This document shows positions 1-64,000 of a stretch of DNA of 64,000 nt, piece by piece (positions within the stretch are counted from its first letter, which is position 1; each line of letters begins with the position of its first letter). Source of the DNA: Tessaracoccus oleiagri. Its GTDB lineage: Bacteria; Actinomycetota; Actinomycetes; Propionibacteriales; Propionibacteriaceae. The position numbers and the translations under genes are program-made. The notes beneath the pieces are model-generated. The model searched no databases, was not told the DNA's origin, and saw nothing but the letters and a program-made list of their open reading frames with translations. The stretch spans positions 62,001-126,000 of the forward strand of contig NZ_FNGP01000003.1 of assembly GCF_900103275.1 (NCBI RefSeq), read 5' to 3'.

Positions 1-31
1 CCGCATCCATTACTTGTGCGAAAGTGGACTC

Positions 32-1603
32 GTGAACGACATCAAGTCACAGGCAACGACGCCGCAACTCTCCCACGCCAGGGATCTGAGCCGCCCCGGG
101 TTCTACGTGAAGCTCGCCCTGATGGCCCTCGTCAACGCCTTCGGCGTGTACGGCATCTTGGCGTCGTACGCCCAGGAACAATGGGCAATCCTCGGGGTCC
201 TGGTCGTGACGCTCATCGCGGCCGACTACATCTACTTCTCCAAGCGGGCCATCCCGGCCAAGTACCTCTTTCCCGGCCTGGTCTTCCTGATCGTCTACCA
301 GCTGTTCGTGATGGGCATGACCGCCTACGTCGCCTTCACCAACTACGGTGACGGCCACAACGACTCCAAGCCCGCCGCGGTCCGCCAGATCTCCCTCACC
401 TCCGAGGTGCAGGGCGGTGAATCCTTCCCCCTGACGGTGATCGATCGCGGAGGGGAGCTCGGCTTCGCGGTCGTCGTCGACGGCGAAGCTCGTTTCGGCA
501 CCGAAGAGGAGGCGCTCGCTCCGCTCGACGGCGCCACCGTCGAGAACGACCGCGTCGTCGCGGTCGAGGACGGCGAGATCCTCGGGATGCCGCAGATCGT
601 CGAGCGCCAGGAGGAAGTCCTCGGCCTGCGCGTCCCCGTCAGCGACGAGCCGGAGGACGGCTCGCTGCGCACGCGCAATGGGACCACCGCCACCACGTCG
701 CTTCCGGCGCTCAAGTACGACGAGGCCACCGACACCTTCACCAACGCCGAGGGCAAGCTCTTCCGGGCGAACTCGGACCAGGGCGTGTTCGTCGCCGACG
801 ACGGCGAGGAACTCTCGCCGGGGTGGCGCGTGGTCGTCGGGTTCGACAACTTCACCCAGATGTTCACCGACTCGAGGATCTCGTCGCTCTTCGCGAGCTC
901 CCTTGGGTGGACATTCGCCTTCGCGATCCTCTCGGTCTTCACCACGTTCGCGCTCGGCCTGTTCCTGGCGGTGATCTTCAACGATCCGCGCGTGAAGGGC
1001 CGCGTGATCTACCGGGCGCTGTTCATCCTGCCCTACGCGTTCCCCGGCTTCCTCGCGGCGCTGGTGTGGCGGGGGATGCTCAACCGGCAGTTCGGCTTCG
1101 TCAACCAGGTGCTGCTCGACGGCAACGCCATCAACTGGCTGGGCGACGGGAACCTTGCGAAGTTGTCCATCATCATGGTCAACCTCTGGCTCGGCTTCCC
1201 CTACATGTTCCTGGTCTGCACGGGGGCGCTGCAGTCGATCCCCGGCGAGCTCACCGAGGCCGGCATGATCGACGGCGCCGGCCCCATCAAGCGCTTCTTC
1301 AACGTGACGCTGCCCATCCTGATGGTCTCCGTCGCGCCGCTGCTGATCGCGAGCTTCGCGTTCAACTTCAACAACTTCTCGCTGATCTACATGCTGACCG
1401 GTGGCGGCCCCAACTACCCGGGCGCGCCGATCCTGGTCGGTGAGACCGACATCCTCATCTCGATGGTGTACGCCATCTCGTTCGAGGGTGGCAACAGGCA
1501 GTACGGCCTGGCCAGCGCCCTGTCGATCATCATCTTCGTGGTCGTCGGATTCATCTCGTGGCTCGGCTTCCGCCAGACCCGCAAGCTTGAGGAGATCATG
1601 TGA
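32..1603 (+). CDS. malF: Maltose/maltodextrin ABC transporter permease MalF
   Basis: Inner-membrane subunit of a maltose-type importer; it pairs with MalG below. About three N-terminal membrane helices (to residue ~105) are followed by a long extracytoplasmic loop (residues ~110-270), the position of the MalF P2 domain that contacts the binding protein. A six-helix permease domain follows, with the EAA motif EAGMIDGAGP near residue 409 that docks on the ATPase. GTG at 32 is preferred because AAAGTGGA lies just upstream; TTG at 14 is in frame and the frame stays open to the window edge. It overlaps malG by one base. The binding protein is presumably upstream, outside the window, and no ATPase gene is seen here. 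Family assignment is secure; the exact sugar is inferred. Confidence 0.9.
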   Translation: MNDIKSQATTPQLSHARDLSRPGFYVKLALMALVNAFGVYGILASYAQEQWAILGVLVVTLIAADYIYFSKRAIPAKYLFPGLVFLIVYQLFVMGMTAYVAFTNYGDGHNDSKPAAVRQISLTSEVQGGESFPLTVIDRGGELGFAVVVDGEARFGTEEEALAPLDGATVENDRVVAVEDGEILGMPQIVERQEEVLGLRVPVSDEPEDGSLRTRNGTTATTSLPALKYDEATDTFTNAEGKLFRANSDQGVFVADDGEELSPGWRVVVGFDNFTQMFTDSRISSLFASSLGWTFAFAILSVFTTFALGLFLAVIFNDPRVKGRVIYRALFILPYAFPGFLAALVWRGMLNRQFGFVNQVLLDGNAINWLGDGNLAKLSIIMVNLWLGFPYMFLVCTGALQSIPGELTEAGMIDGAGPIKRFFNVTLPILMVSVAPLLIASFAFNFNNFSLIYMLTGGGPNYPGAPILVGETDILISMVYAISFEGGNRQYGLASALSIIIFVVVGFISWLGFRQTRKLEEIM

Positions 1604-2532
1604 TGAACGAGTACCCAGCCACGCAGGCGACGGCTGTCAGCACCATCGAGCAGCAGACTCCGCCCAGGAAGCGGAAGGTCAAGGGCGGAGCGCTGCGCTG
1701 GTGGGGCGAGGTGGGATGGAAGCACGTCTTCGCGCTCCTGTTCATCGCCTACTGCCTCCTGCCCTTGCTCTACGTGTTGTCTGCTTCGCTGAATCCGGGC
1801 GGCACGCTGACCGGCTCCAACGATCTCTTCCGGGAGTTCTCCCTTCAGAACTACGCAGGTCTGTCGGGCACCAACTTCTGGAGCTGGTTCTGGCGCTCCA
1901 TGTACGTGTCCGGCGTCACGTCGATCGGGACCGTGCTGATGGCCGCGTCCGCCGCGTACGCCTTCAGCAGGTTCCGGTTCAAGGGCCGCCGCGGTGGTCT
2001 CGCCGCGCTGATGATCATCCAGATGTTCCCGCAGATGCTCGCCTTCGTCGCGATCTTCCTCCTGCTCCTCGGGCTGCGTGAGGTGTTCCCGTTCATCGGG
2101 CTCGGCGAGCCGTTCGGCCTCATCGCCGTCTACCTCGGCGGCGCGCTGGGCGCCAACACGTTCCTGATGTACGGCTTCTTCAACACGATCCCGCAGGAGC
2201 TCGACGAGGCGGCGAAGATCGACGGCGCCACGCACGCCCAAGTGTTCTGGGGGATCATCATGCGGCTCGTGTCGCCGATCCTGGCCGTCGTGGCGCTCCT
2301 CAGCTTCGTCAGCAGCTACGGGGAGTTCATTCTCGCCCGCATCGTGCTGCAGCGCCCCGAGAACTACACGCTCGCCGTCGGCCTCTACGAATGGGCCTCG
2401 GACGAGCGCAACGCACCGTGGTCGCTGTTCGCCGCGGGCGCGGTGCTGGCGGCCATCCCGATCATCCTGCTGTTCATGTTCCTGCAGAAGTACATCGTCT
2501 CGGGCCTGACGGCGGGCGGCGTGAAGGGCTGA
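1603..2532 (+). CDS. malG: Maltose/maltodextrin ABC transporter permease MalG
   Basis: Second permease subunit, forming the translocation pore with MalF. It has a short charged N-terminus, six predicted membrane helices and the EAA loop EAAKIDGATH near residue 202, typical of the MalG half. About 309 residues, near the usual 280-300. ATG at 1603 shares its A with the malF stop (TGATG) and has AGGAG 8 nt upstream; GTG at 1600 is an alternative start. It is the last gene of the operon: a strong hairpin follows the stop. Confidence 0.9.
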   Translation: MNEYPATQATAVSTIEQQTPPRKRKVKGGALRWWGEVGWKHVFALLFIAYCLLPLLYVLSASLNPGGTLTGSNDLFREFSLQNYAGLSGTNFWSWFWRSMYVSGVTSIGTVLMAASAAYAFSRFRFKGRRGGLAALMIIQMFPQMLAFVAIFLLLLGLREVFPFIGLGEPFGLIAVYLGGALGANTFLMYGFFNTIPQELDEAAKIDGATHAQVFWGIIMRLVSPILAVVALLSFVSSYGEFILARIVLQRPENYTLAVGLYEWASDERNAPWSLFAAGAVLAAIPIILLFMFLQKYIVSGLTAGGVKG

Positions 2533-2556
2533 GCGGGGCGCCGCTTCCACTGAACG

Positions 2557-2600
2557 GGGCGACGGTGATCAGGCAGGGGGGCGCCTGACCACCGTCGCCC
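2557..2600 (+). terminator. Hairpin after malG
   Basis: An 18-bp stem with one A-C mismatch (arms 2557-2574 and 2583-2600) and an 8-nt loop, lying 24 nt after the malG stop and 36 nt before the end of the convergent epimerase gene. There is no clear U-run, so it may serve both strands as a weak or bidirectional terminator. Confidence 0.65.
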
Positions 2601-2636
2601 TCCATTGTCCCCCCGCGCGCAAGGACCCTGCGCGCA

Positions 2637-3599
2637 TCAATTGAGGTCGAGCAGCAGCTCGGCCTCCTCCTGCAGGGTGAGCCCCGAGCGTCGGGCCCGC
2701 TTCACGCCGCGGGCGAGCTCGTCGTCGCGGACGAGGTCGATGGTGGTGCGCAACGGCCGCACCTTGCCGCCCGCGGCGAGGTAGCGCGCGTTGCTCCGAC
2801 GGGCGAACCCCGGCATGTCGGCCGGCAGCCAGAGCGGCAACGACCGTGGGCCGGCCCAGTACCGCACGTCGTGCGCGAGCAGCCAGTCGTCGTCGGCCTG
2901 GCTGATGGTGCCGTCGAAGCCGAGACTGATCCGGACATGGGTGAGGAAGTCGTCGAACGTGTGCGGCTCGCCGATGGTGTTGAAGGTGCCCGTGAGGCGC
3001 TCCTTCCCCGCGTGGACGAGCCAGTCGGCGAGGTCGGCGACGTCGATGACCTGCACGAAGCGGTCCGCGAGCGTCGGGGCGAGGACCCGGCCGCTGAGGC
3101 GCAGCCTGGCGGGCCAGTAGCCGAACCGGTCGGTCGGGTCGCCCGGGCCGACGATGAGCCCGGGCCTGGCGATGAGCAGGCGATCCCCGAGTCGATTGGC
3201 CGTGGCCTGCTCCGCAGCGACCTTGGCCTGCCCGTAGTCGGAGAGGTCGACCGGCTCGACGAGGGGAGCGGACTCGTCGGCGTCCGTGGTGTCGTTGTCG
3301 CGGTACACCGACATCGTCGAGACCAGCGTCCAGTGCTTCGCGCGGTCCGCCAGCGCGTCCAGCGCCGAGCGCACGAGTTCCGGCTCCCAGGCGAGCTCGA
3401 CCACCTCGTCCCATTCACCGTCAAGCGCATCGTAGGCGCCCGGCTTCGTGCGGTCCGCCGCGACGAGCCGCACCGCTTCGGGCGCGCTACCGCTGGCGCC
3501 CCGAGCGAGGCAGGTCACCTCCGCTCCCTCCGCGGCCCACAGCCGCGCCGTCCAATTCCCCAACCATGCAGTTCCGCCGAGTACCAGGACACGTCGCAT
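2637..3599 (-). CDS. NAD-dependent epimerase/dehydratase family protein (extended SDR)
   Basis: A 320-residue Rossmann-fold oxidoreductase. The N-terminal nucleotide-binding motif GGTAWLG is at residues 8-14, Ser94 lies in the STMSVY strand, and the catalytic YxxxK pair is Tyr122/Lys126 (DYGQAK). This is the layout of extended SDRs acting on nucleotide sugars or related carbonyls. The substrate cannot be read from sequence. The gene stands alone, convergent with malG and divergent from the liv operon, so the context gives no pathway. No clear ribosome binding site precedes the ATG. Confidence 0.75.
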   Translation of the reverse strand: MRRVLVLGGTAWLGNWTARLWAAEGAEVTCLARGASGSAPEAVRLVAADRTKPGAYDALDGEWDEVVELAWEPELVRSALDALADRAKHWTLVSTMSVYRDNDTTDADESAPLVEPVDLSDYGQAKVAAEQATANRLGDRLLIARPGLIVGPGDPTDRFGYWPARLRLSGRVLAPTLADRFVQVIDVADLADWLVHAGKERLTGTFNTIGEPHTFDDFLTHVRISLGFDGTISQADDDWLLAHDVRYWAGPRSLPLWLPADMPGFARRSNARYLAAGGKVRPLRTTIDLVRDDELARGVKRARRSGLTLQEEAELLLDLN

Positions 3600-3686
3600 G
3601 GTGACCAGTCAAACAGGGGCGGGGTTCGTTTCCCTCATCCGCCGACCGCCTTTTGTAACGGCGGGGTAACGGTTGGGGGAAAACCC

Positions 3687-3716
3687 TTTACGTCAAGTTC
3701 CACGTAGACATACGCT
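3687..3716 (+). promoter_or_regulatory. Putative promoter and operator of the liv/CoA operon
   Basis: A possible -35 TTTACG (3687-3692) and -10 TACGCT (3711-3716) are 18 nt apart. Within them lies a perfect inverted repeat TACGT-N8-ACGTA (3689-3706) that would occlude the promoter. The TetR protein encoded inside this operon is the obvious candidate ligand. The promoter match is modest; the repeat is seen directly. Confidence 0.4.
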
Positions 3717-3723
3717 TCCTCAA

Positions 3724-3745
3724 AACCTGAATCACCTTTCAGGTT
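3724..3745 (+). repeat. Inverted repeat AACCTGAA-N6-TTCAGGTT in the livK leader
   Basis: A perfect 8-bp inverted repeat with a 6-nt spacer lies between the putative -10 and the livK start. It could fold as a 5' leader hairpin or act as a second regulator site. It ends 8 nt before the GGAAGGA ribosome binding site (3754-3760), so folding might affect translation. Confidence 0.5.
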
Positions 3746-3766
3746 CGAGACATGGAAGGACCACCC

Positions 3767-4981
3767 ATGCGGATGCCAAAGTCCGTGCTGGCGGTAGTTG
3801 CCGCCGCAACTCTCGCACTCAGTGCCTGCGCTCCCACCGCCGAGAGCGCCAACGAAGACCCCACCGCCACCGGCTCCGAATCCGAGAGCGCTGCCGCTCC
3901 CGCCACGCCGGTGAAGGTCGGCATCATCTACAGCCAGACCGGCCCCCTCGCCGCCTACGGCGAAGCGTTCCGCACCGGCTTCGAAGCAGGCCTCGACTAC
4001 GCCACCGACGGCACGAACGAGGTCAACGGCCACGCGCTCGAGATCACCTACACCGACGACGCCGGCAACGCGGACAAGGCCGTCGCGGCCGCCAAGGACG
4101 CCATCGGCAACGGCACCAAGATCATCGGCGGCACCGTCGTCTCCGGCGTGGCGCTCGCCATGGCGGAGCAGGCTGAGCAGAACAAGGTGCTCTACATCTC
4201 CGGACCCGCCGCCACCGACGCCATCACCGGCATCAACGACTACACCTTCCGCTCCGGCCGCCAGTCCGTCCAGGACGTCATGACCGCGGCCTCGTTCGTC
4301 GAGTCCGGCCAGAAGGTCCTCGTGTTCGCGCAGAACAACGCCTTCGGGCAGGGCAACGTCGCCGCGGTGAAGGCCGTCTTCGGTGGCGTCGGCGCCGAGG
4401 TCAGCGAACTGCTCGTCCCCGAGGACGCCACCGAGTTCACGCCGTTCGCCCGCCAGATCATCGACGCGAAGCCCGACATGGTCTTCGTCGCCTGGGCCGG
4501 CGCGACGTCGGGCGCGATGTGGCAGGGCCTCTCCCAGCAGGGCGTGCTCGACGCCACGAAGGTGGTCACCGGCCTCGGTGACATCTCCACCTACGGCGCG
4601 TACGGCGAGGCCTCCGACCGGATCAACTTCCTCAACCACTACTTCGAGGGAGCCACCGACAACGAGGTCAACAAGGCGATGATCGAGCGCGTCAACGCGG
4701 CGGGCGCCGAGGTGGACCTGTTCACCCCGGACGGCTTCGTCGCGGCGCAGATGATCGTCCAGGCCGTCGCCGAGGGCGGCGACGACGTCGACGCGATGGT
4801 CTCCGCACTCGAGGGCTGGGAATTCGACGCCCCCAAGGGCAAGCAGACCATCCGCGAGAGCGACCACGCCATGCTCCAGCCCATGTTCCAGGCGCGCCTC
4901 GTCGACGACGGCGGCACCTGGAAGCCGGAGCTCATCGAAGAGGTACCCGCGGATAAGACGACGCCGGCGGAAGCGCAGTAG
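3767..4981 (+). CDS. livK: Liv-type ABC transporter substrate-binding lipoprotein
   Basis: Extracytoplasmic ligand-binding protein of the HAAT (branched-chain amino acid/amide/carboxylate) class. ATG at 3767 is chosen because GGAAGGA lies 6 nt upstream; the ATG at 3752 would swallow that site. The signal peptide ends in a lipobox (LSAC) with the lipidated Cys at residue 21, followed by an acidic Ser/Thr/Ala linker. The periplasmic-binding fold starts at VKVGIIYSQTGPLA, typical of LivK/AmiC-like receptors. Ligands of this class include aromatic and aliphatic acids as well as amino acids; the CoA-activating enzymes downstream favour a carboxylic acid. First gene of an 11-gene operon. Confidence 0.88.
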   Translation: MRMPKSVLAVVAAATLALSACAPTAESANEDPTATGSESESAAAPATPVKVGIIYSQTGPLAAYGEAFRTGFEAGLDYATDGTNEVNGHALEITYTDDAGNADKAVAAAKDAIGNGTKIIGGTVVSGVALAMAEQAEQNKVLYISGPAATDAITGINDYTFRSGRQSVQDVMTAASFVESGQKVLVFAQNNAFGQGNVAAVKAVFGGVGAEVSELLVPEDATEFTPFARQIIDAKPDMVFVAWAGATSGAMWQGLSQQGVLDATKVVTGLGDISTYGAYGEASDRINFLNHYFEGATDNEVNKAMIERVNAAGAEVDLFTPDGFVAAQMIVQAVAEGGDDVDAMVSALEGWEFDAPKGKQTIRESDHAMLQPMFQARLVDDGGTWKPELIEEVPADKTTPAEAQ

Positions 4982-4985
4982 CGGC

Positions 4986-5780
4986 GTGACCGAGGCAACC
5001 GCAACGAGTGTCGGGGCCCACGCGGGCCCCGGCACCCCCGCCATCCAGTTGGTCGACCTGTCCTGGCAGGTCGGCGGCGCCAAGATCGTCCGCGGCGTCA
5101 ACCTCTCCGTCGCCGAGGGGGAGATCGTCGGCGTCATCGGGCCCAACGGCGCAGGCAAGACGTCGCTGTTCAACCTCATCTCCGGCATCAACCCCGCCAC
5201 CTCCGGCGTGGTCATGCTCCGCGGCACCGACGTGACCAACGAGACCATCTCGCGACGCGCCCGCCGCGGCCTCGGCCGGACGTTCCAGACCTCCAGCCTC
5301 TTCCCGCAGCTCAGCGTGCTGGAGAACGTGCGCCTGGCCGCGCAGCAGCGGCTCGGCGGCAACCTGTCCGTGCTGCGCTTCCCGCGTCGCGACGACGAGG
5401 CCACCCAGGAGGCGCTCCGCCATCTGGCCACCGTCCGGCTCGGCAAGCCGCGCCGCCTCGCCGGCTCGCTGTCGCACGGCGACAAGCGCAAGCTCGAGAT
5501 CGCCGTCCTGCTCGCGCAGGAGCCGGCGGTGATCCTGCTCGACGAGCCCATGGCAGGCGTCTCGAGCCACGACGTCCCCGACCTCACGGAGGTCATTCGA
5601 GGCCTGCATGCCACCGGCGCCAGCGTGATGATCGTCGAACACCACCTCGAGGTGGTGCTGGGCCTGGTCGACCGCGTCGCCGTCATGCACCACGGCGAGC
5701 TGATCGCCGTCGACACCCCGGAAGGGATCATGAAGAACCAAGCCGTGCAGTCCGCCTACCTGGGGGACATCGCATCATGA
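4986..5780 (+). CDS. livG: Liv-type ABC transporter ATP-binding protein LivG
   Basis: One of the two ATPases energising the importer. Walker A GPNGAGKTS is at residues 52-60, the signature appears as LSHGD (162-166) instead of LSGGQ, as is common in LivG-type proteins, and Walker B VILLDEP follows near 182-188. GTG start 4 nt after livK; the end overlaps livF by ATGA. 264 residues, normal for the family. The specificity is set by LivK, not by this subunit. Confidence 0.9.
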   Translation: MTEATATSVGAHAGPGTPAIQLVDLSWQVGGAKIVRGVNLSVAEGEIVGVIGPNGAGKTSLFNLISGINPATSGVVMLRGTDVTNETISRRARRGLGRTFQTSSLFPQLSVLENVRLAAQQRLGGNLSVLRFPRRDDEATQEALRHLATVRLGKPRRLAGSLSHGDKRKLEIAVLLAQEPAVILLDEPMAGVSSHDVPDLTEVIRGLHATGASVMIVEHHLEVVLGLVDRVAVMHHGELIAVDTPEGIMKNQAVQSAYLGDIAS

Positions 5781-6487
5781 ACCACGTCCTGACCGTGTCG
5801 CACCTCGCGGGCCGCATCGGCGGGCAGCTCGTCGTCGAGGACGTGAGCTTCGAGGTCCCCGCCACCGGCGTGACCGCCGTGCTCGGCCGCAACGGCGTCG
5901 GCAAGACCTCCACCATCAAGTCCATCCTCGGGCTCATCCAGCGCACCGGCGAGGTGACGCTCGAGGGCAGGCGCATCGACCACCTGCCCACCCACCGCAT
6001 CGTGCAGCTGGGCGTGGGCTACGTGCCCGAGGACCGCGAACTGTTCTCCGGCCTCACCGTCGCCGAGAACCTCTCGCTCGCGATCCGCCAGAAGAACCCC
6101 CGCCTGGACTTCGTCCGCGAGCTGTTCCCCGAGGTCTGCGTGGAGCGCGCACAGCAGCGCGCTGGCACGCTCTCGGGCGGGCAGCAGCAGATGGTGTCGC
6201 TCGCCCGGGCGCTCATCAACGACAACCGCATCCTCCTCGTCGACGAACCCACGAAGGGCCTCGCCCCGAAGATCGTCGACGAGGTGGCCGTCGCCCTCCG
6301 GGAGGCCTCGAACACCGTGCCGATCGTCCTCGTCGAACAGAACCTCAAGGTCATCGACGCCCTCGCCGAGCGCGTCGTCGTCATCGACGCCGGCCGCGTC
6401 GTCCACACCGGGCCCGCACGCGAGCTCCTCGACGACCCCGCCCGGGTGCAGCAGCTGCTCGGCGTCCACGGGGAGGTGGCGGCATGA
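5777..6487 (+). CDS. livF: Liv-type ABC transporter ATP-binding protein LivF
   Basis: Second ATPase of the importer, expected to pair with LivG under the LivH/LivM pore. Walker A GRNGVGKTS at residues 37-45, signature LSGGQ at 132-136, Walker B ILLVDEP near 152-158 and the switch region VLVEQNL further on. 236 residues, the usual LivF length. Translationally coupled to livG and livH by 4-nt ATGA overlaps. Confidence 0.9.
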   Translation: MNHVLTVSHLAGRIGGQLVVEDVSFEVPATGVTAVLGRNGVGKTSTIKSILGLIQRTGEVTLEGRRIDHLPTHRIVQLGVGYVPEDRELFSGLTVAENLSLAIRQKNPRLDFVRELFPEVCVERAQQRAGTLSGGQQQMVSLARALINDNRILLVDEPTKGLAPKIVDEVAVALREASNTVPIVLVEQNLKVIDALAERVVVIDAGRVVHTGPARELLDDPARVQQLLGVHGEVAA

Positions 6488-7359
6488 CCACGTTCATCCT
6501 GCTGCTCATCACCGGGCTCGGGCTCGGCGCCCTGTACTTCCTCGTCGCCTCCGGCCTCTCGCTCATCTACGGCCTCATGGGCATCCTGAACTTCGCCCAC
6601 GGCGCCTTCCTCACCCTGGCCGCGTTCGCCGGCTGGGAGGTGGGCCGCCGGATGGGGCTCGACACCACGTCGGGCTTCGTGGTCTCCATCGTGGTGGGCG
6701 CGCTCGTCGGCGCCCTCTTCGCCGCCCTGACGGAGTTCGTGCTGGTGCGCCGGCTCTACGAGCGCCACATCGAACAGGTGCTCGTCACCGTCGGCCTGTC
6801 GCTCGCCAGCGTCGCGCTCTTCGAGGGCATCTGGGGCTCCGACCCCGTCTACTTCCAGCGGGCACCCTGGCTCACCCAGACCACCAACGTCCTCGGCGCC
6901 AGCGTCGGCAACACGGTGTTCGTCGCCATAGGCGCGGCCGTGCTCGTGCTGGTCGGGCTCCTGCTCTTCCTCAACAAGACCCGCTACGGCCTCATCATCC
7001 GGGCCGGTGTGGAGAACCGCTCGATGGTCACCGCGCTCGGGATCGACGTGCGCCGCGCCTTCACGCTGGTGTTCACCATCGGCGGCATGGCCGCGGGCAT
7101 CGGGGGAGTGCTGGCCAGCAACTACTTCGGCTACGTGTCCCCGCTGCTGGGCGGCTCGCTGCTGATCTTCGCGTTCATCGTCACGGTCATCGGCGGCCTC
7201 GGCTCGCTGGCGGGCGCCGCGGTGGCATCCGTGGTCGTCGCCGTGCTGCAGCAGTTCACCAACTACTACTGGGGCTACGGCGACTTCATCGTCGTGCTGC
7301 TGCTCGCCGTCGTCCTGCTGGTCCGCCCGCAGGGCCTCATGGGAAGGAAGGCAGCGTGA
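6484..7359 (+). CDS. livH: Liv-type ABC transporter permease LivH
   Basis: Membrane permease of the branched-chain amino acid/carboxylate importer, 291 residues with about eight predicted helices. The N-terminal motif SLIYGLMGILNFAHG is typical of LivH. It forms the pore with LivM. ATGA overlap with livF and GTGA overlap with livM show tight coupling. Confidence 0.9.
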   Translation: MTTFILLLITGLGLGALYFLVASGLSLIYGLMGILNFAHGAFLTLAAFAGWEVGRRMGLDTTSGFVVSIVVGALVGALFAALTEFVLVRRLYERHIEQVLVTVGLSLASVALFEGIWGSDPVYFQRAPWLTQTTNVLGASVGNTVFVAIGAAVLVLVGLLLFLNKTRYGLIIRAGVENRSMVTALGIDVRRAFTLVFTIGGMAAGIGGVLASNYFGYVSPLLGGSLLIFAFIVTVIGGLGSLAGAAVASVVVAVLQQFTNYYWGYGDFIVVLLLAVVLLVRPQGLMGRKAA

Positions 7360-8441
7360 AGAAGTCAGTCGAGACCCGCCGCAGCGCGCTGGGGCCCTGG
7401 GTCCCCGCGATCATCGGGGCCGCGGTCGTGGTGCTCCTCGCGGTGTTGCCGCTGCTCAACATCCCCGGCATGGGGATCCTCCCCGGCCCGACGTACACGC
7501 CCGGGTCCCTGCACCTGATGGCCTACGTCATGCTGATGGTGGCGCTCGCGCTCAGCTACCACATGATCTTCGGCACCGCCGGGCTGCTGAGCTTCGGCCA
7601 CGCGCTCTACTTCGGCGTCGGCGTCTACGGCTTGGGCATCGTCCTCGAGCGCACCGACATCCCGCTCCTGCCGGCCGCGCTCATCGTCCTCGTGATCGGC
7701 ATCTTCGTCACCAACCTGCTGGGCGCCATCTCGCTGCGCGTCACGGGGATCTCGTTCGCGATGGTGACGCTGGCATTCGCCCAAGCCGGCAACGTGTTCG
7801 TGCGGCGGAACCCCGGCGGCTACACCGGCGGCGACGAGGGCCTGTCCATCAACACCGCGAACGTGCCCGACTACCTGATCGGCGTGGTCAACACCCGCAA
7901 CCTCTACTGGGTGGCGCTGGGCATCGTTGTGCTGGTCTACCTCGTCGTGATGTGGGTGGAGCAGACCCGGGCCGGTCACAGCATCAAGGCCACCCGCGAG
8001 AACGACATGCGCGTGCGCGTCCTCGGCGGCCAGCCCTACCTGATCAAGCTGCTCGCGTTCGTCGTCGGCGGCACGCTGGCGATCATCGTCGGCATGGCGT
8101 TCCTGCTCCTGCAGTCGGGCGCCTCGCACACGTACACGACCGCGGAATTCACGCTCACCCTGCTCGTCATGGTGGTCCTCGGCGGCGTGGGCAAGCGGTG
8201 GGGCGCGATCGTCGGCGCCGCGGTCTACACGATCCTCGACCAGCGGCTCGTCGCCCTGGCCAGGCTGCCCGAGATCCAGCAGCTTCCGGCCGTGCTGCGC
8301 ATCCCGCTCAGCGAGCCGCTGTTCCTCCTGGGCACGCTGTTCATTCTGATCGTGATGTTCCTCCCGGGCGGCATCGCGGGCCTGGCGGACCGCTTCCGCA
8401 GGGGCACCGTCGACGAGGAACCCCTCAAGGAGCCGGTGTGA
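7356..8441 (+). CDS. livM: Liv-type ABC transporter permease LivM
   Basis: Second permease, 361 residues with roughly ten helices. The segment AGLLSFGHALYFGVGVYG matches the LivM hallmark. A short basic N-terminus precedes the first helix and a hydrophilic tail ends the protein. GTG start overlapping livH; the end overlaps the acyl-CoA synthetase gene by GTGA, so transporter and catabolic genes belong to one transcript. Confidence 0.9.
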   Translation: MKKSVETRRSALGPWVPAIIGAAVVVLLAVLPLLNIPGMGILPGPTYTPGSLHLMAYVMLMVALALSYHMIFGTAGLLSFGHALYFGVGVYGLGIVLERTDIPLLPAALIVLVIGIFVTNLLGAISLRVTGISFAMVTLAFAQAGNVFVRRNPGGYTGGDEGLSINTANVPDYLIGVVNTRNLYWVALGIVVLVYLVVMWVEQTRAGHSIKATRENDMRVRVLGGQPYLIKLLAFVVGGTLAIIVGMAFLLLQSGASHTYTTAEFTLTLLVMVVLGGVGKRWGAIVGAAVYTILDQRLVALARLPEIQQLPAVLRIPLSEPLFLLGTLFILIVMFLPGGIAGLADRFRRGTVDEEPLKEPV

Positions 8442-9955
8442 CCGACGACCAGACCGTGGGCCGTTGGCTGAGCGACTCGGCGCGCGCCTTCGCGCACCGG
8501 GTGGCCATCGACGACCGCGGTGTGACGACCACCTACGCCGAGCTCGACCGGCGCGTCGACCGGCTCGTGCGACGACTCGCGCGGGCCGGGTACCGGCCGG
8601 GCGACCGGATCGTCACGATCACCGGCAACAGCGCCGACCACGTCGTGCTGTTCTTCGCCTGCGCCCGGCTCGGGATCGGGATGTCGCCGCTCTCGTGGCG
8701 GGCGGCCCCGCGCGAGCTCGCCTACGAGCTCGGCGTCGTGGACCCGCAACTGGTCGTCGTCGAGGAGGAGTACGGCGTGCTGGCCGACGCGGCCGTAGCG
8801 CTGCTCGACCGCGCGCCGACGCAGATCCGGTTCGACGCGCTCGACCACGACCTGCCGCCGCGCGACCACCCGTCGGAGGCGGCCGACCAGCGGCCGCCCC
8901 GCAACGACGACCCGCTGCTGATCATGTTCACCTCCGGCAGCACCGGCGCGCCGAAGGCTGCCATCCTCACGCACTCCACCTGCTTCTGGACCAACCTCGC
9001 GTTCTCGCGCGCCGTCCCCGTGTCGCGCGACGACGTGGTCCTGTCGCTGCTGCCGCAGCACCACGTCGGCTCCTGGAACGTGCAGACCCTGCTGGCCTGG
9101 TGGGTTGGGGCCAAGGTCGTCATCGAGCGCGGCTTCGACCCGCGCAGGGTCCTGGAGCTGATCCGCACCCGGGGCATCACGATGATGATGGGGGTCCCGA
9201 CGCACTACCGCGCCCTCGCGGACTACCGGGGCTTCGCCGACGCCGACATCAGCAGCCTGTGCACCGCCGTCGTCGGCGGCGCGCCCGCCACCGGCGCCAT
9301 GCTGCAGACCTGGCTCGACCGCGGCGTCCGCCTCACCCAGGGCTACGGCCTCACCGAGGCCGGCCCGAACGTGCTGTGCCTGCTGCCGGAGGAGGCGGCG
9401 GCCCACGTCGGCACCGCGGGCCGGCCGTACCACCACCTCGACGTGCGGCTCGTCGACCACGACACCGGCGAGGTGCTCGATGGCCCGGCCCGCGGCGAAC
9501 TCCAGATCAAGGGGCCGGGGCTGTTCGTCGGCTACTTCGGCGACGAGGCCGCCACCCGCGAGGCGTTCACCGACGACGGCTGGCTCCGCACGGGCGACCT
9601 CGTCGAGCGCGACGCCGACGGCTACCACACGATCATCGACCGCATGGACGGGCTCTACATCTCCGGCGGGATCAACGTCGCCCCCGCCGAGGTGGAGAAG
9701 GCGCTGCTCGAACACCCCGGCGTGGAGCGGGTGCTCGTCGTCGGCGTGCCCGACGACAAGTGGGGCCAGGTGGGTCTGGCGCGCGTGGTGCGCCGCGAGG
9801 GCAGCACCGTCGACGCCGCGGAACTGCTGCGCCACTGCCGCTCCTACCTCGCGCGCTACAAGGTGCCGGCCCAGATCGTTTTCGTGTCCGACCTGCCCGA
9901 AGGGTCCCTGGAGAAGGTCCGCCGTCGCGCGGTCCTGGAAGAGAGTGCCGGATGA
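8438..9955 (+). CDS. AMP-forming acyl-CoA synthetase / CoA ligase
   Basis: Activates a carboxylic acid to its CoA thioester through an acyl-adenylate. The AMP-binding P-loop TSGSTGAPK is at residues 165-173 and QGYGLTEAG near 305. The adenylation core ends with the usual C-terminal swivel region (YISGGINVAPAEVEKALLEHPG), with a likely catalytic Lys in SLEKVRRR near 497. The real start is GTG at 8438 overlapping livM; the frame is open further upstream, but that part is a livM shadow. Its place directly after the importer suggests it acts on the transported acid. About 505 residues, normal for fatty- or aryl-acid ligases; the chain type is not predictable. Confidence 0.82.
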   Translation: MTDDQTVGRWLSDSARAFAHRVAIDDRGVTTTYAELDRRVDRLVRRLARAGYRPGDRIVTITGNSADHVVLFFACARLGIGMSPLSWRAAPRELAYELGVVDPQLVVVEEEYGVLADAAVALLDRAPTQIRFDALDHDLPPRDHPSEAADQRPPRNDDPLLIMFTSGSTGAPKAAILTHSTCFWTNLAFSRAVPVSRDDVVLSLLPQHHVGSWNVQTLLAWWVGAKVVIERGFDPRRVLELIRTRGITMMMGVPTHYRALADYRGFADADISSLCTAVVGGAPATGAMLQTWLDRGVRLTQGYGLTEAGPNVLCLLPEEAAAHVGTAGRPYHHLDVRLVDHDTGEVLDGPARGELQIKGPGLFVGYFGDEAATREAFTDDGWLRTGDLVERDADGYHTIIDRMDGLYISGGINVAPAEVEKALLEHPGVERVLVVGVPDDKWGQVGLARVVRREGSTVDAAELLRHCRSYLARYKVPAQIVFVSDLPEGSLEKVRRRAVLEESAG

Positions 9956-10560
9956 GCGCCGCGCCCCGCACCAAGCGTGGCGAGGCCACGCGCGCCAAGA
10001 TCATCGCCTCCGCGCAGGAGGCGTTCGCGCAGTACGGCTTCCACGAGGCGTCGATCGTGAAGATCACCGAGGGGGCCGGGGTGGCAATGGGCACCTTCTA
10101 CCTGTACTTCCCCGGCAAGCTGGAACTGTTCCGGGAAGTGGTGTTCGACCTCAACCGGCGGCTGCGCCACGCGATGAGCCGAGGCAGCGCCGGCGCCACG
10201 AACCGGCTCGACGCCGAGCGGGGCGGCTTCCGCGCCTACTTCGACTTCCTCGCCCGCCACCCCGAGGTGTACCCGATCATCCGCGAGGCCTGGTTCGTCG
10301 CCCCCGACGCGCTGCGCCTCCACTACGAGCGCATCGCCACCGGCTACGTCAAGGCGCTGCGTGACGCCTCCGCCTCCGGCGAGATCGCCGACGTCGACCC
10401 GGAGGTCGCCGCCTGGGCGCTCATGGGCGTCGGCGAGATGCTCGGCATGCGCTACCAGGCGTGGCCCGACCCCGATCGCGCGAGCGACGCGATCCCCGAC
10501 GACGTGTTCGAGGCCTGCATGCAGCTCGTCACGAACGCCCTCCAACCCGTTAGGAGCTGA
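9952..10560 (+). CDS. TetR/AcrR-family transcriptional regulator
   Basis: A 202-residue regulator. The N-terminal helix-turn-helix region (about residues 10-55) contains the family pattern AFAQYGFHEASI, GVAMGTFYLYF and a basic N-terminus; the C-terminal helical domain would bind an effector, often an acyl-CoA or acid. ATG overlaps the ligase stop (ATGA). It is encoded in the middle of the operon it probably controls, so autoregulation is likely (inference). The candidate operator is the TACGT-N8-ACGTA repeat near 3689. Confidence 0.85.
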   Translation: MSAAPRTKRGEATRAKIIASAQEAFAQYGFHEASIVKITEGAGVAMGTFYLYFPGKLELFREVVFDLNRRLRHAMSRGSAGATNRLDAERGGFRAYFDFLARHPEVYPIIREAWFVAPDALRLHYERIATGYVKALRDASASGEIADVDPEVAAWALMGVGEMLGMRYQAWPDPDRASDAIPDDVFEACMQLVTNALQPVRS

Positions 10561-10564
10561 ACCG

Positions 10565-11448
10565 ATGAGCGAGACGATCCAACAGAGCTACCGGCTCGAG
10601 GAGGTGCCGGGCGGCCTGCACTTCGGCCTCTGGGAACCGGAGGCCGAGCCGGTCGGCACCATCGTCGCCATCCACGGCGTCACGTCCTCGCACCGGGCCT
10701 TCGCCACCGTCGCCCGTGCGCTGCCTGAGTACCGGATCGTCGCGCCCGACCTGCGTGGCCGCGGCCGCAGCAACGCACTGCCGCGCCCGTACGGCATGGC
10801 GCGCCACGCCGACGACGTCGCCGAGGTGCTCGACCACCTCGGCATCGAGCGCGCCCTGCCCGTCGGCCACTCGATGGGGGCCTTCGTGGCCGTCGTCCTC
10901 GCCCACCGGCACCCGCGCTTCATGGACCGGCTGGTGCTCGTCGACGGCGGGATGCCGCTGGAGCTGCCCGCCGGCGTCGCGCCCGACGAGTCCATCGCGG
11001 CCATCCTCGGCCCGGCCGCCGAACGCCTCTCCATGACCTTCGCCAGCCCGGAGGAGTACCGCGACCTGTGGCGGGCGCACCCCGCGTTCCCGCAGCCGTG
11101 GAGCGACGACGTGACCGGCTACATCGACTACGACCTCGACGGGGAGGCCGCGCCCTTCCGGCCCGCGACGAAGTTCGCCGCGCTGGAGGAGGACACCATC
11201 GACCTCGCCGAGACGGACGGGGCGCTGATGGCCGCGATCGAGGCGCTCGCCGTGCCGGCGCTGTTCCTGCAGGCCGAGCGCGGCATGCTCGACCAGCCCA
11301 CGGGACTGTTCCGCGACGAGTACCTGGCCCGCTGGGTGGAGCGGGTGCCGAACCTCACGTCGCGGAAGGTCGAGGGCATCAACCACTACACCATCGTCTT
11401 CGACCCGCCCGGGGTCGAGGCGATCGTGCGAGCCGTGAAGGAGGGCAC

Positions 11449-11452
<4 letters not shown>
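10565..11452 (+). CDS. Alpha/beta-fold hydrolase
   Basis: A 295-residue serine hydrolase. The oxyanion strand is HGVTSSHRAF, the nucleophile elbow GHSMG puts the catalytic Ser at residue 103, and the C-terminal INHYTIV supplies the likely His. AGGAG lies 8 nt before ATG 10565; the end overlaps the CoA-transferase A gene by ATGA. In this operon it could release an acid from an ester or lactone, or cleave a C-C bond of a diketone, before CoA activation. The reaction is not determined; enol-lactonase-like and esterase roles are both open. Confidence 0.75.
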
Positions 11453-12165
<713 letters not shown>

Positions 12166-12166
12166 C

Positions 12167-12814
12167 ATGGCCTGGACACGCGACGGGATGGCGGCCATCG
12201 CCGCCTCCGAGCTGCGGGACGGCGACTACGTCAACCTCGGCATCGGGATCCCGACGCTGGTGGCGAACAACCTGCCCGAGGGCGTCCGCGTCGTGCTGCA
12301 GAGCGAGAACGGCGTGCTCGGCATGGGGCCGTTCCCGTATGAGGGCGATGAGGACCCCGACCTGATCAACGCAGGGAAGCAGACCATCACCCTCACGAAG
12401 GGGGCGTCGATCTTCGACTCCGCCACCTCGTTCGGCATGATCCGGGCCGGCAAGGTGAAGGTCGCGGTGCTGGGTGCCATGCAGGTCTCCGGCACCGGCG
12501 ACCTGGCGAACTGGCAGATCCCCGGGAAGCTGGTCAAGGGCATGGGCGGGGCGATGGACCTGGTGGCCGGGACGCCGCGCGTCATCGTCGTCACCGACCA
12601 CAACGCGCGTGACGGCTCGTACAAGATCGTCCGCGAGTGCTCCCTGCCGCTGACCGGCGTGGGCGTCGTGGACCGCATCATCACCGACATCGCCGTGTTC
12701 GACGTCACCGACGACGGCCTCGTGCTGCGTGACGTCGCGCCCGGGCACACCGTGGAGGAGGTCCGGCAGCGCACGGAGCCGGACTTCGTCGTCGAAGAGG
12801 AGAAGGTGGCATGA
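12167..12814 (+). CDS. scoB: 3-oxoacid CoA-transferase subunit B
   Basis: Catalytic subunit: the SENG motif (residues 46-49) carries the Glu (47) that forms the covalent glutamyl-CoA intermediate in this family. Glycine-rich [12 protein letters not shown] precedes it. 215 residues. With ScoA it would transfer CoA from succinyl-CoA to a 3-oxoacid, giving the substrate for the thiolase encoded next, with which it overlaps by ATGA. Confidence 0.88.
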
Positions 12815-13986
12815 CCGAAGTCGTGATCGTGGGCGGGGCGCGGACCCCGCAGGGCCGGCTGATGGGCCAGCTGTCGTCACTCGGCGCGGTGGAGCTGGGC
12901 ACCGTCGCCGTTCGGGCGGCCCTGGAGCGGTCCGGGGTGGAGCGCGCCGACGTCGACGGGGTCATCCTCGGCCAGGTGCTGCAGGCGGGCTGCGGCCAGA
13001 ACCCGGCCAAGCAGGTCGCCGTCGCCGCGGGCCTCGACATGGGCGTGTGGGCCGAGACCATCAACAAGGTGTGCCTCTCGGGGCTGGTCGCCGTCACCCA
13101 CGGGGCGCGCGCGATCCGCGCCGGCGACGCGGAGGTGCTGGTCGTCGGCGGCATGGAGTCCATGTCCAACGCGCCGCACCTGGCGCGGGTGCGCGGGGGA
13201 GTGAAGTACGGCCCGTCGGCGCTCGAGGACCACATGGCGATCGACGGGCTCGACGACGCCGCCTCGAAGCAGTCCATGGGTCTGCTCACCGAGGGCGGCT
13301 CGATCGAGCGCAAGATCTCCCGCGAGGCGCAGGACGAGGCGGCCGTCGCGTCGCACCGGCGTGCGGCCGAGGCGCAGCGGAGTGGGGCGTTCGCCGACGA
13401 GATCGCCCCGGTCAGCATCCCGCAGCGCCGGGGCGAGCCGGTCGTCGTCGACACCGACGAGGGCGTCCGCCCGGAGACGACGATGGAGTCGCTGGCCGGG
13501 CTGCGACCGGCGTTCAGCAGGGACGGCACCATCACCGCCGGCAACTCCTCACCCATCAGCGACGGCGCCGCCGCGCTCGTGATCACCTCCCGCGACTACG
13601 CCGAACGCCACGGGCTCGACGTCTGGGCCGTCGTCGGGGCCGCGGGCCAGGTGGCGGGACCCGACACACAGCTGCACGAGCAGCCCGCCGACGCCGTCCG
13701 GGCTGCGCTCGCCAAGACCGGCTGGGAGCTCGACGAGCTGGACTTCCTCGAGGTGAACGAGGCGTTCGGGGCGGTGGTCGCCGCGTCGGCCAAGTCGCTG
13801 GGATACCCACAGGAGAGGACCAACATCCACGGTGGCGCCATCGCGCTGGGCCACCCCATCGGCGCATCCGGCGCCCGGTTGGCCCTCCACGCGGCGGCCG
13901 AGCTCCGGCGTCGCGGCGCGGGCAGGGCGGCCGTCTCCCTCTGTGGCGGCGGTGGCCAGGGCGAGGCGCTGCTGCTCAGCCGCTGA
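12811..13986 (+). CDS. Acetyl-CoA C-acetyltransferase (thiolase)
   Basis: Cleaves a 3-oxoacyl-CoA (such as acetoacetyl-CoA) with CoA to acetyl-CoA, or runs in reverse. All three catalytic positions are present: nucleophile Cys88 in NKVCLSG, His348 in GHPIGASG and Cys378 in CGGGGQG. 391 residues, the normal thiolase II length. Last gene of the operon; with ScoAB it completes a route from a 3-oxoacid to two acyl-CoA products. Chain-length preference is not visible. Confidence 0.9.
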
Positions 13987-14047
13987 GCACGCGCCCCTGG
14001 TCGCGCCGAAGCATAGAGTGGAGTGGTCGCTCGAGGAAGGACCCGGC

Positions 14048-14464
14048 ATGGGAACACCACTGGTCGTCAGCACACACATCAATGCGGAGCCCACCGAGGT
14101 GTTTCCGCAGTGGCTCTCCGCGGACGCGCTGCGGCGATGGTGGTGGCCCGAGATCCCCGACACCACCTACACCGTGGACGGTCGTGAGGGCGGTGAGTAC
14201 TCCATCGTCTCGGAGGAGCGCGGGATGGGCATCGAGGGGCGCTTCCGCAGCGTCGACGAGCCGCGCCGCCTCGAGCTCACGTGGACCTGGATCGACCACG
14301 GCGTGCCGGGCGAGGAGGAACCCGTGGTGGTGGAGTTCGACGGGAATGACGGCGGCACCGCGGTGACGGTGACGCACGACGTGGCGAACGCGGACAACGT
14401 GGACTCCTACCGTCAGGGCTGGGACTACGTCCTCGGCAACCTCGCCTACCGGTACGCGGGCTGA
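14048..14464 (+). CDS. SRPBCC/AHSA1-family protein
   Basis: A 138-residue START-like (SRPBCC) fold protein of the AHSA1 group. Family features are the N-terminal EVFPQWLSADALRRWWWP, the central strands GREGGEYSIV and GRFRSVDEPRRLELTW, and a C-terminal helix near YRQGWDYVLGNL. Such proteins bind hydrophobic ligands or assist stress responses; no specific role can be given. GGAAGG precedes ATG 14048. It stands between the CoA operon and purF with short gaps on both sides. Confidence 0.75.
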   Translation: MGTPLVVSTHINAEPTEVFPQWLSADALRRWWWPEIPDTTYTVDGREGGEYSIVSEERGMGIEGRFRSVDEPRRLELTWTWIDHGVPGEEEPVVVEFDGNDGGTAVTVTHDVANADNVDSYRQGWDYVLGNLAYRYAG

Positions 14465-14495
14465 GCGGGGCGTAGGCCAGCGGGGCCGCGCGCGG

Positions 14496-14510
14496 TAAGC
14501 TGTTCGGGTG
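14496..14510 (+). promoter_or_regulatory. -10 box of a leaderless purF transcript
   Basis: TAAGCT at 14496-14501 fits the TANNNT actinobacterial -10 and lies 6 nt before the GTG start, so transcription would begin at or next to the start codon. No ribosome binding site is present, which agrees with leaderless translation. Confidence 0.55.
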
Positions 14511-15977
14511 CTGAGACCCGATGGCAAACTCTCGCTCGACGTCGACCCCACCGAACGCCTCCCGCAGGACGAGTGTGGCGTGTTCGGCGTGTGGGCGCCC
14601 GACGAGGACGTGGCGCAGCTCACCTACTTCGGCCTCTTCGCGCTGCAGCACCGCGGGCAGGAGTCGGCCGGTATGGCCGTCTCCACGGGCCAGCGGATCA
14701 TGGTGTTCAAGGACATGGGCCTCGTCGCCCAGGTCTTCGACGAGTCCACGCTGAAGTCGCTGCCCGGCATGATGGCCGTCGGCCACACGCGCTACGCCAC
14801 CACCGGGGCCAGCGTCTGGCAGAACGCCCAGCCCACGTTCCGGTCCTTCTCCGACGGCACCGGCCTCGCACTCGCGCACAACGGCAACCTCACCAACACC
14901 CACGAGTTGGAGGAGTGGCTCGCCGAACTCGCGCCCCAGGCGAAGGTGGCGTCCAAGAAGAGCATGGACTCCACCAACGACACCTCCCTCGTGAGCGCCC
15001 TGATGGTGGCGTTCGGCGACCGCCCGCTCGAGGAGGTGTCGATGGAGGTGCTGCCGAAGCTGCGCGGCGCCTTCTCGTTCGTGTACATGACCGAGCACAC
15101 GCTGTACGCGGCCCGCGACCCGCAGGGCTTCCGGCCCCTGGTCCTCGGCAGGCTGCAGTCGGGCTGGGTCGTCGCCTCCGAGACGGCCGCGCTCGACATC
15201 GTCGGCGCCAGCTTCGTCCGCGAGGTGGAGCCCGGCGAGTTCATCGTCATCGACGGGGCCGGCCTGCGCACGCACCGCTTCGCGCCGGCGCGGCCGAAGG
15301 GCTGCATCTTCGAGTACGTCTACCTGGCGCGCCCCGACACCCGCATCGCCGGCCGCGGCATCTACGCCACCCGCGTCGAGATCGGCCGACAGCTCGCCCG
15401 CGAGGCGCCCGCCGACGCGGACCTCGTCATCCCCACCCCGGACTCGGGCACCCCGTCGGCCATCGGCTACGCCAAGGAGTCCGGCATCGAGTTCGGCATG
15501 GGGCTCGTGAAGAACTCCTACGTCGGCCGGACGTTCATCCAGCCGTCGCAGACGATCCGCCAGCTCGGCATCCGGCTCAAGCTCAACCCCCTGCGCGAGG
15601 TGATCGAGGGCAAGCGGCTCGTCGTGGTCGACGACTCCATCGTCCGCGGCAACACCCAGCGCGCACTCGTGCGGATGCTGCGCGAGGCGGGCGCCAAGGA
15701 GGTCCACGTCCGGATCTCCTCGCCGCCGGTGCAGTGGCCCTGCTTCTACGGCATCGACTTCGCCACCCGCGCCGAGCTCATCGCGCCCGGGCTGAGCGTC
15801 GACGACATCTGCAGCTCGATCGGTGCCGACTCGCTGGGCTTCGTGTCGCTTGACGGCATGACCCAGGCCACCACCGTGCCGGCCGACAAGCTGTGCCGCG
15901 CCTGTTTCGACGGCAACTACCCCGTCGCGATCCCGCCGCAGCATGCGAAGCTGCTCGGCATCCAACCCAAGGAGTGA
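14508..15977 (+). CDS. purF: Amidophosphoribosyltransferase PurF
   Basis: First committed step of purine synthesis: PRPP plus glutamine to 5-phosphoribosylamine. A short propeptide precedes Cys23 (DECGVFG), the N-terminal nucleophile of the glutaminase domain after processing. The PRPP loop VVVDDSIVRGNT is near residue 372. Cysteines in GCIFEYVY, PCFYGID and the CRAC pair near the C-terminus fit the 4Fe-4S type of the Bacillus enzyme. 489 residues. Followed after 2 nt by purM. Confidence 0.96.
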   Translation: MLRPDGKLSLDVDPTERLPQDECGVFGVWAPDEDVAQLTYFGLFALQHRGQESAGMAVSTGQRIMVFKDMGLVAQVFDESTLKSLPGMMAVGHTRYATTGASVWQNAQPTFRSFSDGTGLALAHNGNLTNTHELEEWLAELAPQAKVASKKSMDSTNDTSLVSALMVAFGDRPLEEVSMEVLPKLRGAFSFVYMTEHTLYAARDPQGFRPLVLGRLQSGWVVASETAALDIVGASFVREVEPGEFIVIDGAGLRTHRFAPARPKGCIFEYVYLARPDTRIAGRGIYATRVEIGRQLAREAPADADLVIPTPDSGTPSAIGYAKESGIEFGMGLVKNSYVGRTFIQPSQTIRQLGIRLKLNPLREVIEGKRLVVVDDSIVRGNTQRALVRMLREAGAKEVHVRISSPPVQWPCFYGIDFATRAELIAPGLSVDDICSSIGADSLGFVSLDGMTQATTVPADKLCRACFDGNYPVAIPPQHAKLLGIQPKE

Positions 15978-15979
15978 GA

Positions 15980-17011
15980 GTGACCAACGCCTACGCCCGC
16001 GCCGGAGTCGACATCGAGGCCGGTGACCGCGCCGTCGAGCTGATGAAGGCCTCCGTCGCGAAGAGCCGCCGCCCCGAGGTGCTCGGCGGGCTCGGCGGAT
16101 TCGCCGGCTTCTTCGACGCCAGCGCGTTCAAGACGATGGAGCACCCGGTGCTCGTCAGCTCCACCGACGGGGTGGGCACCAAGGTCGCGATCGCTCAGGC
16201 CCTCGACAAGCACGACACCATCGGCTACGACCTCATCGGCATGCTCGTCGACGACCTCGTCGTCACGGGCGCCGAGCCCCTGTTCGTCACCGACTACATA
16301 GCCACCGGCAAGGTCGTCCCCGAGCGGATCGCCGCGATCGTCGGCGGCATCGCCGACGCCTGCGTCGAGGCGGGCTGCTCCCTCGTCGGCGGCGAGACCG
16401 CCGAGCACCCCGGGCTGCTGGGCCCGGACGAGTACGACGTGGCCGGCGCCACGACCGGCGTCGTCGAGCGTTCCAAGATCCTCGGTCCGCAGCGGGTTCA
16501 GCCGGGCGACGTGGTGGTCGCCATGGCCTCGTCGGGCCTGCACTCCAACGGCTACTCCCTGGTCCGGCACGTCCTGCTCCAGGAGGCCGGCTGGACGCTC
16601 GACCGGCACGTCGACGAGCTGGGCCGGGCCCTCGGCGAGGAACTGCTCGAGCCGACCAAGGTCTACGCGAAGGACGTCCTCGCGCTCATCGACGCCGTCG
16701 AGGTGCACGCGCTCAGCCACATCACCGGAGGCGGGCTCGCGGCGAACCTCGCCCGTGTCATCCCCGACGGCGCCACCGCGCTCCTGCAGCGCAACACTTG
16801 GACCCCGCCGGCGATCTTCCAGCTCGTCCAGTCCGTCGGCAACCTCGAGCAGGCCGACGTCGACGCGACGCTCAACATGGGTGTCGGGATGGTCGCCGTC
16901 CTGCCCGAGACGTCGGTCGACGGCGCGATCGCCCTTCTGGGGGAGCGGGGCGTCGACTCATGGGTGCTGGGCGAGATCGTCGAGGGCGGCTCGGGCGCCG
17001 AGTTGCGGTAG
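15980..17011 (+). CDS. purM: Phosphoribosylformylglycinamidine cyclo-ligase PurM
   Basis: AIR synthetase, purine step 5: ATP-dependent ring closure of FGAM. Typical segments are GLGGFAGFFD, the STDGVGTK nucleotide/phosphate loop, DLVVTGAEPLF, GGETAEHPG and the C-terminal HITGGGLAANLAR. GTG at 15980 follows the purF stop closely and gives a 343-residue protein of normal length; AAGGAG at 15969-15974 within the end of purF serves as ribosome binding site. Co-transcribed with purF. A strong palindromic terminator follows. Confidence 0.95.
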   Translation: MTNAYARAGVDIEAGDRAVELMKASVAKSRRPEVLGGLGGFAGFFDASAFKTMEHPVLVSSTDGVGTKVAIAQALDKHDTIGYDLIGMLVDDLVVTGAEPLFVTDYIATGKVVPERIAAIVGGIADACVEAGCSLVGGETAEHPGLLGPDEYDVAGATTGVVERSKILGPQRVQPGDVVVAMASSGLHSNGYSLVRHVLLQEAGWTLDRHVDELGRALGEELLEPTKVYAKDVLALIDAVEVHALSHITGGGLAANLARVIPDGATALLQRNTWTPPAIFQLVQSVGNLEQADVDATLNMGVGMVAVLPETSVDGAIALLGERGVDSWVLGEIVEGGSGAELR

Positions 17012-17029
17012 CCCCCCGCCCCCATAACG

Positions 17030-17071
17030 AGTGGGAGGCCTTGCACCGAGCTCGGTGCAAGGCCTCCCACT
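17030..17071. terminator. Perfect 42-bp palindrome between purM and glgP
   Basis: Two 21-nt arms (17030-17050 and 17051-17071) are exact reverse complements, centred on GAGCTC, lying between the convergent ends of purM and glgP. It should act as a bidirectional terminator. Its core TTGCACCGAGCTCGGTGCAA recurs with small changes at about 63192-63213, so it belongs to a dispersed family. Confidence 0.8.
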
Positions 17072-17086
17072 GGTTGGTGGCTGGAA

Positions 17087-19645
17087 TCAGAAGTCCGGGG
17101 TGATGTTCCAGATCCGGGTCATGTAGTCACGCATGGAGCGGTCCGAGCTGAAGTAGCCGGTGCGCGCCATGTTGAGGATCGCGGACCTCGTCCAGGCGTC
17201 CTGGTCCGCGTACTTCTCCTCGACCTTCTTCTGGGCCGCGATGTAGGAGTCGAAGTCCGCGAACACCATGAAGCGGTCGTGGTACAGCCAGCTCGAGGTG
17301 AGCGAGTCGAACGTGCCGCGGTCGCCGCCGGAGAAGATGCCCGACTGGATCAGGTCCACGGCGGCCTTGAGCTGCGGGTTGTTCTGGTAGTACTCGCCCG
17401 GGTGGTAGCCCTTCGCCTGCAGCGCCTCGACCTCCGGCTCGGTCATGCCGAACAGGAAGAAGTGGTCGTCGCCGACGAGCTCGCGGATCTCCACGTTCGC
17501 GCCGTCGTCCGTGCCGATGGTGAGGGCGCCGTTCAGGGCGAACTTCATGTTGCCGGTGCCCGACGCCTCCTTGCCGGCCAGCGAGATCTGCTCCGACAGG
17601 TCGGCCGCGGGGATCAGCTTCTCGGCGAGGGTGACGTTGTAGTTGGCGGGGAACGCGACCTTGAGGCGCCCGTCGAGGCGCTTGTCCTCGTTCACCACCG
17701 ACGCCACCTTGTTGATCAGGTGGATGGTGTCCTTCGCCAGCCGGTAGCCGGGGGCCGCCTTCGCGCCGAACACGACGGTGCGGGGCGTGATCTCGTCCGC
17801 GGAGATCTTCCCGGAGATGACCTGCTCGTACAGCGAGATCACGTGGAGGATCTTCAGCGACTGCCGCTTGTACTCGTGCAGGCGCTTCACCATCACGTCG
17901 AGCATGTGGCCCTCGGGGAGGTCGATGCCGTCGCGGGCACGGAGGAGGTTCGTGAGGCGGCGCTTGTTGAATGCCTTCACCTCGCGGAACTTCTCCCGGA
18001 ACTCCGGGTCGTCCGCGCAGGGCTCGAGCTCGCGCAGCCGCTCCAGGTCCGTGACCCAGCCGCTGCCGATGGTCTCCGTCAGGAGCCCGGACAGCTTGTA
18101 GTTGGCCATCCGCAGGAACCGGCGCGGCGTGACGCCGTTGGTGACGTTGGTGAACTTCTCCGGCCAGAGGTCGGCGAAGTCCTTCAGCACCTTGTCGCGC
18201 AGCAGCTGCGAGTGCAGCTCGGCGACGCCGTTGATCTTCGTCGCCGCAACCGACGCGAGGTGCGCCATGCGGACGGCACGCTCGGGGTACTCGGCGATGA
18301 TCGACATCCGGCCGACGCGGACCTCGTCGCCGGGGAACCGGTCCCGCACCTGCTCGAGGAAGCGGTCGTTGATGGCGTAGATGATCTCCAGGTGGCGCGG
18401 CAGCAGCCGGCCGAGCAGCTCCGTCGGCCAGACCTCGAGGGCCTCGGGCAGCAGGGTGTGGCAGGTGTAGGCGAAGCACTTGCTCGTGACTTCCCACGCC
18501 TCGTCCCAGCCGAAGCCCTCCTCGTCGATCAGGACCCGCATCAGTTCGGGGACGCCGATCACGGGGTGGGTGTCGTTGAGCTGGAAGATGATGCGGTCGC
18601 TCAGGTTGTGGAGGTCGAAGTCCTCGCCGAGCACCTGGTTGATGAAGTCGCGGATCGAGGCTGCGACGAAGAAGTACTGCTGCTGCAGGCGCAGTTCCTT
18701 GCCCTGCGGCGTGGAGTCCTCGGGGTAGAGCACCTTGGAGATGTTCTCCGCGAACGTCTGCGCGCGCACGGCCCGGGCGTAGTCGCCCGAGTTGAAGATC
18801 TGCAGGTCGAAGGCCCTCGTCGCCTCCGCGCTCCACAGGCGGAGCGTGTTGACGCGCCCGTTCAGGTAGCCGGGGACCATGTAGTTGTAGGGGATGGCCT
18901 GGACGTCCCACTCGGGGAGCCAGCGGGTGCGCTCCCGGCCGTCCTCGTCGGTGTACTTCTCGGTGGTGCCGCCGAAGTTGATCGTGACCGCGGCCTCGGG
19001 GTGCGGGAACTCCCAGGGGGAGCCCAGGGAGAGCCAGGTGTCGGGCTGCTCCACCTGCCGGCCGTCGACGAACGTCTGGCGGAAGATGCCGTACTCGTAG
19101 CGGATGCCGTAGCCGACACTGGGGACGTTCATGGTGGCGAGCGAGTCGATGAAGCAGGCCGCCAGGCGGCCGAGGCCGCCGTTGCCGAGGCCGGGTTCGA
19201 CCTCTTGGGCACGCAGCTGCCACAGCTCGATGCCGCACTGCTTGAGGCCCTCCTGGGCGATGTCCGCGAGGTCGGCGGCGAGCAGGGCGTTGCCGAGCTG
19301 GCGGCCCAGCAGGTACTCGGCGGAGAGGTAGGCGACGGCCTTCGACTTCGACTTGATCGAGTTGCGCGTGGTCTCGAGCCATCGCGCCATCAGGTAGTTG
19401 CGCACGGTGAGGGCGAGCGCCTTGTACTGGTCGTTGATCGTCGACGCGGAGAGCGTCACACCCTGGGTGGTGTTGAGTTCGTGGAGGAACTCCTGGACGA
19501 AGCCGTCCACCGAGTGGCGCGGGGTCGCGACGGGCGCGAGCGCCATCGGGTGCGTGGGCTTGTTGGCCGGGCCGAGGACCCGGTGATCCGTCTGAGGGGA
19601 TTCGTCGGCGTGCATGGCGCCGTTTGTATGCGCAAATTCAGGCAT
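17087..19645 (-). CDS. glgP: Glycogen/maltodextrin phosphorylase
   Basis: Phosphorolysis of alpha-1,4-glucan to glucose-1-phosphate (GT35). The pyridoxal-phosphate site GTGNMKF carries the Schiff-base Lys near residue 701, and family blocks such as GNGGLGRLAACFIDSLA, INDTHP-like QLNDTHPVIGVPELMR and MVKRLHEYKRQ are present. ATG 19645 is preferred: a -10 box TACGAT lies 7 nt upstream (leaderless); ATG at 19654 is the alternative. About 852 residues, normal. It would process glucans brought in or stored by the cell; the malFG importer is in the same window but not linked. Confidence 0.95.
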   Translation of the reverse strand: MPEFAHTNGAMHADESPQTDHRVLGPANKPTHPMALAPVATPRHSVDGFVQEFLHELNTTQGVTLSASTINDQYKALALTVRNYLMARWLETTRNSIKSKSKAVAYLSAEYLLGRQLGNALLAADLADIAQEGLKQCGIELWQLRAQEVEPGLGNGGLGRLAACFIDSLATMNVPSVGYGIRYEYGIFRQTFVDGRQVEQPDTWLSLGSPWEFPHPEAAVTINFGGTTEKYTDEDGRERTRWLPEWDVQAIPYNYMVPGYLNGRVNTLRLWSAEATRAFDLQIFNSGDYARAVRAQTFAENISKVLYPEDSTPQGKELRLQQQYFFVAASIRDFINQVLGEDFDLHNLSDRIIFQLNDTHPVIGVPELMRVLIDEEGFGWDEAWEVTSKCFAYTCHTLLPEALEVWPTELLGRLLPRHLEIIYAINDRFLEQVRDRFPGDEVRVGRMSIIAEYPERAVRMAHLASVAATKINGVAELHSQLLRDKVLKDFADLWPEKFTNVTNGVTPRRFLRMANYKLSGLLTETIGSGWVTDLERLRELEPCADDPEFREKFREVKAFNKRRLTNLLRARDGIDLPEGHMLDVMVKRLHEYKRQSLKILHVISLYEQVISGKISADEITPRTVVFGAKAAPGYRLAKDTIHLINKVASVVNEDKRLDGRLKVAFPANYNVTLAEKLIPAADLSEQISLAGKEASGTGNMKFALNGALTIGTDDGANVEIRELVGDDHFFLFGMTEPEVEALQAKGYHPGEYYQNNPQLKAAVDLIQSGIFSGGDRGTFDSLTSSWLYHDRFMVFADFDSYIAAQKKVEEKYADQDAWTRSAILNMARTGYFSSDRSMRDYMTRIWNITPDF

Positions 19646-19658
19646 GGTGTTCATCGTA
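19643..19658 (-). promoter_or_regulatory. -10 box of a leaderless glgP transcript
   Basis: On the minus strand TACGAT (19658-19653) precedes the ATG at 19645 by 7 nt and no Shine-Dalgarno sequence is seen. The ATG at 19654 overlaps this box, which argues for 19645 as the true start. Confidence 0.5.
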
Positions 19659-19733
19659 CCGACCGGGTCTGGGGCCGTCGATTCCCCCTTGCCCGGGCCG
19701 TGGGATGATTCCAGTGCTGACGAGGGAGTGGCA

Positions 19734-20678
19734 ATGGAATCTATTTCGGGCACCCTGCTGGTGGTGCTGCCGATCATCCTGCTGATCGGGCTCGGGACGC
19801 TGCTGCGGGTCACGCGAGTGCTGGACGACGCCGGCGTCGACACGCTGAAACGGCTGGTGGTCACGGTGGTGCTGCCCGCCGTGCTGTTCAACGCGTTCCT
19901 GGCGATCGAGTTCCAGCCGGAGTACCTGGTCATCGTCGTGCTGGTGCCCCTGCTGTGCCTGCTCCTGCTGGCCCTCGGGCACGGGGCGCGACGGGTGCTC
20001 CCCGGCTCGTCGGACGTCACCCCCTACCTGTTCACCGGCTTCGAGTTCGGGATGCTCGGCCTCGCGCTGTTCACCGCCGCCTACGGGCAGGAGAACGTCC
20101 CGATCGCCGGCATGGTGGGGCTCGGCCACGAGTTCTTCATCTGGTTCATCTTCGTCACGCTGCTGCGGCGCAGGATGGAGGGTGCGGTGTCGGCGCTGAA
20201 CACCGTGCGCTCCTTCGTGACGTCGCCGGTGATCCTGGCGATCGCGGCCGGCGTCATCCTCAACGTCTCGGGGCTGCGCGACCCGATCGCCGCCAGCCCC
20301 GTCGGCGCCGCGGTCCTGCAGACGCTCACCTGGGTGGCCGCGACGATCGTGCCCATCATCCTCATCGTGGTCGGCTACGGCACGCGGCTCGACCGGGCGG
20401 GCTTCCGCCAGGCCGCGCCGCTCGTGGCGGTGCGCTTCGTCGTCGTCCTCGCCCTGGCTCTGCTGGTGAACTGGCTGGTCATCAGGACGCTGCTCGGGCT
20501 GCCGCCCATCGTGGAGGCGGCCATCTTCACGCTGCTGATCCTGCCGCCGCCGTTCATCGTCCCGATCTACCTCCCGCGGGACCGACGCGAAGAGGCCACC
20601 TACGCCACCAACGTGCTGAGCTTGTACACGGTGGTGAGCGTGGTGGCCTTCATCGCTTGGGTGGCGGTCACCGCCTGA
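19734..20678 (+). CDS. AEC-family transporter (auxin efflux carrier type)
   Basis: A 314-residue integral membrane protein with about ten predicted helices and the AEC/PIN-like inverted-repeat organisation. Characteristic pieces are VVLPAVLFNAFLAIEF near residue 46, the FEFGMLGLALF helix and a second repeat beginning SFVTSPVILAIAAG. Bacterial members include malate and other carboxylate carriers; the substrate here is unknown. GAGGGAG (19722-19728) precedes ATG 19734. It ends 6 nt before the end of the convergent icd gene. A second AEC gene lies at 24222. Confidence 0.83.
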   Translation: MESISGTLLVVLPIILLIGLGTLLRVTRVLDDAGVDTLKRLVVTVVLPAVLFNAFLAIEFQPEYLVIVVLVPLLCLLLLALGHGARRVLPGSSDVTPYLFTGFEFGMLGLALFTAAYGQENVPIAGMVGLGHEFFIWFIFVTLLRRRMEGAVSALNTVRSFVTSPVILAIAAGVILNVSGLRDPIAASPVGAAVLQTLTWVAATIVPIILIVVGYGTRLDRAGFRQAAPLVAVRFVVVLALALLVNWLVIRTLLGLPPIVEAAIFTLLILPPPFIVPIYLPRDRREEATYATNVLSLYTVVSVVAFIAWVAVTA

Positions 20679-20684
20679 CGCGGG

Positions 20685-22916
<2,232 letters not shown>

Positions 22917-22931
22917 TTAGCCATGTCGCCT

Positions 22932-22960
22932 TTGGTCAATGCCAAATTCTTGGGTACCCT
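22932..22960 (+). promoter_or_regulatory. Putative promoter for the DUF3073 gene
   Basis: TTGGTC (22932-22937) and TACCCT (22955-22960) are 17 nt apart, close to the sigma-A consensus. They lie in the icd/DUF3073 divergent gap and would give a 5' leader of about 60 nt. Confidence 0.45.
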
Positions 22961-23027
22961 AGCCGCACGAGACATTGATGGATACCGCGGGTTTCCGCGA
23001 GGGACAAAGCAAGGGGGTCGACCCGAT

Positions 23028-23255
23028 ATGGGGCGCGGCCGTGCAAAGGCAAAGCAGACGAGGGTCGCTCGCGACCTGAAGTACCGTTCAGTCGAGACCG
23101 ATTTCGCATCGCTGGAGCGCGAGCTCCGCGCCCGCGAGCGGGACGACGCATACGTCGAGGTACCCGACCAGTACGCCGACCTTGCCGAGGAGTACGACGA
23201 CGAGGAGTCGTCCGAGTACGAGTCCTACGACGATGAGGAAGACGATCGCGGATGA
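23028..23255 (+). CDS. DUF3073 domain-containing protein
   Basis: A 75-residue protein: basic N-terminus (MGRGRAKAKQTRVARDLKY), then an acidic C-terminal tail rich in Asp/Glu/Tyr/Ser. This composition is that of the actinobacterial DUF3073 family, whose function is unknown. A purine-rich AAGGGGG lies about 10 nt before ATG 23028; the same frame is open further upstream but lacks a signal there. ATGA overlap with the next hydrolase gene shows co-translation. Confidence 0.83.
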   Translation: MGRGRAKAKQTRVARDLKYRSVETDFASLERELRARERDDAYVEVPDQYADLAEEYDDEESSEYESYDDEEDDRG

Positions 23256-24220
23256 GCGGTTGGGCGGATGACGCCCTGCTGTCCGGCTACCACACGCGGA
23301 CGATCCCCCTCCCCGACGAACCCACCTACGCACTGGAGCCGGAAGGCTCCTTGTCAGCGACCCTGATACGCCGCGGGGAACCCACTCACCGTCGCGCCGT
23401 GCTGTACATCCACGGTTGGAGCGATTACTTCTTCCAGACCCATGCCGCCGACGCGTTCCACGAGGCGGGCTACGACTTCCACGCCATCGAGTTGCGCCGT
23501 TACGGCCGCTCGCTGCGCACCGGCCAGTTGGCCGGCTTCGTCGCGGAGATCGAGCACTACGCCGTAGAGCTCGACGCGGCGGTCGCGATCCTCTCGGAGC
23601 AGGGCTACGCGTCGATCGTGCTGGCCGGCCACTCCACCGGCGGCCTCGTCGCCGCCCTGTACGCCAACAAGCGACCGGGCACCTTCGGGGCGCTCGCGCT
23701 CAACTCGCCCTGGATCGAGTTCCAGGGCTCGCCCATCACGAGGCCGGCGGCGCACCCGCTGATGCGGGCGGTGTCCAGGGTCTCGCCGACGACGCCCCTG
23801 CCGCTGGTGGACAACGGCCACTACCTGCGCGCGATCTCGAAGGAGTTCGGCGGCGAATGGGAGTTCGACCGCAACCTCAAGGGCGACCCCGCCTTCCGGG
23901 TGCGCGTCGGGTGGCTCCGCGCCATCATGCAAGGCCAGGCGCGGATCGCGCGCGGCCTCGACATCGACGTGCCCATCCTGGTGGTCACCGCCACCCGGAG
24001 CGCCATGGGGATCCTCGGCCCGGCATGGACCGACGAGTACCGCGAGCTGGACAGCGTGCTCGACGTGCGCCGCATCGCCGAGCGGGCCCACGACCTCGGC
24101 CGGCACGTGACCCTCGTGCGCATCCCCGGGGCCCTCCACGACGTGACGCTGTCGGCCCCGCCCGTCCGCGCCCAGGTGTTCGAGGAGCTCCGACGGTTCC
24201 TCCGGGCCTACGCTGTCTGA
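23252..24220 (+). CDS. Alpha/beta hydrolase (serine aminopeptidase S33 / monoacylglycerol lipase-like)
   Basis: A 322-residue alpha/beta hydrolase. The oxyanion region is LYIHGWSDYFFQTH, the nucleophile elbow is GHSTGG with the Ser near residue 130, and the C-terminal GALHDVTL provides the likely catalytic His. The pattern fits the lysophospholipase/S33 group. It is coupled to the DUF3073 gene by ATGA and followed after one base by an AEC transporter, so the three may form an operon. The substrate is unknown. Confidence 0.78.
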   Translation: MSGWADDALLSGYHTRTIPLPDEPTYALEPEGSLSATLIRRGEPTHRRAVLYIHGWSDYFFQTHAADAFHEAGYDFHAIELRRYGRSLRTGQLAGFVAEIEHYAVELDAAVAILSEQGYASIVLAGHSTGGLVAALYANKRPGTFGALALNSPWIEFQGSPITRPAAHPLMRAVSRVSPTTPLPLVDNGHYLRAISKEFGGEWEFDRNLKGDPAFRVRVGWLRAIMQGQARIARGLDIDVPILVVTATRSAMGILGPAWTDEYRELDSVLDVRRIAERAHDLGRHVTLVRIPGALHDVTLSAPPVRAQVFEELRRFLRAYAV

Positions 24221-24221
24221 C

Positions 24222-25145
24222 GTGACTGGTGTACTGACGGGCTTCGGCGTCATCGCCTTCGTCATCTTCGTCGGCTGGCTCCTCGCGGCACTGAAGGTGG
24301 TGCGCGGCGAGGACCGCATCGTCCTCAACAAGGTCGCGTTCTTCGCCGCCAGCCCCGCCCTGTTGTTCACCGTGCTCGCGCGCGCCGACATCGGCGTCAT
24401 CTTCACGGGCTCGCTGGCCACGCACGCGGTGGCGGTCCTCGTCGTCGGTCTCGGCTCCGCGGCCCTGATGTGGCTGTTCGGCAGCCGCGACGCCGGACGG
24501 CTCGTGATCGGCGCCCACTCCGCCGTCTACTCCAACGCGAACAACATCGGCCTCCCCGTGGCCGTCTACGTCATCGGCGACGGCCAGTACGTCGCGCCCC
24601 TGCTGGTGCTGCAGCTCGTCGTCATGGCGCCACTCCTGATGGCGGTGCTCGACGCGCTGCGGAGTGGGTCGGTGCAGTTGCGCCGCATCCTCGCCCAGCC
24701 GTTCGTCAACCCGATCGTCCTCGGCTCTGGGCTGGGCATCGTCGTCTCCGCCGCCGGGTGGAGCGTGCCCGCGCCGGTGATGCTGCCGCTGGAACTGCTG
24801 GGCGGGGCCGCGGTGCCGCTGATGCTGATCGCCTTCGGCATCTCGCTGCGCGGCCAGCGTCCCCTGCAGGCCGGGACCGGGCGCAAGGACGTGCTGGTCG
24901 CCACGACGGCGAAGTCGTTCGCACTGCCGGTGGTAGCGTGGCTGCTGGCCACCTACGCGTTCGGGCTCCAGCCGCAGGAGGTGTACGCCGCCACCGTCCT
25001 GGCGTCGCTGCCGACCGCGCAGAACATGTACCAGTACGCGCTGCGCTACCGCGTCGGGGAGATCGTGGCCCGCGACACGATCCTGCTCACCACGATCCTC
25101 GCGCTCCCGGTGACGCTCCTCGTGGCGGTCCTGCTGCACCCCTGA
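24222..25145 (+). CDS. AEC-family transporter (auxin efflux carrier type)
   Basis: A 307-residue membrane protein with about ten helices, the second AEC carrier in the window. It shows the family segments NKVAFFAASPALLFTVLARAD near residue 30, the SNANNIGLPVAVYVIG motif and the C-terminal repeat with ASLPTAQNMYQYALRY. GTG start one base after the hydrolase stop. Likely a secondary carrier for an organic anion, substrate unknown. It is closer to typical bacterial AEC proteins than the 19734 copy, which lacks this NIGLP motif. Confidence 0.85.
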   Translation: MTGVLTGFGVIAFVIFVGWLLAALKVVRGEDRIVLNKVAFFAASPALLFTVLARADIGVIFTGSLATHAVAVLVVGLGSAALMWLFGSRDAGRLVIGAHSAVYSNANNIGLPVAVYVIGDGQYVAPLLVLQLVVMAPLLMAVLDALRSGSVQLRRILAQPFVNPIVLGSGLGIVVSAAGWSVPAPVMLPLELLGGAAVPLMLIAFGISLRGQRPLQAGTGRKDVLVATTAKSFALPVVAWLLATYAFGLQPQEVYAATVLASLPTAQNMYQYALRYRVGEIVARDTILLTTILALPVTLLVAVLLHP

Positions 25146-25158
25146 GCCGCCGCCCGAT

Positions 25159-25188
25159 GTGACCTGGTCCTACCAACCGGGATACGAT
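25159..25188 (+). promoter_or_regulatory. Putative promoter for the lipoprotein gene
   Basis: GTGACC (25159-25164) and TACGAT (25183-25188) are separated by 18 nt. They lie between the AEC gene and the lipoprotein gene and would give a leader of about 75 nt. Confidence 0.45.
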
Positions 25189-25272
25189 GGAAGGCGTTTG
25201 CTCTCCGGCGTCCAGCCGGGCGAGTGCGACCGGCCGGAACGCGGCCACAACCAACCCAAGGAGATGAAGTAC

Positions 25273-25755
25273 ATGCGCGTGCTTAGCAAGCGTGGAATCG
25301 CCCTGCTCGGGGCCATCGGGCTCGCAGCCACCCTGTCTGCGTGCGGCGCCGAAGAGCAGGACACCGCGTCCTCCACCGCAAGCACCCCCGCGGCCACCAG
25401 CGCCCCCGCCGAGACCCCCTCGCAGGACGCCACCGCGGAGAACGAGGCAGAGTCCGAGACCGTCGAGTCCATCGACGCCATGGTCGCGGCCCTGCAGAAG
25501 AAGAACTACGCCTGCAAGGACTGGCAGCAGACCGACGAGGTCGCCGAGGCCCAGGCCTCCGGCACCTGCAACGGCGAGGACACCGTCATGGTGTTCGCCG
25601 ACGCCGCCGGCGTCGAGGCCATGACCGCGCAGCTGGACGACGAGGGCCGCGGCTACGTCTACGGCGAGAACTGGGTCGTCGCCGACACCGTGACCCCCAC
25701 GTTCGTGCGCAACGCCCTCGGCGGCACGGCCGTCAAGGCCGGCGCGGCTTCCTGA
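25273..25755 (+). CDS. Predicted lipoprotein of unknown function
   Basis: 160 residues. The signal peptide RVLSKRGIALLGAIGLAATL ends in the lipobox LSAC with Cys at residue 23. A low-complexity Ala/Thr/Ser/Glu linker (about residues 25-65) anchors a small globular domain with two cysteines (YACKDW, GTCNGE) that could form a disulfide. AAGGAG at 25258-25263 supports ATG 25273 over the ATG at 25264, which would have no spacing. I do not recognise a family. A terminator follows directly. Confidence 0.75.
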   Translation: MRVLSKRGIALLGAIGLAATLSACGAEEQDTASSTASTPAATSAPAETPSQDATAENEAESETVESIDAMVAALQKKNYACKDWQQTDEVAEAQASGTCNGEDTVMVFADAAGVEAMTAQLDDEGRGYVYGENWVVADTVTPTFVRNALGGTAVKAGAAS

Positions 25756-25770
25756 GCCACCACTGACTGG

Positions 25771-25798
25771 ACGCGGGTCGCCTTCGGGCGGCCCGCGT
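25771..25798 (+). terminator. Rho-independent-like terminator after the lipoprotein gene
   Basis: A 12-bp GC-rich stem (one G-U pair) closed by a TTCG tetraloop, followed by TCTGCTTT. It begins 16 nt after the stop codon. Confidence 0.7.
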
Positions 25799-25820
25799 TC
25801 TGCTTTACCTGCCTCCGGTG

Positions 25821-25852
25821 CGGTTCACCTGCCTACGTAGGCAGGTGAACCG
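25821..25852. repeat. Perfect 32-bp palindrome
   Basis: Two 16-nt arms are exact reverse complements, centred on CTACGTAG, with no loop. It lies between the lipoprotein terminator and the tRNA-Phe terminator. It could be a cruciform, a dimeric protein site or an extra bidirectional terminator. The sequence GTGCGGTTC at its left edge is also complementary to GAACCGCAC inside the next hairpin, so the two structures may compete. Confidence 0.65.
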
Positions 25853-25854
25853 GA

Positions 25855-25898
25855 CTCCGGCAACCTGTGCGGCATCAGAACCGCACAGGTTGCCGGAG
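25855..25898. repeat. Long hairpin, 18-bp perfect stem with 8-nt loop
   Basis: Arms 25855-25872 and 25881-25898 pair perfectly around the loop CATCAGAA. No coding sequence is nearby. Together with its neighbours it makes this ~200-bp gap a stack of four hairpins. Confidence 0.65.
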
Positions 25899-25929
25899 CC
25901 CGGCCAGGGGAGACCCGCAGGAAGGAAAC

Positions 25930-25956
25930 AAAGAACCCCGCCTCGACGAGGCGGGG
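25930..25956 (-). terminator. Terminator of the tRNA-Asp-Phe transcript
   Basis: On the minus strand a 9-bp stem (25956-25948 with 25944-25936) with a 3-nt loop is followed by TTCTTTG, just 3 nt beyond the CCA end of tRNA-Phe. This is a classical intrinsic terminator. Confidence 0.8.
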
Positions 25957-25959
25957 GAG

Positions 25960-26036
25960 TGGTGGCCAGGGCCGGGATCGAACCGGCGACCTTTCACTTT
26001 TCAGGCGAACGCTGCTACCAGCTGAGCTACCTGGCC
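25960..26036 (-). tRNA. tRNA-Phe (GAA)
   Basis: Folds as a cloverleaf: acceptor GGCCAGG/CCTGGCC, anticodon loop CTGAAAA with GAA at positions 34-36, T-arm GCCGG-TTCGATC-CCGGC, encoded CCA. The D-stem has only three clear pairs (C-C at the fourth). Confidence 0.93.
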
Positions 26037-26056
26037 ATGCGGCCTGATTACAGACC

Positions 26057-26133
26057 TGGCGACCCCGACGGGACTCGAACCCGCGACCTCCGCCGTGACA
26101 GGGCGGCGCGCTAACCAACTGCGCTACGGGGCC
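26057..26133 (-). tRNA. tRNA-Asp (GTC)
   Basis: Cloverleaf with acceptor GGCCCCG/CGGGGTC (one G-U), anticodon stem CCGCC/GGCGG around CTGTCAC (GTC), T-arm GCGGG-TTCGAGT-CCCGT, encoded CCA. It lies 20 nt upstream of tRNA-Phe in the same transcript. Confidence 0.95.
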
Positions 26134-26170
26134 AATTTCTTGACCTTGCTGGCGTTTGCCAACTCGGGAA

Positions 26171-26200
26171 ACTATAGCGGCGATCTTCCCCAGATGTGAA
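26171..26200 (-). promoter_or_regulatory. Promoter of the tRNA-Asp-Phe unit
   Basis: On the minus strand TTCACA (26200-26195) and TATAGT (26176-26171) with 18-nt spacing, the best sigma-A match in the window. It lies 38 nt upstream of mature tRNA-Asp. Confidence 0.65.
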
Positions 26201-26244
26201 ATCGTGGGCCCCGCCGGTTTCTTCCCTCACTTCCTCCAGGGAAG

Positions 26245-26320
26245 TGGCATCCCCAACGGGATTCGAACCCGTGTTGCCGCCGTGAAAGGGCGGAGTCCTA
26301 GGCCGCTAGACGATGGGGAC
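26245..26320 (-). tRNA. tRNA-Glu (TTC)
   Basis: Cloverleaf with acceptor GTCCCCA/TGGGGAT, anticodon loop CTTTCAC (TTC) on stem CCGCC/GGCGG, T-arm ACGGG-TTCGAAT-CCCGT and encoded CCA. A small hairpin (26221-26244) follows it on the minus strand and its own promoter precedes it, so it may be transcribed apart from tRNA-Asp-Phe. Confidence 0.95.
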
Positions 26321-26331
26321 TAGCTCGGATG

Positions 26332-26360
26332 AGATTACAGGGAAAACCGATCCGAGTAAA
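26332..26360 (-). promoter_or_regulatory. Putative promoter of tRNA-Glu
   Basis: On the minus strand TTTACT (26360-26355) and TAATCT (26337-26332) are 17 nt apart, ending 11 nt before mature tRNA-Glu. Confidence 0.5.
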
Positions 26361-26399
26361 TTTGCCCAGCGGCGAGGCGACTCGGAGAGGAACGTGGCG

Positions 26400-26999
26400 A
26401 TGCTCGAACGGTTCAGGACGGCGCAGGGGAGGGTCCTGCGCCCGGTGGCGACGGGGTTGCTGCGGCTAGGTGTGCCCCCGGACGCGGTCACCTGGTTCGG
26501 GACACTGTCGGTCACCACCGTCGCGCTGGTGTGCTTCCCCAACGGCTGGCTCTGGCAGGGGGCGCTGCTCGTCGCGCTGTTCTCCGTCTCCGACATGCTC
26601 GACGGGCACATGGCCCGCGCCCTGCCGGATCGCGACCGGAGGTGGGGGAGCTTCCTCGACTCGACGCTCGACCGCGTCGCCGACGCCGGCATCCTCGGCG
26701 GGCTGGCCTGGTTCCTCGTGGTCAGGACGGGGGCCTGGTGGGGCGCGCTGGCCGTCGCGGCGCTCGTCGCGGCCCAGCTCACCTCCTACGTGAAGGCCCG
26801 CGCGGAGGCGGTGGGGGCGAGTGCCGACGTGGGCCTCGTCACGAGGGCCGACCGCGTCGCGATCGCCGTTCTCGGTGCGCTGCTGGGCGGCCTCGGGGTG
26901 CCATGGGCGGTCGAGGGTGCGGTGCTGCTCCTCGCGCTGGGCGGCGGCGTCACCGTCGCGCAGCGTCTAGCGGCCGTGCGTGCACATCTCCAGGCATAG
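26400..26999 (+). CDS. pgsA: CDP-alcohol phosphatidyltransferase (phosphatidylinositol phosphate synthase-like)
   Basis: Membrane enzyme that transfers a phosphatidyl group from CDP-diacylglycerol to an alcohol. The full CAPT signature is present: D65-x2-D68-G69-x2-A72-R73-x9-G83-x3-D87-x3-D91, the metal and CDP site. About six helices in 199 residues. In actinobacteria PgsA-type proteins of this size usually make phosphatidylinositol phosphate; phosphatidylglycerophosphate is the alternative. GGAGAGG supports ATG 26400; an upstream in-frame start at 26313 would overlap tRNA-Glu. No mannoside-synthesis partner gene is adjacent. Confidence 0.82.
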   Translation: MLERFRTAQGRVLRPVATGLLRLGVPPDAVTWFGTLSVTTVALVCFPNGWLWQGALLVALFSVSDMLDGHMARALPDRDRRWGSFLDSTLDRVADAGILGGLAWFLVVRTGAWWGALAVAALVAAQLTSYVKARAEAVGASADVGLVTRADRVAIAVLGALLGGLGVPWAVEGAVLLLALGGGVTVAQRLAAVRAHLQA

Positions 27000-27000
27000 G

Positions 27001-27035
27001 GCGGCGCCCCGGAGATGGGGGCTCCGGGGCGCCGC
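27001..27035. terminator. Bidirectional terminator between pgsA and the SH3 protein gene
   Basis: A perfect 14-bp GC-rich stem (27001-27014 with 27022-27035) with a 7-nt loop, immediately after the pgsA stop and 12 nt before the end of the convergent gene. Confidence 0.75.
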
Positions 27036-27047
27036 AGGAGGAGAAGC

Positions 27048-28460
27048 TCAGTAGGTGTTGATGTGGACGTGGTCGAGGTGGTTGGCGGAGTCGCTGCCGC
27101 GGCTCGCCATGGCGCGCCAACCCTCGCTGTTGCGGGCGACGCTCCAGATCTTCTGGTCCCAGATGATGTAGCTGATGTTCAGCTCCTTGGCGTGCTTGCG
27201 GTAGTACTCCGCGATCGCATTGCCCAGGGCCTTGTTCGTCTTGTAGCTGGGGATCATCACGTCGACGGCGCGGCCGGCGGGATGGTCAGGGGTCACGTCG
27301 CGGCGCCAACCGTACTGCGTCTTGATCTCGGGGAAGCGCTCCCACACGTCGGCGGCGATCCGCTGCACGTAGGGGTTGGTGCGCTCGAGGCCGGAGGAGT
27401 AGCCCTTGTTGAGGGCCGTTCCGCGCAGCCCGCCGGTGATCGGGGCGGAGGTGAGGTCCCAGTTGCCGGGGGTGCTGCCGACGCCGCCGGCGGCGTTCGG
27501 GTCGGTGGAGGTCGTGTAGCGGGAGGTGACCCAGCGCAGCGCGCCGTTGTGGACGATCTCGGCGCGGCCGTTCGCGACCTTGCCGGTGACGGCCAGCTCG
27601 GTGCCTCGGGGCAGTTCGCCGCTGTAGCGGTTGCTGGAGCTGTCGGTCCAGAGGTTCAGGTTCGCCGTCGCCCAGCGCTTCGTCGTGGCGGGGAGGTCCG
27701 TCGGCGTGCCCGGAGAGGTGGCGGAGTCCGAGACGGGCCGCAGGTAGCGGGCGGAGGCCCAGCGGGAGTTGCCCTGCCAGACGACCTCGCTGAAGCCGTT
27801 CGCCGACGCGCCGGTCACCGGGAGGATGGTGCCACGGGGCACGACGCCGACGGTGCGGTGCGACGTCGAGGAGCCGACGCGCACGTTGAGGTTGGCGGTG
27901 GTCTGCATGGAGCCCTTGGCCTCGGGGGCCGTCACGCCGCTCGTGGGGGTGTTCACGGAGAGATAGCGGGTGGCGACCCAGCGCTCGCTGCCCTGCCAGA
28001 CGATCTGCGTGTAGGCGCCGCTGATCCGTCCGGTGAGGTCCAGGGTGGCGCCCTTGTTCGCGACGGCGACGACGCTGTGCTGCAGGGAGGGGCCGGTGCG
28101 GACGTTCAGGTTCGCGGTGGCGTAGGAGTTGCTGGGGGCAGCGCTCTCCACGACGCGGGAGGAGTCGGTCGAGAGTGTCAGGTACTTGGAGAAGACGTAC
28201 CCGGTGCGCCCGTTCCAGTTGACGGTCGTCCAGCCGTCGGTGGTGCCGGCGGCGGTGACCTGCTGCCCCACGTCGAGGATCGTGAGCGAGGTGCTCTGGG
28301 TCGTCGGTTCGGCACGCACGTGGACGCGGGTGGTGGCCTTCGCCGGCCCGCTGAGGGCGTCCGCGCCCGGTCCGATGGCGAGCGAGCCGAACATCTGCAC
28401 CGCGAGCGCCAACCCTGTGGCTGCGGCGCCGATGCGCAACCCCTTCATTACCCTCTTCAC
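27048..28460 (-). CDS. Secreted protein with four SH3b domains and a C-terminal M15-like/ARB_07466-like domain
   Basis: About 470 residues. A Sec signal peptide ends near ALS/GPA. Four bacterial SH3 repeats follow (about residues 40-95, 105-165, 180-240, 260-315), each with an NLNVR-type strand and a final W-x4-YL motif; such domains bind cell-wall peptide stems. The C-terminal ~140 residues carry HPAGRAVDVMIP and a final DHVHINTY, reminiscent of metal-binding positions in D,D-peptidase-like folds. A wall-remodelling role is inferred. GTG 28460 is chosen for AGAGGAGAGAAC just upstream; ATG 28448 is possible. Confidence 0.75.
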   Translation of the reverse strand: MKRVMKGLRIGAAATGLALAVQMFGSLAIGPGADALSGPAKATTRVHVRAEPTTQSTSLTILDVGQQVTAAGTTDGWTTVNWNGRTGYVFSKYLTLSTDSSRVVESAAPSNSYATANLNVRTGPSLQHSVVAVANKGATLDLTGRISGAYTQIVWQGSERWVATRYLSVNTPTSGVTAPEAKGSMQTTANLNVRVGSSTSHRTVGVVPRGTILPVTGASANGFSEVVWQGNSRWASARYLRPVSDSATSPGTPTDLPATTKRWATANLNLWTDSSSNRYSGELPRGTELAVTGKVANGRAEIVHNGALRWVTSRYTTSTDPNAAGGVGSTPGNWDLTSAPITGGLRGTALNKGYSSGLERTNPYVQRIAADVWERFPEIKTQYGWRRDVTPDHPAGRAVDVMIPSYKTNKALGNAIAEYYRKHAKELNISYIIWDQKIWSVARNSEGWRAMASRGSDSANHLDHVHINTY

Positions 28461-28538
28461 GTTCTCTCCTCTGCGTGGTGTCGGGACGGATGCACCGCTT
28501 CCCCGGAGACGGTGCTCCCGGTACATCCGGCTGGACGG

Positions 28539-28568
28539 ACCATAGGACCGTTTTCTCAGGCTCAACAA
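28539..28568 (-). promoter_or_regulatory. Putative promoter of the SH3b protein gene
   Basis: Minus-strand TTGTTG (28568-28563) and TATGGT (28544-28539) with 18-nt spacing, giving a leader of about 70 nt. Confidence 0.35.
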
Positions 28569-28761
28569 GGGTTGGTTGAGAGTTTGCTGAGGTTCTCGGG
28601 GTGGTCGGCGCGTGTTGGGACGGAAAACCACATCTGTGTGATTCGCTCTGCGGCGAGCGCTCTGACTAGGGCTTTTGACTGCTTCGCGGCTCCGACCCTG
28701 GGCGGTGGGCTGAGTCGTCGCGGATTTGAGGACACTTCTTAATAAACACTTGAAGTCGAGC

Positions 28762-28794
28762 TTGAGGTTCAGGCTTCGCCGGCCCGAACCTCAA
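28762..28794. repeat. Hairpin upstream of the hydrolase pair
   Basis: A 13-bp stem with one A-C mismatch; outer arms TTGAGGTTC and GAACCTCAA pair exactly. It lies 73 nt before ATG 28868, so it could be a leader structure or an operator. Confidence 0.5.
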
Positions 28795-28867
28795 CCAGCC
28801 TCAACGGCCGCGCCGAGTGGCTTGGGGGCATGATGGAATGGTCGGGCGACGCTCGGAGGGAGTCGGC

Positions 28868-29635
28868 ATGCAGGAGCTCGAGGGGTTCGACCGGAGCACC
28901 CGGAGGGTCCGCGACCTCGAGGTCGCGGTGCTCGACTCGCGCCCGGACGCGTCGCCCTCGACCCCGGTGTTCGTGCTCGTCCACGGCCTCGGCGTCTCGT
29001 CGCTCTACTTCCGCCCCTTCGCCCAACGGCTGGCCGAACGGGCCCGCGTCGTGGCACTCGACCTCCCCGGCTTCGGCCACACCGACGCGCCCGACCGGGC
29101 CCTCCGGATCCCCGGGTTCGCCCACTCGGTGGTCGACGTGGTCTCCCAGCTAGGGCTGGAGGCGCCGATCCTCGTCGGCCATTCCATGGGCTGCCAGGTG
29201 GTGGTCGAGGCGCTCGCGCTCGAGCCGCAGCTCGCCCGCGCGGCGGTGCTGATGGGGCCGGTCGTGCGGCCCGAGGACCGCCGGCCGGTGACGGTGGTGC
29301 GCCGCTTCCTGAAGGCCGCGTCCGCCGAGACGCCCGCGTCCGCGTGGCTGTCCGTCGCCGCCTTCCTGCGCTGCGGCCCGCGCTGGTTCGTCGAGATCTT
29401 CCCCGCGATGACCGACTACCGCATCGAGGAACGGATCGGCGACGTGTCGGTGCCGGTCACGCTGGTGGCGGGCGAGCGCGATGCGCTCGCGCCCGCCGGC
29501 TGGCTCGAGTTGCTGCGGGAACGGGCCGGGGGTCCCGCCACGTCGCACGTCGTCCCGGGCGCAGCGCACCAGGTGATGGTCAGCCACGCCGACGAAGCGG
29601 TCCGGCTCTGCACGACCGCCGGGGCCCGGCCATGA
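28868..29635 (+). CDS. Alpha/beta hydrolase
   Basis: 255 residues. The oxyanion strand is VHGLGVSSLYFRP, nucleophile Ser106 sits in GHSMG, Asp is likely in AGERDALAP near residue 206, and His in GAAHQVMVSH near 233, so the triad looks complete. GGAGGGAG supports ATG 28868 over in-frame upstream ATGs. It overlaps the next gene by ATGA; the two hydrolases are coupled. The substrate is unknown. Confidence 0.78.
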   Translation: MQELEGFDRSTRRVRDLEVAVLDSRPDASPSTPVFVLVHGLGVSSLYFRPFAQRLAERARVVALDLPGFGHTDAPDRALRIPGFAHSVVDVVSQLGLEAPILVGHSMGCQVVVEALALEPQLARAAVLMGPVVRPEDRRPVTVVRRFLKAASAETPASAWLSVAAFLRCGPRWFVEIFPAMTDYRIEERIGDVSVPVTLVAGERDALAPAGWLELLRERAGGPATSHVVPGAAHQVMVSHADEAVRLCTTAGARP

Positions 29636-30369
29636 GGCTGCCCGCGATGGCGGCGCGCACCGCCGACACGGTCCATGACTGGGGCGTGGCGCTCGGCGAC
29701 CTCGCCAGGGCCGTGTGGCGGGGGCGCGCAGCCTGGCGCCTGCCCGTCGCGCCCGACCCCGACTCCCGGTGCCGTGACGTGCCCATCGTGATCCTGCCGG
29801 GCATCCTCGAACCCTGGACGTACCTTGCGCCTATGGCCCGCTGGCTCTCCGACCGCGGGCACCCGGTCGAGTTCGTCGAGACCCTGGGCTGGAACCTCGC
29901 CGACCTCGACGCGTCCGCCGAGCGTTGCCTGCGCGTGCTGCGGCAGCGCGGCACCAGCGGGGCGGTCCTCGTCGCCCACTCCAAGGGGGGACTCATCGGC
30001 AAGGCGGTGCTGCTCGCGCAGGGCGACGAGGCAGCCGCCGTCGGCATGGTGGCGGTGGCGACCCCGTTCGCCGGTTCGACGGTGGGGCGCCGGCTCCACC
30101 GGCTGGTCGCACGGTCCCCGCTCGGCCTCTTCGCGCCCGGCAACCCGGTGCTCCAGGCGCTCGCCGACGAGGTGTCGGTCAACGCCCACATCGTCTCCCT
30201 CTCGCCCGCATGGGACCAGATGATCCCGGGCGGCTCCCACCTGGCCGGCGCCACCAACGTCGACCTGGCCGCGGCCGGGCACTTCCGCCCGGTCCGCGAC
30301 GAGGCCGTCTGGGAGGTCATCCACGAGCACGCCCACCGACTCGCCGACGAGGCCGCCGGCGACGGGTAG
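29632..30369 (+). CDS. Lipase-like alpha/beta hydrolase
   Basis: 245 residues, a different branch from its coupled partner. It has PIVILPGILEPWTYLAPMA before the nucleophile elbow AHSKGG (Ser117), the AHS/GHS-K-GG form seen in lipase class 2 and PGAP1-like enzymes, then ATPFAGSTVGRR. A C-terminal GHFRPVRD may give the His. No signal peptide or lipobox is seen, so it is probably cytoplasmic. It ends 11 nt before the end of the convergent isomerase gene. Confidence 0.75.
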   Translation: MRLPAMAARTADTVHDWGVALGDLARAVWRGRAAWRLPVAPDPDSRCRDVPIVILPGILEPWTYLAPMARWLSDRGHPVEFVETLGWNLADLDASAERCLRVLRQRGTSGAVLVAHSKGGLIGKAVLLAQGDEAAAVGMVAVATPFAGSTVGRRLHRLVARSPLGLFAPGNPVLQALADEVSVNAHIVSLSPAWDQMIPGGSHLAGATNVDLAAAGHFRPVRDEAVWEVIHEHAHRLADEAAGDG

Positions 30370-30380
30370 GGGCGGGCCCC

Positions 30381-31835
30381 TCAGTGGGTCGGCACGATCA
30401 CCGACTCGATGCCGAGGACGTCGGCGACCTTGGCCAGCGTCTGCGCGTGGTGGCCGATGCCGAGGGCGTAGTGGTGGGTGGGGGCCTCGCGGGTCCAGCG
30501 CTTGAGGAAGGTGCGGACGTCGGGCTCGAAGCGTCCGAGGGTGTTGGTGTTTCCGGTGGGGGGCACGGGCATGGGCAGGGACTCGCCCTCGGCGATGACG
30601 AACTTGAAGCGGCCGTCGGCGGTGATGGTGTTGCCGAGCATGGTGATGGGGCCCTCCTTGATGTTGAACTCCACGGAGGCGCCTGAGCCGGGTTTGCCGT
30701 GGTACTTCTTCAGGGAGCGGATGGCGGGGCGGCCCTGGGCGATGTTGATGTGGTGGGGGCCGTCGTGGCCGACGAGGACGGCGTCGCGGTCGAAGTCGAT
30801 GGGGTGGAACTCGGCGAAGCTGCCGCCGATGTCGAGGCGGTCCATGACCATCATCGCGACGCAGGTCTTGACGTCGAACTCGCCGCACATGGGGAAGCCC
30901 TCGGCCTGGAGGAGGGAGTTGCCGACGACGAGGTTGGTCATCAGGGTGCGCATCTCGGAGCCGGGGTGGCCCTCGTAGTAGTAGGCGAGCCCGTCGAGGT
31001 GCTTCTCGTCGATGAAGCCGTCGAGCGCGACGGCGGCGCGGGCCGCGGTGTCGAGGTCCGCGTCGGTGAGCTTCATGGTGATGGGGTCGGAGACCGGGTC
31101 GGGGGTGTCGAAGAAGGCCAGGATCTGGTCCTTCTTCGCGGCGACGGCGGCGGGGTCGGGGTCCGCCCAGTGGCGCTGGATGTCCTCGGGTTCGCACAGG
31201 ACGACGTGGGCGCCGAAGGCGGCGGTGAGGGCGGTCGGGTCGGTGTGCATGTCGAGCATGGATTCGAGCACGTGGCCCATGAGGCCGATGCGGGCGGTGC
31301 GGAGGCTGCGGCGGACCTTGGCGATCTGGCACCACTGGGCGAGTTCGGCGTCGGCGATGGGGTCGTTGTCGAGGGTGCCGATGATGACGTCGGGGACGGG
31401 TTTGCCCATCCGGACGGCCACGGCGGCGAACTCGGGGACCGAGCAGAAGTCGTCGTTGGCGAGCTGCATGTGGGTGGTGGCGTTGGCGTAGTCGAGCGAG
31501 GAGCGGGGCTGCAGCGCGACGAGCACGATCGGGATGTCGAGGGCGCGGACGAGGACCCCGAAGGTGGAGGAGGTGGCGTAGGTGACCATGTCGACGAGCA
31601 GCAGGTCGAGGTCGGCGGCGCGCACCCGCGGCAGCACGGCGTAGGCGGACTCGGCCTCGTCGACGAGCCCGAAGTCGACGACCTCGACGCCGTTGCCCTC
31701 CACCTTCCGCCCGAGCACCGCGGCCTTGGCGAGCAGTTCGTCGCGGAGGCCGTCGAACTGGTCCCAATAGACGTGGTGACCCACCGAGACGATCCCGACC
31801 TTCGCGCTGAGCGGTTTCCGGCGCTCGATCCTCAT
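30381..31835 (-). CDS. AraA/FucI-fold sugar isomerase
   Basis: 484 residues with the two-part layout of L-arabinose/L-fucose isomerases, which interconvert aldoses and ketoses using Mn2+. Candidate metal ligands are Glu319 (CGEFDVK), Glu342 (FAEFHP) and His357 (GHDGPHH), plus a His in the C-terminal HHYALGIGHH, with an order and spacing like AraA. It diverges enough from classical AraA (no LGAHM motif) that the sugar is unclear. AGGAGGAG lies 8 nt before ATG. It overlaps the 814-residue gene upstream by ATGA, as third gene of a GH2 operon. Sequences around 30550-31700 are unusually G/T-biased on the plus strand. Confidence 0.75.
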   Translation of the reverse strand: MRIERRKPLSAKVGIVSVGHHVYWDQFDGLRDELLAKAAVLGRKVEGNGVEVVDFGLVDEAESAYAVLPRVRAADLDLLLVDMVTYATSSTFGVLVRALDIPIVLVALQPRSSLDYANATTHMQLANDDFCSVPEFAAVAVRMGKPVPDVIIGTLDNDPIADAELAQWCQIAKVRRSLRTARIGLMGHVLESMLDMHTDPTALTAAFGAHVVLCEPEDIQRHWADPDPAAVAAKKDQILAFFDTPDPVSDPITMKLTDADLDTAARAAVALDGFIDEKHLDGLAYYYEGHPGSEMRTLMTNLVVGNSLLQAEGFPMCGEFDVKTCVAMMVMDRLDIGGSFAEFHPIDFDRDAVLVGHDGPHHINIAQGRPAIRSLKKYHGKPGSGASVEFNIKEGPITMLGNTITADGRFKFVIAEGESLPMPVPPTGNTNTLGRFEPDVRTFLKRWTREAPTHHYALGIGHHAQTLAKVADVLGIESVIVPTH

Positions 31836-34276
31836 GTTGTTTCTCCTCCTGTGTCCTTGGTTTCCTGCCACATCGTGGTCAGGGTGCCGGTGACGGGCCC
31901 CACCGTGAGGCGGCCGCCCGGCTGGTCGTCGAGCGTCAGCGGCTCGCCGTCGACGAGCACCCGCAGCTCCGCCACGTGGGGCGGCAGCAGCAGGGTGACG
32001 CTCGCGTCGACGAGCCCGGTGACGCGGAACCCGCGCGTCATGTGCGCGGGGAAGGGTGCCATCTCGCGGCAGCTGAGCCGCCCGGCGGACGACTGTCGGA
32101 CCAGGGCGCGGCACTCGGCGCGGACGGACTTCGCGAACTGGTAGGTGGCGACCCCGTCCTCGAGCCAGCACTCCTGGTGGTGCAGCACCGGCGCGCCGCC
32201 GGGCAGCGCGAGCCGCACGCGGGTGGTCGTGTCGGGCAGGTAGCCGCTGAACCAGAGGGCGCCGGCGGAACGGTGCGCGGCCAGGACCGCGCGCCCGGAC
32301 GACGGGCGGCGCAGCTCGTGCGAGACGCGGAACCCGGTCGTGGCGACCAGGTCCCGCGCCAGGGCGCCCGCGTCGACGAACTCCTCCCGGTCGTGCGGGA
32401 CGTGCGCGCGGACGCCGCGATCGTCGGGCTCCGCGTAGGCGAACGGCGACGACCCCCTGACCCACAGCACCCGGCCGCGGCCGACGGCCCTGGACGACGC
32501 GTACACCCGCTCCCGGTCCTCGGCCGCGACGGTGGCGAGCACCTCGACCCCGGGGTCGCGGGCGACCTCGCGGGCCGGCCCGTCGGAGAGCAGCGGGTCG
32601 TGGCGCAGCGTGGTGGGGAGAACGTCGGTCGTGGTCGCGTCCCCGGCCAGCGCGGTCGCGAGGCGCAGGTCCCCGTCGATTCCCTCGCGAGCGAGGTCCA
32701 GGCCGACCATCGCGCGCGCCGCCTCCGAGCGGGCCAGGGAGCCGTACAGCAGCACCGTGCCGCCGCGCGAGGCGTGCGACTCCAGCAGTCCGGCCATGGC
32801 CGATGTCAGCGCCCCGGCCGGCGCCACGAGGATGCTCTCCGCCATGGAGCCCGAGCCGAGGGCCCCGGCGAGGTCGTCGGTGGGGACGACGGTGTTGAGC
32901 GGCAGCCCCGCGTTGATGGCCGAGGTGAGGTACCAGTCCTCGAAGTGCGGCGAGCCGATCGTCGAAGGGTCGGCCGCCATCCGCTCGTGGTACTCCCGGA
33001 AGGGGTAGACCCACACCAGCGGGCCGGGGGCGTCCGGCGCCGCCTCGAGCGCCGTGGCGACGTGGTCGCCCACCTCGCGGGCGCAGCGCTCGTCGAGCAC
33101 GCCCTTGGCGGTGTCGATGGCGAGGACGTTGACCTCGGTCGGCGGCTGCACCGACCCGTCGGCGCGGACCCTCGAGACGGCCAGCGGCAGGTCGATGTCG
33201 AACGGCTCGCGGTGGTAGAAGTCCCACCACGGCTGCTGCCAGAACCACGGATCGTTCGCGTAGAAGCGGAACCGGTAGCCCTCCGCGCCCGCCGGCAGCA
33301 TCGCGATGCGCGACATGAAGCCCGCCATCTCGATGCCGAAGTCCTCGTTGAGCGGTCCCCACGGCGAGTTCGGGGGCGGGGACTCGATGACGCCCGCCTC
33401 GTAGATCTCGAGCGCGGGCACCGCGTCGGCGCCGATGTCGATGCCGGCGGTGTGGTTGGTGCCGCGCACCTGCACGGGGTAGGAGAGGTGGCGGCCGAGG
33501 TCGCGCCAGAACCCGAGCGCTCTCGTGCGAAGCTCCTCGACCCGGTCGGCGCGGAAGCGGGTGCCGTCGAAGGACTCGCCGAGCTCGGACCACGCGTACG
33601 AGCTGAACCCGAACCCGTTGGACAGCCACAGGTAGTCGAAGTCCAGCACCGCCAAGTAGTCCTGGGCCTGCCTGCCGAGGAACTCGCCGAAGCTCGTCCC
33701 GTCCGGGATGCCTCCGGGGAAGGCGGCGTAGCGACGGTCGTCGCCGCGGAGCTCGGAGAAGTGCCGGACCATGGCGATGATCGGGCCGATGCCGATGTCC
33801 TCGCCGCGGGCCACGACCTCCGGATGCCGGTCGAACTTGAACGACGAGGGAGCGAACTCCGGCCCGGGGTCGAAGGTCGCGCCGACGCTCGTCGGCAGTC
33901 CGCGCTCGGCGCCCACCCGCTTGATCGTCGCGACGAGGGCGGCCAGGTCCCGGTACGTGACGGTCGGCATCCCGTCGCGGAACGGGATCGCTACCCGCTC
34001 GGGCTCCTTGGGCTCCCCGTACGGGCTCGCCTCCGTGTTGTTGAACCCGATCCAGCGGGCCCACTCGATCTCCTCGTCGATCTCGGAGCGCCAGTCGAGG
34101 ATCTCGCTGCCGTCGGAGACCCAGAGCAACACCGAGCACTCGTCGGCGGCGGCGAGGAGGGTGGACCACTGGTCGAAGATCGTCCCCACCGTCGCCAGGA
34201 GCGAGTCCCGGTCGTATGCGGTGAACGGTTTCAGGGAGACTTCGAGGTTGGCGCGGCGGAGTGGTGCGTCGGTCAT
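31832..34276 (-). CDS. Uncharacterised 814-residue protein, candidate glycoside hydrolase
   Basis: I do not recognise a named family. The N-terminal ~420 residues alternate strands and helices like a TIM barrel (VSLKPFTAYD, PTSVGATFDPGPEFAPSSF, DYLWLSNGFGFSSYAWSEL). A middle part resembles the flavodoxin-like trimerisation domain of GH42 enzymes (ESILVAPAGALTSAMAGLL, GGTVLLYGSLA). The C-terminal ~200 residues look like beta-sandwich (HHQECWLEDGVATYQF). No signal peptide, so cytoplasmic. It lies between, and is coupled by ATGA overlaps to, a GH2 beta-mannosidase gene and a sugar isomerase gene. A glycan-cleaving role is inferred from context and fold impression only. Confidence 0.6.
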   Translation of the reverse strand: MTDAPLRRANLEVSLKPFTAYDRDSLLATVGTIFDQWSTLLAAADECSVLLWVSDGSEILDWRSEIDEEIEWARWIGFNNTEASPYGEPKEPERVAIPFRDGMPTVTYRDLAALVATIKRVGAERGLPTSVGATFDPGPEFAPSSFKFDRHPEVVARGEDIGIGPIIAMVRHFSELRGDDRRYAAFPGGIPDGTSFGEFLGRQAQDYLAVLDFDYLWLSNGFGFSSYAWSELGESFDGTRFRADRVEELRTRALGFWRDLGRHLSYPVQVRGTNHTAGIDIGADAVPALEIYEAGVIESPPPNSPWGPLNEDFGIEMAGFMSRIAMLPAGAEGYRFRFYANDPWFWQQPWWDFYHREPFDIDLPLAVSRVRADGSVQPPTEVNVLAIDTAKGVLDERCAREVGDHVATALEAAPDAPGPLVWVYPFREYHERMAADPSTIGSPHFEDWYLTSAINAGLPLNTVVPTDDLAGALGSGSMAESILVAPAGALTSAMAGLLESHASRGGTVLLYGSLARSEAARAMVGLDLAREGIDGDLRLATALAGDATTTDVLPTTLRHDPLLSDGPAREVARDPGVEVLATVAAEDRERVYASSRAVGRGRVLWVRGSSPFAYAEPDDRGVRAHVPHDREEFVDAGALARDLVATTGFRVSHELRRPSSGRAVLAAHRSAGALWFSGYLPDTTTRVRLALPGGAPVLHHQECWLEDGVATYQFAKSVRAECRALVRQSSAGRLSCREMAPFPAHMTRGFRVTGLVDASVTLLLPPHVAELRVLVDGEPLTLDDQPGGRLTVGPVTGTLTTMWQETKDTGGETT

Positions 34277-36837
34277 GACTCAAGTCTCACGGCTACGACG
34301 TCCTCCCGGGGCAGCGCGTCGATGCCGGGGGCGGAGTCCTCCCCGGACCGACGTGCGGCCGCCACCAGGTCGTTGGCGCTGCGCAGCACCGGGCGACGCC
34401 CGAAGGCGCCGGGCTCCACCGCCGCAGCGGTGGTGACGTGGAACTCCGCCGTCTCGCCGGGGAGCAGTGTCACCAGGGCGCGGTCCACCCGCGCCCGCGG
34501 GTCGATGTGGTCGACGAGGAGCGTGAGGTCCTTCACGAGCGCGCGGGCGGTCGCCACCACTCGCACGCCACCGTCGGCCGCCTCGACGCGCACGTCGAGC
34601 GCCTCGTCGGAGAGGGCAAGCGAGGTGTCCTCGGCGAAGTACCAGAGCGCGCGCTCCCCGGTCGACAGGTCCGCGACGACGAACTCCGCCGTCGCGTCCT
34701 TCACCGCCAGCACGTCGCGCGGCAGTGGGACGGTCACGGCGGAGCGCGCCGGCACCGACACCGACCGGCGGTCCTCCGCCAGGACGAGGCCGCCGAGGCC
34801 GCACCGGCGCGCCCAGAGGGTCGCCTCCCACGCGTCCGGGGAGTCGTTGTGCAGCACCAGCGCGGGCCCGTCGGGTCGCGGCTGGATCGTGGCGAGCCGG
34901 TCGGCGAACACGTCGCGGAGCGCGTACCACAAGGGCTTGCGGACGCGGTGCGCGTCGACGGCGGACCAGGACACCACCGGCCAGCAGTCGTTCAGCTGCC
35001 AGACCACGGCGCCCGTGTTGAACGGGGCCAGGGATCGGAAGTGCTCGATCCCGAGCCGTACGGCGCGGGCCTGGTTGAGTTGCGTGGCCCAGTGCCAGTC
35101 GACGTAGTCGGCGGGCTCGGGGAGGTGGTCGCCCAGCCCGCGCTGCAGCTTGCCCTGCCCGTCGTCGGCCTTCTGGTGGACGAGCAGGTCCGGGCCGAAG
35201 GGGGAGCGGGGCTCGTCGTGCACGACCGACTCGAGCGTCGCGAAGGCGGGCGGGCCCTGGAAGCCGAACTCCGCCACGAAGCGGGGCCGGTAGCTGCGGT
35301 AGTGGAGGTAGTCGTGCGTGTTCCAGACGTCCCAGATGTGCATGCAGCCGCTGGTGTCGTCGTTGGGGTGCAGGTAGCGGTCGAAGGAGAAGGGGCTGCC
35401 CTCGAGGTAGGGCACCCCGGGGGCCAGCTCGGACACGACGCGCGGGAACAGCTCGGTGTAGTAGCCCTCGCCCCAGGTGGCGCCGTCGAGCATGGCGCGC
35501 CAGCCCCAGTCGGCCCAACCCCAGATGTTCTCGTTGCCCCCGTTGAACAGCGCCAGCGACGCGTGGCCGGCGAGGCGGCCGACGGCCTCCCTCGCCTCGG
35601 CGTCGAACTCGTCCCACAGCTCGGTGTCCTCGGAGTAGGCGGCGCAGGCGAGCGGGAAGTCCTGCCAGACCAGCAGGCCGAGCTCGTCGCAGAGGTCGTA
35701 GAAGTCCTCGGACTCGTAGATGCCGCCGCCCCAGACGCGAAGCAGGTTCATCCCGGCGTCGACGGCGTCCGTGACCGACGCCCGCAGGCTGGCCCGGGTG
35801 ATCCGCGGCAGGTAGGTGTCGTCGGGGATCCAGTTGGCCCCGCGCACGTAGACGTCGGCCCCGTTCACACGCACCACGAAGCGGTTCCCCTCGGGGTCGG
35901 GGGAGGTGTCGACCTCCACCGAGCGGAAGCCGAGGCGGCCGCGCCACTCGTCGACGGTCTCGCCGGCGGGCGACAGGAGGGTCACGGTCGCCGGGTACAG
36001 CGGCTGGTCGCCGTGGGTGCGCGGCCACCAGGGCTCGGCCCCGGGCACCGCGAGCTCCAGACGGTTGTCCCCGGACGCGTCGACGGTGTGGTCGAGATGG
36101 TCCCCGACGCGGACTCGCAGCGTGTGGCCCGGGGCGTGGTGCTCGACCGCCATGCGGAGATCCAGTGTGGCACCGGCCTCGGCCGACCACGCCGTCAGGG
36201 GGCGGACCTCGGCCAGGCGCGGGCCGGAGCGCTCCTCGAGGGCGATGGGCCGCCAGATGCCGGCGGTGACGATCTCCGGCCCCCAGTCCCAACCGAAGGC
36301 GTAGGCGGGCTTACGGATGGCGTTGAAGGGGTGCGGGTTGGAGTGGGGGCGCTCGCCCAGCACCGCCTCGCGCTCGGCGGCGTACCGCTGGGCGGCGGTG
36401 AAGAGCACCCGCAGGTCGTTGCGGCCCTCGCGCAGGTGGCGGTGCACGTCGAAGCGGTAGGAACGGTGGTGGTTGGCGGTGCGGCCGATCTCGGCCTCGC
36501 CCAGCCAGAGGGTGGCGACGGTGTCGAGGCCCTCGGCGACGAGCTCGTGCCGGTCGTGCCCGTCGGGGGTCCAGTCGAAGGACCTGCGGTACTCCCAGTC
36601 GACGTGGCCGATCCAGGCCAGCGCCGCCTCGTTGCGGCCGTCGTAGGGGTCGGGGATCAGGTCGGCTGCGAGGAGGTCGAGATGCACGACGCCGGGCACG
36701 TTGCCGGGGATGCCGTCGGTGAGTGTCTGGGCCAGGGCCTCCGGGACCGGGCCTCGTACGGCGCGGAGCGTCCAGGCGCCACCTAGGTCGAGACGGTCGG
36801 AAGGGGTGACAGAGACACCGCTGGGTGAGGGAATCAC
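34273..36837 (-). CDS. GH2 beta-mannosidase
   Basis: 854 residues with the five-domain GH2 layout: jelly-roll start, Ig-like domain, TIM barrel and two C-terminal beta domains. The acid/base Glu436 is in NGGNENIWGW and the nucleophile Glu523 in VAEFGFQGPP, the patterns of GH2 mannosidases; the segment AYAFGWDWGPEIVTAGIWRP is also typical of beta-mannosidases. No signal peptide, so it should hydrolyse imported oligosaccharides. GTG 36837 has GGAG 8 nt upstream. First gene of a three-gene operon divergent from lacI; a LacI-type operator lies in the gap. Confidence 0.9.
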   Translation of the reverse strand: MIPSPSGVSVTPSDRLDLGGAWTLRAVRGPVPEALAQTLTDGIPGNVPGVVHLDLLAADLIPDPYDGRNEAALAWIGHVDWEYRRSFDWTPDGHDRHELVAEGLDTVATLWLGEAEIGRTANHHRSYRFDVHRHLREGRNDLRVLFTAAQRYAAEREAVLGERPHSNPHPFNAIRKPAYAFGWDWGPEIVTAGIWRPIALEERSGPRLAEVRPLTAWSAEAGATLDLRMAVEHHAPGHTLRVRVGDHLDHTVDASGDNRLELAVPGAEPWWPRTHGDQPLYPATVTLLSPAGETVDEWRGRLGFRSVEVDTSPDPEGNRFVVRVNGADVYVRGANWIPDDTYLPRITRASLRASVTDAVDAGMNLLRVWGGGIYESEDFYDLCDELGLLVWQDFPLACAAYSEDTELWDEFDAEAREAVGRLAGHASLALFNGGNENIWGWADWGWRAMLDGATWGEGYYTELFPRVVSELAPGVPYLEGSPFSFDRYLHPNDDTSGCMHIWDVWNTHDYLHYRSYRPRFVAEFGFQGPPAFATLESVVHDEPRSPFGPDLLVHQKADDGQGKLQRGLGDHLPEPADYVDWHWATQLNQARAVRLGIEHFRSLAPFNTGAVVWQLNDCWPVVSWSAVDAHRVRKPLWYALRDVFADRLATIQPRPDGPALVLHNDSPDAWEATLWARRCGLGGLVLAEDRRSVSVPARSAVTVPLPRDVLAVKDATAEFVVADLSTGERALWYFAEDTSLALSDEALDVRVEAADGGVRVVATARALVKDLTLLVDHIDPRARVDRALVTLLPGETAEFHVTTAAAVEPGAFGRRPVLRSANDLVAAARRSGEDSAPGIDALPREDVVAVRLES

Positions 36838-36930
36838 GTGGATAACTCCGTGGGTCGTGGTGTTCGAATGAACCGGCCAGGGCTCAGTGGAACACCCACG
36901 CGACGAACTCTAGGCCATCCGACGCGACTT

Positions 36931-36944
36931 GTAAAGCGGTTTAG
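36931..36944. promoter_or_regulatory. LacI-family operator between the GH2 operon and lacI
   Basis: GTAAAGCGGTTTAG matches the perfect site at 49931-49944 at 12 of 14 positions and keeps the TAAA-N4-TTTA symmetry. It lies 87 nt before the GH2 start and 46 nt before lacI. It would control the GH2 operon, and possibly lacI itself. Confidence 0.7.
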
Positions 36945-36977
36945 TAGCGTGATTGCATTTCCCTTCGAGGGAATGGG

Positions 36978-36992
36978 TAGTCTCTCAACATG
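36978..36992 (+). promoter_or_regulatory. -10 box of a leaderless lacI transcript
   Basis: TAGTCT (36978-36983) precedes the ATG at 36990 by 6 nt, with no Shine-Dalgarno sequence between them. Confidence 0.5.
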
Positions 36993-38069
36993 CCGACACC
37001 CACGGGCGATGGAAAGCCTCGCCGCCTCACGATCGCGCAGATCGCTGAACGAGCGAACGTGTCTCCTTCTGCGGTCTCGTTCGCGCTCAACGGCCGCCCG
37101 GGAGTTTCCCCCAAGACCCGCGAGCGGATCCTGGAAGTGGTCCGCCAGGCCAACTGGCGGCCCAACTACGCGGCCCAGGCGCTGTCGAAGTCCCGGGCGG
37201 GAGTGATTGGTGTGGTCACGATCCGTGAACCGGGCCAGCCGCTCTGGTCCGCCAGCTTCGGTGGTCATTTCCTCGCGGGCGTGCAGTCCGCCCTCGCGGA
37301 GCATGGCGTCCTCCTCATCCTGCACACGGTCCAGAGCCTCGACGAAGAGGCGCAGCTCTACGAATGCTGGTTGGGTCAACGCCGGGTCGACGGAGTGCTC
37401 GTCATCAACCCGCGGGTCACGGACCCCCGACTGGAAGAGTTGGACAGGATCGACCTCCCCGCCGTCGTCGTGGGCGACACCCGCGAACAGTCGGATCTGA
37501 GCTGCGTCTGGACGGATGACGAGGACGCGGCCCACATCGCAGTGGAGCACCTCGCGAGGCTCGGTCACCGGCACGTCGCCAGGATCGGCGGTGACCCGGA
37601 GCTGCTCCACTTCGCGATCCGCGAGCGCGCCTTCAAGGCTGCAGCCCAGGACGCTCGCGTCAAGATGAACGCCGAGACACTGGACGCCGATGCGACGGCT
37701 GCCGAACGGGTCCGAGAACTGGCCGCTGCGCCCGTCAACCCTCTTACGGGCGTGATAGTCGAGGACATCGAGTTCGCGGTCCACCTGACGGGCGCGCTCC
37801 GCCAGCTGGGCATCTCGGTGCCCGGGGACATTTCGGTCCTCGCCTGGGACGACAGCCCCGCGGCCACCTTGCTGACCCCTGCGCTCACGGTGCTCCACCG
37901 AGACATCACCGAGTATGGCAGGCTCGCCGCAGACCAGCTGATCGAGGCCATCGAAAGCGGCGAGCGAAGGTCGATCCGGGGAACCAGCACCCGGCTCGTA
38001 CGGCGTGACAGCACGGGTCCGGTCGGGCATCCAGTCAGCGGGGCGGGATCACCACCTCCCCCGGAATGA
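36990..38069 (+). CDS. LacI-family transcriptional regulator
   Basis: 359 residues. The N-terminal helix-turn-helix with hinge (about residues 14-62; LTIAQIAERANVSPSAVSFAL) is followed by a periplasmic-binding-like sugar-sensing domain beginning GVIGVV. Probable repressor of the glycan genes: operators of this class lie beside it and at 42953 and 49931. The last ~12 codons (SGAGSPPPPE tail) overlap the 3' end of the convergent FAD oxidoreductase gene by 35 bp. The effector is probably a sugar released from the target glycan (inference). Confidence 0.9.
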   Translation: MPTPTGDGKPRRLTIAQIAERANVSPSAVSFALNGRPGVSPKTRERILEVVRQANWRPNYAAQALSKSRAGVIGVVTIREPGQPLWSASFGGHFLAGVQSALAEHGVLLILHTVQSLDEEAQLYECWLGQRRVDGVLVINPRVTDPRLEELDRIDLPAVVVGDTREQSDLSCVWTDDEDAAHIAVEHLARLGHRHVARIGGDPELLHFAIRERAFKAAAQDARVKMNAETLDADATAAERVRELAAAPVNPLTGVIVEDIEFAVHLTGALRQLGISVPGDISVLAWDDSPAATLLTPALTVLHRDITEYGRLAADQLIEAIESGERRSIRGTSTRLVRRDSTGPVGHPVSGAGSPPPPE

Positions 38070-39333
38070 TGGCGCCCCTGGCACGCAGGGCATCGTGCAA
38101 CAACGGAAGCGGCACTTCTGCCATGGGGACTCTTTCCGTGACCGACAGCGCTGCATTGGCACCCGCCGCCTGTCCCATGGCCATGCAGGAGGCTTGAACG
38201 CGATAGGCCGAGTTGGCTTCCTGGTCGCCGGCTATGGCTCTCCCCGCGACGATGAGGTTGTTGCTACCGCGCGGGATCATCGCCCCACGAGGTATGGATG
38301 GAACGGTGCCATATGGCAGCGCACGGATCTCGATGCCGTCACCATCGGGCCGGTGCAGGTCGATGGGGTAGAAGCTGTTCGAGACCGCGTCGTCCCAATG
38401 TCGCCCGCTCAGGTAGTCGTCGCTGCGGATCCGCTCCAGGCCATCGATCGTGAAGGTCTCCCGGATCCCACATTCGATCGCCCAGGAGTCGACCGTGAGG
38501 TTCTGCAGGCCCTCCTGCCCGCGCAGGAATCGGTAGATCCGCGTAAGTGTTCTCCTGGCCTCCACCTCTGCGGCTGTCCGCGTGACGCTCGTGCCGCCGT
38601 CGACGCCCGTGACGTGAATGGTGTTCTCGCCGCGACTGCTCAGGAATCGCCGCATCGGCCTCTCGCTCATCGACAGATCAGTGGCCCGCAGCTCGCCATT
38701 GGAGACCGCCCGTGAGTAGGCCACGTCGAGGGCCTCGAAGTCGAGTTCTTCCAACTCGTACCCACCGAGCCGCACCATCAGTGTGCCCGGTTGTCTCTGC
38801 GTGTTGCTCTCCCGCTCGAGTCCCGCGAGACCGACTACGTCGGCGTCGCCGGAGCAGTCCACGATGCGACGGGCAAGGACTTGCGTCAGCCCCTCCTTGC
38901 CGCAGAGCGTCACGCGCCAGAAGTCACCCGCGGGCGACACGGCGCCCAGCATCGTGTGCAGCCGTAGACCTGAGCCGGAGCGGAGCACTGCTTCGTCGGC
39001 GGTGGCGGCGAACAGCGGAGCGACCACTGGCACCTGCAATTTGTAGTGCGGTTGTCGCCAGTCGCTGAAGTTGGGAAGCGTGCCGCCCGCCAAGGACACC
39101 GCCTGTTTGACCATCTCCCAGCCGATTCCCGCAATGACCTGCTGGCCCCACGCGTGGAACAGCCCCGGCAGAGCCACACCTGCCACGGTTGTGGTCCCGC
39201 CGAGCGCCCCGTTCTTCTCCACGAGCATGGTGCGCATACCCATCGAGGCAGCTTGGATCGCTGCTGGCACGCCGGCCGCTCCTCCGCCGATGACCAGGAC
39301 ATCGAGGAGTGTCTCACCTCCGTGAGGGGTCAC
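38035..39333 (-). CDS. FAD-dependent oxidoreductase (FAD_oxidored family)
   Basis: 432 residues. The dinucleotide-binding motif VLVIGGGAAGVPAA lies at the N-terminus, followed by EKNGALGGTTTVAGVALPG, typical of the FAD_oxidored family seen in many sugar-degradation loci. The C-terminal FAD contact is GRAIAGDQEANSAYRVQASCMAMGQA-like. GTG 39333 is chosen because it overlaps the iclR stop (GTGA); the frame is open further upstream inside iclR. The substrate is unknown; oxidation of a sugar or sugar acid is suggested by its neighbours. Confidence 0.78.
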   Translation of the reverse strand: MTPHGGETLLDVLVIGGGAAGVPAAIQAASMGMRTMLVEKNGALGGTTTVAGVALPGLFHAWGQQVIAGIGWEMVKQAVSLAGGTLPNFSDWRQPHYKLQVPVVAPLFAATADEAVLRSGSGLRLHTMLGAVSPAGDFWRVTLCGKEGLTQVLARRIVDCSGDADVVGLAGLERESNTQRQPGTLMVRLGGYELEELDFEALDVAYSRAVSNGELRATDLSMSERPMRRFLSSRGENTIHVTGVDGGTSVTRTAAEVEARRTLTRIYRFLRGQEGLQNLTVDSWAIECGIRETFTIDGLERIRSDDYLSGRHWDDAVSNSFYPIDLHRPDGDGIEIRALPYGTVPSIPRGAMIPRGSNNLIVAGRAIAGDQEANSAYRVQASCMAMGQAAGANAALSVTERVPMAEVPLPLLHDALRARGAIIPGEVVIPPR

Positions 39334-40166
39334 CACGAATCGCCTCGCACCGGAGTTGCCGAGTGGCCGAGGACCGTGGACAGTTTGGATGCTGCTGCTG
39401 TGGCCGCGTCCACGAGCAGTGTCTCGTGGGCCGGGGTTCTTCGTACAGCAGGGTAGCCGACGCAGATCGCCGCAACCACCCTGCCAGCACCGTCCCGAAC
39501 GGGAGCAGCGACACCGCAAACGCCCGCCGCTTCTTCTTCGAAGTTGGTCGCGTAGCCGGACCGGCGCACGCCGTCGAGTTCGGCGGCAAGTCGCTGCATC
39601 TCGCCCGCTGGCAGGTTGAGAAGGGCTTGTAGCTCGCCTGTGGTGGCGCCGGACAGGAGGGCCTTGCCGGCGGCAGTGCGACGCAAGGCTCCAGTGGGGT
39701 CGGAAGGGCTCCTCATGTTGCTGGGGTTGACGTTCAACAATTGGCGGCTGACGAGCACCGAGAGGTCCACTCTTCTGCCCTCGCGAAGAGTCGACAAGTG
39801 CACCGTCTCGTCGGTCCGCTCCCAAAGGTCGCGCAACACCGGTGCAGCCACGATGCCCAAGTCGTACTGCAGCTCGTAGGTGCGGTTCAGTTCGAAGAAC
39901 CGGGGCCCCAGGACGTACCGGCGGGTTTCATCGATCTGGCCCACGAGCCCATGGATTGCCAAGGCGCTGAGCAGGGTCCTGCCGGTCGAGGCGTGCAGAC
40001 CCACCCGGTCGGCCAGAATCTTGAGCGGCACTCCAGCGGGCCCGGCGGCGGCGATCTCGGTCAGCAGTGAGACAGTCCGATCGATCGCCTGGATGGGGCT
40101 GCGCGGTTGCTGAGCGGGGGCAGGCTGGTCCCCGAGGGATGGCCGAGGCTCCTGACTGGGCGGCAT
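39330..40166 (-). CDS. IclR-family transcriptional regulator
   Basis: 278 residues. The N-terminal winged helix (about residues 25-90; AIDRTVSLLTEIAA, LKILADRVGLHASTGRTLLSAL) is followed by the GAF-like effector domain with GVCGVAAPVRDGAGRVVAAICV. Starts at ATG 40166 with GAAGAGG upstream. It is transcribed divergently from the rhamnosidase and translationally coupled to the FAD oxidoreductase. Its probable operator is the inverted repeat at 40225-40241. Confidence 0.88.
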   Translation of the reverse strand: MPPSQEPRPSLGDQPAPAQQPRSPIQAIDRTVSLLTEIAAAGPAGVPLKILADRVGLHASTGRTLLSALAIHGLVGQIDETRRYVLGPRFFELNRTYELQYDLGIVAAPVLRDLWERTDETVHLSTLREGRRVDLSVLVSRQLLNVNPSNMRSPSDPTGALRRTAAGKALLSGATTGELQALLNLPAGEMQRLAAELDGVRRSGYATNFEEEAAGVCGVAAPVRDGAGRVVAAICVGYPAVRRTPAHETLLVDAATAAASKLSTVLGHSATPVRGDSW

Positions 40167-40224
40167 GGGATCGCCTCTTCTTGTTGTTGCGCCGCTCCGG
40201 TGGCTGCGCGGTGTGGTTAGATCT

Positions 40225-40261
40225 GTTCTACATTGCAGAACCTGCTTCGTCAATATAGTAG
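40225..40261. promoter_or_regulatory. Face-to-face iclR/rhamnosidase promoters with IclR-type operator
   Basis: The inverted repeat GTTCT-N7-AGAAC spans 40225-40241. On the minus strand TTGACG (40253-40248), 17 nt and TAGAAC (40230-40225) make an iclR promoter. On the plus strand TTGCAG (40233-40238), 17 nt and TAGTAG (40256-40261) make a rhamnosidase promoter. The repeat covers the minus -10 and the plus -35, so a bound regulator would switch both. Confidence 0.6.
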
Positions 40262-40293
40262 GCGAGTGCGTTTTTGCCGCAGGAGGCAACCGA

Positions 40294-42951
40294 ATGAGGG
40301 CCGAGGAGTCGCTGAGCATGCAGGTGGTCGAGGGGGCTGGGGCTGCGCCCGCGGTCGCCGTGAGCAGGTTGAGGGTGGAGTCGACCGCGGAGCCGGTGGG
40401 AGTCGACGTCGCCGCGCCCCGCTTGTCCTGGATCGTCGAGGCCGGGGCAAACGGAGTACGCCAGACGCACTACGCCGTTCGCGTCGAGGAGGTCGGCGAT
40501 GCCGAGGGCGCCTCGCCGGCCGTGTGGGAGCTCGGACCGGTGGCGTCGTCCGCCACCCGGAGCGTCGATTACGCCGGTTCGCCACTGAAGGCGAACACCA
40601 GGTACCGGTGGCGGGTGTCCGTGTCCACGTCGGCAGGGGAAGCCTCTGCCTGGTCCACGTTTCGGACCGGCTTGTTCATCGACGCGGACTGGGCGGGGGC
40701 CAAGTGGATCGCTCGGCGTGGGGGCACTGTCGGGCGGATCTCCCAGCCCGCACCAGTCATGCGCCGGAGCTTCGTCCTCAATCGTCCCGTGGTCAGTGCC
40801 CAGCTGTACGTGGCCGCCGGAGGGTATGCCGACGTCCGCATCAACGGGGACGCCCCGGATCGGGGGGTGCTAGCACCGGGCTTCACCGATTACGACGTCT
40901 GCGTGCAGTACGACGCCACCGAAGTGGCCGAGCTTCTGCACTGCGGCATCAACACACTCCGGGTGGAGCTGGGACGGGGCTTCTATGCAATGCTCCAACG
41001 GAACATCTGGGGGTGGGAAAGGGCCCCGTGGCACGCTGAACCGTGCGTGAGGATCGCCCTGCTGGTCGAGCATGACGACGGCAGCCGCACTTCGGTGGTG
41101 ACGGACGAGGAGTGGCGCGCCGAGGACGGGCCAATCATCTTCGACGACCTCTACGCAGGTGAGTCGTTCGACTTCTCCAGGCGACTGGTTGGCATCGACG
41201 ATGCACGCTTCGATGATGGGCCATGGCAACCGGTGGTCACCGTGGCCGGCCCCCGCGGGGCCCTCAGGCACCAGCGCCAGCCTCCGATCAGGGCGACGGA
41301 CACCATCCATGCGGTGTCGGTGGTGCGCCTGGCCCCCGGCCGATTCGTCGTCGAGTTTCCGCGGGTGATGGCTGGCTGGGTGACGTTGACCATCCCTGCC
41401 CGGGCGCGATCCAAGGTGAGAGTCGTGTATGCCGAGACGCTGCGAGCCGACGGCAGCGCCAACAACGACGACCCTGCGGACTACTACGAGGGGCGGTTCC
41501 AGACCGGTGAGGTGACCTTCACGGCCGAAGGGCAGTCCTGGAGTCCAAAGTTCAGCTACTACGGGTTCCGTTACGTCGAATTGACCGGCTGGCCGGACGA
41601 GCAGCCGCCGACCGGGGACAGCGTAGTGGCCCATTGCATTCACACCGACCTCCGGCGCACCGGTGCGTTCAGCTGCTCTGAGCCCCTGCTCAACGAGATC
41701 CACGGCATCGTCGTCGACACGGTCCTCAACAATGCGCATGGGATTCCTACGGACACACCCACGTTCGAGAAGAACGGATGGACCGGGGACGGCATGGTGG
41801 CCGCGGAACTGATGCTGATGAACTTCGACGCGCACGAGTTCCTGGCGAAGTGGACCGAGGACATCGTCGCGACCGCCCGTCACACGGGGATTCCCCGTGT
41901 GATCGCCCCCCATGGCGGTTGGCCGCACGACTGGGGTCCAACGCCGACGTGGAACGCCGCCATGGCACTGGTTCCGCAATGGCTCCACCTCTACACCGGG
42001 GACGAGAGGAGCTTGGCGACCCATTACGACGTCCTGGCGGAACATGCGCGGCTCGAGTTCCGGCGGGCATCGTCGGGCATAGCGACCACCACGCTCGGTG
42101 ACTGGGTGGCCCCCGAGACCCCTCCGGGTGGCGGCAATCCCGAGGAGGACCTGCGCGTCACGGCAACGATCTTCCTGCACGCGATCCTGAGCGCCGTGGC
42201 TGACGCGGGGCACTTGGTGGGCCGCCGGGGGGAGTCCCAAGAATTTCGCGTGCTCGCGGGACAGGTGAAACAGGCGTTCCTGAACGCCTTCTACGATGCC
42301 TCCGCCGGCGTGGTCAAGGGAGCGGGAGAGAGGGAGTTCCGGCAGACGCACAACGTCCTCGCTCTGGCGTTCGGGCTGATCCCCGACTCCGGGCGACAGG
42401 CGGTCGCGGACGCCGTGGCCAACGACGTGGTGCAGCGCGATTTCCATCTCAATACTGGGGCCTTGGGGACCAAGTACCTGTTGCCGGTGCTGAGCCGTCA
42501 CGGGCACTCGGATGTGGCGGTACGCGTGGCACTGCAGACCTCCTTTCCCAGTTGGGGATACTGGCTCGCAAACGGTGCGACGACGACGTGGGAACATTGG
42601 TCGATCGAGTCCCGCTCACGCGGACACTATTTCCTCGGCACTGTGGATGACTGGCTCTTCCACGACGTCGCCGGCATCCGTCCGCTGGTCCCGGGGTACC
42701 GCGTGTTCCTGGTGTCCCCGATGCTGGCTGCCCCGCTCACGTCAGCCACGGCCAGCATCGAGACGGCCATGTTGGTCGTGAGCGTCGGTTGGCTGCAAAC
42801 CATTGACGGCCATGAAGTGCACGTCGGAGTACCGGTGGGAGCAACGGCGGTCGTCAGGCTCCCCGCCGGTCACGTCACCATCCTTGAATCCGGGGGGCAC
42901 AGGTTGCGCTCGTACAGCGAACCGCGTGAAAAAAGTCCGCCGCAGACTTGA
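40294..42951 (+). CDS. Alpha-L-rhamnosidase (GH78)
   Basis: 885 residues with the bacterial alpha-L-rhamnosidase order: N-terminal fibronectin-like domain (SRLRVEST...PRLSW), two beta domains with GYADVRINGDAP, then an (alpha/alpha)6 catalytic barrel. The motif DTPTFEKNGWTGDGM near residue 490 is the family hallmark with its acidic catalytic residues, and a C-terminal beta domain follows. No signal peptide, so it acts on imported rhamnosides. AGGAGG lies 7 nt before ATG 40294. Codon use is a little less GC-biased than in the housekeeping genes, in line with an accessory locus. Confidence 0.9.
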   Translation: MRAEESLSMQVVEGAGAAPAVAVSRLRVESTAEPVGVDVAAPRLSWIVEAGANGVRQTHYAVRVEEVGDAEGASPAVWELGPVASSATRSVDYAGSPLKANTRYRWRVSVSTSAGEASAWSTFRTGLFIDADWAGAKWIARRGGTVGRISQPAPVMRRSFVLNRPVVSAQLYVAAGGYADVRINGDAPDRGVLAPGFTDYDVCVQYDATEVAELLHCGINTLRVELGRGFYAMLQRNIWGWERAPWHAEPCVRIALLVEHDDGSRTSVVTDEEWRAEDGPIIFDDLYAGESFDFSRRLVGIDDARFDDGPWQPVVTVAGPRGALRHQRQPPIRATDTIHAVSVVRLAPGRFVVEFPRVMAGWVTLTIPARARSKVRVVYAETLRADGSANNDDPADYYEGRFQTGEVTFTAEGQSWSPKFSYYGFRYVELTGWPDEQPPTGDSVVAHCIHTDLRRTGAFSCSEPLLNEIHGIVVDTVLNNAHGIPTDTPTFEKNGWTGDGMVAAELMLMNFDAHEFLAKWTEDIVATARHTGIPRVIAPHGGWPHDWGPTPTWNAAMALVPQWLHLYTGDERSLATHYDVLAEHARLEFRRASSGIATTTLGDWVAPETPPGGGNPEEDLRVTATIFLHAILSAVADAGHLVGRRGESQEFRVLAGQVKQAFLNAFYDASAGVVKGAGEREFRQTHNVLALAFGLIPDSGRQAVADAVANDVVQRDFHLNTGALGTKYLLPVLSRHGHSDVAVRVALQTSFPSWGYWLANGATTTWEHWSIESRSRGHYFLGTVDDWLFHDVAGIRPLVPGYRVFLVSPMLAAPLTSATASIETAMLVVSVGWLQTIDGHEVHVGVPVGATAVVRLPAGHVTILESGGHRLRSYSEPREKSPPQT

Positions 42952-42976
42952 CACTAAAGCCCTTTAGTTGTTGAAT
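42948..42976 (+). promoter_or_regulatory. Promoter of the sugar ABC operon with LacI-type operator
   Basis: TTGACA (42948-42953) and TTGAAT (42971-42976) are 17 nt apart. Between them lies the palindrome ACTAAAG-CC-CTTTAGT (42953-42968), so a bound LacI protein would block RNA polymerase directly. The -35 box overlaps the rhamnosidase stop codon. Confidence 0.75.
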
Positions 42977-43043
42977 CTCCTGTACCGGCCAGGTCTCAAG
43001 AACGCCCACTCACTACTCAATGCCGAGAGATTAGAGGATCCAG

Positions 43044-44351
43044 ATGCTTGCATCGTCCCGCCGTCGCGTTGCCGTCCTCACGGTCGCAGCGCTTTCCACC
43101 GGTTTCCTGGCCGCCTGCTCCGACAGCAACGCCCAAGAGACCAACGAACCCGCCCCTGCTCCCGCCAGCTCCGCAGAGCTCGGAGGAACGCTCACGATCG
43201 CCACCAGCAGCGATATCGGCCCGAAGCTGTTCATCGACGACTTCACCGCGGAAACCGGCGTCGACGTCAAGGGCACCTATGCCGAGGCCGGTGCACTGGG
43301 TGAGCAGATCCGAATCCAGGTCACGTCGGGGACTGCCCCTGACCTGTTCCGTTCCGCGCCCGGCTACGCGGCGCCGTCGTCGGTGCTGAACCTTGCGGAG
43401 GAGGGGGCACTGATGGACCTTTCCGACCAGCCATGGGCCGAATTCGTCCCCGAGTCCTTCGCCCCGCTGCAGCAGCTCGATGACAAGACCTACGCCTTCC
43501 CGACCTACGGTCAGGCCATGCTCGCCTTCTACAACAAGGCGGTGTTCGAGGAAGTCGGGGTCGAACCTCCGACCACCTGGCCTGAGTTCATCGAGGTCAT
43601 GGACCAGTTGAAGGCGGCCGGCAAGACCCCGATCGCCCTCGGTCTCGCCGACGCCTACATCATGCAGTTCTTGCCGTTCGCACTGTCCTCGACGCTGGTC
43701 AATGGGCAGACGCCGGACTTCTACGACCGCCTCAACGCCGGCGAGACCTCATTCGTCGAGTCTGAAGGATGGCGGAAGACCCTCGAACTGTTCCTCGGAC
43801 TCATCGAGGACGGCTACACGACGCCGAACCCGCTCGGCATGCCGGGGGATCCCGCCATGCAATCGGTGGGCAGCGGCGAGGCGGCCATCGTCGTCATGCC
43901 GTCCGCCGCATCCCCCGTGCTCGCCGGCTTCATGGAAGGCGGGGCCGACCAGATGGGGTCCTTCGCGATCCCGGCCACGGACGATGCGAGCGAGACCTTC
44001 GTCGCATTCACTCCTGATTACCTGGTCGTGAACGCCGACGCGGAGAACGCCGACGCCGCGCTGGCGTTCCTCGACTACATCTCCGCCCCGGAGCGCACGG
44101 CCGAGTGGGCTGCCGAGATGGGTGCCATCCCTGCGCTGACCAACGCCGAGCCGATCGACAACCCGCTCAACCAGACGGTACAGCCGTTCCTCGACGAGGG
44201 GCGCACGGCACCCTTCGCCAACCACGCCTGGCCCGGCGGCCAGGTCGCCGCGGCCCTCATGGAGGTTGGTCAGCAGGCAGTCGAGGGCTCCAAGACGATC
44301 GACGACGTGCTCGCCGCCATGGACGCTGCCTACCAGGAGGCCATGAAGTGA
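43044..44351 (+). CDS. Sugar ABC transporter substrate-binding lipoprotein
   Basis: 435 residues of the extracellular family 1 (CUT1) type. The signal peptide ends in a lipobox LAAC (Cys25) followed by an Ala/Pro linker. The mature part has GGTLTIATSSD, AFYNKAVFEEVGVEPPTTWPEF and the hinge regions common to oligosaccharide receptors. It should capture a glycan fragment for the two permeases coupled to it. GAGG precedes ATG 43044. The ATPase is not in the operon; a shared MsmK-type ATPase encoded elsewhere is likely (inference). Confidence 0.9.
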   Translation: MLASSRRRVAVLTVAALSTGFLAACSDSNAQETNEPAPAPASSAELGGTLTIATSSDIGPKLFIDDFTAETGVDVKGTYAEAGALGEQIRIQVTSGTAPDLFRSAPGYAAPSSVLNLAEEGALMDLSDQPWAEFVPESFAPLQQLDDKTYAFPTYGQAMLAFYNKAVFEEVGVEPPTTWPEFIEVMDQLKAAGKTPIALGLADAYIMQFLPFALSSTLVNGQTPDFYDRLNAGETSFVESEGWRKTLELFLGLIEDGYTTPNPLGMPGDPAMQSVGSGEAAIVVMPSAASPVLAGFMEGGADQMGSFAIPATDDASETFVAFTPDYLVVNADAENADAALAFLDYISAPERTAEWAAEMGAIPALTNAEPIDNPLNQTVQPFLDEGRTAPFANHAWPGGQVAAALMEVGQQAVEGSKTIDDVLAAMDAAYQEAMK

Positions 44352-45298
44352 GCACAGCTCTCGCCGAGAGGGTGTCTGCGGCCTCCGGGCCGCAGGCCCC
44401 CTCGCGGGCGGGGCGCCCCGGGGGAGCGGCGCGCCGCCGGCGGCTGGCGCCCCAGTGGTTCCTGGCGCCCGCCCTCCTCTTCTACGCAATCGTCGTCCTC
44501 TACCCCTCCGTCGCCGGTGGCTACTATGCCTTCACCGACTGGGCGGGTGGGGCCGAGGCCAACTTCATCGGACTCGACAACTTCCGCGAGATGCTCGACG
44601 ACCAGGCGGCCGTCGCCTCGCTCCGCAACACCCTCCTGATCGCGGTCTCGCTCACCGTCGTGCAGTCGGGACTCGGGCTCCTGCTGGCCCTCGCGCTCAA
44701 CTCCGCGATCCGCGCCCGCAACCTGCTGCGCACCCTCTTCTTCGCCCCCATGATGATGCCGCCCGTCATCGTTGGTCTCCTGTGGCAGTACATCTACACG
44801 CCCGGCGGCCCGCTCGACACCGCACTCGGGGCGCTCGGCCTCGGCGGCCTCATCCAGAGCTGGCTCGGCAGCTCCGACATCGCCCTCTGGTCGATCATCG
44901 CGAGCGTCATCTGGCACCACGTCGGCATGTCGATGGTCATCTTCCTCGCCGGCCTCCAGGGCATCCCCTGGGAGCTGTACGAGGCGGCCGCCCTCGACGG
45001 GGCCGGCAAGCTGCGCCAGTTCCTCTCCGTCACCTGGCCGCTCCTCGGGCAGGCCATCACGATCGCCACCGCGCTGACGATGACCTCCTCCCTCAAGCTC
45101 TTCGACCAGGTCTTCGTCATGACCGGCGGCGGCCCGGGCGTCTCCACCCAGACGCTGTCGCTGATCATGTACCGCGAGGCGTTCGTCTACGGCGAGTACG
45201 GCTACGGCTCCGCCATCGCGCTCGTGCTGACGATGATCGTCGCCTTCATCGTCTTCCTCCAGATGTCCATCACCCGACGAGGGGAGGTCGACGCATGA
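44348..45298 (+). CDS. Sugar ABC transporter permease (MalF/UgpA type)
   Basis: 316 residues with a basic N-terminus, six helices and the EAA loop YEAAALDGAGKLRQF near residue 213. GTG start overlapping the binding-protein stop by GTGA; ATGA overlap with the second permease. It forms a heterodimeric pore with that partner. Confidence 0.9.
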   Translation: MSTALAERVSAASGPQAPSRAGRPGGAARRRRLAPQWFLAPALLFYAIVVLYPSVAGGYYAFTDWAGGAEANFIGLDNFREMLDDQAAVASLRNTLLIAVSLTVVQSGLGLLLALALNSAIRARNLLRTLFFAPMMMPPVIVGLLWQYIYTPGGPLDTALGALGLGGLIQSWLGSSDIALWSIIASVIWHHVGMSMVIFLAGLQGIPWELYEAAALDGAGKLRQFLSVTWPLLGQAITIATALTMTSSLKLFDQVFVMTGGGPGVSTQTLSLIMYREAFVYGEYGYGSAIALVLTMIVAFIVFLQMSITRRGEVDA

Positions 45299-46185
45299 GC
45301 GCCACCGCAACCCGGATCGCCACCAGTGCGGTCACCGCCACCGCGGCACCGCGACGCCGACGGTTCCGCCACGGCTACGGGCGTCCGCTGCTCGAGGTGG
45401 CGATGATCCCCATCACCATCGCCTACCTCTTCCCGCTCTACATCATGGTCTCGATGTCGTTCAAGACCACCTCCGAGATCGCTTCCTCGACGGTGGCGCC
45501 CCCGCAGTCGCTGTTCCTCGGCAACTACGAGACCGCCTGGGTGAGCGCAGGCCTCGGCCGGGCGATGCTCAACAGCCTGCTCATCACCGCCGTCAGCATC
45601 ACCATCGCCGTGCTGATCGGGGCCATGGCGGCGTTCGCCATCGTGCGCGGCAACCGTCGCACGAGCACTTGGAAGCTGATGCTCTTCCTCCTCGGCCTGA
45701 TGATCCCGGGCCAGCTCGGAATGGTGCCGCTCTACATCCTGATGCGGGATGCGGGTCTGCTCCAGACCCACGCGTCGCTCATCATCTTCTACGTCGGCAG
45801 CCTGATGCCGATGACCGTCTTCCTCTACACCGGGTTCCTCAAGACCCAGTCGCCCACCTACGAGGAGGCGGCCAAGATCGACGGGGCGGGCTGGTGGAAG
45901 GCCTTCTTCCACGTCGTCTTCCCCCTGCTGCGGCCGGTCACCGGCACGGTGATCATCGTCAACACCATCAACACCTGGAACGACTTCCTCACCCCGCTGC
46001 TGTACCTCGCCGGCACCGAGAACCGCACGCTCCCCGTCGCGGTCTTCTCCTTCCAGGGGGAGTTCGCCAGCGAATGGGGCCTGATCTTCGCGGGCATGAT
46101 GATCGCCGCGCTGCCGGTGCTCATCGTGTACTTCTTCCTGCAGCGCCACGTCATCCAGGGCTTCGCGGGCGGCCTGAAGGGGTGA
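45295..46185 (+). CDS. Sugar ABC transporter permease (MalG/UgpE type)
   Basis: 296 residues, six helices, EAA loop EEAAKIDGAGWWKAF near residue 194 and the C-terminal FLQRHVIQGFAGGLKG typical of MalG-type permeases. Coupled to the preceding permease (ATGA) and to the following esterase gene (GTGA). Confidence 0.9.
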   Translation: MSATATRIATSAVTATAAPRRRRFRHGYGRPLLEVAMIPITIAYLFPLYIMVSMSFKTTSEIASSTVAPPQSLFLGNYETAWVSAGLGRAMLNSLLITAVSITIAVLIGAMAAFAIVRGNRRTSTWKLMLFLLGLMIPGQLGMVPLYILMRDAGLLQTHASLIIFYVGSLMPMTVFLYTGFLKTQSPTYEEAAKIDGAGWWKAFFHVVFPLLRPVTGTVIIVNTINTWNDFLTPLLYLAGTENRTLPVAVFSFQGEFASEWGLIFAGMMIAALPVLIVYFFLQRHVIQGFAGGLKG

Positions 46186-47354
46186 TCCCCCGACCACTCC
46201 CCGTCACCTCGCACGTGCACCTGCCCGTGCGGGTGGCCCCGCCACACAACTCGAGCGACGCGGGTGCAATCACCACCCGTCTGCACCACGTCCTCGAACG
46301 CGACGCGTCCGGCATCCGGCTCGTCTACGCCAACTGGTCCAACGACCAGGGCGCGGACCTCCCGGGGCCGGACGCGATCCGCGTCTCCGCCACCGTCGCG
46401 CTCGACGGTGGGGCGCCGCTGCCCGTCACCTTCGACGGCGAACCCGCCGCCACGCTCGCGCCCGGCGAGGCGCGGATCAGCGACCCGCTGCCCATCGGGG
46501 CCCCGAAGGGCGCGACGATCACCAGCACGACCACCGCACGCGGCGGCACCGTCCCCCTCGGCCCCTGCACCGACGCCACTGAGGGCGAGGGCGTGGCAGT
46601 GGGGGAGCGGGAGCCGGAGCCCGGCACCGCCTACGGGTACGGCCCCTGGCAGGTCCTCGGCGACGTAGCCGACGTCGCGCCCCTGCTGCTCGTCACCGGC
46701 GACTCGAACGCGGTGGGCTTCGGTGACCGCCGCGGCACCGCCGACCACCTCGGCTGGGTCCGGCGGGCGTTCGCCGGCACCGTGCCGCTCATCAACCTCG
46801 CGGTGAGCGGCGGCACCGCGCTGGGCGCGCAGACCGACGCATCGAAGCTCCGGCGCGGCCGGTTGCTGCAGTGGGCGGAGCCCGACGTCGCCCTCGCCGC
46901 CCTCGGTACCAACGACCTCCAGCGCGGCGGTCCGACGCTCGCGGAGATGCAGCGGAGGCTGACGGCGCACTGGCTCGACCTCGCGGGAGCCGGGCGGCCC
47001 GTCCACGCGTGCACGATCCCGCCCGTGACGACGTCGACGGACGGGTGGCTGACGATCCCCGGACAGGTTCCCACCCCCGGGAGCGACGTGCGCGCGGCGG
47101 TGAACGCCTGGCTCCGCACGGTCCCGGCGCCGCTGGCCGGGGTCGTGGACGTGGCCCGCGCCCTCTGCGCCCCGGAGTCGGAGCACGTCTGGGGCGCGGG
47201 CCTCACGGATGACGGCGTGCATCCCAACGCGGTGGGCCATGCGGCGGCCGCAGGGGCCGCCGCATGGCTCGTCGCGTCACTGTGCGATGCGGAAGATGGC
47301 GCTGCGCCACTTCTCCAACGGCACCCGGATGCCTCCCTGGGCCAGCTGCGCTGA
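46182..47354 (+). CDS. SGNH/GDSL-type esterase with N-terminal beta domain
   Basis: About 390 residues. The N-terminal ~150 residues look like a beta-sandwich. The SGNH hydrolase part follows with block I TGDSN (Ser near 174), block II SGGT, block III GTND and block V DDGVHPN with the catalytic His near 348. Coupled to the sugar permeases, so a carbohydrate de-acetylating role (for example acetyl-mannan) is the likely one (inference). No signal peptide is seen. The domain ends near WLVAS, but the frame runs 24 codons further and overlaps the convergent GH5 gene by 78 bp. Confidence 0.78.
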   Translation: MIPRPLPVTSHVHLPVRVAPPHNSSDAGAITTRLHHVLERDASGIRLVYANWSNDQGADLPGPDAIRVSATVALDGGAPLPVTFDGEPAATLAPGEARISDPLPIGAPKGATITSTTTARGGTVPLGPCTDATEGEGVAVGEREPEPGTAYGYGPWQVLGDVADVAPLLLVTGDSNAVGFGDRRGTADHLGWVRRAFAGTVPLINLAVSGGTALGAQTDASKLRRGRLLQWAEPDVALAALGTNDLQRGGPTLAEMQRRLTAHWLDLAGAGRPVHACTIPPVTTSTDGWLTIPGQVPTPGSDVRAAVNAWLRTVPAPLAGVVDVARALCAPESEHVWGAGLTDDGVHPNAVGHAAAAGAAAWLVASLCDAEDGAAPLLQRHPDASLGQLR

Positions 47355-49895
47355 GGTGCCGCTGAAGACGGAGCTGCCGTCCTCGGCGAGCAGCCGGAAG
47401 CTGCCCTCGCGCTCGATACGGGGGTACACCTTGTCCCGTGCCGGGTTCTTGGCCGACCTGCGGTAGACGACTAGGTGCTCCGGGCCGACGATCAGCTGGT
47501 GGTCGACGCCGGTGCGCTCGTCCACAGGCACACCCGCGCCGGCCAGGAAGGACGCCAGCGCCTCCCGCTCGAGGGCGGCCATGTCGTCCACCCACAGGAT
47601 CGGGACGGGGAACCCGTCGGCCTCGAGGACGCTGCGCACCCTCGCATCGAGGTTGCGTCGGTCCACCACCACGGCCTTGTAGTCGAAGTCCGCGCTGAGC
47701 CCGTCCACCTGCTCCAGGCCCGTCGGGACCATGGTCAGGAGCCGGTCGATGATCTCGTCGTCGGTCAGGAGGTGGAACGCCGGCAGGTGCAGGTCGAGCG
47801 CCAGCCGGACGAAGGGGACGACGGCGAAGTTGTGCCCGTTCGCGATGGGGACCGCGGCGGGGTTCTGGATCACCGCCACCTGCGCGCCCGACCAGTCCAC
47901 CGGGCCGGCGGCGTAGACGGGGGAGAAGCGGCGGTAGTGCCGCTCGAAGGCCTCCCGGAAGGGGACGAAATCCACCGCGTTGTGCCACAGCGCCCAGTGC
48001 AGCTGGCCGACGGCGCCGGCCGCGTAGTACTGGGCGAGGCCGGCCTCGATCATCAGTTCGCCCGCCTCGGACTGGGGCAGGTCGGGCAGGAACGACTCCC
48101 ACCCGTAGCTGCCGCCCTCACCGTTGTAGACGGGTCCCGAGGTGGAGTACGGGGCGAACAGCGAGGCGATTGCGTGCGAGAACACGTCGTCGACGTCGCG
48201 GGCCAGCCACGGCGACCGGCGCTGCTCGGCGTCGGGCCGCAGGTCGATGGGGGCGTTCGGCATGTAGTGGTGGGGCGCGTTGCCGTCGACGATGTTCGGC
48301 AGCTGCCAGGTGGAGACCGAGGTCGACACGTCGTGGCCGTACGCGCCGACCATCGCGAACACCAGCCGCTGGGGATCCGCGCCCTTGACCGCCATCGCGC
48401 ACTGCTCGGTGACGCGTCGCCAGTTCGACTGGATGGACATGTAGGCGTCGTGCGGCTCGTTGTGGGGGATCTCGATGCCCATGATGGCGTGGTTGCCCTT
48501 GAAGTGGGTGGCCAGCCAGCGATGGGAGTCGAGCAGGGTGCCCAGGTGCTCCGGGTCGGCCACGTTGAAGGTGCCGCGCTCCGTGGGCGACGGGGCGAGG
48601 TACGCGAACGCGGTGCCCGGCTTCCCGGTCCCGGCGTCGTGGTTGTTCCCGCCGCTCCAGTAGTCGTAGGGGTCCACCGGGTAGCGGTGCCAGTCGAGCA
48701 CGAGCCGGATGCCGTGGCGGCCGGCCCGCTCGGCGAAGTGGTCGAGCATGGCCAGCCACTGCGGATTCATGCCCCGCGACGTGATCTCGCCGAGCCAGGC
48801 GTCGTCGTCCGGGAAGACGCCGCGGGCGGGCTGCACCATGCCGAGGTTGATCGGCACGCGGATGACCCGCAGGCCCCAGTGCGCCATCAGCGCGATGTCG
48901 GCGTCGAGGCCGGTCCAGTCGGCGGTCCGCGGGAACTTCAGCATCACGAGGTCGTAGTTGAAGCCGGTGAAGCCGAACGGGCGGTCGCCGTCGAGCAGCT
49001 TGCCGCCGACGACGGTGAGCGGGCCCAGCTCCTGTGGGTCCCTGATCTCGACGGGGAAGGTGTGGCTGACGCCGAGGTGGTCGATGGTGATCTCGGTCGT
49101 GCCCGCGGCCACGGGCGTGAGGTAGCCGTACTCGTCGACGGTCAGCACACCGGGGTCGGCGGGGGTGAGGGACGAGTGCTGGGTCACGTCGCGCGTGGTG
49201 CCGTCGGCGTACTTGGCGCGCACCACGAGCGGGACCAGGTCGTCGTCGTCGGTGAGCGCGAGCGGCAGGCCGGTGGTCTCGAGCGAGCTGGGCACCACCT
49301 CCTCCACGAGGTGCTCGACGCGCACGTCGTCGAACCAGGCGACGGCCTTGGTGGAGCCGAGCGTCAGGTGGTCCTTCCAGACCTGCAGCTCGAGGCGGAT
49401 CACGTCGTCCATGCCGGCGATGTTGTTCCACTGGGTCATCTCGACGTGCTGCCAGGCCGGCTGACCGGCGGGCACGTTCACCTGGACGTTGCGCACGCCC
49501 TGCGTGGCGCTGACCAACCTGACTTGGATCCGGGAGACGCCCTGGGTGCGGACCTTGAGGGTGACCTTGCGGACGTCGAGCCGGTCAAGGGTCTTGCGTA
49601 GGGCGACGTATCGCCCCGCGGAGGTGAAGTCGCCCGTGAGGCGGCCCGAGCGTCGGCCGACCGCGGCGAGCGAGTCGTCGCGGACGAACTCGCCCACGGC
49701 CGCCCCGTACTCGTTGCCGAGGTGCAGCGCCCAGGGCTCGTGGCGGGACTCGAAGTGGCCGATGACGTCGGTCCAGGTGACCGGCGCCGCGGCTGCGGTG
49801 ATGGGGCTGAGGTGGTTGGCCAGCACGCTGGTGGCCACGACCGCCCCGGTGCCGATCAGCATCGTGCGTCTGGTGAAGGTGTACTTGGGATCCAT
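47277..49895 (-). CDS. Tat-exported GH5-like glycoside hydrolase, multidomain
   Basis: 872 residues. The twin-arginine signal TRRTMLIGTGAV is followed by a hydrophobic stretch and a cleavage region near AAAA-P. A CBM-like beta-sandwich (about 40-195) and a Big_2-type Ig domain (about 215-290; DEYGYLTPVAAGTTEITI) precede a clan-A barrel (about 300-630). HNEP carries the acid/base Glu480 and YNGEGGSYG the nucleophile Glu593, the GH5 pattern. A C-terminal beta domain follows. Likely a secreted mannanase- or cellulase-like enzyme; the substrate is inferred from the neighbouring beta-mannosidase. Its promoter carries a LacI-type operator. Confidence 0.82.
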   Translation of the reverse strand: MDPKYTFTRRTMLIGTGAVVATSVLANHLSPITAAAAPVTWTDVIGHFESRHEPWALHLGNEYGAAVGEFVRDDSLAAVGRRSGRLTGDFTSAGRYVALRKTLDRLDVRKVTLKVRTQGVSRIQVRLVSATQGVRNVQVNVPAGQPAWQHVEMTQWNNIAGMDDVIRLELQVWKDHLTLGSTKAVAWFDDVRVEHLVEEVVPSSLETTGLPLALTDDDDLVPLVVRAKYADGTTRDVTQHSSLTPADPGVLTVDEYGYLTPVAAGTTEITIDHLGVSHTFPVEIRDPQELGPLTVVGGKLLDGDRPFGFTGFNYDLVMLKFPRTADWTGLDADIALMAHWGLRVIRVPINLGMVQPARGVFPDDDAWLGEITSRGMNPQWLAMLDHFAERAGRHGIRLVLDWHRYPVDPYDYWSGGNNHDAGTGKPGTAFAYLAPSPTERGTFNVADPEHLGTLLDSHRWLATHFKGNHAIMGIEIPHNEPHDAYMSIQSNWRRVTEQCAMAVKGADPQRLVFAMVGAYGHDVSTSVSTWQLPNIVDGNAPHHYMPNAPIDLRPDAEQRRSPWLARDVDDVFSHAIASLFAPYSTSGPVYNGEGGSYGWESFLPDLPQSEAGELMIEAGLAQYYAAGAVGQLHWALWHNAVDFVPFREAFERHYRRFSPVYAAGPVDWSGAQVAVIQNPAAVPIANGHNFAVVPFVRLALDLHLPAFHLLTDDEIIDRLLTMVPTGLEQVDGLSADFDYKAVVVDRRNLDARVRSVLEADGFPVPILWVDDMAALEREALASFLAGAGVPVDERTGVDHQLIVGPEHLVVYRRSAKNPARDKVYPRIEREGSFRLLAEDGSSVFSGTSAQLAQGGIRVPLEKWRSAIFRIAQ

Positions 49896-49930
49896 CTGGG
49901 GAGTTCTCCTGTCCGGGCGCCGCTTCCTTG

Positions 49931-49977
49931 CTAAAGCGCTTTAGTGTAGGATAGGCACGAATCAGGCCGACGGTCAA
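49931..49977 (-). promoter_or_regulatory. Promoter of the GH5 gene with perfect LacI-type operator
   Basis: Minus-strand TTGACC (49977-49972) and TATCCT (49953-49948) are 18 nt apart. The exact palindrome CTAAAGCGCTTTAG (49931-49944) lies just downstream of the -10, over the likely transcription start. Confidence 0.75.
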
Positions 49978-50009
49978 TGGGCCGACGTTGATTGGTGGAT
50001 GGGAACGGA

Positions 50010-50085
50010 TGGTGCCCCCAGCGGGGATCGAACCCGCGACCCATGGATTAAAAGTCCACTGCTCTGCCAGCTGAGCTATAGGGGC
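50010..50085 (-). tRNA. tRNA-Lys (TTT)
   Basis: Complete cloverleaf: acceptor GCCCCTA/TGGGGGC, D-stem GCTC/GAGC, anticodon loop CTTTTAA (TTT) on GTGGA/TCCAT, T-arm GCGGG-TTCGATC-CCCGC, encoded CCA. A possible -10 TACTAG lies 10 nt upstream (50100-50095), but no -35 is convincing. Confidence 0.95.
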
Positions 50086-50119
50086 CCGGTCAGTCTAGTA
50101 CGTCTGGCACAGTGGCTGC

Positions 50120-50728
50120 ATGGCATGGCTCTGGCTCGTCGGCGCGCTCTTCCTGGGAGGTGCGTTGCTCGTCGTGGCGGTCACCTTCGACGCCCGCCGG
50201 CGCCGCGAGCTGGAGCGGGCCGCGAGCGAGGTGCCGCTCCGGGGCGACGAGCGGGTCGACCGGCACCGGCCCCGCTACGTGACGCAGGAGGAGATCGACG
50301 CGCTGCCGCGGCCCAGCGGCGCCGGCGGCCGGCCTGAGGGCCGGCGGTTCGACTTCGGGCTGGCCCACCCCGATCTGGCTGCGGATGGGGGCGCGGCGAC
50401 GCTCGAGGCGCCCCGCGTCCTGATGGTCGAGGGGGACGTCACGAGCATGCGGCAGTTGCTGCCGGTGCTCGGGGACGGCCCTTTGCTGCTGATCGCCGAC
50501 GGGCTGGGGGAGGAGGTCGGCCGCACTCTTGGCGCGAACCGTCGGGCGCTCGGCATGCCGGTCCTGGCGTGCGAGGCGAGCCCGGGCGACCTCATCGAGG
50601 TGCGGGACTTCGTCGGCGGGGAGATCCTCTCCGGCGACGACCTGCGCGCCGGCTACACGCCCGCGTCCGCCTTCGGCCACGTCGCCGGGGCGTCCGCCGA
50701 CGCGCGTCACACCTGGCTGCGGAAGTGA
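50120..50728 (+). CDS. Membrane-anchored protein with GroEL apical-domain-like C-terminus
   Basis: 202 residues. One N-terminal helix (WLWLVGALFLGGALLVVAV) is followed by an Arg-rich stop-transfer segment and a charged linker. Residues ~98-195 resemble the GroEL apical domain in order: VLMVEGDVTSMRQLLPVL (GroEL: ILLADKKISNIREMLPVL), GPLLLIADGLGEEVGRTLGAN (GroEL: PLLIIAEDVEGEALATL), then DFVGGEILSGDDL for the IATLTGG region. The equatorial and intermediate domains are absent, so it cannot be a chaperonin. The function is unknown; substrate or partner binding at the membrane is possible. Convergent with the patatin gene. Confidence 0.7.
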   Translation: MAWLWLVGALFLGGALLVVAVTFDARRRRELERAASEVPLRGDERVDRHRPRYVTQEEIDALPRPSGAGGRPEGRRFDFGLAHPDLAADGGAATLEAPRVLMVEGDVTSMRQLLPVLGDGPLLLIADGLGEEVGRTLGANRRALGMPVLACEASPGDLIEVRDFVGGEILSGDDLRAGYTPASAFGHVAGASADARHTWLRK

Positions 50729-50732
50729 GCCG

Positions 50733-52172
50733 CTAGACCCACCAGGGGGCGAACTCCACAGGCTCGGGGTGCCGCTCGAAGGTGCGCCACCAGTCGGCCG
50801 CGTCGGGCGGCAGGGCGTCGGGGTGCGCCTGCGGCAGCAGCGTGCGGAGCTGGAGCTTCGCGTCGGACAGTGCCTGGCGGGCCTCCGAGGAGTCCGGCGA
50901 CTCGAGGAACCGCCGCTCCAGCCGCAGGCAGTGGATGCGCTGCTCGATGATGCGACGGTGCCGCCGGGCCGGGCCGTCGACGAGACCGAGGGTGACCTCC
51001 GCCGCCCGGAGCCAGCCGTAGTCCAGGTGGATCTTCATGAGTCCGGGGTGCACGGTCATCGCGTCGTGCACCTGGATCTCCGGGTAGATCGCGATCGCGC
51101 CCGCCGAGATGGCGTACTCCAGCTCGTCGCGTCCGGCCTCGTCGATGAGGATCTCGGTGGAGCGGAGAACGACCGAGAAGATGCTCTCCCCGGCCATGTT
51201 GGGGCGCGGCTGGACCCCGTCGTTCTGCGACGAGATGACGTAGTTGCGCGACGCGCCGAGCAGGCCGATGGCCAGTTCGGCGGGCAGGTTCTCCCGCGTA
51301 CCGCCGTCGACGTAGGTCTCGTCGCCGATGGGGACGGCCCGGAAGACACCGGGGATGGAGCAGGAGGCCAGCAGCCCCAGGACGAGATCGTGGGGGTCCT
51401 CGTCGAAGGCCTTGTTGTTGCGGTCGACGAGGGTGCCCGTCTCGGTCATGTAGCGGACCTCGCCGGACTCGAGCGCCACCATCGCGGCGCGCAGCGTCAT
51501 CCCCGACGTGGCCACCCGACCCGGCTGGAAGATCGCCGGCTCGAGCAGTTCTTGGAGCACCGGCCCGGGCCGGTACATCGACTGGGTCCGCTCGAGGCCG
51601 GACCAGATGGCAGTCATCTCGCTGCCGATGCGGGGCAGCCTGCCGACGTTGCCCGCGAGGGCCGACAACTGCTGCAGCGACCACTCGGCGCGCAGTTCCT
51701 GGTCGGGGGTGAGCGCGGCCTCAATGGGGTCGGTCGGCGAGGCCGGGGTGGCGGGCGGCTCCGGCTCCTGACGACGCGCGAAGAGCAGGCGCCGCGGACG
51801 GGGGTTGACCGGCTCCGGCGGGTGGACGAGCTCCAACCAGTGAGGGCCCTCGTCCTGCAGGCGGCGGTACCACTCCCGTGGCGTGAACATGTCGTCGGAC
51901 GTGCGCATGCCGAGCCACACCTGCTCCATCCGCTCCAGCCAGGCGTGCTGCTCCCCGCGGTCCGCGTACTGCGCGAGCCCGGCGGCCAGGATGGCACCTG
52001 CGGACGCGCCGACGAAGATGGTGGGGGAGAACGCGGGGTCGTGCTCGTAGAGGTAGGCCAGTGCGCCGATCTGGAAGCTGGCGCGGGCGCCGCCTCCCGA
52101 GAGCGTGCACGAGACCACGGCGGGCTCCGGTTTGGTGCCGAAGAAGGGGAGCCCGAACCATCCACTGCGCAT
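50733..52172 (-). CDS. Patatin-like phospholipase
   Basis: 479 residues. The patatin signature is complete: oxyanion SGGGARASFQIGAL near residue 25, nucleophile in GASAG (GxSxG) and the dyad Asp in VDGGTRENLP. It cleaves acyl groups from lipids in this family. A long middle insertion (about residues 130-200) and a helical C-terminus with several Arg-rich segments are extra to the core. ATG 52172 is preferred over ATG 52190 because TAAGCT lies 7 nt upstream (leaderless). No signal peptide. Confidence 0.85.
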   Translation of the reverse strand: MRSGWFGLPFFGTKPEPAVVSCTLSGGGARASFQIGALAYLYEHDPAFSPTIFVGASAGAILAAGLAQYADRGEQHAWLERMEQVWLGMRTSDDMFTPREWYRRLQDEGPHWLELVHPPEPVNPRPRRLLFARRQEPEPPATPASPTDPIEAALTPDQELRAEWSLQQLSALAGNVGRLPRIGSEMTAIWSGLERTQSMYRPGPVLQELLEPAIFQPGRVATSGMTLRAAMVALESGEVRYMTETGTLVDRNNKAFDEDPHDLVLGLLASCSIPGVFRAVPIGDETYVDGGTRENLPAELAIGLLGASRNYVISSQNDGVQPRPNMAGESIFSVVLRSTEILIDEAGRDELEYAISAGAIAIYPEIQVHDAMTVHPGLMKIHLDYGWLRAAEVTLGLVDGPARRHRRIIEQRIHCLRLERRFLESPDSSEARQALSDAKLQLRTLLPQAHPDALPPDAADWWRTFERHPEPVEFAPWWV

Positions 52173-52185
52173 GGCAACAAGCTTA
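52170..52185 (-). promoter_or_regulatory. -10 box of a leaderless patatin transcript
   Basis: Minus-strand TAAGCT (52185-52180) lies 7 nt before the ATG at 52172, without a ribosome binding site. If correct, the upstream in-frame ATG at 52190 is not used. Confidence 0.5.
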
Positions 52186-52233
52186 GGCATCGGCGACGGG
52201 GACGATTGTCCGGACCTGCGCGAATGGGGGAAG

Positions 52234-53184
52234 ATGGACAACGCTATGAATCGCGAGAACCTCACCAAATTCGCGTGGCTGTCGATCGCCGCCGCGCTGG
52301 TCACCATCGCCCTGAAGACGGGGGCCTGGCTGATCACCGGCTCCGTCGGCCTCCTGTCAGACGCGGCCGAGTCGCTCGTGAACCTGGCCGCCGCCGTCAC
52401 CGCACTGTTCGCGCTGCGCGTGGCGGCGAAGCCCGCCGACAAGAACCATCACTTCGGCCACACCAAGGCGGAGTACTTCTCCGCCGCGGTCGAGGGCATC
52501 ATGATCTTCGTCGCCGCCGTGGCGATCGTCTACTTCGCGATCGAGCGCCTCATCACCCCGGCGCCGCTCGAGTCCGTCGGCGTCGGCCTCCTGATCTCCG
52601 TCGTCGCCGCCGTGGTCAACGGGCTGGTGGGCTGGGTGCTGATCCGCGCCGGCAAGGCGCACAACTCGATCTCGCTGCGGGCCGACGGGAACCACCTGAT
52701 GACCGACGTCGTCACCTCTGTCGGCGTGGTGGTGGGCGTGCTGCTGGTGTGGGTGACCGGGTGGTTGTGGCTCGACCCGGTCGTGGCGCTGCTCGTCGGC
52801 GTCAACATCCTGTGGACCGGGTGGCGCCTGCTGCGCGAGTCCACCGGCGGCCTGATGGATGTGTCACTGCCGAAGGAGGTCAACGCCCGGCTGCGGGAGA
52901 TCCTCGAGGAGCAGTCGACCGAGGACGTGCGCTTCCATGCCTTCCGCACCCGCGTGAGCGGTTCCCAGCAGTTCATGGAGATGCACATGCTCGTGCCGGG
53001 CAGCTGGACGGTGCAGCGCGGGCACGACGCGATGGAGGACCTCATCGACGACATCGTCGAGGAGTTCCCCGACCTGCACGTGAACGGCCACCTCGAGCCG
53101 ATCGAGGACCCGCGGAGCTACGACGACATCCACATCGGCCAGCGCGGCCGGATCGACGAGGGGTTCGGGCCCCCTGCGGTGTGA
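52234..53184 (+). CDS. Cation diffusion facilitator family transporter
   Basis: 316 residues with six helices and a C-terminal cytoplasmic domain. The metal-site helices are visible: SVGLLSDAAESLVN (helix 2, Asp in LLSDAAES) and LRADGNHLMTDVVTS (helix 5, HxxxD), the arrangement of zinc/iron/manganese exporters driven by protons. The motif HHFGHTKAEYFSA matches the CDF loop. GGGGGAAG just precedes ATG 52234; ATG 52246 is the alternative. Metal specificity is not visible. Confidence 0.9.
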   Translation: MDNAMNRENLTKFAWLSIAAALVTIALKTGAWLITGSVGLLSDAAESLVNLAAAVTALFALRVAAKPADKNHHFGHTKAEYFSAAVEGIMIFVAAVAIVYFAIERLITPAPLESVGVGLLISVVAAVVNGLVGWVLIRAGKAHNSISLRADGNHLMTDVVTSVGVVVGVLLVWVTGWLWLDPVVALLVGVNILWTGWRLLRESTGGLMDVSLPKEVNARLREILEEQSTEDVRFHAFRTRVSGSQQFMEMHMLVPGSWTVQRGHDAMEDLIDDIVEEFPDLHVNGHLEPIEDPRSYDDIHIGQRGRIDEGFGPPAV

Positions 53185-53190
53185 GCGGCG

Positions 53191-53817
53191 TCAGCCCTCG
53201 TCGGAGAGGTGGCGCAGGCAGAGCTCCAGAACCATCGTCATGGACTCGGCACCGGGATCGATGTGCCCGACGGTGCGCTCGCCCAGCAGCGCCGCACGGC
53301 CACGCTTCGCCACCATGTCGCGGGTCGCGTCGCGCGCCTCACGGGCCGCGAGGACGGCGCTCTCGAGCGACTCGGCCAGCGGCGCCTCCGGGTCCGCGGC
53401 CTCCATGGCCTTCACCGCGGCGTCGAGGGGGTCGACCATCGTCTTGTCGCCGACCTCGGCCCGCCCGCGAGACTGCACCGCGTCGCGCGCGGCGCGGAAG
53501 AGTGCGGCCAACCGGGGCGTGTTCAGCTGGGAGGGCCACTGGGCGGCCAGGGTGAGGAAGAAGGTGCCGTACAGCGTGCCGGCCGCGCCGCCGATCGTGC
53601 CGAGGAGGGTCATGCCGATCTGCTTGATGGCGGCGGGGGGCGTGTTGCAGGTGGCGTAGTCCATGGTGGCGGCGGCCTCGAGGCCGCGTGCCATGTTGGA
53701 GCCGTGGTCGCCGTCGCCGATGGCGGCGTCGAGTTCGTCCAGGCGGTCGGCCGCCGCGTTGAACGCTGTCCTCGCCTCAGAGAGCCAACCTTGAATTGCG
53801 CCGAGTCCGAATGCCAT
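53191..53817 (-). CDS. dhaL: Dihydroxyacetone kinase L-subunit (DhaL domain) protein
   Basis: 208 residues forming the ADP/ATP-binding helical barrel of dihydroxyacetone kinase. The GDGDHG motif (residues 34-39) supplies the Mg-binding Asp residues, and GGAAGTLYGTFF and the C-terminal GAESMTMVL follow the family. In phosphotransferase-type systems DhaL works with DhaK and DhaM; neither is adjacent, so the partner must be elsewhere or the protein has another kinase role. The 6-nt gap to the convergent transporter gene leaves no terminator. Confidence 0.88.
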   Translation of the reverse strand: MAFGLGAIQGWLSEARTAFNAAADRLDELDAAIGDGDHGSNMARGLEAAATMDYATCNTPPAAIKQIGMTLLGTIGGAAGTLYGTFFLTLAAQWPSQLNTPRLAALFRAARDAVQSRGRAEVGDKTMVDPLDAAVKAMEAADPEAPLAESLESAVLAAREARDATRDMVAKRGRAALLGERTVGHIDPGAESMTMVLELCLRHLSDEG

Positions 53818-53846
53818 GGGTGCATTCTCGCGCGACCCTGCCCCAG

Positions 53847-54095
53847 CTACCTAATCCCGCGGAGGAAGTCCTCGTCATCGTCGGGCGCGCGGGGCGGGAG
53901 CGGTCTCGCGGGCTCGGACCTGGGCCTGCCGAGCGTGAGCCAACCGATGGGTCCGACGACCGGCACCGCGATCACGGCGAACGCCCACAGCCACTTGGGG
54001 AAGGTCCTCACGCGGTACTTGCGCGACTGCGCCACCTCCACGACGCAGTACACCGTCAACATGACGACCGCGATGATGAGGATGACCCGGAGCAT
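53847..54095 (-). CDS. Small PLDc_N-domain membrane protein
   Basis: 82 residues with two helices (VILIIAVVMLTVYCVVEVA and FAVIAVPVVGPIGWLTLG) and a Pro/Asp-rich tail. The P-x-W-x2-A-x5-P-x2-G-x3-W pattern is that of the phospholipase D nuclease N-terminal (PLDc_N) domain, here without the catalytic part. The function is unknown. TAGGAT 6 nt before the ATG indicates a leaderless transcript; the GGAG next to the ATG is too close to serve. Confidence 0.75.
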   Translation of the reverse strand: MLRVILIIAVVMLTVYCVVEVAQSRKYRVRTFPKWLWAFAVIAVPVVGPIGWLTLGRPRSEPARPLPPRAPDDDEDFLRGIR

Positions 54096-54101
54096 TCTCC
54101 A

Positions 54102-54147
54102 ATCCTACCGCGCCACCGGACGGCTCCCGGGGGCGTGGGACTACGAT
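54102..54147. promoter_or_regulatory. Divergent leaderless -10 boxes for the PLDc_N gene and menE
   Basis: Minus-strand TAGGAT (54107-54102) lies 6 nt before the PLDc_N ATG; plus-strand TACGAT (54142-54147) lies 8 nt before the menE ATG. Only 60 bp separate the two start codons, so the promoters must overlap. Confidence 0.55.
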
Positions 54148-54155
54148 GCGTAGCC

Positions 54156-55109
54156 ATGACCCAAGTCGACGACGTCCGCCGCATGCTGGGCGGGGGCCCG
54201 GCGCTGTGGCTCGCCTCCGGGGAGGCGCAAGCGGTCGACCCGTCGGTCGGGGTCGTGCTCGAGACGTCCGGCTCGACGGGCGTCCCGAAGCGGGTGCCCC
54301 TGCAGCGGGAGCAGCTGCGCGCCGCCGCGGCCGCGACGACCGCCCACTTCGGGTGGGGTGCCACCTGGCACCTGGTGCTGCCCGCCCATTACGTCGCCGG
54401 ATTCATGGTGCTCGTCCGCGGTGTCCTCGGCGACGGTGTCCGCGCGGCCTCGTCGGACCTCACCGACCTCGACCCGGCGCCCGGCCGCAACGTCGTCTCG
54501 ATCGTGCCCACCCAATTGGTCCGTGCGCTCGACGCACCCGGCCGCCTCGCCGACTTCGACGCCGTCCTCGTCGGCGGCGCACCGCTGGCACCCGACGTGC
54601 GCGCGCGGGCCGAGCAGCTGGGGATCCGCGTCGTCGAGACCTACGGCATGAGCGAGACCTGCGGCGGCGTCGTCTACGACGGGGTGCCGCTGCCCGGGGT
54701 CGACGTCACCCTCGAGGACGGGCGCATCCGACTGTCCGGGCCGATGGTGAGCGGCGGCACCTTCCTCACCGCCGACCGCGGCGAGTGGCGTGACGGACGC
54801 CTGCGCGTGCTCGGCCGCGTGGACGACGTGGTGATCACCGGCGGTCTGAAGGCCGACCTGGCGGTCGTCCGCCGGCACGTGACCGCCCTGGACCCCGACG
54901 CGTGGGTGCTCCCCGTCGACGACGACGAGTGGGGCCAGCGGATCGTCCTCTTCGCGCGCGCCGGCACGCTGGGGCAGTGGCGCAAGCGGCTCGCCGGGGG
55001 CCTGCCCCGGCACGCGCTGCCTCGTCAGCTGGTTCGCGTTGCGGAACTGCCCCGCACCTCCGGTGGCAAACCCGACCGCGAATCGCTCCTAAGATTGCTC
55101 GGGACATGA
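54156..55109 (+). CDS. menE: O-succinylbenzoate--CoA ligase MenE (short form)
   Basis: Activates o-succinylbenzoate to its CoA ester in menaquinone synthesis. 317 residues, shorter than usual: the AMP-binding P-loop ETSGSTGVPKRVPL is already at residue ~36, so the first ~100 residues of a typical ligase are missing. ETYGMSETCGG, GRVDDVVITGG and a C-terminal TSGGKPDRESLL with the catalytic Lys are present. Start at ATG 54156; the end overlaps menA by ATGA. Role supported by menA, menC and menD downstream. Confidence 0.87.
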   Translation: MTQVDDVRRMLGGGPALWLASGEAQAVDPSVGVVLETSGSTGVPKRVPLQREQLRAAAAATTAHFGWGATWHLVLPAHYVAGFMVLVRGVLGDGVRAASSDLTDLDPAPGRNVVSIVPTQLVRALDAPGRLADFDAVLVGGAPLAPDVRARAEQLGIRVVETYGMSETCGGVVYDGVPLPGVDVTLEDGRIRLSGPMVSGGTFLTADRGEWRDGRLRVLGRVDDVVITGGLKADLAVVRRHVTALDPDAWVLPVDDDEWGQRIVLFARAGTLGQWRKRLAGGLPRHALPRQLVRVAELPRTSGGKPDRESLLRLLGT

Positions 55110-55981
55110 CAACACTCGAAGTCTGGGTCACGGGCGCCCGCCCGCGCACCCTGCCCGCCGCCATCGCCCCCATCCTCGCCGGCGCCGCCACCGCCGCCGC
55201 ACAGGGGGAGGCGGACCTGCTCCTCACCGTGCTCGCGTTCCTCGTCGCCGCCGCCCTCCAGGTGGGCGTCAACTACGCCAACGACTACTCCGACGGCGTG
55301 CGCGGCACCGACGAGTTCCGCACCGGCCCCACCCGCATCACCGCCTCCGGCCTCGCCAGGCCCGCCGCCGTGAAGCGCGCGGCCTTCCTCAGCTTCGGGG
55401 CTGCCGCCGTGTTCGGCCTGGTCATCGTGGTGCTGACCGCCCACTGGTGGCTGCTGGCAGTCGGCGTGGCGGCCATCCTCGCCGCCTGGTTCTACACCGG
55501 CGGCGAGAAGCCCTACGGGTACATGGGGCTCGGCGAGGTCTTCGTGTTCATCTTCTTCGGGTTGGTCGCGACGATGGGCACCGCCTACATCGTCGCCGAC
55601 CGGTTCGCCTGGTACTCGGTGGCGGCGGGCTCCGCCGTCGGCGCCATGGCGTGCGCGGTCCTCGTCGGCAACAACCTCCGGGACATCCCCACCGACCGGG
55701 AGACCGGCAAGCGGACGCTGGCCGTGCGGCTCGGTGACCGGGGCACCCGGGTGCTCTACGTCGCGCTCGCGGTGCTCGCCGTGGTGAGCGTGGTCGCGTT
55801 CGCGGCGGGCACCACCTGGTGGGCGCTGGTGGCGCTCCTCGGCCTCCTGCCGCTCGGCGGCCCGCTCAGGCTCGTGCTGTCGGGCGCCGTCGGCCGCGAC
55901 CTCATCCCGGTGATCCAGGGCACCGGCCTGGCCGGCGTCGGGATCGGGCTGGGGCTCCTCGTCGGGGTGTACCTCGCATGA
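55106..55981 (+). CDS. menA: 1,4-dihydroxy-2-naphthoate polyprenyltransferase MenA
   Basis: Membrane prenyltransferase that attaches the isoprenoid tail to dihydroxynaphthoate. 291 residues, about eight to nine helices. The two Asp-rich sites are NYANDYSDGVRGTD near residue 55 and NNLRDIPTDRETGK near 190, the diphosphate/Mg sites of this family. Coupled to menE and menC by ATGA overlaps. Confidence 0.93.
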   Translation: MTTLEVWVTGARPRTLPAAIAPILAGAATAAAQGEADLLLTVLAFLVAAALQVGVNYANDYSDGVRGTDEFRTGPTRITASGLARPAAVKRAAFLSFGAAAVFGLVIVVLTAHWWLLAVGVAAILAAWFYTGGEKPYGYMGLGEVFVFIFFGLVATMGTAYIVADRFAWYSVAAGSAVGAMACAVLVGNNLRDIPTDRETGKRTLAVRLGDRGTRVLYVALAVLAVVSVVAFAAGTTWWALVALLGLLPLGGPLRLVLSGAVGRDLIPVIQGTGLAGVGIGLGLLVGVYLA

Positions 55982-56904
55982 TCGTCTACGACATCCCCAT
56001 GGCGGTGCCGTTCCGCGGCCTCGCCCGTCGCCAGGGCATGCTTCTCCGCGGCCCTGCCGGCTGGGCCGAGTGGAGCCCGTTCCCGGAGTACGGCGACGAG
56101 GAGGCCGCGGCCTGGCTCCGCGCCGCCCGCGACACCGCCCAGCACGGGTTCCCCGCACCGTTCCGCGACCAGGTGCCCGTCAACGGCATCGTCCCCGCGC
56201 TGCCGCCCGAGCTGGCCGCCCGGCGCGCCGTCGAGACGGGCTGCGCCACCATCAAGATCAAGGTCGCGGGCGAGGGGCCGCTCGACGACGACGTCGCCCG
56301 AGTCCGCGCCGTCCGGGAGGCGCTCCCCGAGGCGAAGTTGCGCGTCGACGCCAACGCCGGCTGGACGCTGGAGGAGGCCCGCGAGGCGATCCGCCGGCTG
56401 AAGCCGTTCGGCCTGGAGTACGTCGAGCAGCCCGTCGCCGCGGTGGAGGACCTGGCCAGACTGCGCGGGATGGGGGTGCCGATCGTCGCCGACGAGTCCA
56501 TCCGACGCGCCGAGGACCCGTTCCGCGTCAAGGAACTGGACGCCGCCGACGCGATCGTGCTCAAGGTGCAGCCCCTCGGGGGCGTGCGCCGCTGCCTGCA
56601 ACTCGCCAAGCAGCTGGGGCTCCCGGTGATCGTCTCCTCGGCCGTGGAGACGTCCATCGGCCTCGCCGCGGGCGTCGCCCTCGCGGCGGCGCTGCCGTCG
56701 CTGCCCTATGCCTGCGGCCTCGAGACCATCCGCCTCCTGCAGGGCGACGTGGTGGCCGAGCCGCTCCTCCCCGTCGACGGGTTCCTCACCCCGCCGGTGG
56801 TCGGGCCCACCCCCGACCCCGAGCTGGCGGAGCGGTACGCGGCCGACGCGGAGACCACGCGCTGGTGGCGGGCGCGCCTCGAACGGGTGGAGGCCCTGCT
56901 GTGA
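55978..56904 (+). CDS. menC: O-succinylbenzoate synthase MenC
   Basis: Enolase-superfamily dehydratase forming o-succinylbenzoate. The catalytic KxK is Lys93/Lys95 (TIKIKV), the metal ligands are Asp124 (DANAGW), Glu150 (EQP) and Asp172 (ADES), and a second Lys in VLKVQPLGG near 197 acts opposite. 308 residues. Overlaps menA (ATGA) and menD (GTGA). Confidence 0.92.
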   Translation: MIVYDIPMAVPFRGLARRQGMLLRGPAGWAEWSPFPEYGDEEAAAWLRAARDTAQHGFPAPFRDQVPVNGIVPALPPELAARRAVETGCATIKIKVAGEGPLDDDVARVRAVREALPEAKLRVDANAGWTLEEAREAIRRLKPFGLEYVEQPVAAVEDLARLRGMGVPIVADESIRRAEDPFRVKELDAADAIVLKVQPLGGVRRCLQLAKQLGLPVIVSSAVETSIGLAAGVALAAALPSLPYACGLETIRLLQGDVVAEPLLPVDGFLTPPVVGPTPDPELAERYAADAETTRWWRARLERVEALL

Positions 56905-58454
56905 GCGCCCACAGCACCGGCTCCGGCAGCGTCGCGCTCGGCGCCGTCATCGTCGAGACGCTCCGCGCCATGGGCGCGGGGCACTTCGTACTGTCGCCCG
57001 GATCGCGCAACGCCCCGCTGTCGCTCGCCCTGCACGCGGCCGGCAGCGACATCGACCTGCACGTCGCCATCGACGAGCGCGCCGCCGCCTTCCGCGCGCT
57101 CGGCCTCGCGAAGGCGTCGGGCCGGCTCGCGGTCGTGGTCGTGACCAGCGGCAGCGCCGTCGCCAACCTCGCGCCCGCGGCGCTGGAGGCCCGCCACGCC
57201 GGGGTTCCGCTGCTGCTCGTGACCACCGACCGGCCGAGCGAACTCGTCGGCACCGGCGCGAGCCAGACCGCGGACCAGGTCGGCATCTTCGGCCCCTCGG
57301 TGCTCGGCGTCGCCCGCCTCGCGTCCACCTCCGGCGGCCCGGAGGCGTGGAGCGCGACGGTGCAGCGCGCCGCCCACCTCGCCCTCGGCACCCGCACGCG
57401 CGAACCGGGACCGGTCCAACTGAACGTCGAGCTCACGCCCCCGCTGGTGGGGGCCGCGGACGTGGCCCCGCCGCGGATCGCGCGCGTCTCCGCCAGCCGG
57501 GGCGACGACCTGGTCGAGCTCGACGGGCGCCGCAACACGGTGGTCCTCGTCGGCGACGCCGCCCCCGCGGTGGGCGCCGAGGCACGGGCGCTCGCCGAGC
57601 TGGCGCGCGTCCCGCTGCTCGCCGAACCCAGCAGCAACGCCCGCGCGGGGGAGTGCGCGATCGCGAACTACCGGATCCTGCTCGCCGACGGACTCGCCGG
57701 GGAGATCGAGCGGGTCGTCGTGTTCGGCCACCCCACGCTCTCGCGGCCCCAGACCACGCTGCTGTCGCGCTCCGACGTCGAACTGGTCGTCGTCACGGAC
57801 CGAGCGAGCTGGGGCGACACCGGCCACCGGGCGCACGTCGTGGCCGACCGGGTCACCCTCGAGCCGCAGGACGAGGGCTGGTTGGCACGGTGGCGGGACG
57901 CCGACGCGGCGCTGCGCAAGGAGCCGAGGTGGGGCGGGCGGGCCGTCGCGGACGCCGTCCTGCGCCACATGGGAAGCGCCGACGTCCTCGTGCTGGGGGC
58001 GAGCAACATCATCCGGGCGGCCGACCTGTCGCCGATCCATTCGTCGCCCCCCACCTGCTACGCGAGCCGCGGGCAGGCCGGGATCGACGGCACCATCGCC
58101 ACCGCGAGCGGCATCGCGCTGGCCACGGGCCGGCCGACGACGGTGCTGCTCGGCGACATCACGGCGCAGCACGACCTGGGCTCCCTCGTGCGGCCGCCCC
58201 AGGAGCCGCGCGCACCCCTGCGGGTGGTCGTTGCCGACGACAACGGCGGGTCGCTCTTCCACAAGTTGGAGCAGGGGGCGCCCGAGTTCGCGCACGCCTT
58301 CGAGCGCGTCTTCGGCACCCCGCAGCACGCCGACCTCGCGGGGGTGGCGCAGGCGCTGGGGTGGCGGACGGCCGTCGTGGATTCGGTGTCGGCGCTCGAG
58401 GAGGCGCTCGCCGGCGACGCGGACTTCGTCGTCGCCAGAATCAGCCGGCCGTAG
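56901..58454 (+). CDS. menD: 2-succinyl-5-enolpyruvyl-6-hydroxy-3-cyclohexene-1-carboxylate synthase MenD
   Basis: ThDP-dependent enzyme joining 2-oxoglutarate to isochorismate. 517 residues. The N-terminal segment HFVLSPGSRNAPLSLAL and DERAAAFRALGLAKASG (with the Glu that activates ThDP) are diagnostic, and the C-terminal half has GDITAQHDLGSL, DDNGGSLFHKL for cofactor and Mg binding. GTG start. The last 14 bp overlap the end of the convergent nuclease gene. Last gene of menE-A-C-D. Confidence 0.95.
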   Translation: MSAHSTGSGSVALGAVIVETLRAMGAGHFVLSPGSRNAPLSLALHAAGSDIDLHVAIDERAAAFRALGLAKASGRLAVVVVTSGSAVANLAPAALEARHAGVPLLLVTTDRPSELVGTGASQTADQVGIFGPSVLGVARLASTSGGPEAWSATVQRAAHLALGTRTREPGPVQLNVELTPPLVGAADVAPPRIARVSASRGDDLVELDGRRNTVVLVGDAAPAVGAEARALAELARVPLLAEPSSNARAGECAIANYRILLADGLAGEIERVVVFGHPTLSRPQTTLLSRSDVELVVVTDRASWGDTGHRAHVVADRVTLEPQDEGWLARWRDADAALRKEPRWGGRAVADAVLRHMGSADVLVLGASNIIRAADLSPIHSSPPTCYASRGQAGIDGTIATASGIALATGRPTTVLLGDITAQHDLGSLVRPPQEPRAPLRVVVADDNGGSLFHKLEQGAPEFAHAFERVFGTPQHADLAGVAQALGWRTAVVDSVSALEEALAGDADFVVARISRP

Positions 58455-60096
58455 CGTCCAGCCGGGTCAGCCACTCGCGCACCGCCAGAGTGGCGCGCAC
58501 GTCGTCCTCGTTGTACTCCAGCACGCGGCGACGGGCGCACTCGCGGGTCGTCACGTCCGCGGCCCCGACGGCGTCCTTGAACCACACCTGCGACTGGAGG
58601 CCGCCCGGGTCCTCGTCGCGCCAGCGGAAGTCCGCCCCCCGGGTGGCGACAACCTTGAGGCCGAGCCCGTCGACGCCCACGAAGTGGTCCCGCACGTACC
58701 CGTAGAGGTCGACGAAGCGCTCGCCCGCCAACTGGACGGCGCGCCGCAGGACGGGGTGGTCGCTGCGCTCGGCCATGCGGCGCAGGTGCACGACCTCGTA
58801 GTCGGAGTAGTGGTAGACCCGCAGGTCGGGGTGGCGGTCGGCGAGGTCCAGCAGCCACGTCGAGAACTCCAGGGCGAGCTCCACCTCGTCGGCACCGGTC
58901 ATCCGGCCGAACCGGGCGAACGGGCGGTACGTCGGCTCCGGGTCCACGCCTGAGACGAGCGCCCCCCACAGATAGGTGGTGCCGTCGTCGGAGGTCTCGA
59001 TGTCGAGATCCACCTCCACCGAAGCGCGCGGCAACCCGACGGGATCGTCGGTGACCCGCTCCAGTTCCACCCCGCGGGCGAGCATCCGGGCCCGCAGCGC
59101 CGCTTGGCGCAGCCGCGCCTCGGAGCGGTCGCGGTGACCGGTCAGCGGCAGGTACTCCGGCAGCAGCGCGTCGACGTCGGCCTCCGCCAACTGGGCCACA
59201 GTCTTGATGCCCAGGCTCAGCAGGGTCTGCAGCTCACGCACGTCGAGCGGCGCCTTCGCGATGCGCAGGGAGAGGTCGTCGTCGTCCATCTTCGGCCGGC
59301 ACACCTGCCACCACGCGCACCACTCGCACTCCTTGACGCGGATGGGCCGCACGACCGGCGGCGGGTCGTCGACCCCGGTGCGCTCCGCGGCGCTGGTCGC
59401 GACGTGGACGCGGAAGCCGTGCTCGTGGTCGTAGCGCTCGAGCGGGCTGCGCATCTTGTGGCCCGCGGTGCGGGAGTAGGTCCGGATGAACTTGTGCTGC
59501 AGGTTCACCCACGTGATCGACGGCTGGGAGCCGTCGTGGTTGTCGCCGACGACCGCGGCCCACGGCTCGTCGCCCGCCCAGCCGGCGGACTGCAGCATGC
59601 GCCAGGCGTGGGCGAGTTCCAGCAGCACACCCTCCCGGAACACGCGGTAGCGGCGGTCGTGAAGGATGTGGAGGGTGTGCGGGGCGGAGAGCGGGGACGT
59701 GCGCAGTTCCCCGGCCCCCAGCTGCTTCTCGACGACGCGGTACGGCTTTGCCTTGAGCGGGTAGTAGCGCGGCTCCGGGGCGCCGGCGTCGGACACCAGG
59801 GCGTCGGTGCTGCCCTTGCGGTGGCCCTCGACGTCGTCGGGCAGCGTCGGGCGGATGATCACGCTCGCCCCTGCGGCGACCGCGGCGCGCGTGGCCTCCA
59901 GACTCGTCGACGTCCGCAGGTCCACGGCCCCCGGGACGGCCGCGAGGGCGCCGAGCACGAGGTCGCGGTGGTCGCTGCCGCCCTGGAACGCCTCGCGGAG
60001 GGACTCGTCCATCGGCGGAGCCGGTTCCGTCGGGTCGAACGCGTTGAACGTCTTGACCGGGCAGGAGCGAGCCGCATAGGGATCGAGCAGGATCAC
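58441..60096 (-). CDS. TM0106-family RecB-like nuclease / ribonuclease H-like protein
   Basis: 551 residues. The N-terminal half carries [17 protein letters not shown] and a RecB-type region ending in a Cys cluster ([10 protein letters not shown]). A helix-hairpin-helix-like stretch ([21 protein letters not shown]) follows. The C-terminal domain has [26 protein letters not shown] and a final [17 protein letters not shown], an RNase H-like exonuclease pattern. The arrangement matches the TM0106 family; the substrate is unknown. GTG 60096 overlaps the menG stop (GTGA), so it is coupled to menG although it has no known menaquinone role. Confidence 0.8.
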
Positions 60097-60809
60097 GGGC
60101 GCCAGCCTCGATGGAGGGCCACGATGCCGCCGGACAGGTTCTGCCACTCGACGCCGGTCCAGCCCGCCTCCACCATCAGGTCCGCCAGCCCCTGCTGGTC
60201 GGGCCACGCCAGGATGGACTCGGCGAGGTAGCTGTAGGCCGCCGGGTTGGGGGAGATCTTCGCCAGCGGCGGCAGCGCGCGCAGCAGGTAGTTGTTGTAG
60301 ACGTGGCGGAACACGGGGTTGCTGGGCGTGGAGAACTCGTTGACGACGACGCGCCCGCCCGGCTTCGTCACGCGGAGCATCTCCTTGAGCGCCCCGAGCG
60401 TGTTCTCGACGTTGCGCAGGCCGTAGCTGATGGTGACCGCGTCGAAGGTGCCGTCCCCGAAGGGGAGCCGCAGGGCGTCGGCGTTGACGAAGTCGAGCTC
60501 CGGGTACTGCAACCGGCCCTGCTTGAGCATGCCGAACGACAGGTCCGCTGCCACGACGACCGGGCCCAGCTCCGCGAGGGCCACCGACGACGTGCCGGTG
60601 CCCGCGGCGAGGTCGAGGACCAGCTCGCCCTGCTTCGGTGCCACGGCCGCGACGGTGCGGCGACGCCACGCGCGGTCCTGCCCGAGCGACAGTATGTCGT
60701 TCAGCAGGTCGTAGCGGGAGGCGATGGCGTCGAACATGCCTGACACGTCGTCGCGGTGCTTGTCGAGCGTTGCGCGGTGGCCGGAGGACGACGATTGGGC
60801 TGCGGTCAT
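60093..60809 (-). CDS. menG: Demethylmenaquinone methyltransferase MenG
   Basis: SAM-dependent final methylation of demethylmenaquinone (UbiE/MenG family). The N-terminus [19 protein letters not shown] and SAM-binding [14 protein letters not shown] are diagnostic, followed by [26 protein letters not shown] and the C-terminal GGIVALHRG. 238 residues from ATG 60809, which has TAGGCT 6 nt upstream; GTG 60815 is an alternative. Confidence 0.94.
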
Positions 60810-60821
60810 GCGCACAGCCTA
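60807..60821 (-). promoter_or_regulatory. -10 box of a leaderless menG transcript
   Basis: Minus-strand TAGGCT (60821-60816) lies 6 nt before ATG 60809, with no Shine-Dalgarno sequence. Confidence 0.5.
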
Positions 60822-60865
60822 GCCCGACGGGCCCTGGTTGGCCCCAGTTGTCCCCTGCTGGGACA

Positions 60866-61516
60866 ATGGCGCACGTGGCTAAGAGAGACGTCGTGCTGAA
60901 GGTCGAAGGATTGAAGAAGTCCTACGGGCCCGTGACCATTGTCGAGAACTTCAACCTGTCGGTGCGCGAGGGCGAGGCCGTCGCGCTCGTCGGGCGCAAC
61001 GGTGCGGGCAAGTCGACCATCCTGCGCTGCCTCGTCGGCGCGGACCGGCCCGACGAGGGGACGGTCCTCATCGGCGGCAACCGGATGACGGAGACCAACC
61101 CCGCGGTGCGGCGAGACCTCGCCACCGTCATCGACGACCTCGACTTCTTCCCCGACCTCGCCGTCGTGGAGCACCTCGACCTGCTCGCCCGCGCGCACGG
61201 CCTCGAGGACCCGGACGACATCGTCGACGACGTGCTCGAGCAGGTCCAGCTGGTGCAGCAGGCCGGCCAGCTGCCCTCGACGCTCTCCTCCGGCCAGCGG
61301 CGACGCCTGGCACTCGCCACCGCCTTCGTGCGCCCGCGTCGCCTGCTCGTGCTCGACGAGCCGGAGCAGCGCCTCGACGTGCAGGGCGTGGAGTGGCTCG
61401 GCAGGAAGCTGAGGGAGGACCTCGACGAGGGACTCGCCATCGTGCTGGCCAGCCACGAGCCCTCGCTGATCGCAGCGGTCGGGGCCCGCGAGGTCCACGT
61501 CGGGGAGCAGCAGTGA
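60866..61516 (+). CDS. ABC transporter ATP-binding protein
   Basis: 216 residues. Walker A VGRNGAGKST (about 42-51), signature LSSGQRRRLALA near 140 and Walker B LLVLDEP are complete. Partner of the DUF6297 membrane protein next to it (GTGA overlap), forming a probable exporter of unknown substrate. The second half of the ATPase has DEPEQRLDVQG where a longer loop is usual. ATG 60866 is taken; GTG 60875 is also possible. Confidence 0.85.
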   Translation: MAHVAKRDVVLKVEGLKKSYGPVTIVENFNLSVREGEAVALVGRNGAGKSTILRCLVGADRPDEGTVLIGGNRMTETNPAVRRDLATVIDDLDFFPDLAVVEHLDLLARAHGLEDPDDIVDDVLEQVQLVQQAGQLPSTLSSGQRRRLALATAFVRPRRLLVLDEPEQRLDVQGVEWLGRKLREDLDEGLAIVLASHEPSLIAAVGAREVHVGEQQ

Positions 61517-63147
61517 CCACACTCGACGACCGCTACGGTCCCGTGGGCGTCGCCGACGAGCGCGCCATCAAGCGCCTCATGGGGGACTGGCGCAACGGCC
61601 GCGCCGACCGCAACTTCTGGGCGGCGCTCTCGGACTCCTACGTGATGGTCTTCTCCATCGCGGTGCTCGGCGCGATGATCGGCTCCGCCATCTTCGACGC
61701 GCAGCAGCAGGCCGCGGGCTGCACCACCGTCGGCTGCTCGGCCGCGCGCGGGCTTCTGCCCTGGGCCGCGGCCGCCGCGCTGCTGACGCTGACGCTCGTG
61801 GCGGGACGCATGTTCGGGCCGGTCCTCGCCAGCGCGGCGGAGGGCTTCTGGCTGATGGACTCGCCGATGGACCGGCGCCGGTTGCTCGCGGGGCGGTTCG
61901 TCCTCGCGCTGGTGCTGGCGGGCGTCCTAGTCGGCGCCGTCTCCGCGCTGGTGGCGGCCCTGACCGGTTCGTCGCTCAGCCACGTCCTCATCTGGGCGGT
62001 ATCGGCCGCGCTCGGCGCGTCGGGGCTCACCGCGCTGGCCGCGCTCGAGCAGACGTTCGACCGCCGCGTCATCATCAACGTCCTCGAGTGGGTGATGGGC
62101 GCCGCCGCGGCCGCCACGCTCGCGCTGCTCGTCGCCTCCGCCGCCGAGTGGATCGCGATCGACCCGGACATCGACGCGCAACTCGCCTTCATCGTCGGCG
62201 GCGTGGGACTGGTGCTGCTCGTGGTTGCGGGCGTCGCCGCCTTCACGAGGCTCCGCGAGATCCGGCGCCAGCGGCTCACGTCGGGCGGCTCGCTGCTGAG
62301 CGGGCTGCAGGGTGCCGCCTTCGCGCTGGAGTTCGCGCTCATCCGCGACATCCTCGTCGAGGAGAAGAGCCGGCAGAAGGGGCACGTCAACCCCACCCGC
62401 GGCGTCGGCAGCGGCACCACGGCGCTCATCATGCGCGACGTGCAGCGGCTCCTGCGCAACCCGCTGTCGCTGGTGGTCTTCGCCGGCTCCGTGGTCGTGC
62501 CCTACGCGGTCCAGGCGCTGGGGCTGCAGGCCCTCAACGTCGCCATCTCCGGCATCGTCCTGATGGCCGCGCTCATTCCATTCATGAACTCGTTGCGCGT
62601 GCTCTCGCGCACCAAGGGGCTCGAGCGGATGTTCCCGTTCAGCCCCACGACAGTGCGCCAGGCGACGATGGTCGTCCCGGCCGTGCTGGCGCTGCTGTGG
62701 GTGTTCGGGGCGTTCCCGGCCTTCGCCGGCGTGACGGGTGAGGTGCGCGTCGACTTCGTCACCGCCGCGTCCGCCGCACTGGTCGCCGGCCTGGCCGGGT
62801 TCCTGGGCGCCGTGCGCTGGGTCTCCGCGAAGCCGGCCTCCTACAGCGGGCCGCTCGTGGCCACCGGCACCGGCGCCATGCCGCCCGGCCTCATGTTCTC
62901 GATGATCCGCGGCTTCGACATGATCGCGCTCACCACCTTCCCGCTGCTCTTCGGGCTGCCCGCGTGGATCTCGCTGGTCATCGGCGCCATCGCGTTCATG
63001 TTCCTCAGCTCCGGCATGAGCCAGGAGTCGCTCATGGAGCAGTCGGCCGAGCAGCGCCGCCTGCTGGAGGAGGAGAAGGCCAAGACGAAGTCCGGCGGCA
63101 CGTCGGGCTCCGGCCAGAAGATCAAGGTCCAGCGCAAGACGCGCTGA
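61513..63147 (+). CDS. DUF6297-type ABC exporter membrane protein
   Basis: 544 residues with about twelve predicted helices in two groups joined by a cytoplasmic segment (about 255-310, rich in Arg/Lys), and a basic/acidic C-terminal tail (LLEEEKAKTKSGG...). The length and organisation fit the actinobacterial DUF6297 family that accompanies single ABC ATPases. The transported compound is unknown. It overlaps the ATPase gene by GTGA and ends 86 bp before the end of the convergent menF. Confidence 0.8.
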   Translation: MTTLDDRYGPVGVADERAIKRLMGDWRNGRADRNFWAALSDSYVMVFSIAVLGAMIGSAIFDAQQQAAGCTTVGCSAARGLLPWAAAAALLTLTLVAGRMFGPVLASAAEGFWLMDSPMDRRRLLAGRFVLALVLAGVLVGAVSALVAALTGSSLSHVLIWAVSAALGASGLTALAALEQTFDRRVIINVLEWVMGAAAAATLALLVASAAEWIAIDPDIDAQLAFIVGGVGLVLLVVAGVAAFTRLREIRRQRLTSGGSLLSGLQGAAFALEFALIRDILVEEKSRQKGHVNPTRGVGSGTTALIMRDVQRLLRNPLSLVVFAGSVVVPYAVQALGLQALNVAISGIVLMAALIPFMNSLRVLSRTKGLERMFPFSPTTVRQATMVVPAVLALLWVFGAFPAFAGVTGEVRVDFVTAASAALVAGLAGFLGAVRWVSAKPASYSGPLVATGTGAMPPGLMFSMIRGFDMIALTTFPLLFGLPAWISLVIGAIAFMFLSSGMSQESLMEQSAEQRRLLEEEKAKTKSGGTSGSGQKIKVQRKTR

Positions 63148-63184
63148 CCCATCGAGACACTGCGCTCCTCAGGGAGCTTCCGGT

Positions 63185-63220
63185 GGGACGCTTTGCACCG
63201 AGCTTGGTGCAAACCCTCCC
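63185..63220. terminator. Palindromic terminator between the DUF6297 gene and menF
   Basis: Stem TTTGCACC/GGTGCAAA (63192-63199 with 63206-63213) flanked by GGGA/TCCC, between two convergent genes. Read on the minus strand it is a close copy of the palindrome at 17030-17071. Confidence 0.7.
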
Positions 63221-63233
63221 AGCGGAGTGGCCG

Positions 63234-64000
63234 TCAGTCGAGGCCGAGGGCCTGCAGCATGGGGACGAACTTCGCCCGCGTCTCCTCGAGCTCGGCGCCC
63301 GGCTGGGAGTCCGCGACGATCCCGGCGCCGGCGAAGAGCCTGATCTGGTCCGGGGCGTCGGGGCCCGAGTAGCCGCCGCGCAGCGCGATGGCCCACTCGC
63401 CGTCGCCCTCGGTGTCCACCCAGCCGACGGGGCCGGCGTAGCGCCCGCGGTCCATGTTCTCGATCGCCGCGATGGTGTCGAGGGCCAAGTGCGTCGGCGT
63501 CCCGCAGACGGCCGCCGACGGGTGCAGCGCCGCAGCCAGCCGCAGGGCGCTCACGTCGGCATCCGCGACACCCGTGATGTCCGTGGCGAGGTGCAGCACG
63601 TTGGGGAGGGGGAGCACCGACGGCGCCTCGGGCACGTTCATCGCGCGGCAGAACGGTTCCAGCGCCTGCGCCACGGACTCGACCGCGAACTCGTGCTCGC
63701 GGATGTCCTTGGTGCTGCGGGCCAGCTGCGCCGCCTTGGCGAGCGGGTCGGTGTGGTCCGGGTCGACCGAGATGGTGCCGGCGAGCACGCGGGAGGTGAC
63801 CAGCCCGTCGGCCACCCGCACCAGCAGCTCGGGGGTGGCGCCCACCATGCCGTCGACGAGGTACGTCCAGGTCATGGGGTAGCGCTCGATGAGTCGACCC
63901 AGCACGGCGCGCAGGTCGATGGGGCCGTCGGCCTTCGCGATGAGGTCGCGCGCCAGGACCACCTTGTGGATGTCGCCCTGTCGGATCAGCTCGACGCACC
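63234..64000 (-). CDS. menF: Isochorismate synthase MenF (partial, 5' end outside the window)
   Basis: C-terminal ~255 residues of a chorismate-utilising enzyme; the frame is open to the window edge. It begins inside DIHKVVLARD, the conserved KVVLAR strand, then shows TWTYLVDGMVGATPELLVR, AGTISVD, STKDIREHEFAVESV, LHPSAAVCGTPT and the final GYSGPDAPDQIRLFAGAGIVADSQP, the chorismate-binding core of MenF/EntC. It would provide isochorismate for MenD. The GTG at 63962 lies inside the conserved core and is not the start. Confidence 0.9.
   Translation of the reverse strand, partial: CVELIRQGDIHKVVLARDLIAKADGPIDLRAVLGRLIERYPMTWTYLVDGMVGATPELLVRVADGLVTSRVLAGTISVDPDHTDPLAKAAQLARSTKDIREHEFAVESVAQALEPFCRAMNVPEAPSVLPLPNVLHLATDITGVADADVSALRLAAALHPSAAVCGTPTHLALDTIAAIENMDRGRYAGPVGWVDTEGDGEWAIALRGGYSGPDAPDQIRLFAGAGIVADSQPGAELEETRAKFVPMLQALGLD

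Follow-up and report, generated by a model that had tools for sequence, protein, structure and literature searches.

The stretch of DNA analysed here (the window) comprises 64,000 nucleotides of a Tessaracoccus oleiagri contig. At 31832-34276, on the minus strand, an open reading frame with an ATG start encodes a protein of 814 residues, here called q814. The start of q814 overlaps the stop of a GH2 beta-mannosidase gene (gtcATGAccg, 34276-34273) and its end overlaps the start of an AraA-fold isomerase gene (caacATGAgg, 31835-31832), with GGAGGAG upstream of the isomerase start. Both ATGA junctions can thus be read in the sequence, as stated in the preliminary description, which had placed an 814-residue frame between these two genes; the overlap with GH2 is also present in the related loci L002, L003, L006 and L007. 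The genes of the region that concern us are the following.

30381..31835, minus strand: divergent AraA/FucI-fold sugar isomerase, ATGA overlap with q814 (family and structure-sequence matches)
31832..34276, minus strand: q814, the subject of this work (open reading frame, translation, orthologues, dN/dS)
34273..36837, minus strand: GH2 beta-mannosidase, upstream of q814, ATGA overlap (family search, PDB match, motifs)
36990..38069, plus strand: LacI-type regulator of the divergent cluster (family search; conserved in L002, L003, L006 and L007)
40165..42951, plus strand: GH78 alpha-L-rhamnosidase (family searches; also in L002)
43044..44351, plus strand: solute-binding protein of a sugar ABC transporter (family search; homologues at 63-80% identity in the seven loci L002-L008)
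about 44333-46185: permeases following the solute-binding protein
47277..49895, minus strand: GH5-like protein with a twin-arginine-type leader (homologues in L004, L005 and L008; NEP and E593 motifs)

With a dN/dS of about 0.3-0.4 and substitutions mostly at third codon positions, q814 is a real gene under purifying selection. Two plus-strand readings, that of 31832-34276 itself and the overlapping open reading frame 31976-35107, were rejected as high-GC shadow frames, since it is the minus frame that has orthologues and third-position divergence.

The upstream neighbour matches beta-mannosidases of the PDB at 5e-125 and keeps the GH2 catalytic motifs NGGNE and AEFG. The isomerase matches Arabinose_Iso_C, Fucose_iso_C and structures of L-arabinose isomerase, and its metal-ligand motifs are present; at 53 bits, however, it lies far below the 622-bit cut-off of the L-arabinose isomerase equivalog. 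The GH5-like protein, with its leader, is probably the secreted member of the set, and its homologue in L005 matches Cellulase (PF00150). An enolase-superfamily match in the window was considered as a sugar-acid dehydratase and set aside, as it looks like menC and sits in a menaquinone cluster.

Homologues and family searches

Seven full-length homologues of q814 came from a scan of genome contigs and belong to Tessaracoccus, Arachnia, Actinotalea, Phytoactinopolyspora and Agromyces. Two further homologues, more divergent at 52% and 41% identity, came from searches of whole genomes, which also recovered some of the first seven again. The orthologues from these five genera are full length, with identities of 41-71%, and ten full-length sequences of the q814 type can be aligned over 806 profile positions. 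The protein is rare: of 395 genomes sampled in the class, 4 carry a full-length copy. L024 and L049, of which the second comes from a Nonomuraea record (28% identity), are related more distantly or through the barrel only, as are three paralogues arranged in tandem in L025. Plasmid records hold a single barrel-only relative and viral contigs none, and the single match from a viral structure library was very weak (E 8e-4). Fragment matches of 60-72 residues in G194 (L014) and G357 (L013), covering the middle domain only, were set aside.

Pfam gives no match to q814 at E values of 1 or below, nor to its orthologues at E up to 5, except for one weak match to DUF6307; L024 is likewise negative in Pfam, and one of the L025 paralogues in NCBIfam. 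Searches with q814 returned nothing from NCBIfam or PHROGs, nothing from PDB sequences with the single sequence, and nothing at E up to 10 when its profile was compared with all PDB chains (up to 2026; the GH164 enzyme Bs164 included). As to individual families, a search of genome G000 with the GH42 catalytic-domain model PF02449 does not recover q814, and sequence similarity was found neither to GH112, in Pfam and PDB chains, nor to GH164, by the profile search that included Bs164. The earlier statement that the protein fits no known family therefore holds for Pfam, NCBIfam, PHROGs and PDB sequences. The family could nevertheless have been numbered in CAZy or published already, with no model in the libraries used, as there are published cases of GH42-like enzymes whose sequence similarity to GH42 is insignificant (PMC8233224; PMC7105311); given the empty searches of Pfam, NCBIfam and every PDB chain, and a literature search on related terms in which nothing fitted q814, we regard this as improbable.

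Predicted fold and comparison with known enzymes

An AlphaFold2 (AF2) model of q814, built from the alignment of ten orthologues, has a pLDDT of 82 and a pTM of 0.87, and divides the protein into three domains, all on the minus strand.

33152..34261, residues 6-375: predicted eight-stranded (beta/alpha)8 barrel (AF2 model; conservation by domain)
32312..33151, residues 376-655: predicted flavodoxin-like alpha/beta domain, akin to the trimerization domain of GH42 (AF2 model; hhalign)
31862..32311, residues 656-805: predicted beta-sandwich (AF2 secondary structure)

In a Foldseek comparison with the PDB the best match of the model is a GH42 enzyme (5e9a, 9e-17); GH164 (6t6g, 5e-15), the GH5 enzyme Op5Man5 (7bob, 7e-10) and a GH112 phosphorylase (2zuw, 3e-8) are also matched. 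Whole-chain TM-scores are near 0.4, so the domain arrangement or the loops of q814 differ from those of the matches. By hhalign, residues 447-653 align to GH42 proteins (P 7.8e-4), while the barrel gives no alignment to GH42. Modelled by itself, the barrel is less confident (pLDDT 68) and weakly matches several unrelated barrel families, old yellow enzymes among them; its first match, a GH168 fucanase, is weak (1.8e-4) and was given little weight. Taken together, AF2, Foldseek and hhalign predict for q814 the GH42-type architecture of barrel, trimerization domain and beta-sandwich. The barrel, GH42-like flavodoxin-type domain and beta-sandwich proposed earlier are thus seen again in the model, with GH42, GH164 and similar proteins as the nearest solved structures, and q814 is predicted to have a glycosidase-type three-domain architecture with a GH42/GH164-like fold.

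The GH42 beta-galactosidases and alpha-L-arabinopyranosidases (5e9a, 3tts, 5xb7), which are the best Foldseek matches, have the three-part architecture predicted for q814. Their middle domain is related to that of q814 by profile, and S-N-x-x-G after strand 4 is common to both; the barrels, however, are dissimilar in sequence, and q814 has Gly for the acid/base Glu and Asp for the strand-7 Glu. The GH164 beta-mannosidase Bs164 (6t6g) is made up of the same three domains, similarly delimited (22-389, 390-609 and 610-681; PMC7105311), and has a mannose-related gene context like that of q814, but it carries Glu160 on strand 4 and Glu297 on strand 7 (PMC7105311), where q814 has N-G and D. The GH5 exo-beta-mannosidase Op5Man5 (7bob) resembles q814 in joining a sequence-unrelated barrel to a GH42-type trimerization domain (PMC8233224); its strand-4 and strand-7 acids, Glu156 and Glu281, are retained (PMC8233224), and q814 has no match to Cellulase PF00150 in Pfam. 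Both Bs164 (PMC7105311) and Op5Man5, the latter explicitly despite insignificant sequence similarity (PMC8233224), are described as GH42-like modular trimers. The GH42, GH164 and Op5Man5 hydrolases compared here all have one strand-4/strand-7 Glu pair in common.

Conservation and the candidate active site

Invariant columns make up 33% of the q814 barrel and 14% of the other two domains. In the catalytic-face loops of the barrel 40% of positions are invariant, an excess that is borderline in a circular-shift test within the barrel (p about 0.05). Counting up to six residues from each strand end, invariant acids are found after strand 2 (D55 and E58), strand 3 (D136 and E140) and strand 7 (D342), and none after strand 4. 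Three places deserve attention, again on the minus strand.

33857..33871: D136-PGP-E140, two invariant acids following strand 3, candidate proton donor (alignment, AF2 strands, relatives)
33614..33619: N220-G221, following strand 4 (215-218), where clan GH-A has its Asn-Glu acid/base (alignment; GH42 motif in GH42 proteins)
33251..33253: D342, invariant, after strand 7, candidate nucleophile or base (alignment, AF2 strands)

The strand-4 motif of q814, LWLSNGFG, resembles the GH42 motif WHVSNE(L/Y)G, with Gly at the place of the catalytic Glu. All ten aligned orthologues read N220-G221, so that the Asn-Glu of clan GH-A is not found; at strand 7 the clan's Glu nucleophile is replaced by the invariant Asp342, a conservative change. 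The preliminary description had anticipated a clan-A pair of invariant acids, and half of this pair stands: D342 is invariant after strand 7, whereas strand 4 offers N220-G221. Its wider interpretation as a glycosidase agrees with the architecture and with the invariant acids after strands 2, 3 and 7, but not with the absence of the classical two-acid clan-A site. As judged from the alignment, that site is not present, and the catalytic mechanism is the point of interest in q814.

The combinations Q/D, A/E, G/E and E/Q occur at the strand-4 and strand-7 places of the distant relatives; at strand 4, L024 and L049 have Q, and the paralogues of L025 have A, G or E. This variation suggests that the pair is not fixed across the superfamily. 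E140, E153, D342 and an acid at position 136 (D or E) are common to q814 and the barrel-only L024 and L049, and barrel-only relatives have E and E at the places of D136 and E140. We infer that the catalytic pair consists of D342 with E140 or D136; in the model the loops concerned are of low confidence, the active-site loops 74-97, 139-172 and 221-234 having pLDDT values below or near 50.

The missing acid/base can be read in other ways. Plant myrosinases (GH1) carry Gln for Glu at this place, and q814 might likewise be a retaining clan GH-A-like hydrolase without an acid/base, acting on a substrate with a good leaving group or one that supplies its own proton. The Asn kept beside the lost Glu on strand 4, the acid kept on strand 7 and the Gln at the lost-Glu place in one relative speak for this; strand 7, however, offers Asp and not Glu, E140 and D136 are no less invariant and could substitute for the acid/base, and the genomic setting gives no hint of a glucosinolate-like substrate, which makes the reading unlikely.

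GH112, which is among the Foldseek matches, raises the possibility of an inverting glycoside phosphorylase (or other transferase), whose altered site would make room for phosphate and whose product would be a sugar 1-phosphate. Like q814, GH112 (2zuw) combines the GH42 architecture with an altered catalytic pair: its phosphate site is close to where GH42 has the nucleophile, and its catalytic acid close to where GH42 has the acid/base (PMC8106489). The invariant R271, R323, R337 and K16 of q814 could bind phosphate. The arrangement of acids is nevertheless reversed: GH112 retains the strand-4 acid as proton donor and places phosphate near the nucleophile, whereas q814 has N-G at strand 4 and keeps the acid of strand 7. 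Moreover, the coupled isomerase and the dehydrogenase found in other loci (see below) use free sugars and not sugar 1-phosphates, and we consider a phosphorylase rather doubtful.

The loss of the canonical acid/base, and the variation of both canonical positions among relatives, could also mean that the barrel is non-catalytic, serving as a sugar-binding or regulatory protein or as a partner of GH2. Such a role fits poorly with the very high conservation of the barrel and with the invariant acids, Trp, Asn and Arg on its catalytic face; nor does a GH2 partner fit with L005, L008, L015 and L016, where q814 occurs without an adjacent GH2 gene. We think there is little chance that it applies.

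Gene neighbourhoods and the likely product

All loci that carry q814 are sugar-catabolic, with genes for uptake and breakdown, and they fall into two types. In type-1 loci (the window, L002, L003, L006 and L007), an ABC transporter, LacI, the GH2 beta-mannosidase, q814 and the isomerase are found together; the isomerase of L003 and L006 is encoded downstream, on the opposite strand. The isomerase is 84-90% identical among these loci, and q814 and GH2 are less conserved. In type-2 loci (L004, L005, L008, L016 and, in part, L015) the isomerase is absent, and there are varying subsets of genes for a zinc alcohol dehydrogenase, an amidohydrolase-2 lactonase, an enolase-superfamily (MR-type) dehydratase, Gfo/Idh, IclR and GH5. 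The lactonase is L-fuconolactonase-like and the dehydratase matches L-rhamnonate dehydratases (2oz3, 1e-48), a gene set that resembles the non-phosphorylated L-rhamnose route of PMC3870299.

Since q814 and, in most loci, the transporter are the common factor, the product is probably a sugar that can be consumed by either route. Taking into consideration that the dehydrogenase, lactonase and dehydratase of type-2 loci replace the isomerase, the released sugar is likelier to resemble L-rhamnose or L-fucose than mannose. Of the two kinds of substrate put forward earlier for q814, beta-mannosides are likely the business of the GH2 neighbour, and the rhamnosyl alternative agrees with an L-rhamnose- or L-fucose-like product, the likeliest in view of the type-2 loci.

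Proposed function

We propose, at a probability of roughly 0.55, that q814 is an exo-acting enzyme that cleaves glycosides in the cytoplasm, probably as a trimer, with a GH42/GH164-type architecture of three domains and a non-canonical catalytic pair, from a family absent from the libraries searched. An oligosaccharide or glycoside imported by the neighbouring ABC transporter would be bound by the pocket of the barrel, and its terminal sugar would be released with D342 on strand 7 as nucleophile or base and E140 or D136 after strand 3 as proton donor; a strand-3 acid is proposed for the latter role since strand 4 lacks the usual Glu. The released sugar would pass to the coupled isomerase in type-1 loci, and to the dehydrogenase, lactonase and dehydratase in type-2 loci.

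A new glycoside-hydrolase family for q814, as first suggested from the sequence, is plausible. A conserved family that uses the GH42 scaffold but lacks the strand-4 Glu would show how an active site can be rebuilt, and would probably be a new CAZy family. More tentatively, q814 may found an unclassified carbohydrate-active family on that scaffold, in which the clan GH-A acid/base was lost and the pair rebuilt from strands 3 and 7; the 6-deoxy-L-sugar that it would release would feed a new AraA-fold isomerase in one group of bacteria and an oxidative pathway in another. The coupling of q814 to a divergent isomerase or to an oxidative L-sugar route provides a concrete handle for finding the substrate.

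Genes around the q814 operon

The genes of note in the window were as follows:
30381-31835 (-), AraA/FucI-fold isomerase, a type-1 locus gene
38035-42951, FAD oxidoreductase, IclR regulator and GH78 alpha-L-rhamnosidase
46239-47354 (+), SGNH-hydrolase-like protein, 3' of permease genes
47277-49895 (-), GH5-like protein bearing a leader of the twin-arginine type

The isomerase coupled to q814 scored 53 bits, far short of the 622-bit cut-off of the L-arabinose isomerase equivalog; all four metal-ligand motifs are present, and identity across the type-1 loci, those combining q814 with a GH2 beta-mannosidase and this isomerase, is 84-90%. It is possibly an enzyme for a new substrate. In L002, another type-1 locus, the FAD oxidoreductase, IclR and GH78 trio was also observed, on the opposite side of the q814 operon relative to the window.

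Judged by its motifs (GDSNAVGF...GTND...DGVHP), the 46239-47354 product looks like an SGNH hydrolase; it is kept across the q814 orthologue loci, and an NCBIfam search with it gave no matches. For the GH5-like protein, homologues with 63-66% identity were found in three type-2 loci (q814 with dehydrogenase, lactonase or dehydratase genes and no isomerase). Among solved structures its catalytic part has no relative; the sole likeness is a Teneurin-like stretch at residues 220-311.

Divergent and distant loci

Outside the window lie, among others:
L015 6264-9898, divergent q814 orthologue locus
L025 6849-13385, three tandem paralogues, distant q814-like relatives of 700 residues

The L025 paralogues share 39-52% mutual identity, and their residues at strands 4 and 7, which bear the acid/base and nucleophile in clan GH-A, vary between copies (A/E, G/E, E/Q). 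In L015, the q814 orthologue lies next to a Gfo/Idh-DUF6807 fusion and a beta-glucosidase of family GH1. The Nonomuraea record containing L049, another distant-relative locus, is labelled a plasmid (NZ_LT559118.1); because of its size, 11.85 Mb, it is probably the chromosome.

Follow-up and report, generated by a model that had tools for sequence, protein, structure and literature searches.

Gene content of the locus

The window analysed here, a stretch of 64,000 nucleotides from Tessaracoccus oleiagri, contains a group of carbohydrate genes together with a gene for a LacI-family regulator of 359 aa (36990..38069, + strand). Both domains of this protein score over the cut-off, an N-terminal helix-turn-helix (PF00356, 46 bits versus 27) and a C-terminal sensor domain of the periplasmic-binding-protein-like type (PF13377, 107.1 bits versus 26.5), and its residues 11-345 align with the solved LacI-family protein 4o5a. 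Divergently from lacI runs an operon of three genes, the first of which encodes a beta-mannosidase-like GH2 enzyme of 854 aa (34273..36837, - strand; PF22666) that matches solved beta-mannosidases, among them 5n6u with an E-value of 5.2e-125. For the product of the second gene (31832..34276, - strand), neither Pfam nor NCBIfam gave a family at E 0.001, a sequence search at E 1 yielded no relative of solved structure, and a comparison with plasmid proteins gave a single weak partial match (28% over 27%). Its structural model (mean pLDDT 77.1) is predicted to adopt a GH42/GH164-like fold, with a best Foldseek E-value of 3.9e-15, TM-scores of only about 0.3-0.5 for the GH42/GH164 matches and, by structure comparison, Z up to 13.1 with an rmsd of 5.7 over 521 residues. 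The third gene (30381..31835, - strand) codes for an L-arabinose/L-fucose-isomerase-like protein (PF02952 and PF11762).

A second operon, on the + strand, starts with the solute-binding protein of a sugar ABC system (43044..44351; PF01547), whose N-terminus reads as lipoprotein-like in the sequence. It continues with permease 1 (44348..45298) and permease 2 (45295..46185), both assigned by eye and by position and having counterparts in seven relatives that are 71-88% and 73-93% identical, respectively, and with a GDSL-type esterase (46182..47354; PF13472) showing no obvious signal peptide by eye. Facing this operon lies the gene of a GH5-like enzyme (47277..49895, - strand; PF00150, E 1.1e-13), which is probably secreted because its N-terminus is, by eye, of the twin-arginine type. 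A phmmer search found no solved GH5 relative for it at E 0.01; only residues 219-311 were matched, in Teneurin-like proteins. An earlier note on this DNA had joined these genes in a single glycan pathway, and this holds in part: the GH2 enzyme does resemble solved beta-mannosidases, but the GH5-like protein offers a moderate Pfam cellulase match without a solved GH5 relative, and the esterase can be classed only as a GDSL hydrolase of generic type. The 'manno' substrate named there is a guess. The note had also overlooked a cassette of an FAD oxidoreductase, an IclR regulator and a GH78 rhamnosidase (38035-42951) that separates lacI from the ABC operon.

Three palindromes at three promoters

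Three palindromes of 14 bp, which the earlier note had placed at the promoters of three sugar loci and nowhere else, were found exactly so, and their positions relative to the genes agree. Site 1 (GTAAAGCGGTTTAG; 36931..36944, + strand) occupies the divergent region between the start of the GH2 gene (36837, - strand) and that of lacI (36990, + strand). Site 2 (CTAAAGCCCTTTAG; 42954..42967, + strand) is flanked by TTGACA (42948-42953) and TTGAAT (42971-42976). Site 3 (CTAAAGCGCTTTAG; 49931..49944, - strand), a perfect palindrome, precedes the GH5 start codon by 35 nt and follows a promoter-like sequence, TTGACC-18-TATCCT, by 3 nt. With up to two mismatches, the pattern STAAAGCNNTTTAG matched only these three sites in the window, giving 6 strand-matches versus a mean of 0.26 and a largest value of 2 in 100 shuffles. 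Moreover, when the genome-wide search that had been proposed was run by pattern over this genome (3,156,218 bases, or 3.16 Mb; 99.98% complete), the three sites were its only exact matches. Beyond them, one place (C3:1403) carries one mismatch and seven carry two; these look like background, since a reversed control pattern yields 48 genome matches at the same tolerance.

Conservation in the genus

A survey of 39 genomes of the genus used the pattern STAAASCSSTTTAG, which had been widened after the sites of relatives were seen (position 6 is C in G139) and was therefore not blind. Five of the 39 genomes, this one included, carry three sites each, two carry one and 32 none. In alignments of the five carriers the sites stand out as conserved blocks at the same three promoters with nearly the same variants: sites 1 and 2 keep their place in all five, site 3 is identical in all five, and the central pair is invariably CG in sites 1 and 3 and CC in site 2. 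The LacI ortholog, the GH5 gene and the ABC binding protein are all found in the same five genomes (in G182, G193 and G197 the ortholog search scored 52 of 57-62 candidates). Such co-occurrence cannot single out LacI, because other cluster genes share the same distribution, nor are the five carriers five independent tests, given their common descent. That the palindromes arose by chance, or are leftover sequence with no regulatory role, is nevertheless hard to credit and can be given next to no weight, as each of the three promoters carries its palindrome in five genomes with LacI proteins 69-80% identical to that of the cluster, while the 34 non-carriers lack the trio and hold just two stray matches in all.

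One of these, in G182, was considered as a regulon site and taken as chance: it falls where an open frame has its upstream end, in an 11-kb stretch that is matched by none of the 18 window proteins used as queries. The other, GTAAAGCGCTTTAG in G124, lies between a different LacI gene (29% identical protein) and another ABC/GH2 cluster, so the 14-bp core is not private to the cluster LacI. Outside the genus, Actinotalea, Phytoactinopolyspora and Agromyces carry the same core genes (alignments of at least 35% identity); an operator common to them was discarded, since their 22-kb loci (L014, L015 and L018) hold no site within three mismatches of CTAAAGCGCTTTAG.

The comparison also bears on the genes of the cassette, which were rejected as regulon members: they are without an operator, and their placement differs in G119, where all three are found on the far side of the isomerase gene. 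In the examined regions of the other three carriers they have no counterpart of at least 35% identity. The 30-32 kb regions of these carriers (G134, G139 and G167) thus lack an IclR counterpart at that threshold, and LacI is therefore the only window regulator found there. A palindrome in the IclR/GH78 region, GTTCTACATTGCAGAAC at 40225, may be an IclR site; it was not found in the examined G119 region.

Overlap of the sites with predicted promoters

Each site can be set against a predicted promoter. For the GH2 operon (36907..36935, - strand) the predicted -35 box TTTACA (36930-36935), separated by a 17-nt spacer from the -10 box TAGAGT (36907-36912), overlaps site 1, and TTTACA-17-TANNGT recurs in all five carriers. 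The predicted promoter of the ABC operon (42948..42976, + strand) reads TTGACA-17-TTGAAT, with TTGACA kept and the spacer filled by site 2 in every carrier. For the GH5 gene (49948..49977, - strand; TTGACC-18-TATCCT), TTGAC is present in the five carriers and a clear -10 in four, in which site 3 is downstream of that box; here it lies over the predicted transcription start. The differences among the operator copies fit this overlap with promoter elements, and the operators, if so read, would make a clean example of repressor sites fitted into promoters.

The case of lacI itself is different. Its predicted -10 box, TAGTCT (36978..36983, + strand), is placed 6 nt upstream of the ATG of what would be a leaderless gene; a TANNNT sequence occurs 6-7 nt ahead of the ATG in all five carriers, and no clear -35 was found. 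Site 1 ends 34-64 bp ahead of lacI in the five genomes, upstream of this box. With site 1 overlapping the promoter predicted for GH2 but not reaching the lacI -10 box, any autoregulation would be less direct than the earlier note implied.

Which regulator reads the sites

Since the genome encodes 14 LacI-family domains, that is 13 proteins besides the cluster LacI, and since a different LacI in G124 adjoins the same kind of 14-mer, one or several of these other proteins might bind the three sites, leaving the neighbouring lacI without the main role. This is improbable in view of the constant location of a site a short distance ahead of the cluster lacI, of the presence of lacI within the cluster in every carrier, and of the recognition-helix segment VSP(S/T)AVSFALN, which all five orthologs retain and none of the 13 other family members of the genome shares in full, the nearest being L117, which has AVSF-LN in common. 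The favoured reading is that the cluster LacI very probably governs, as a local repressor, a regulon for one glycan through the three palindromes. The single regulon proposed by the earlier note is in this way supported by the same LacI, the same promoters and nearly the same sites in five of five carriers, and by the lack of a trio in the 34 other genomes. The CC centre of site 2 counts against this reading.

A second shared element

A further conserved 14-mer, ACCGGCCAGGKCTC, is found at the ABC-operon start site and again, in inverted orientation, within the GH2-operon leader. It is conceivable, if rather doubtful, that a second protein reads this element, which would amount to two-input control compatible with the LacI regulon. 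The only exact copies in this genome and G139, two in each, sit at the ABC and GH2 promoters, and a shorter core, CCGGCCAGG, is present at both promoters in all five carriers; against this, at least one exact copy occurs in 16 of the 39 genomes, only one of three copies in G119 and none of those in G134 and G167 lie inside the cluster, the GH5 promoter has none, and the window holds 5 matches with two mismatches allowed versus 2.9 expected. As a genome-wide motif the element was dismissed, its relaxed form not being enriched (9 matches versus 10 for the reversed control). An RNA structure was dismissed as well, with 6 predicted pairs and no covariation, and at gathering thresholds Rfam recognised only tRNAs in the window. 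Were dual control true, another factor besides LacI would read ACCGGCCAGGKCTC at the importer and GH2 operons. A broader reading, which combines such dual control with an acylated-glycan regulon, a new glycosidase family of GH42/GH164-like fold and an exchange of an IclR-type for a LacI-type regulator, or the converse, while the gene core moved between lineages, is unlikely as a whole.

A model of the regulon

From these sequence features we infer LacI as the binder and as a repressor, and likewise the promoter boxes, the inducer and the sequence of pathway steps. As long as no inducer is present, the product of lacI (36990-38069) would bind the three palindromes and block the three promoters, covering the GH2 -35 box at site 1, occupying the spacer of the promoter of the ABC-importer/esterase operon at site 2, and covering the start site of the gene for the probably secreted GH5-like enzyme at site 3. 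An oligosaccharide or sugar derived from the glycan would then release LacI. The GH5-like enzyme would cut the polymer outside the cell, the ABC system would take up the fragments, the GDSL esterase would strip acyl groups inside the cell, and the GH2 enzyme, the protein of predicted GH42/GH164-like fold and the isomerase would complete the breakdown. Altogether, the circuit, in which genes would respond to a sugar, is credible though of an ordinary sort. It offers a wiring scheme, open to testing, of a glycan pathway with one regulator, three promoters and a defined gene set. The inducer, if found, would point to the substrate and to the function of a protein family for which neither Pfam nor NCBIfam holds a model.

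Comparison with known systems

CTAAAGCGCTTTAG was not found in the papers searched, and neither Tessaracoccus nor Propionibacter- appears in the text of the work of Ravcheev et al. 2014 on LacI-family sugar regulons (PMC4052901). The local regulons of that source agree with the present one in that the regulator adjoins its targets, the palindrome is even, and genes for sugar uptake and breakdown are under control; the core AAAGCGCTTT, also present here, was already known from them, and exceptions to the central CG pair in LacI-family sites are reported. The motif of the AglR regulon of Rhizobiales and Rhodobacteriales, nnntcAAAGCGCTTTgannn, as given there (PMC4052901), has the same inner ten bases as the sites described here, whereas its outer bases are tc/ga instead of CT/AG, and AglR controls alpha-glucoside genes in another phylum.

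Several of the regulons of RhaR, a LacI-family protein of Actinomycetales, take in rhamnosidases as well as an ABC system (PMC3870299). The GH78 rhamnosidase of the present locus differs in being without an operator and in belonging to a separate IclR cassette, but the two systems have in common an actinobacterial LacI regulator placed over uptake genes (PMC3870299).

The predicted operator in the window and in the genome

The earlier note had described one LacI-type palindrome repeated at three carbohydrate loci, and all three 14-bp copies were recovered by exact sequence match at the positions it gave: 36931 (site 1, before the GH2 operon and lacI), 42954 (site 2, ABC operon) and 49931 (site 3, GH5-like gene), all within 13 kb. 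A pattern search allowing up to two mismatches returned no other place in the window, and shuffled windows gave a mean of 0.26 matches at this tolerance. A genome-wide pattern search likewise returned these three sites as the only exact matches in the T. oleiagri genome (3,156,218 bases, 11 contigs). Beyond them there are one place with one mismatch and seven with two; since a reversed control pattern gave 48 matches at the same tolerance, these extra places look like background. The exact 14-mer CTAAAGCGCTTTAG was not found in a literature search.

Conservation in the genus

Relatives of the second gene of the GH2 operon (31832-34276, minus strand) occur in Tessaracoccus rhinocerotis, T. lapidicaptus, Tessaracoccus sp. 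OS52 and an uncultured Arachnia record. When four relatives in the genus (G119, G134, G139 and G167) were scanned genome-wide with one mismatch tolerated, each showed three sites and no more, in a single cluster. With a slightly widened pattern, T. oleiagri and these four had three places each; of the other 34 among 39 genomes of the genus, G124 and G182 had a single place and 32 had none. Three proteins of the cluster each occur in 5 of the 39 genomes, always these same five: LacI, with orthologs at E 1e-90 or better (scoring covered only 52 of 57-62 candidates in G182, G193 and G197), GH5 (E 1e-60 or better) and the ABC binding protein (E 1e-80 or better). Two stray matches in 34 genomes indicate that three matches inside one cluster are not due to chance; the five carriers share common descent and are thus not mutually independent.

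Placement of the sites in predicted promoters

In alignments of the three promoter regions from the five carriers, the operator stands out each time as a conserved block; the box assignments there, like those at lacI, are predictions from sequence. Site 3 is the perfect palindrome CTAAAGCGCTTTAG in all five carriers, and is preceded by 3-6 nt by a predicted TTGAC(N)-17/18-TANNNT promoter in four of them, the -10 box of G167 being unclear. Site 2 retains CTAAASCCCTTTAG, with a CC centre, in 5/5 carriers, and follows a predicted TTGACA box after 0-1 nt, with a T....T -10 box 17-18 nt past the -35; the GH78 stop codon overlaps this predicted -35 box. Site 1 retains GTAAAGCGSTTTAG in every carrier and reads TTTACA on the GH2 strand, followed 17 nt on by a TANNGT box in all five (TAGAGT, TACGGT, TACTGT, TATGGT, TATCGT). 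Site 1 thus seems to serve also as the GH2-operon -35 box, and the TTTACA that it yields is a likely reason for the deviating base at its first position. A TANNNT box lies 6-7 nt upstream of the lacI ATG in 5/5 carriers, no clear -35 being seen, which suggests a leaderless lacI transcript. Because site 1 ends 34-64 bp before this ATG, control of the GH2 operon looks more direct than autoregulation.

Genes of the cluster

The GH2 operon (30381-36837, minus strand) encodes a beta-mannosidase-like GH2, a family-less protein (31832-34276) and an arabinose/fucose-isomerase-like protein, in reading frames that overlap by a few bases each. The ABC operon (43044-47354, plus strand) comprises a binding protein, two permeases (recognized by eye) and a GDSL esterase, and the GH5-like enzyme (47277-49895, minus strand), probably secreted, stands alone. 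A manno-glycan pathway, based mainly on the GH2, is a reasonable guess.

The esterase and the convergent GH5 gene share 78 bases (47277-47354), and their match ranges overlap likewise in two fetched loci (L070, L072). The GH5 gene of G167 is split into two reading frames (G167:C21:167123-169710), reflecting either gene disruption or a sequencing error. A tRNA-Lys gene (50010-50085) flanks the cluster on its GH5 side, where G139 and G119 have a tRNA-Pro gene nearby; this hints at insertion near tRNA genes.

Sequence searches gave the family-less protein no match in Pfam, in NCBIfam or among solved structures, and a search of the genome collection found seven relatives. Its model, built from an 8-sequence alignment, reached a mean pLDDT of 77.1, with parts of the N-terminal domain falling under 50. 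Foldseek placed it near GH42 beta-galactosidases and a GH164 beta-mannosidase (best E 3.9e-15, TM-scores only ~0.3-0.5), and its neighbours in VIA-align 2 were GH42, exo-glucosaminidases, Op5Man5 and GH164, at Z up to 13.1 (rmsd 5.7 over 521 residues). The modelled protein is probably a glycosidase of general GH42/GH164-like fold, a fold that by itself proves no activity.

A second shared element

A further sequence, ACCGGCCAGGKCTC, coincides with the predicted start of the ABC transcript (42984-42997); a second copy, oriented against GH2, lies in the leader of that gene (36872-36885). In T. oleiagri and G139 the two promoter copies are the only exact ones; at least one exact copy occurs in 16 of the 39 genomes, one of the three copies of G119 lies inside the cluster, and the clusters of G134 and G167 have none. 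The shorter core CCGGCCAGG is found at the ABC and GH2 promoters of all five carriers, with a few further copies in the same stretches. Allowing two mismatches gave no excess of ACCGGCCAGGKCTC in the window (5 vs 2.9 expected), a relaxed form showed no genome-wide enrichment, and no RNA covariation was seen for the element. A second regulator may bind there.

The intervening cassette and the core in other genera

Between lacI and the ABC operon lie FAD oxidoreductase, IclR and GH78 genes (38035-42951), for which no operator was found in the window. In all four relatives lacI adjoins the ABC operon; in G119 the three genes are found at the cluster's far end, and no counterparts are listed for the fetched regions of G134, G139 and G167. 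The cassette behaves as a unit apart from the regulon. A palindrome in its IclR/GH78 intergenic region, GTTCTACATTGCAGAAC (40225-40241), is a possible IclR-type site; a search of the region fetched from G119 did not find it.

The ABC genes, esterase, family-less protein and GH5 are also present in Actinotalea, Phytoactinopolyspora and Agromyces, in core loci where a pattern search found no operator. The family-less gene of Actinotalea has as its neighbour a frame whose translation, judged by eye, looks IclR-like. Altogether, this suggests that one gene core is wired to differing regulators in differing lineages. The Actinotalea core cluster (L014, 6944-14585) also holds, by eye, Zn-type dehydrogenase, amidohydrolase-like, enolase-type and Gfo/Idh-type frames, resembling an oxidative sugar route that replaces the isomerase.

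The candidate regulator and known systems

The protein encoded at 36990-38069 (plus strand) has both LacI-family domains and is one of 14 proteins with LacI-family helix-turn-helix domains in the genome. Its recognition-helix segment, VSP(S/T)AVSFALN, is kept in the five orthologs, unlike in the other 13, one of which (L117) has AVSF-LN in common with it. Among the listed matches in the fetched regions of G134, G139 and G167 there is no IclR counterpart at 35% identity or more, which leaves LacI as the sole regulator of the window found in those clusters. G124 encodes another LacI protein (29% identity) whose gene adjoins GTAAAGCGCTTTAG ahead of a different ABC/GH2 cluster, which counts against private specificity. 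In this further LacI/ABC/GH2 cluster (L103, 4461-10998), GTAAAGCGCTTTAG lies in the stretch that separates the LacI gene from the ABC genes.

The three sites are best explained, with high probability, by a local LacI regulon, and systems of this kind are already well known. The core of the AglR motif, as given in Ravcheev et al. (2014; PMC4052901), is AAAGCGCTTT, which is also the inner part of the operator described here.
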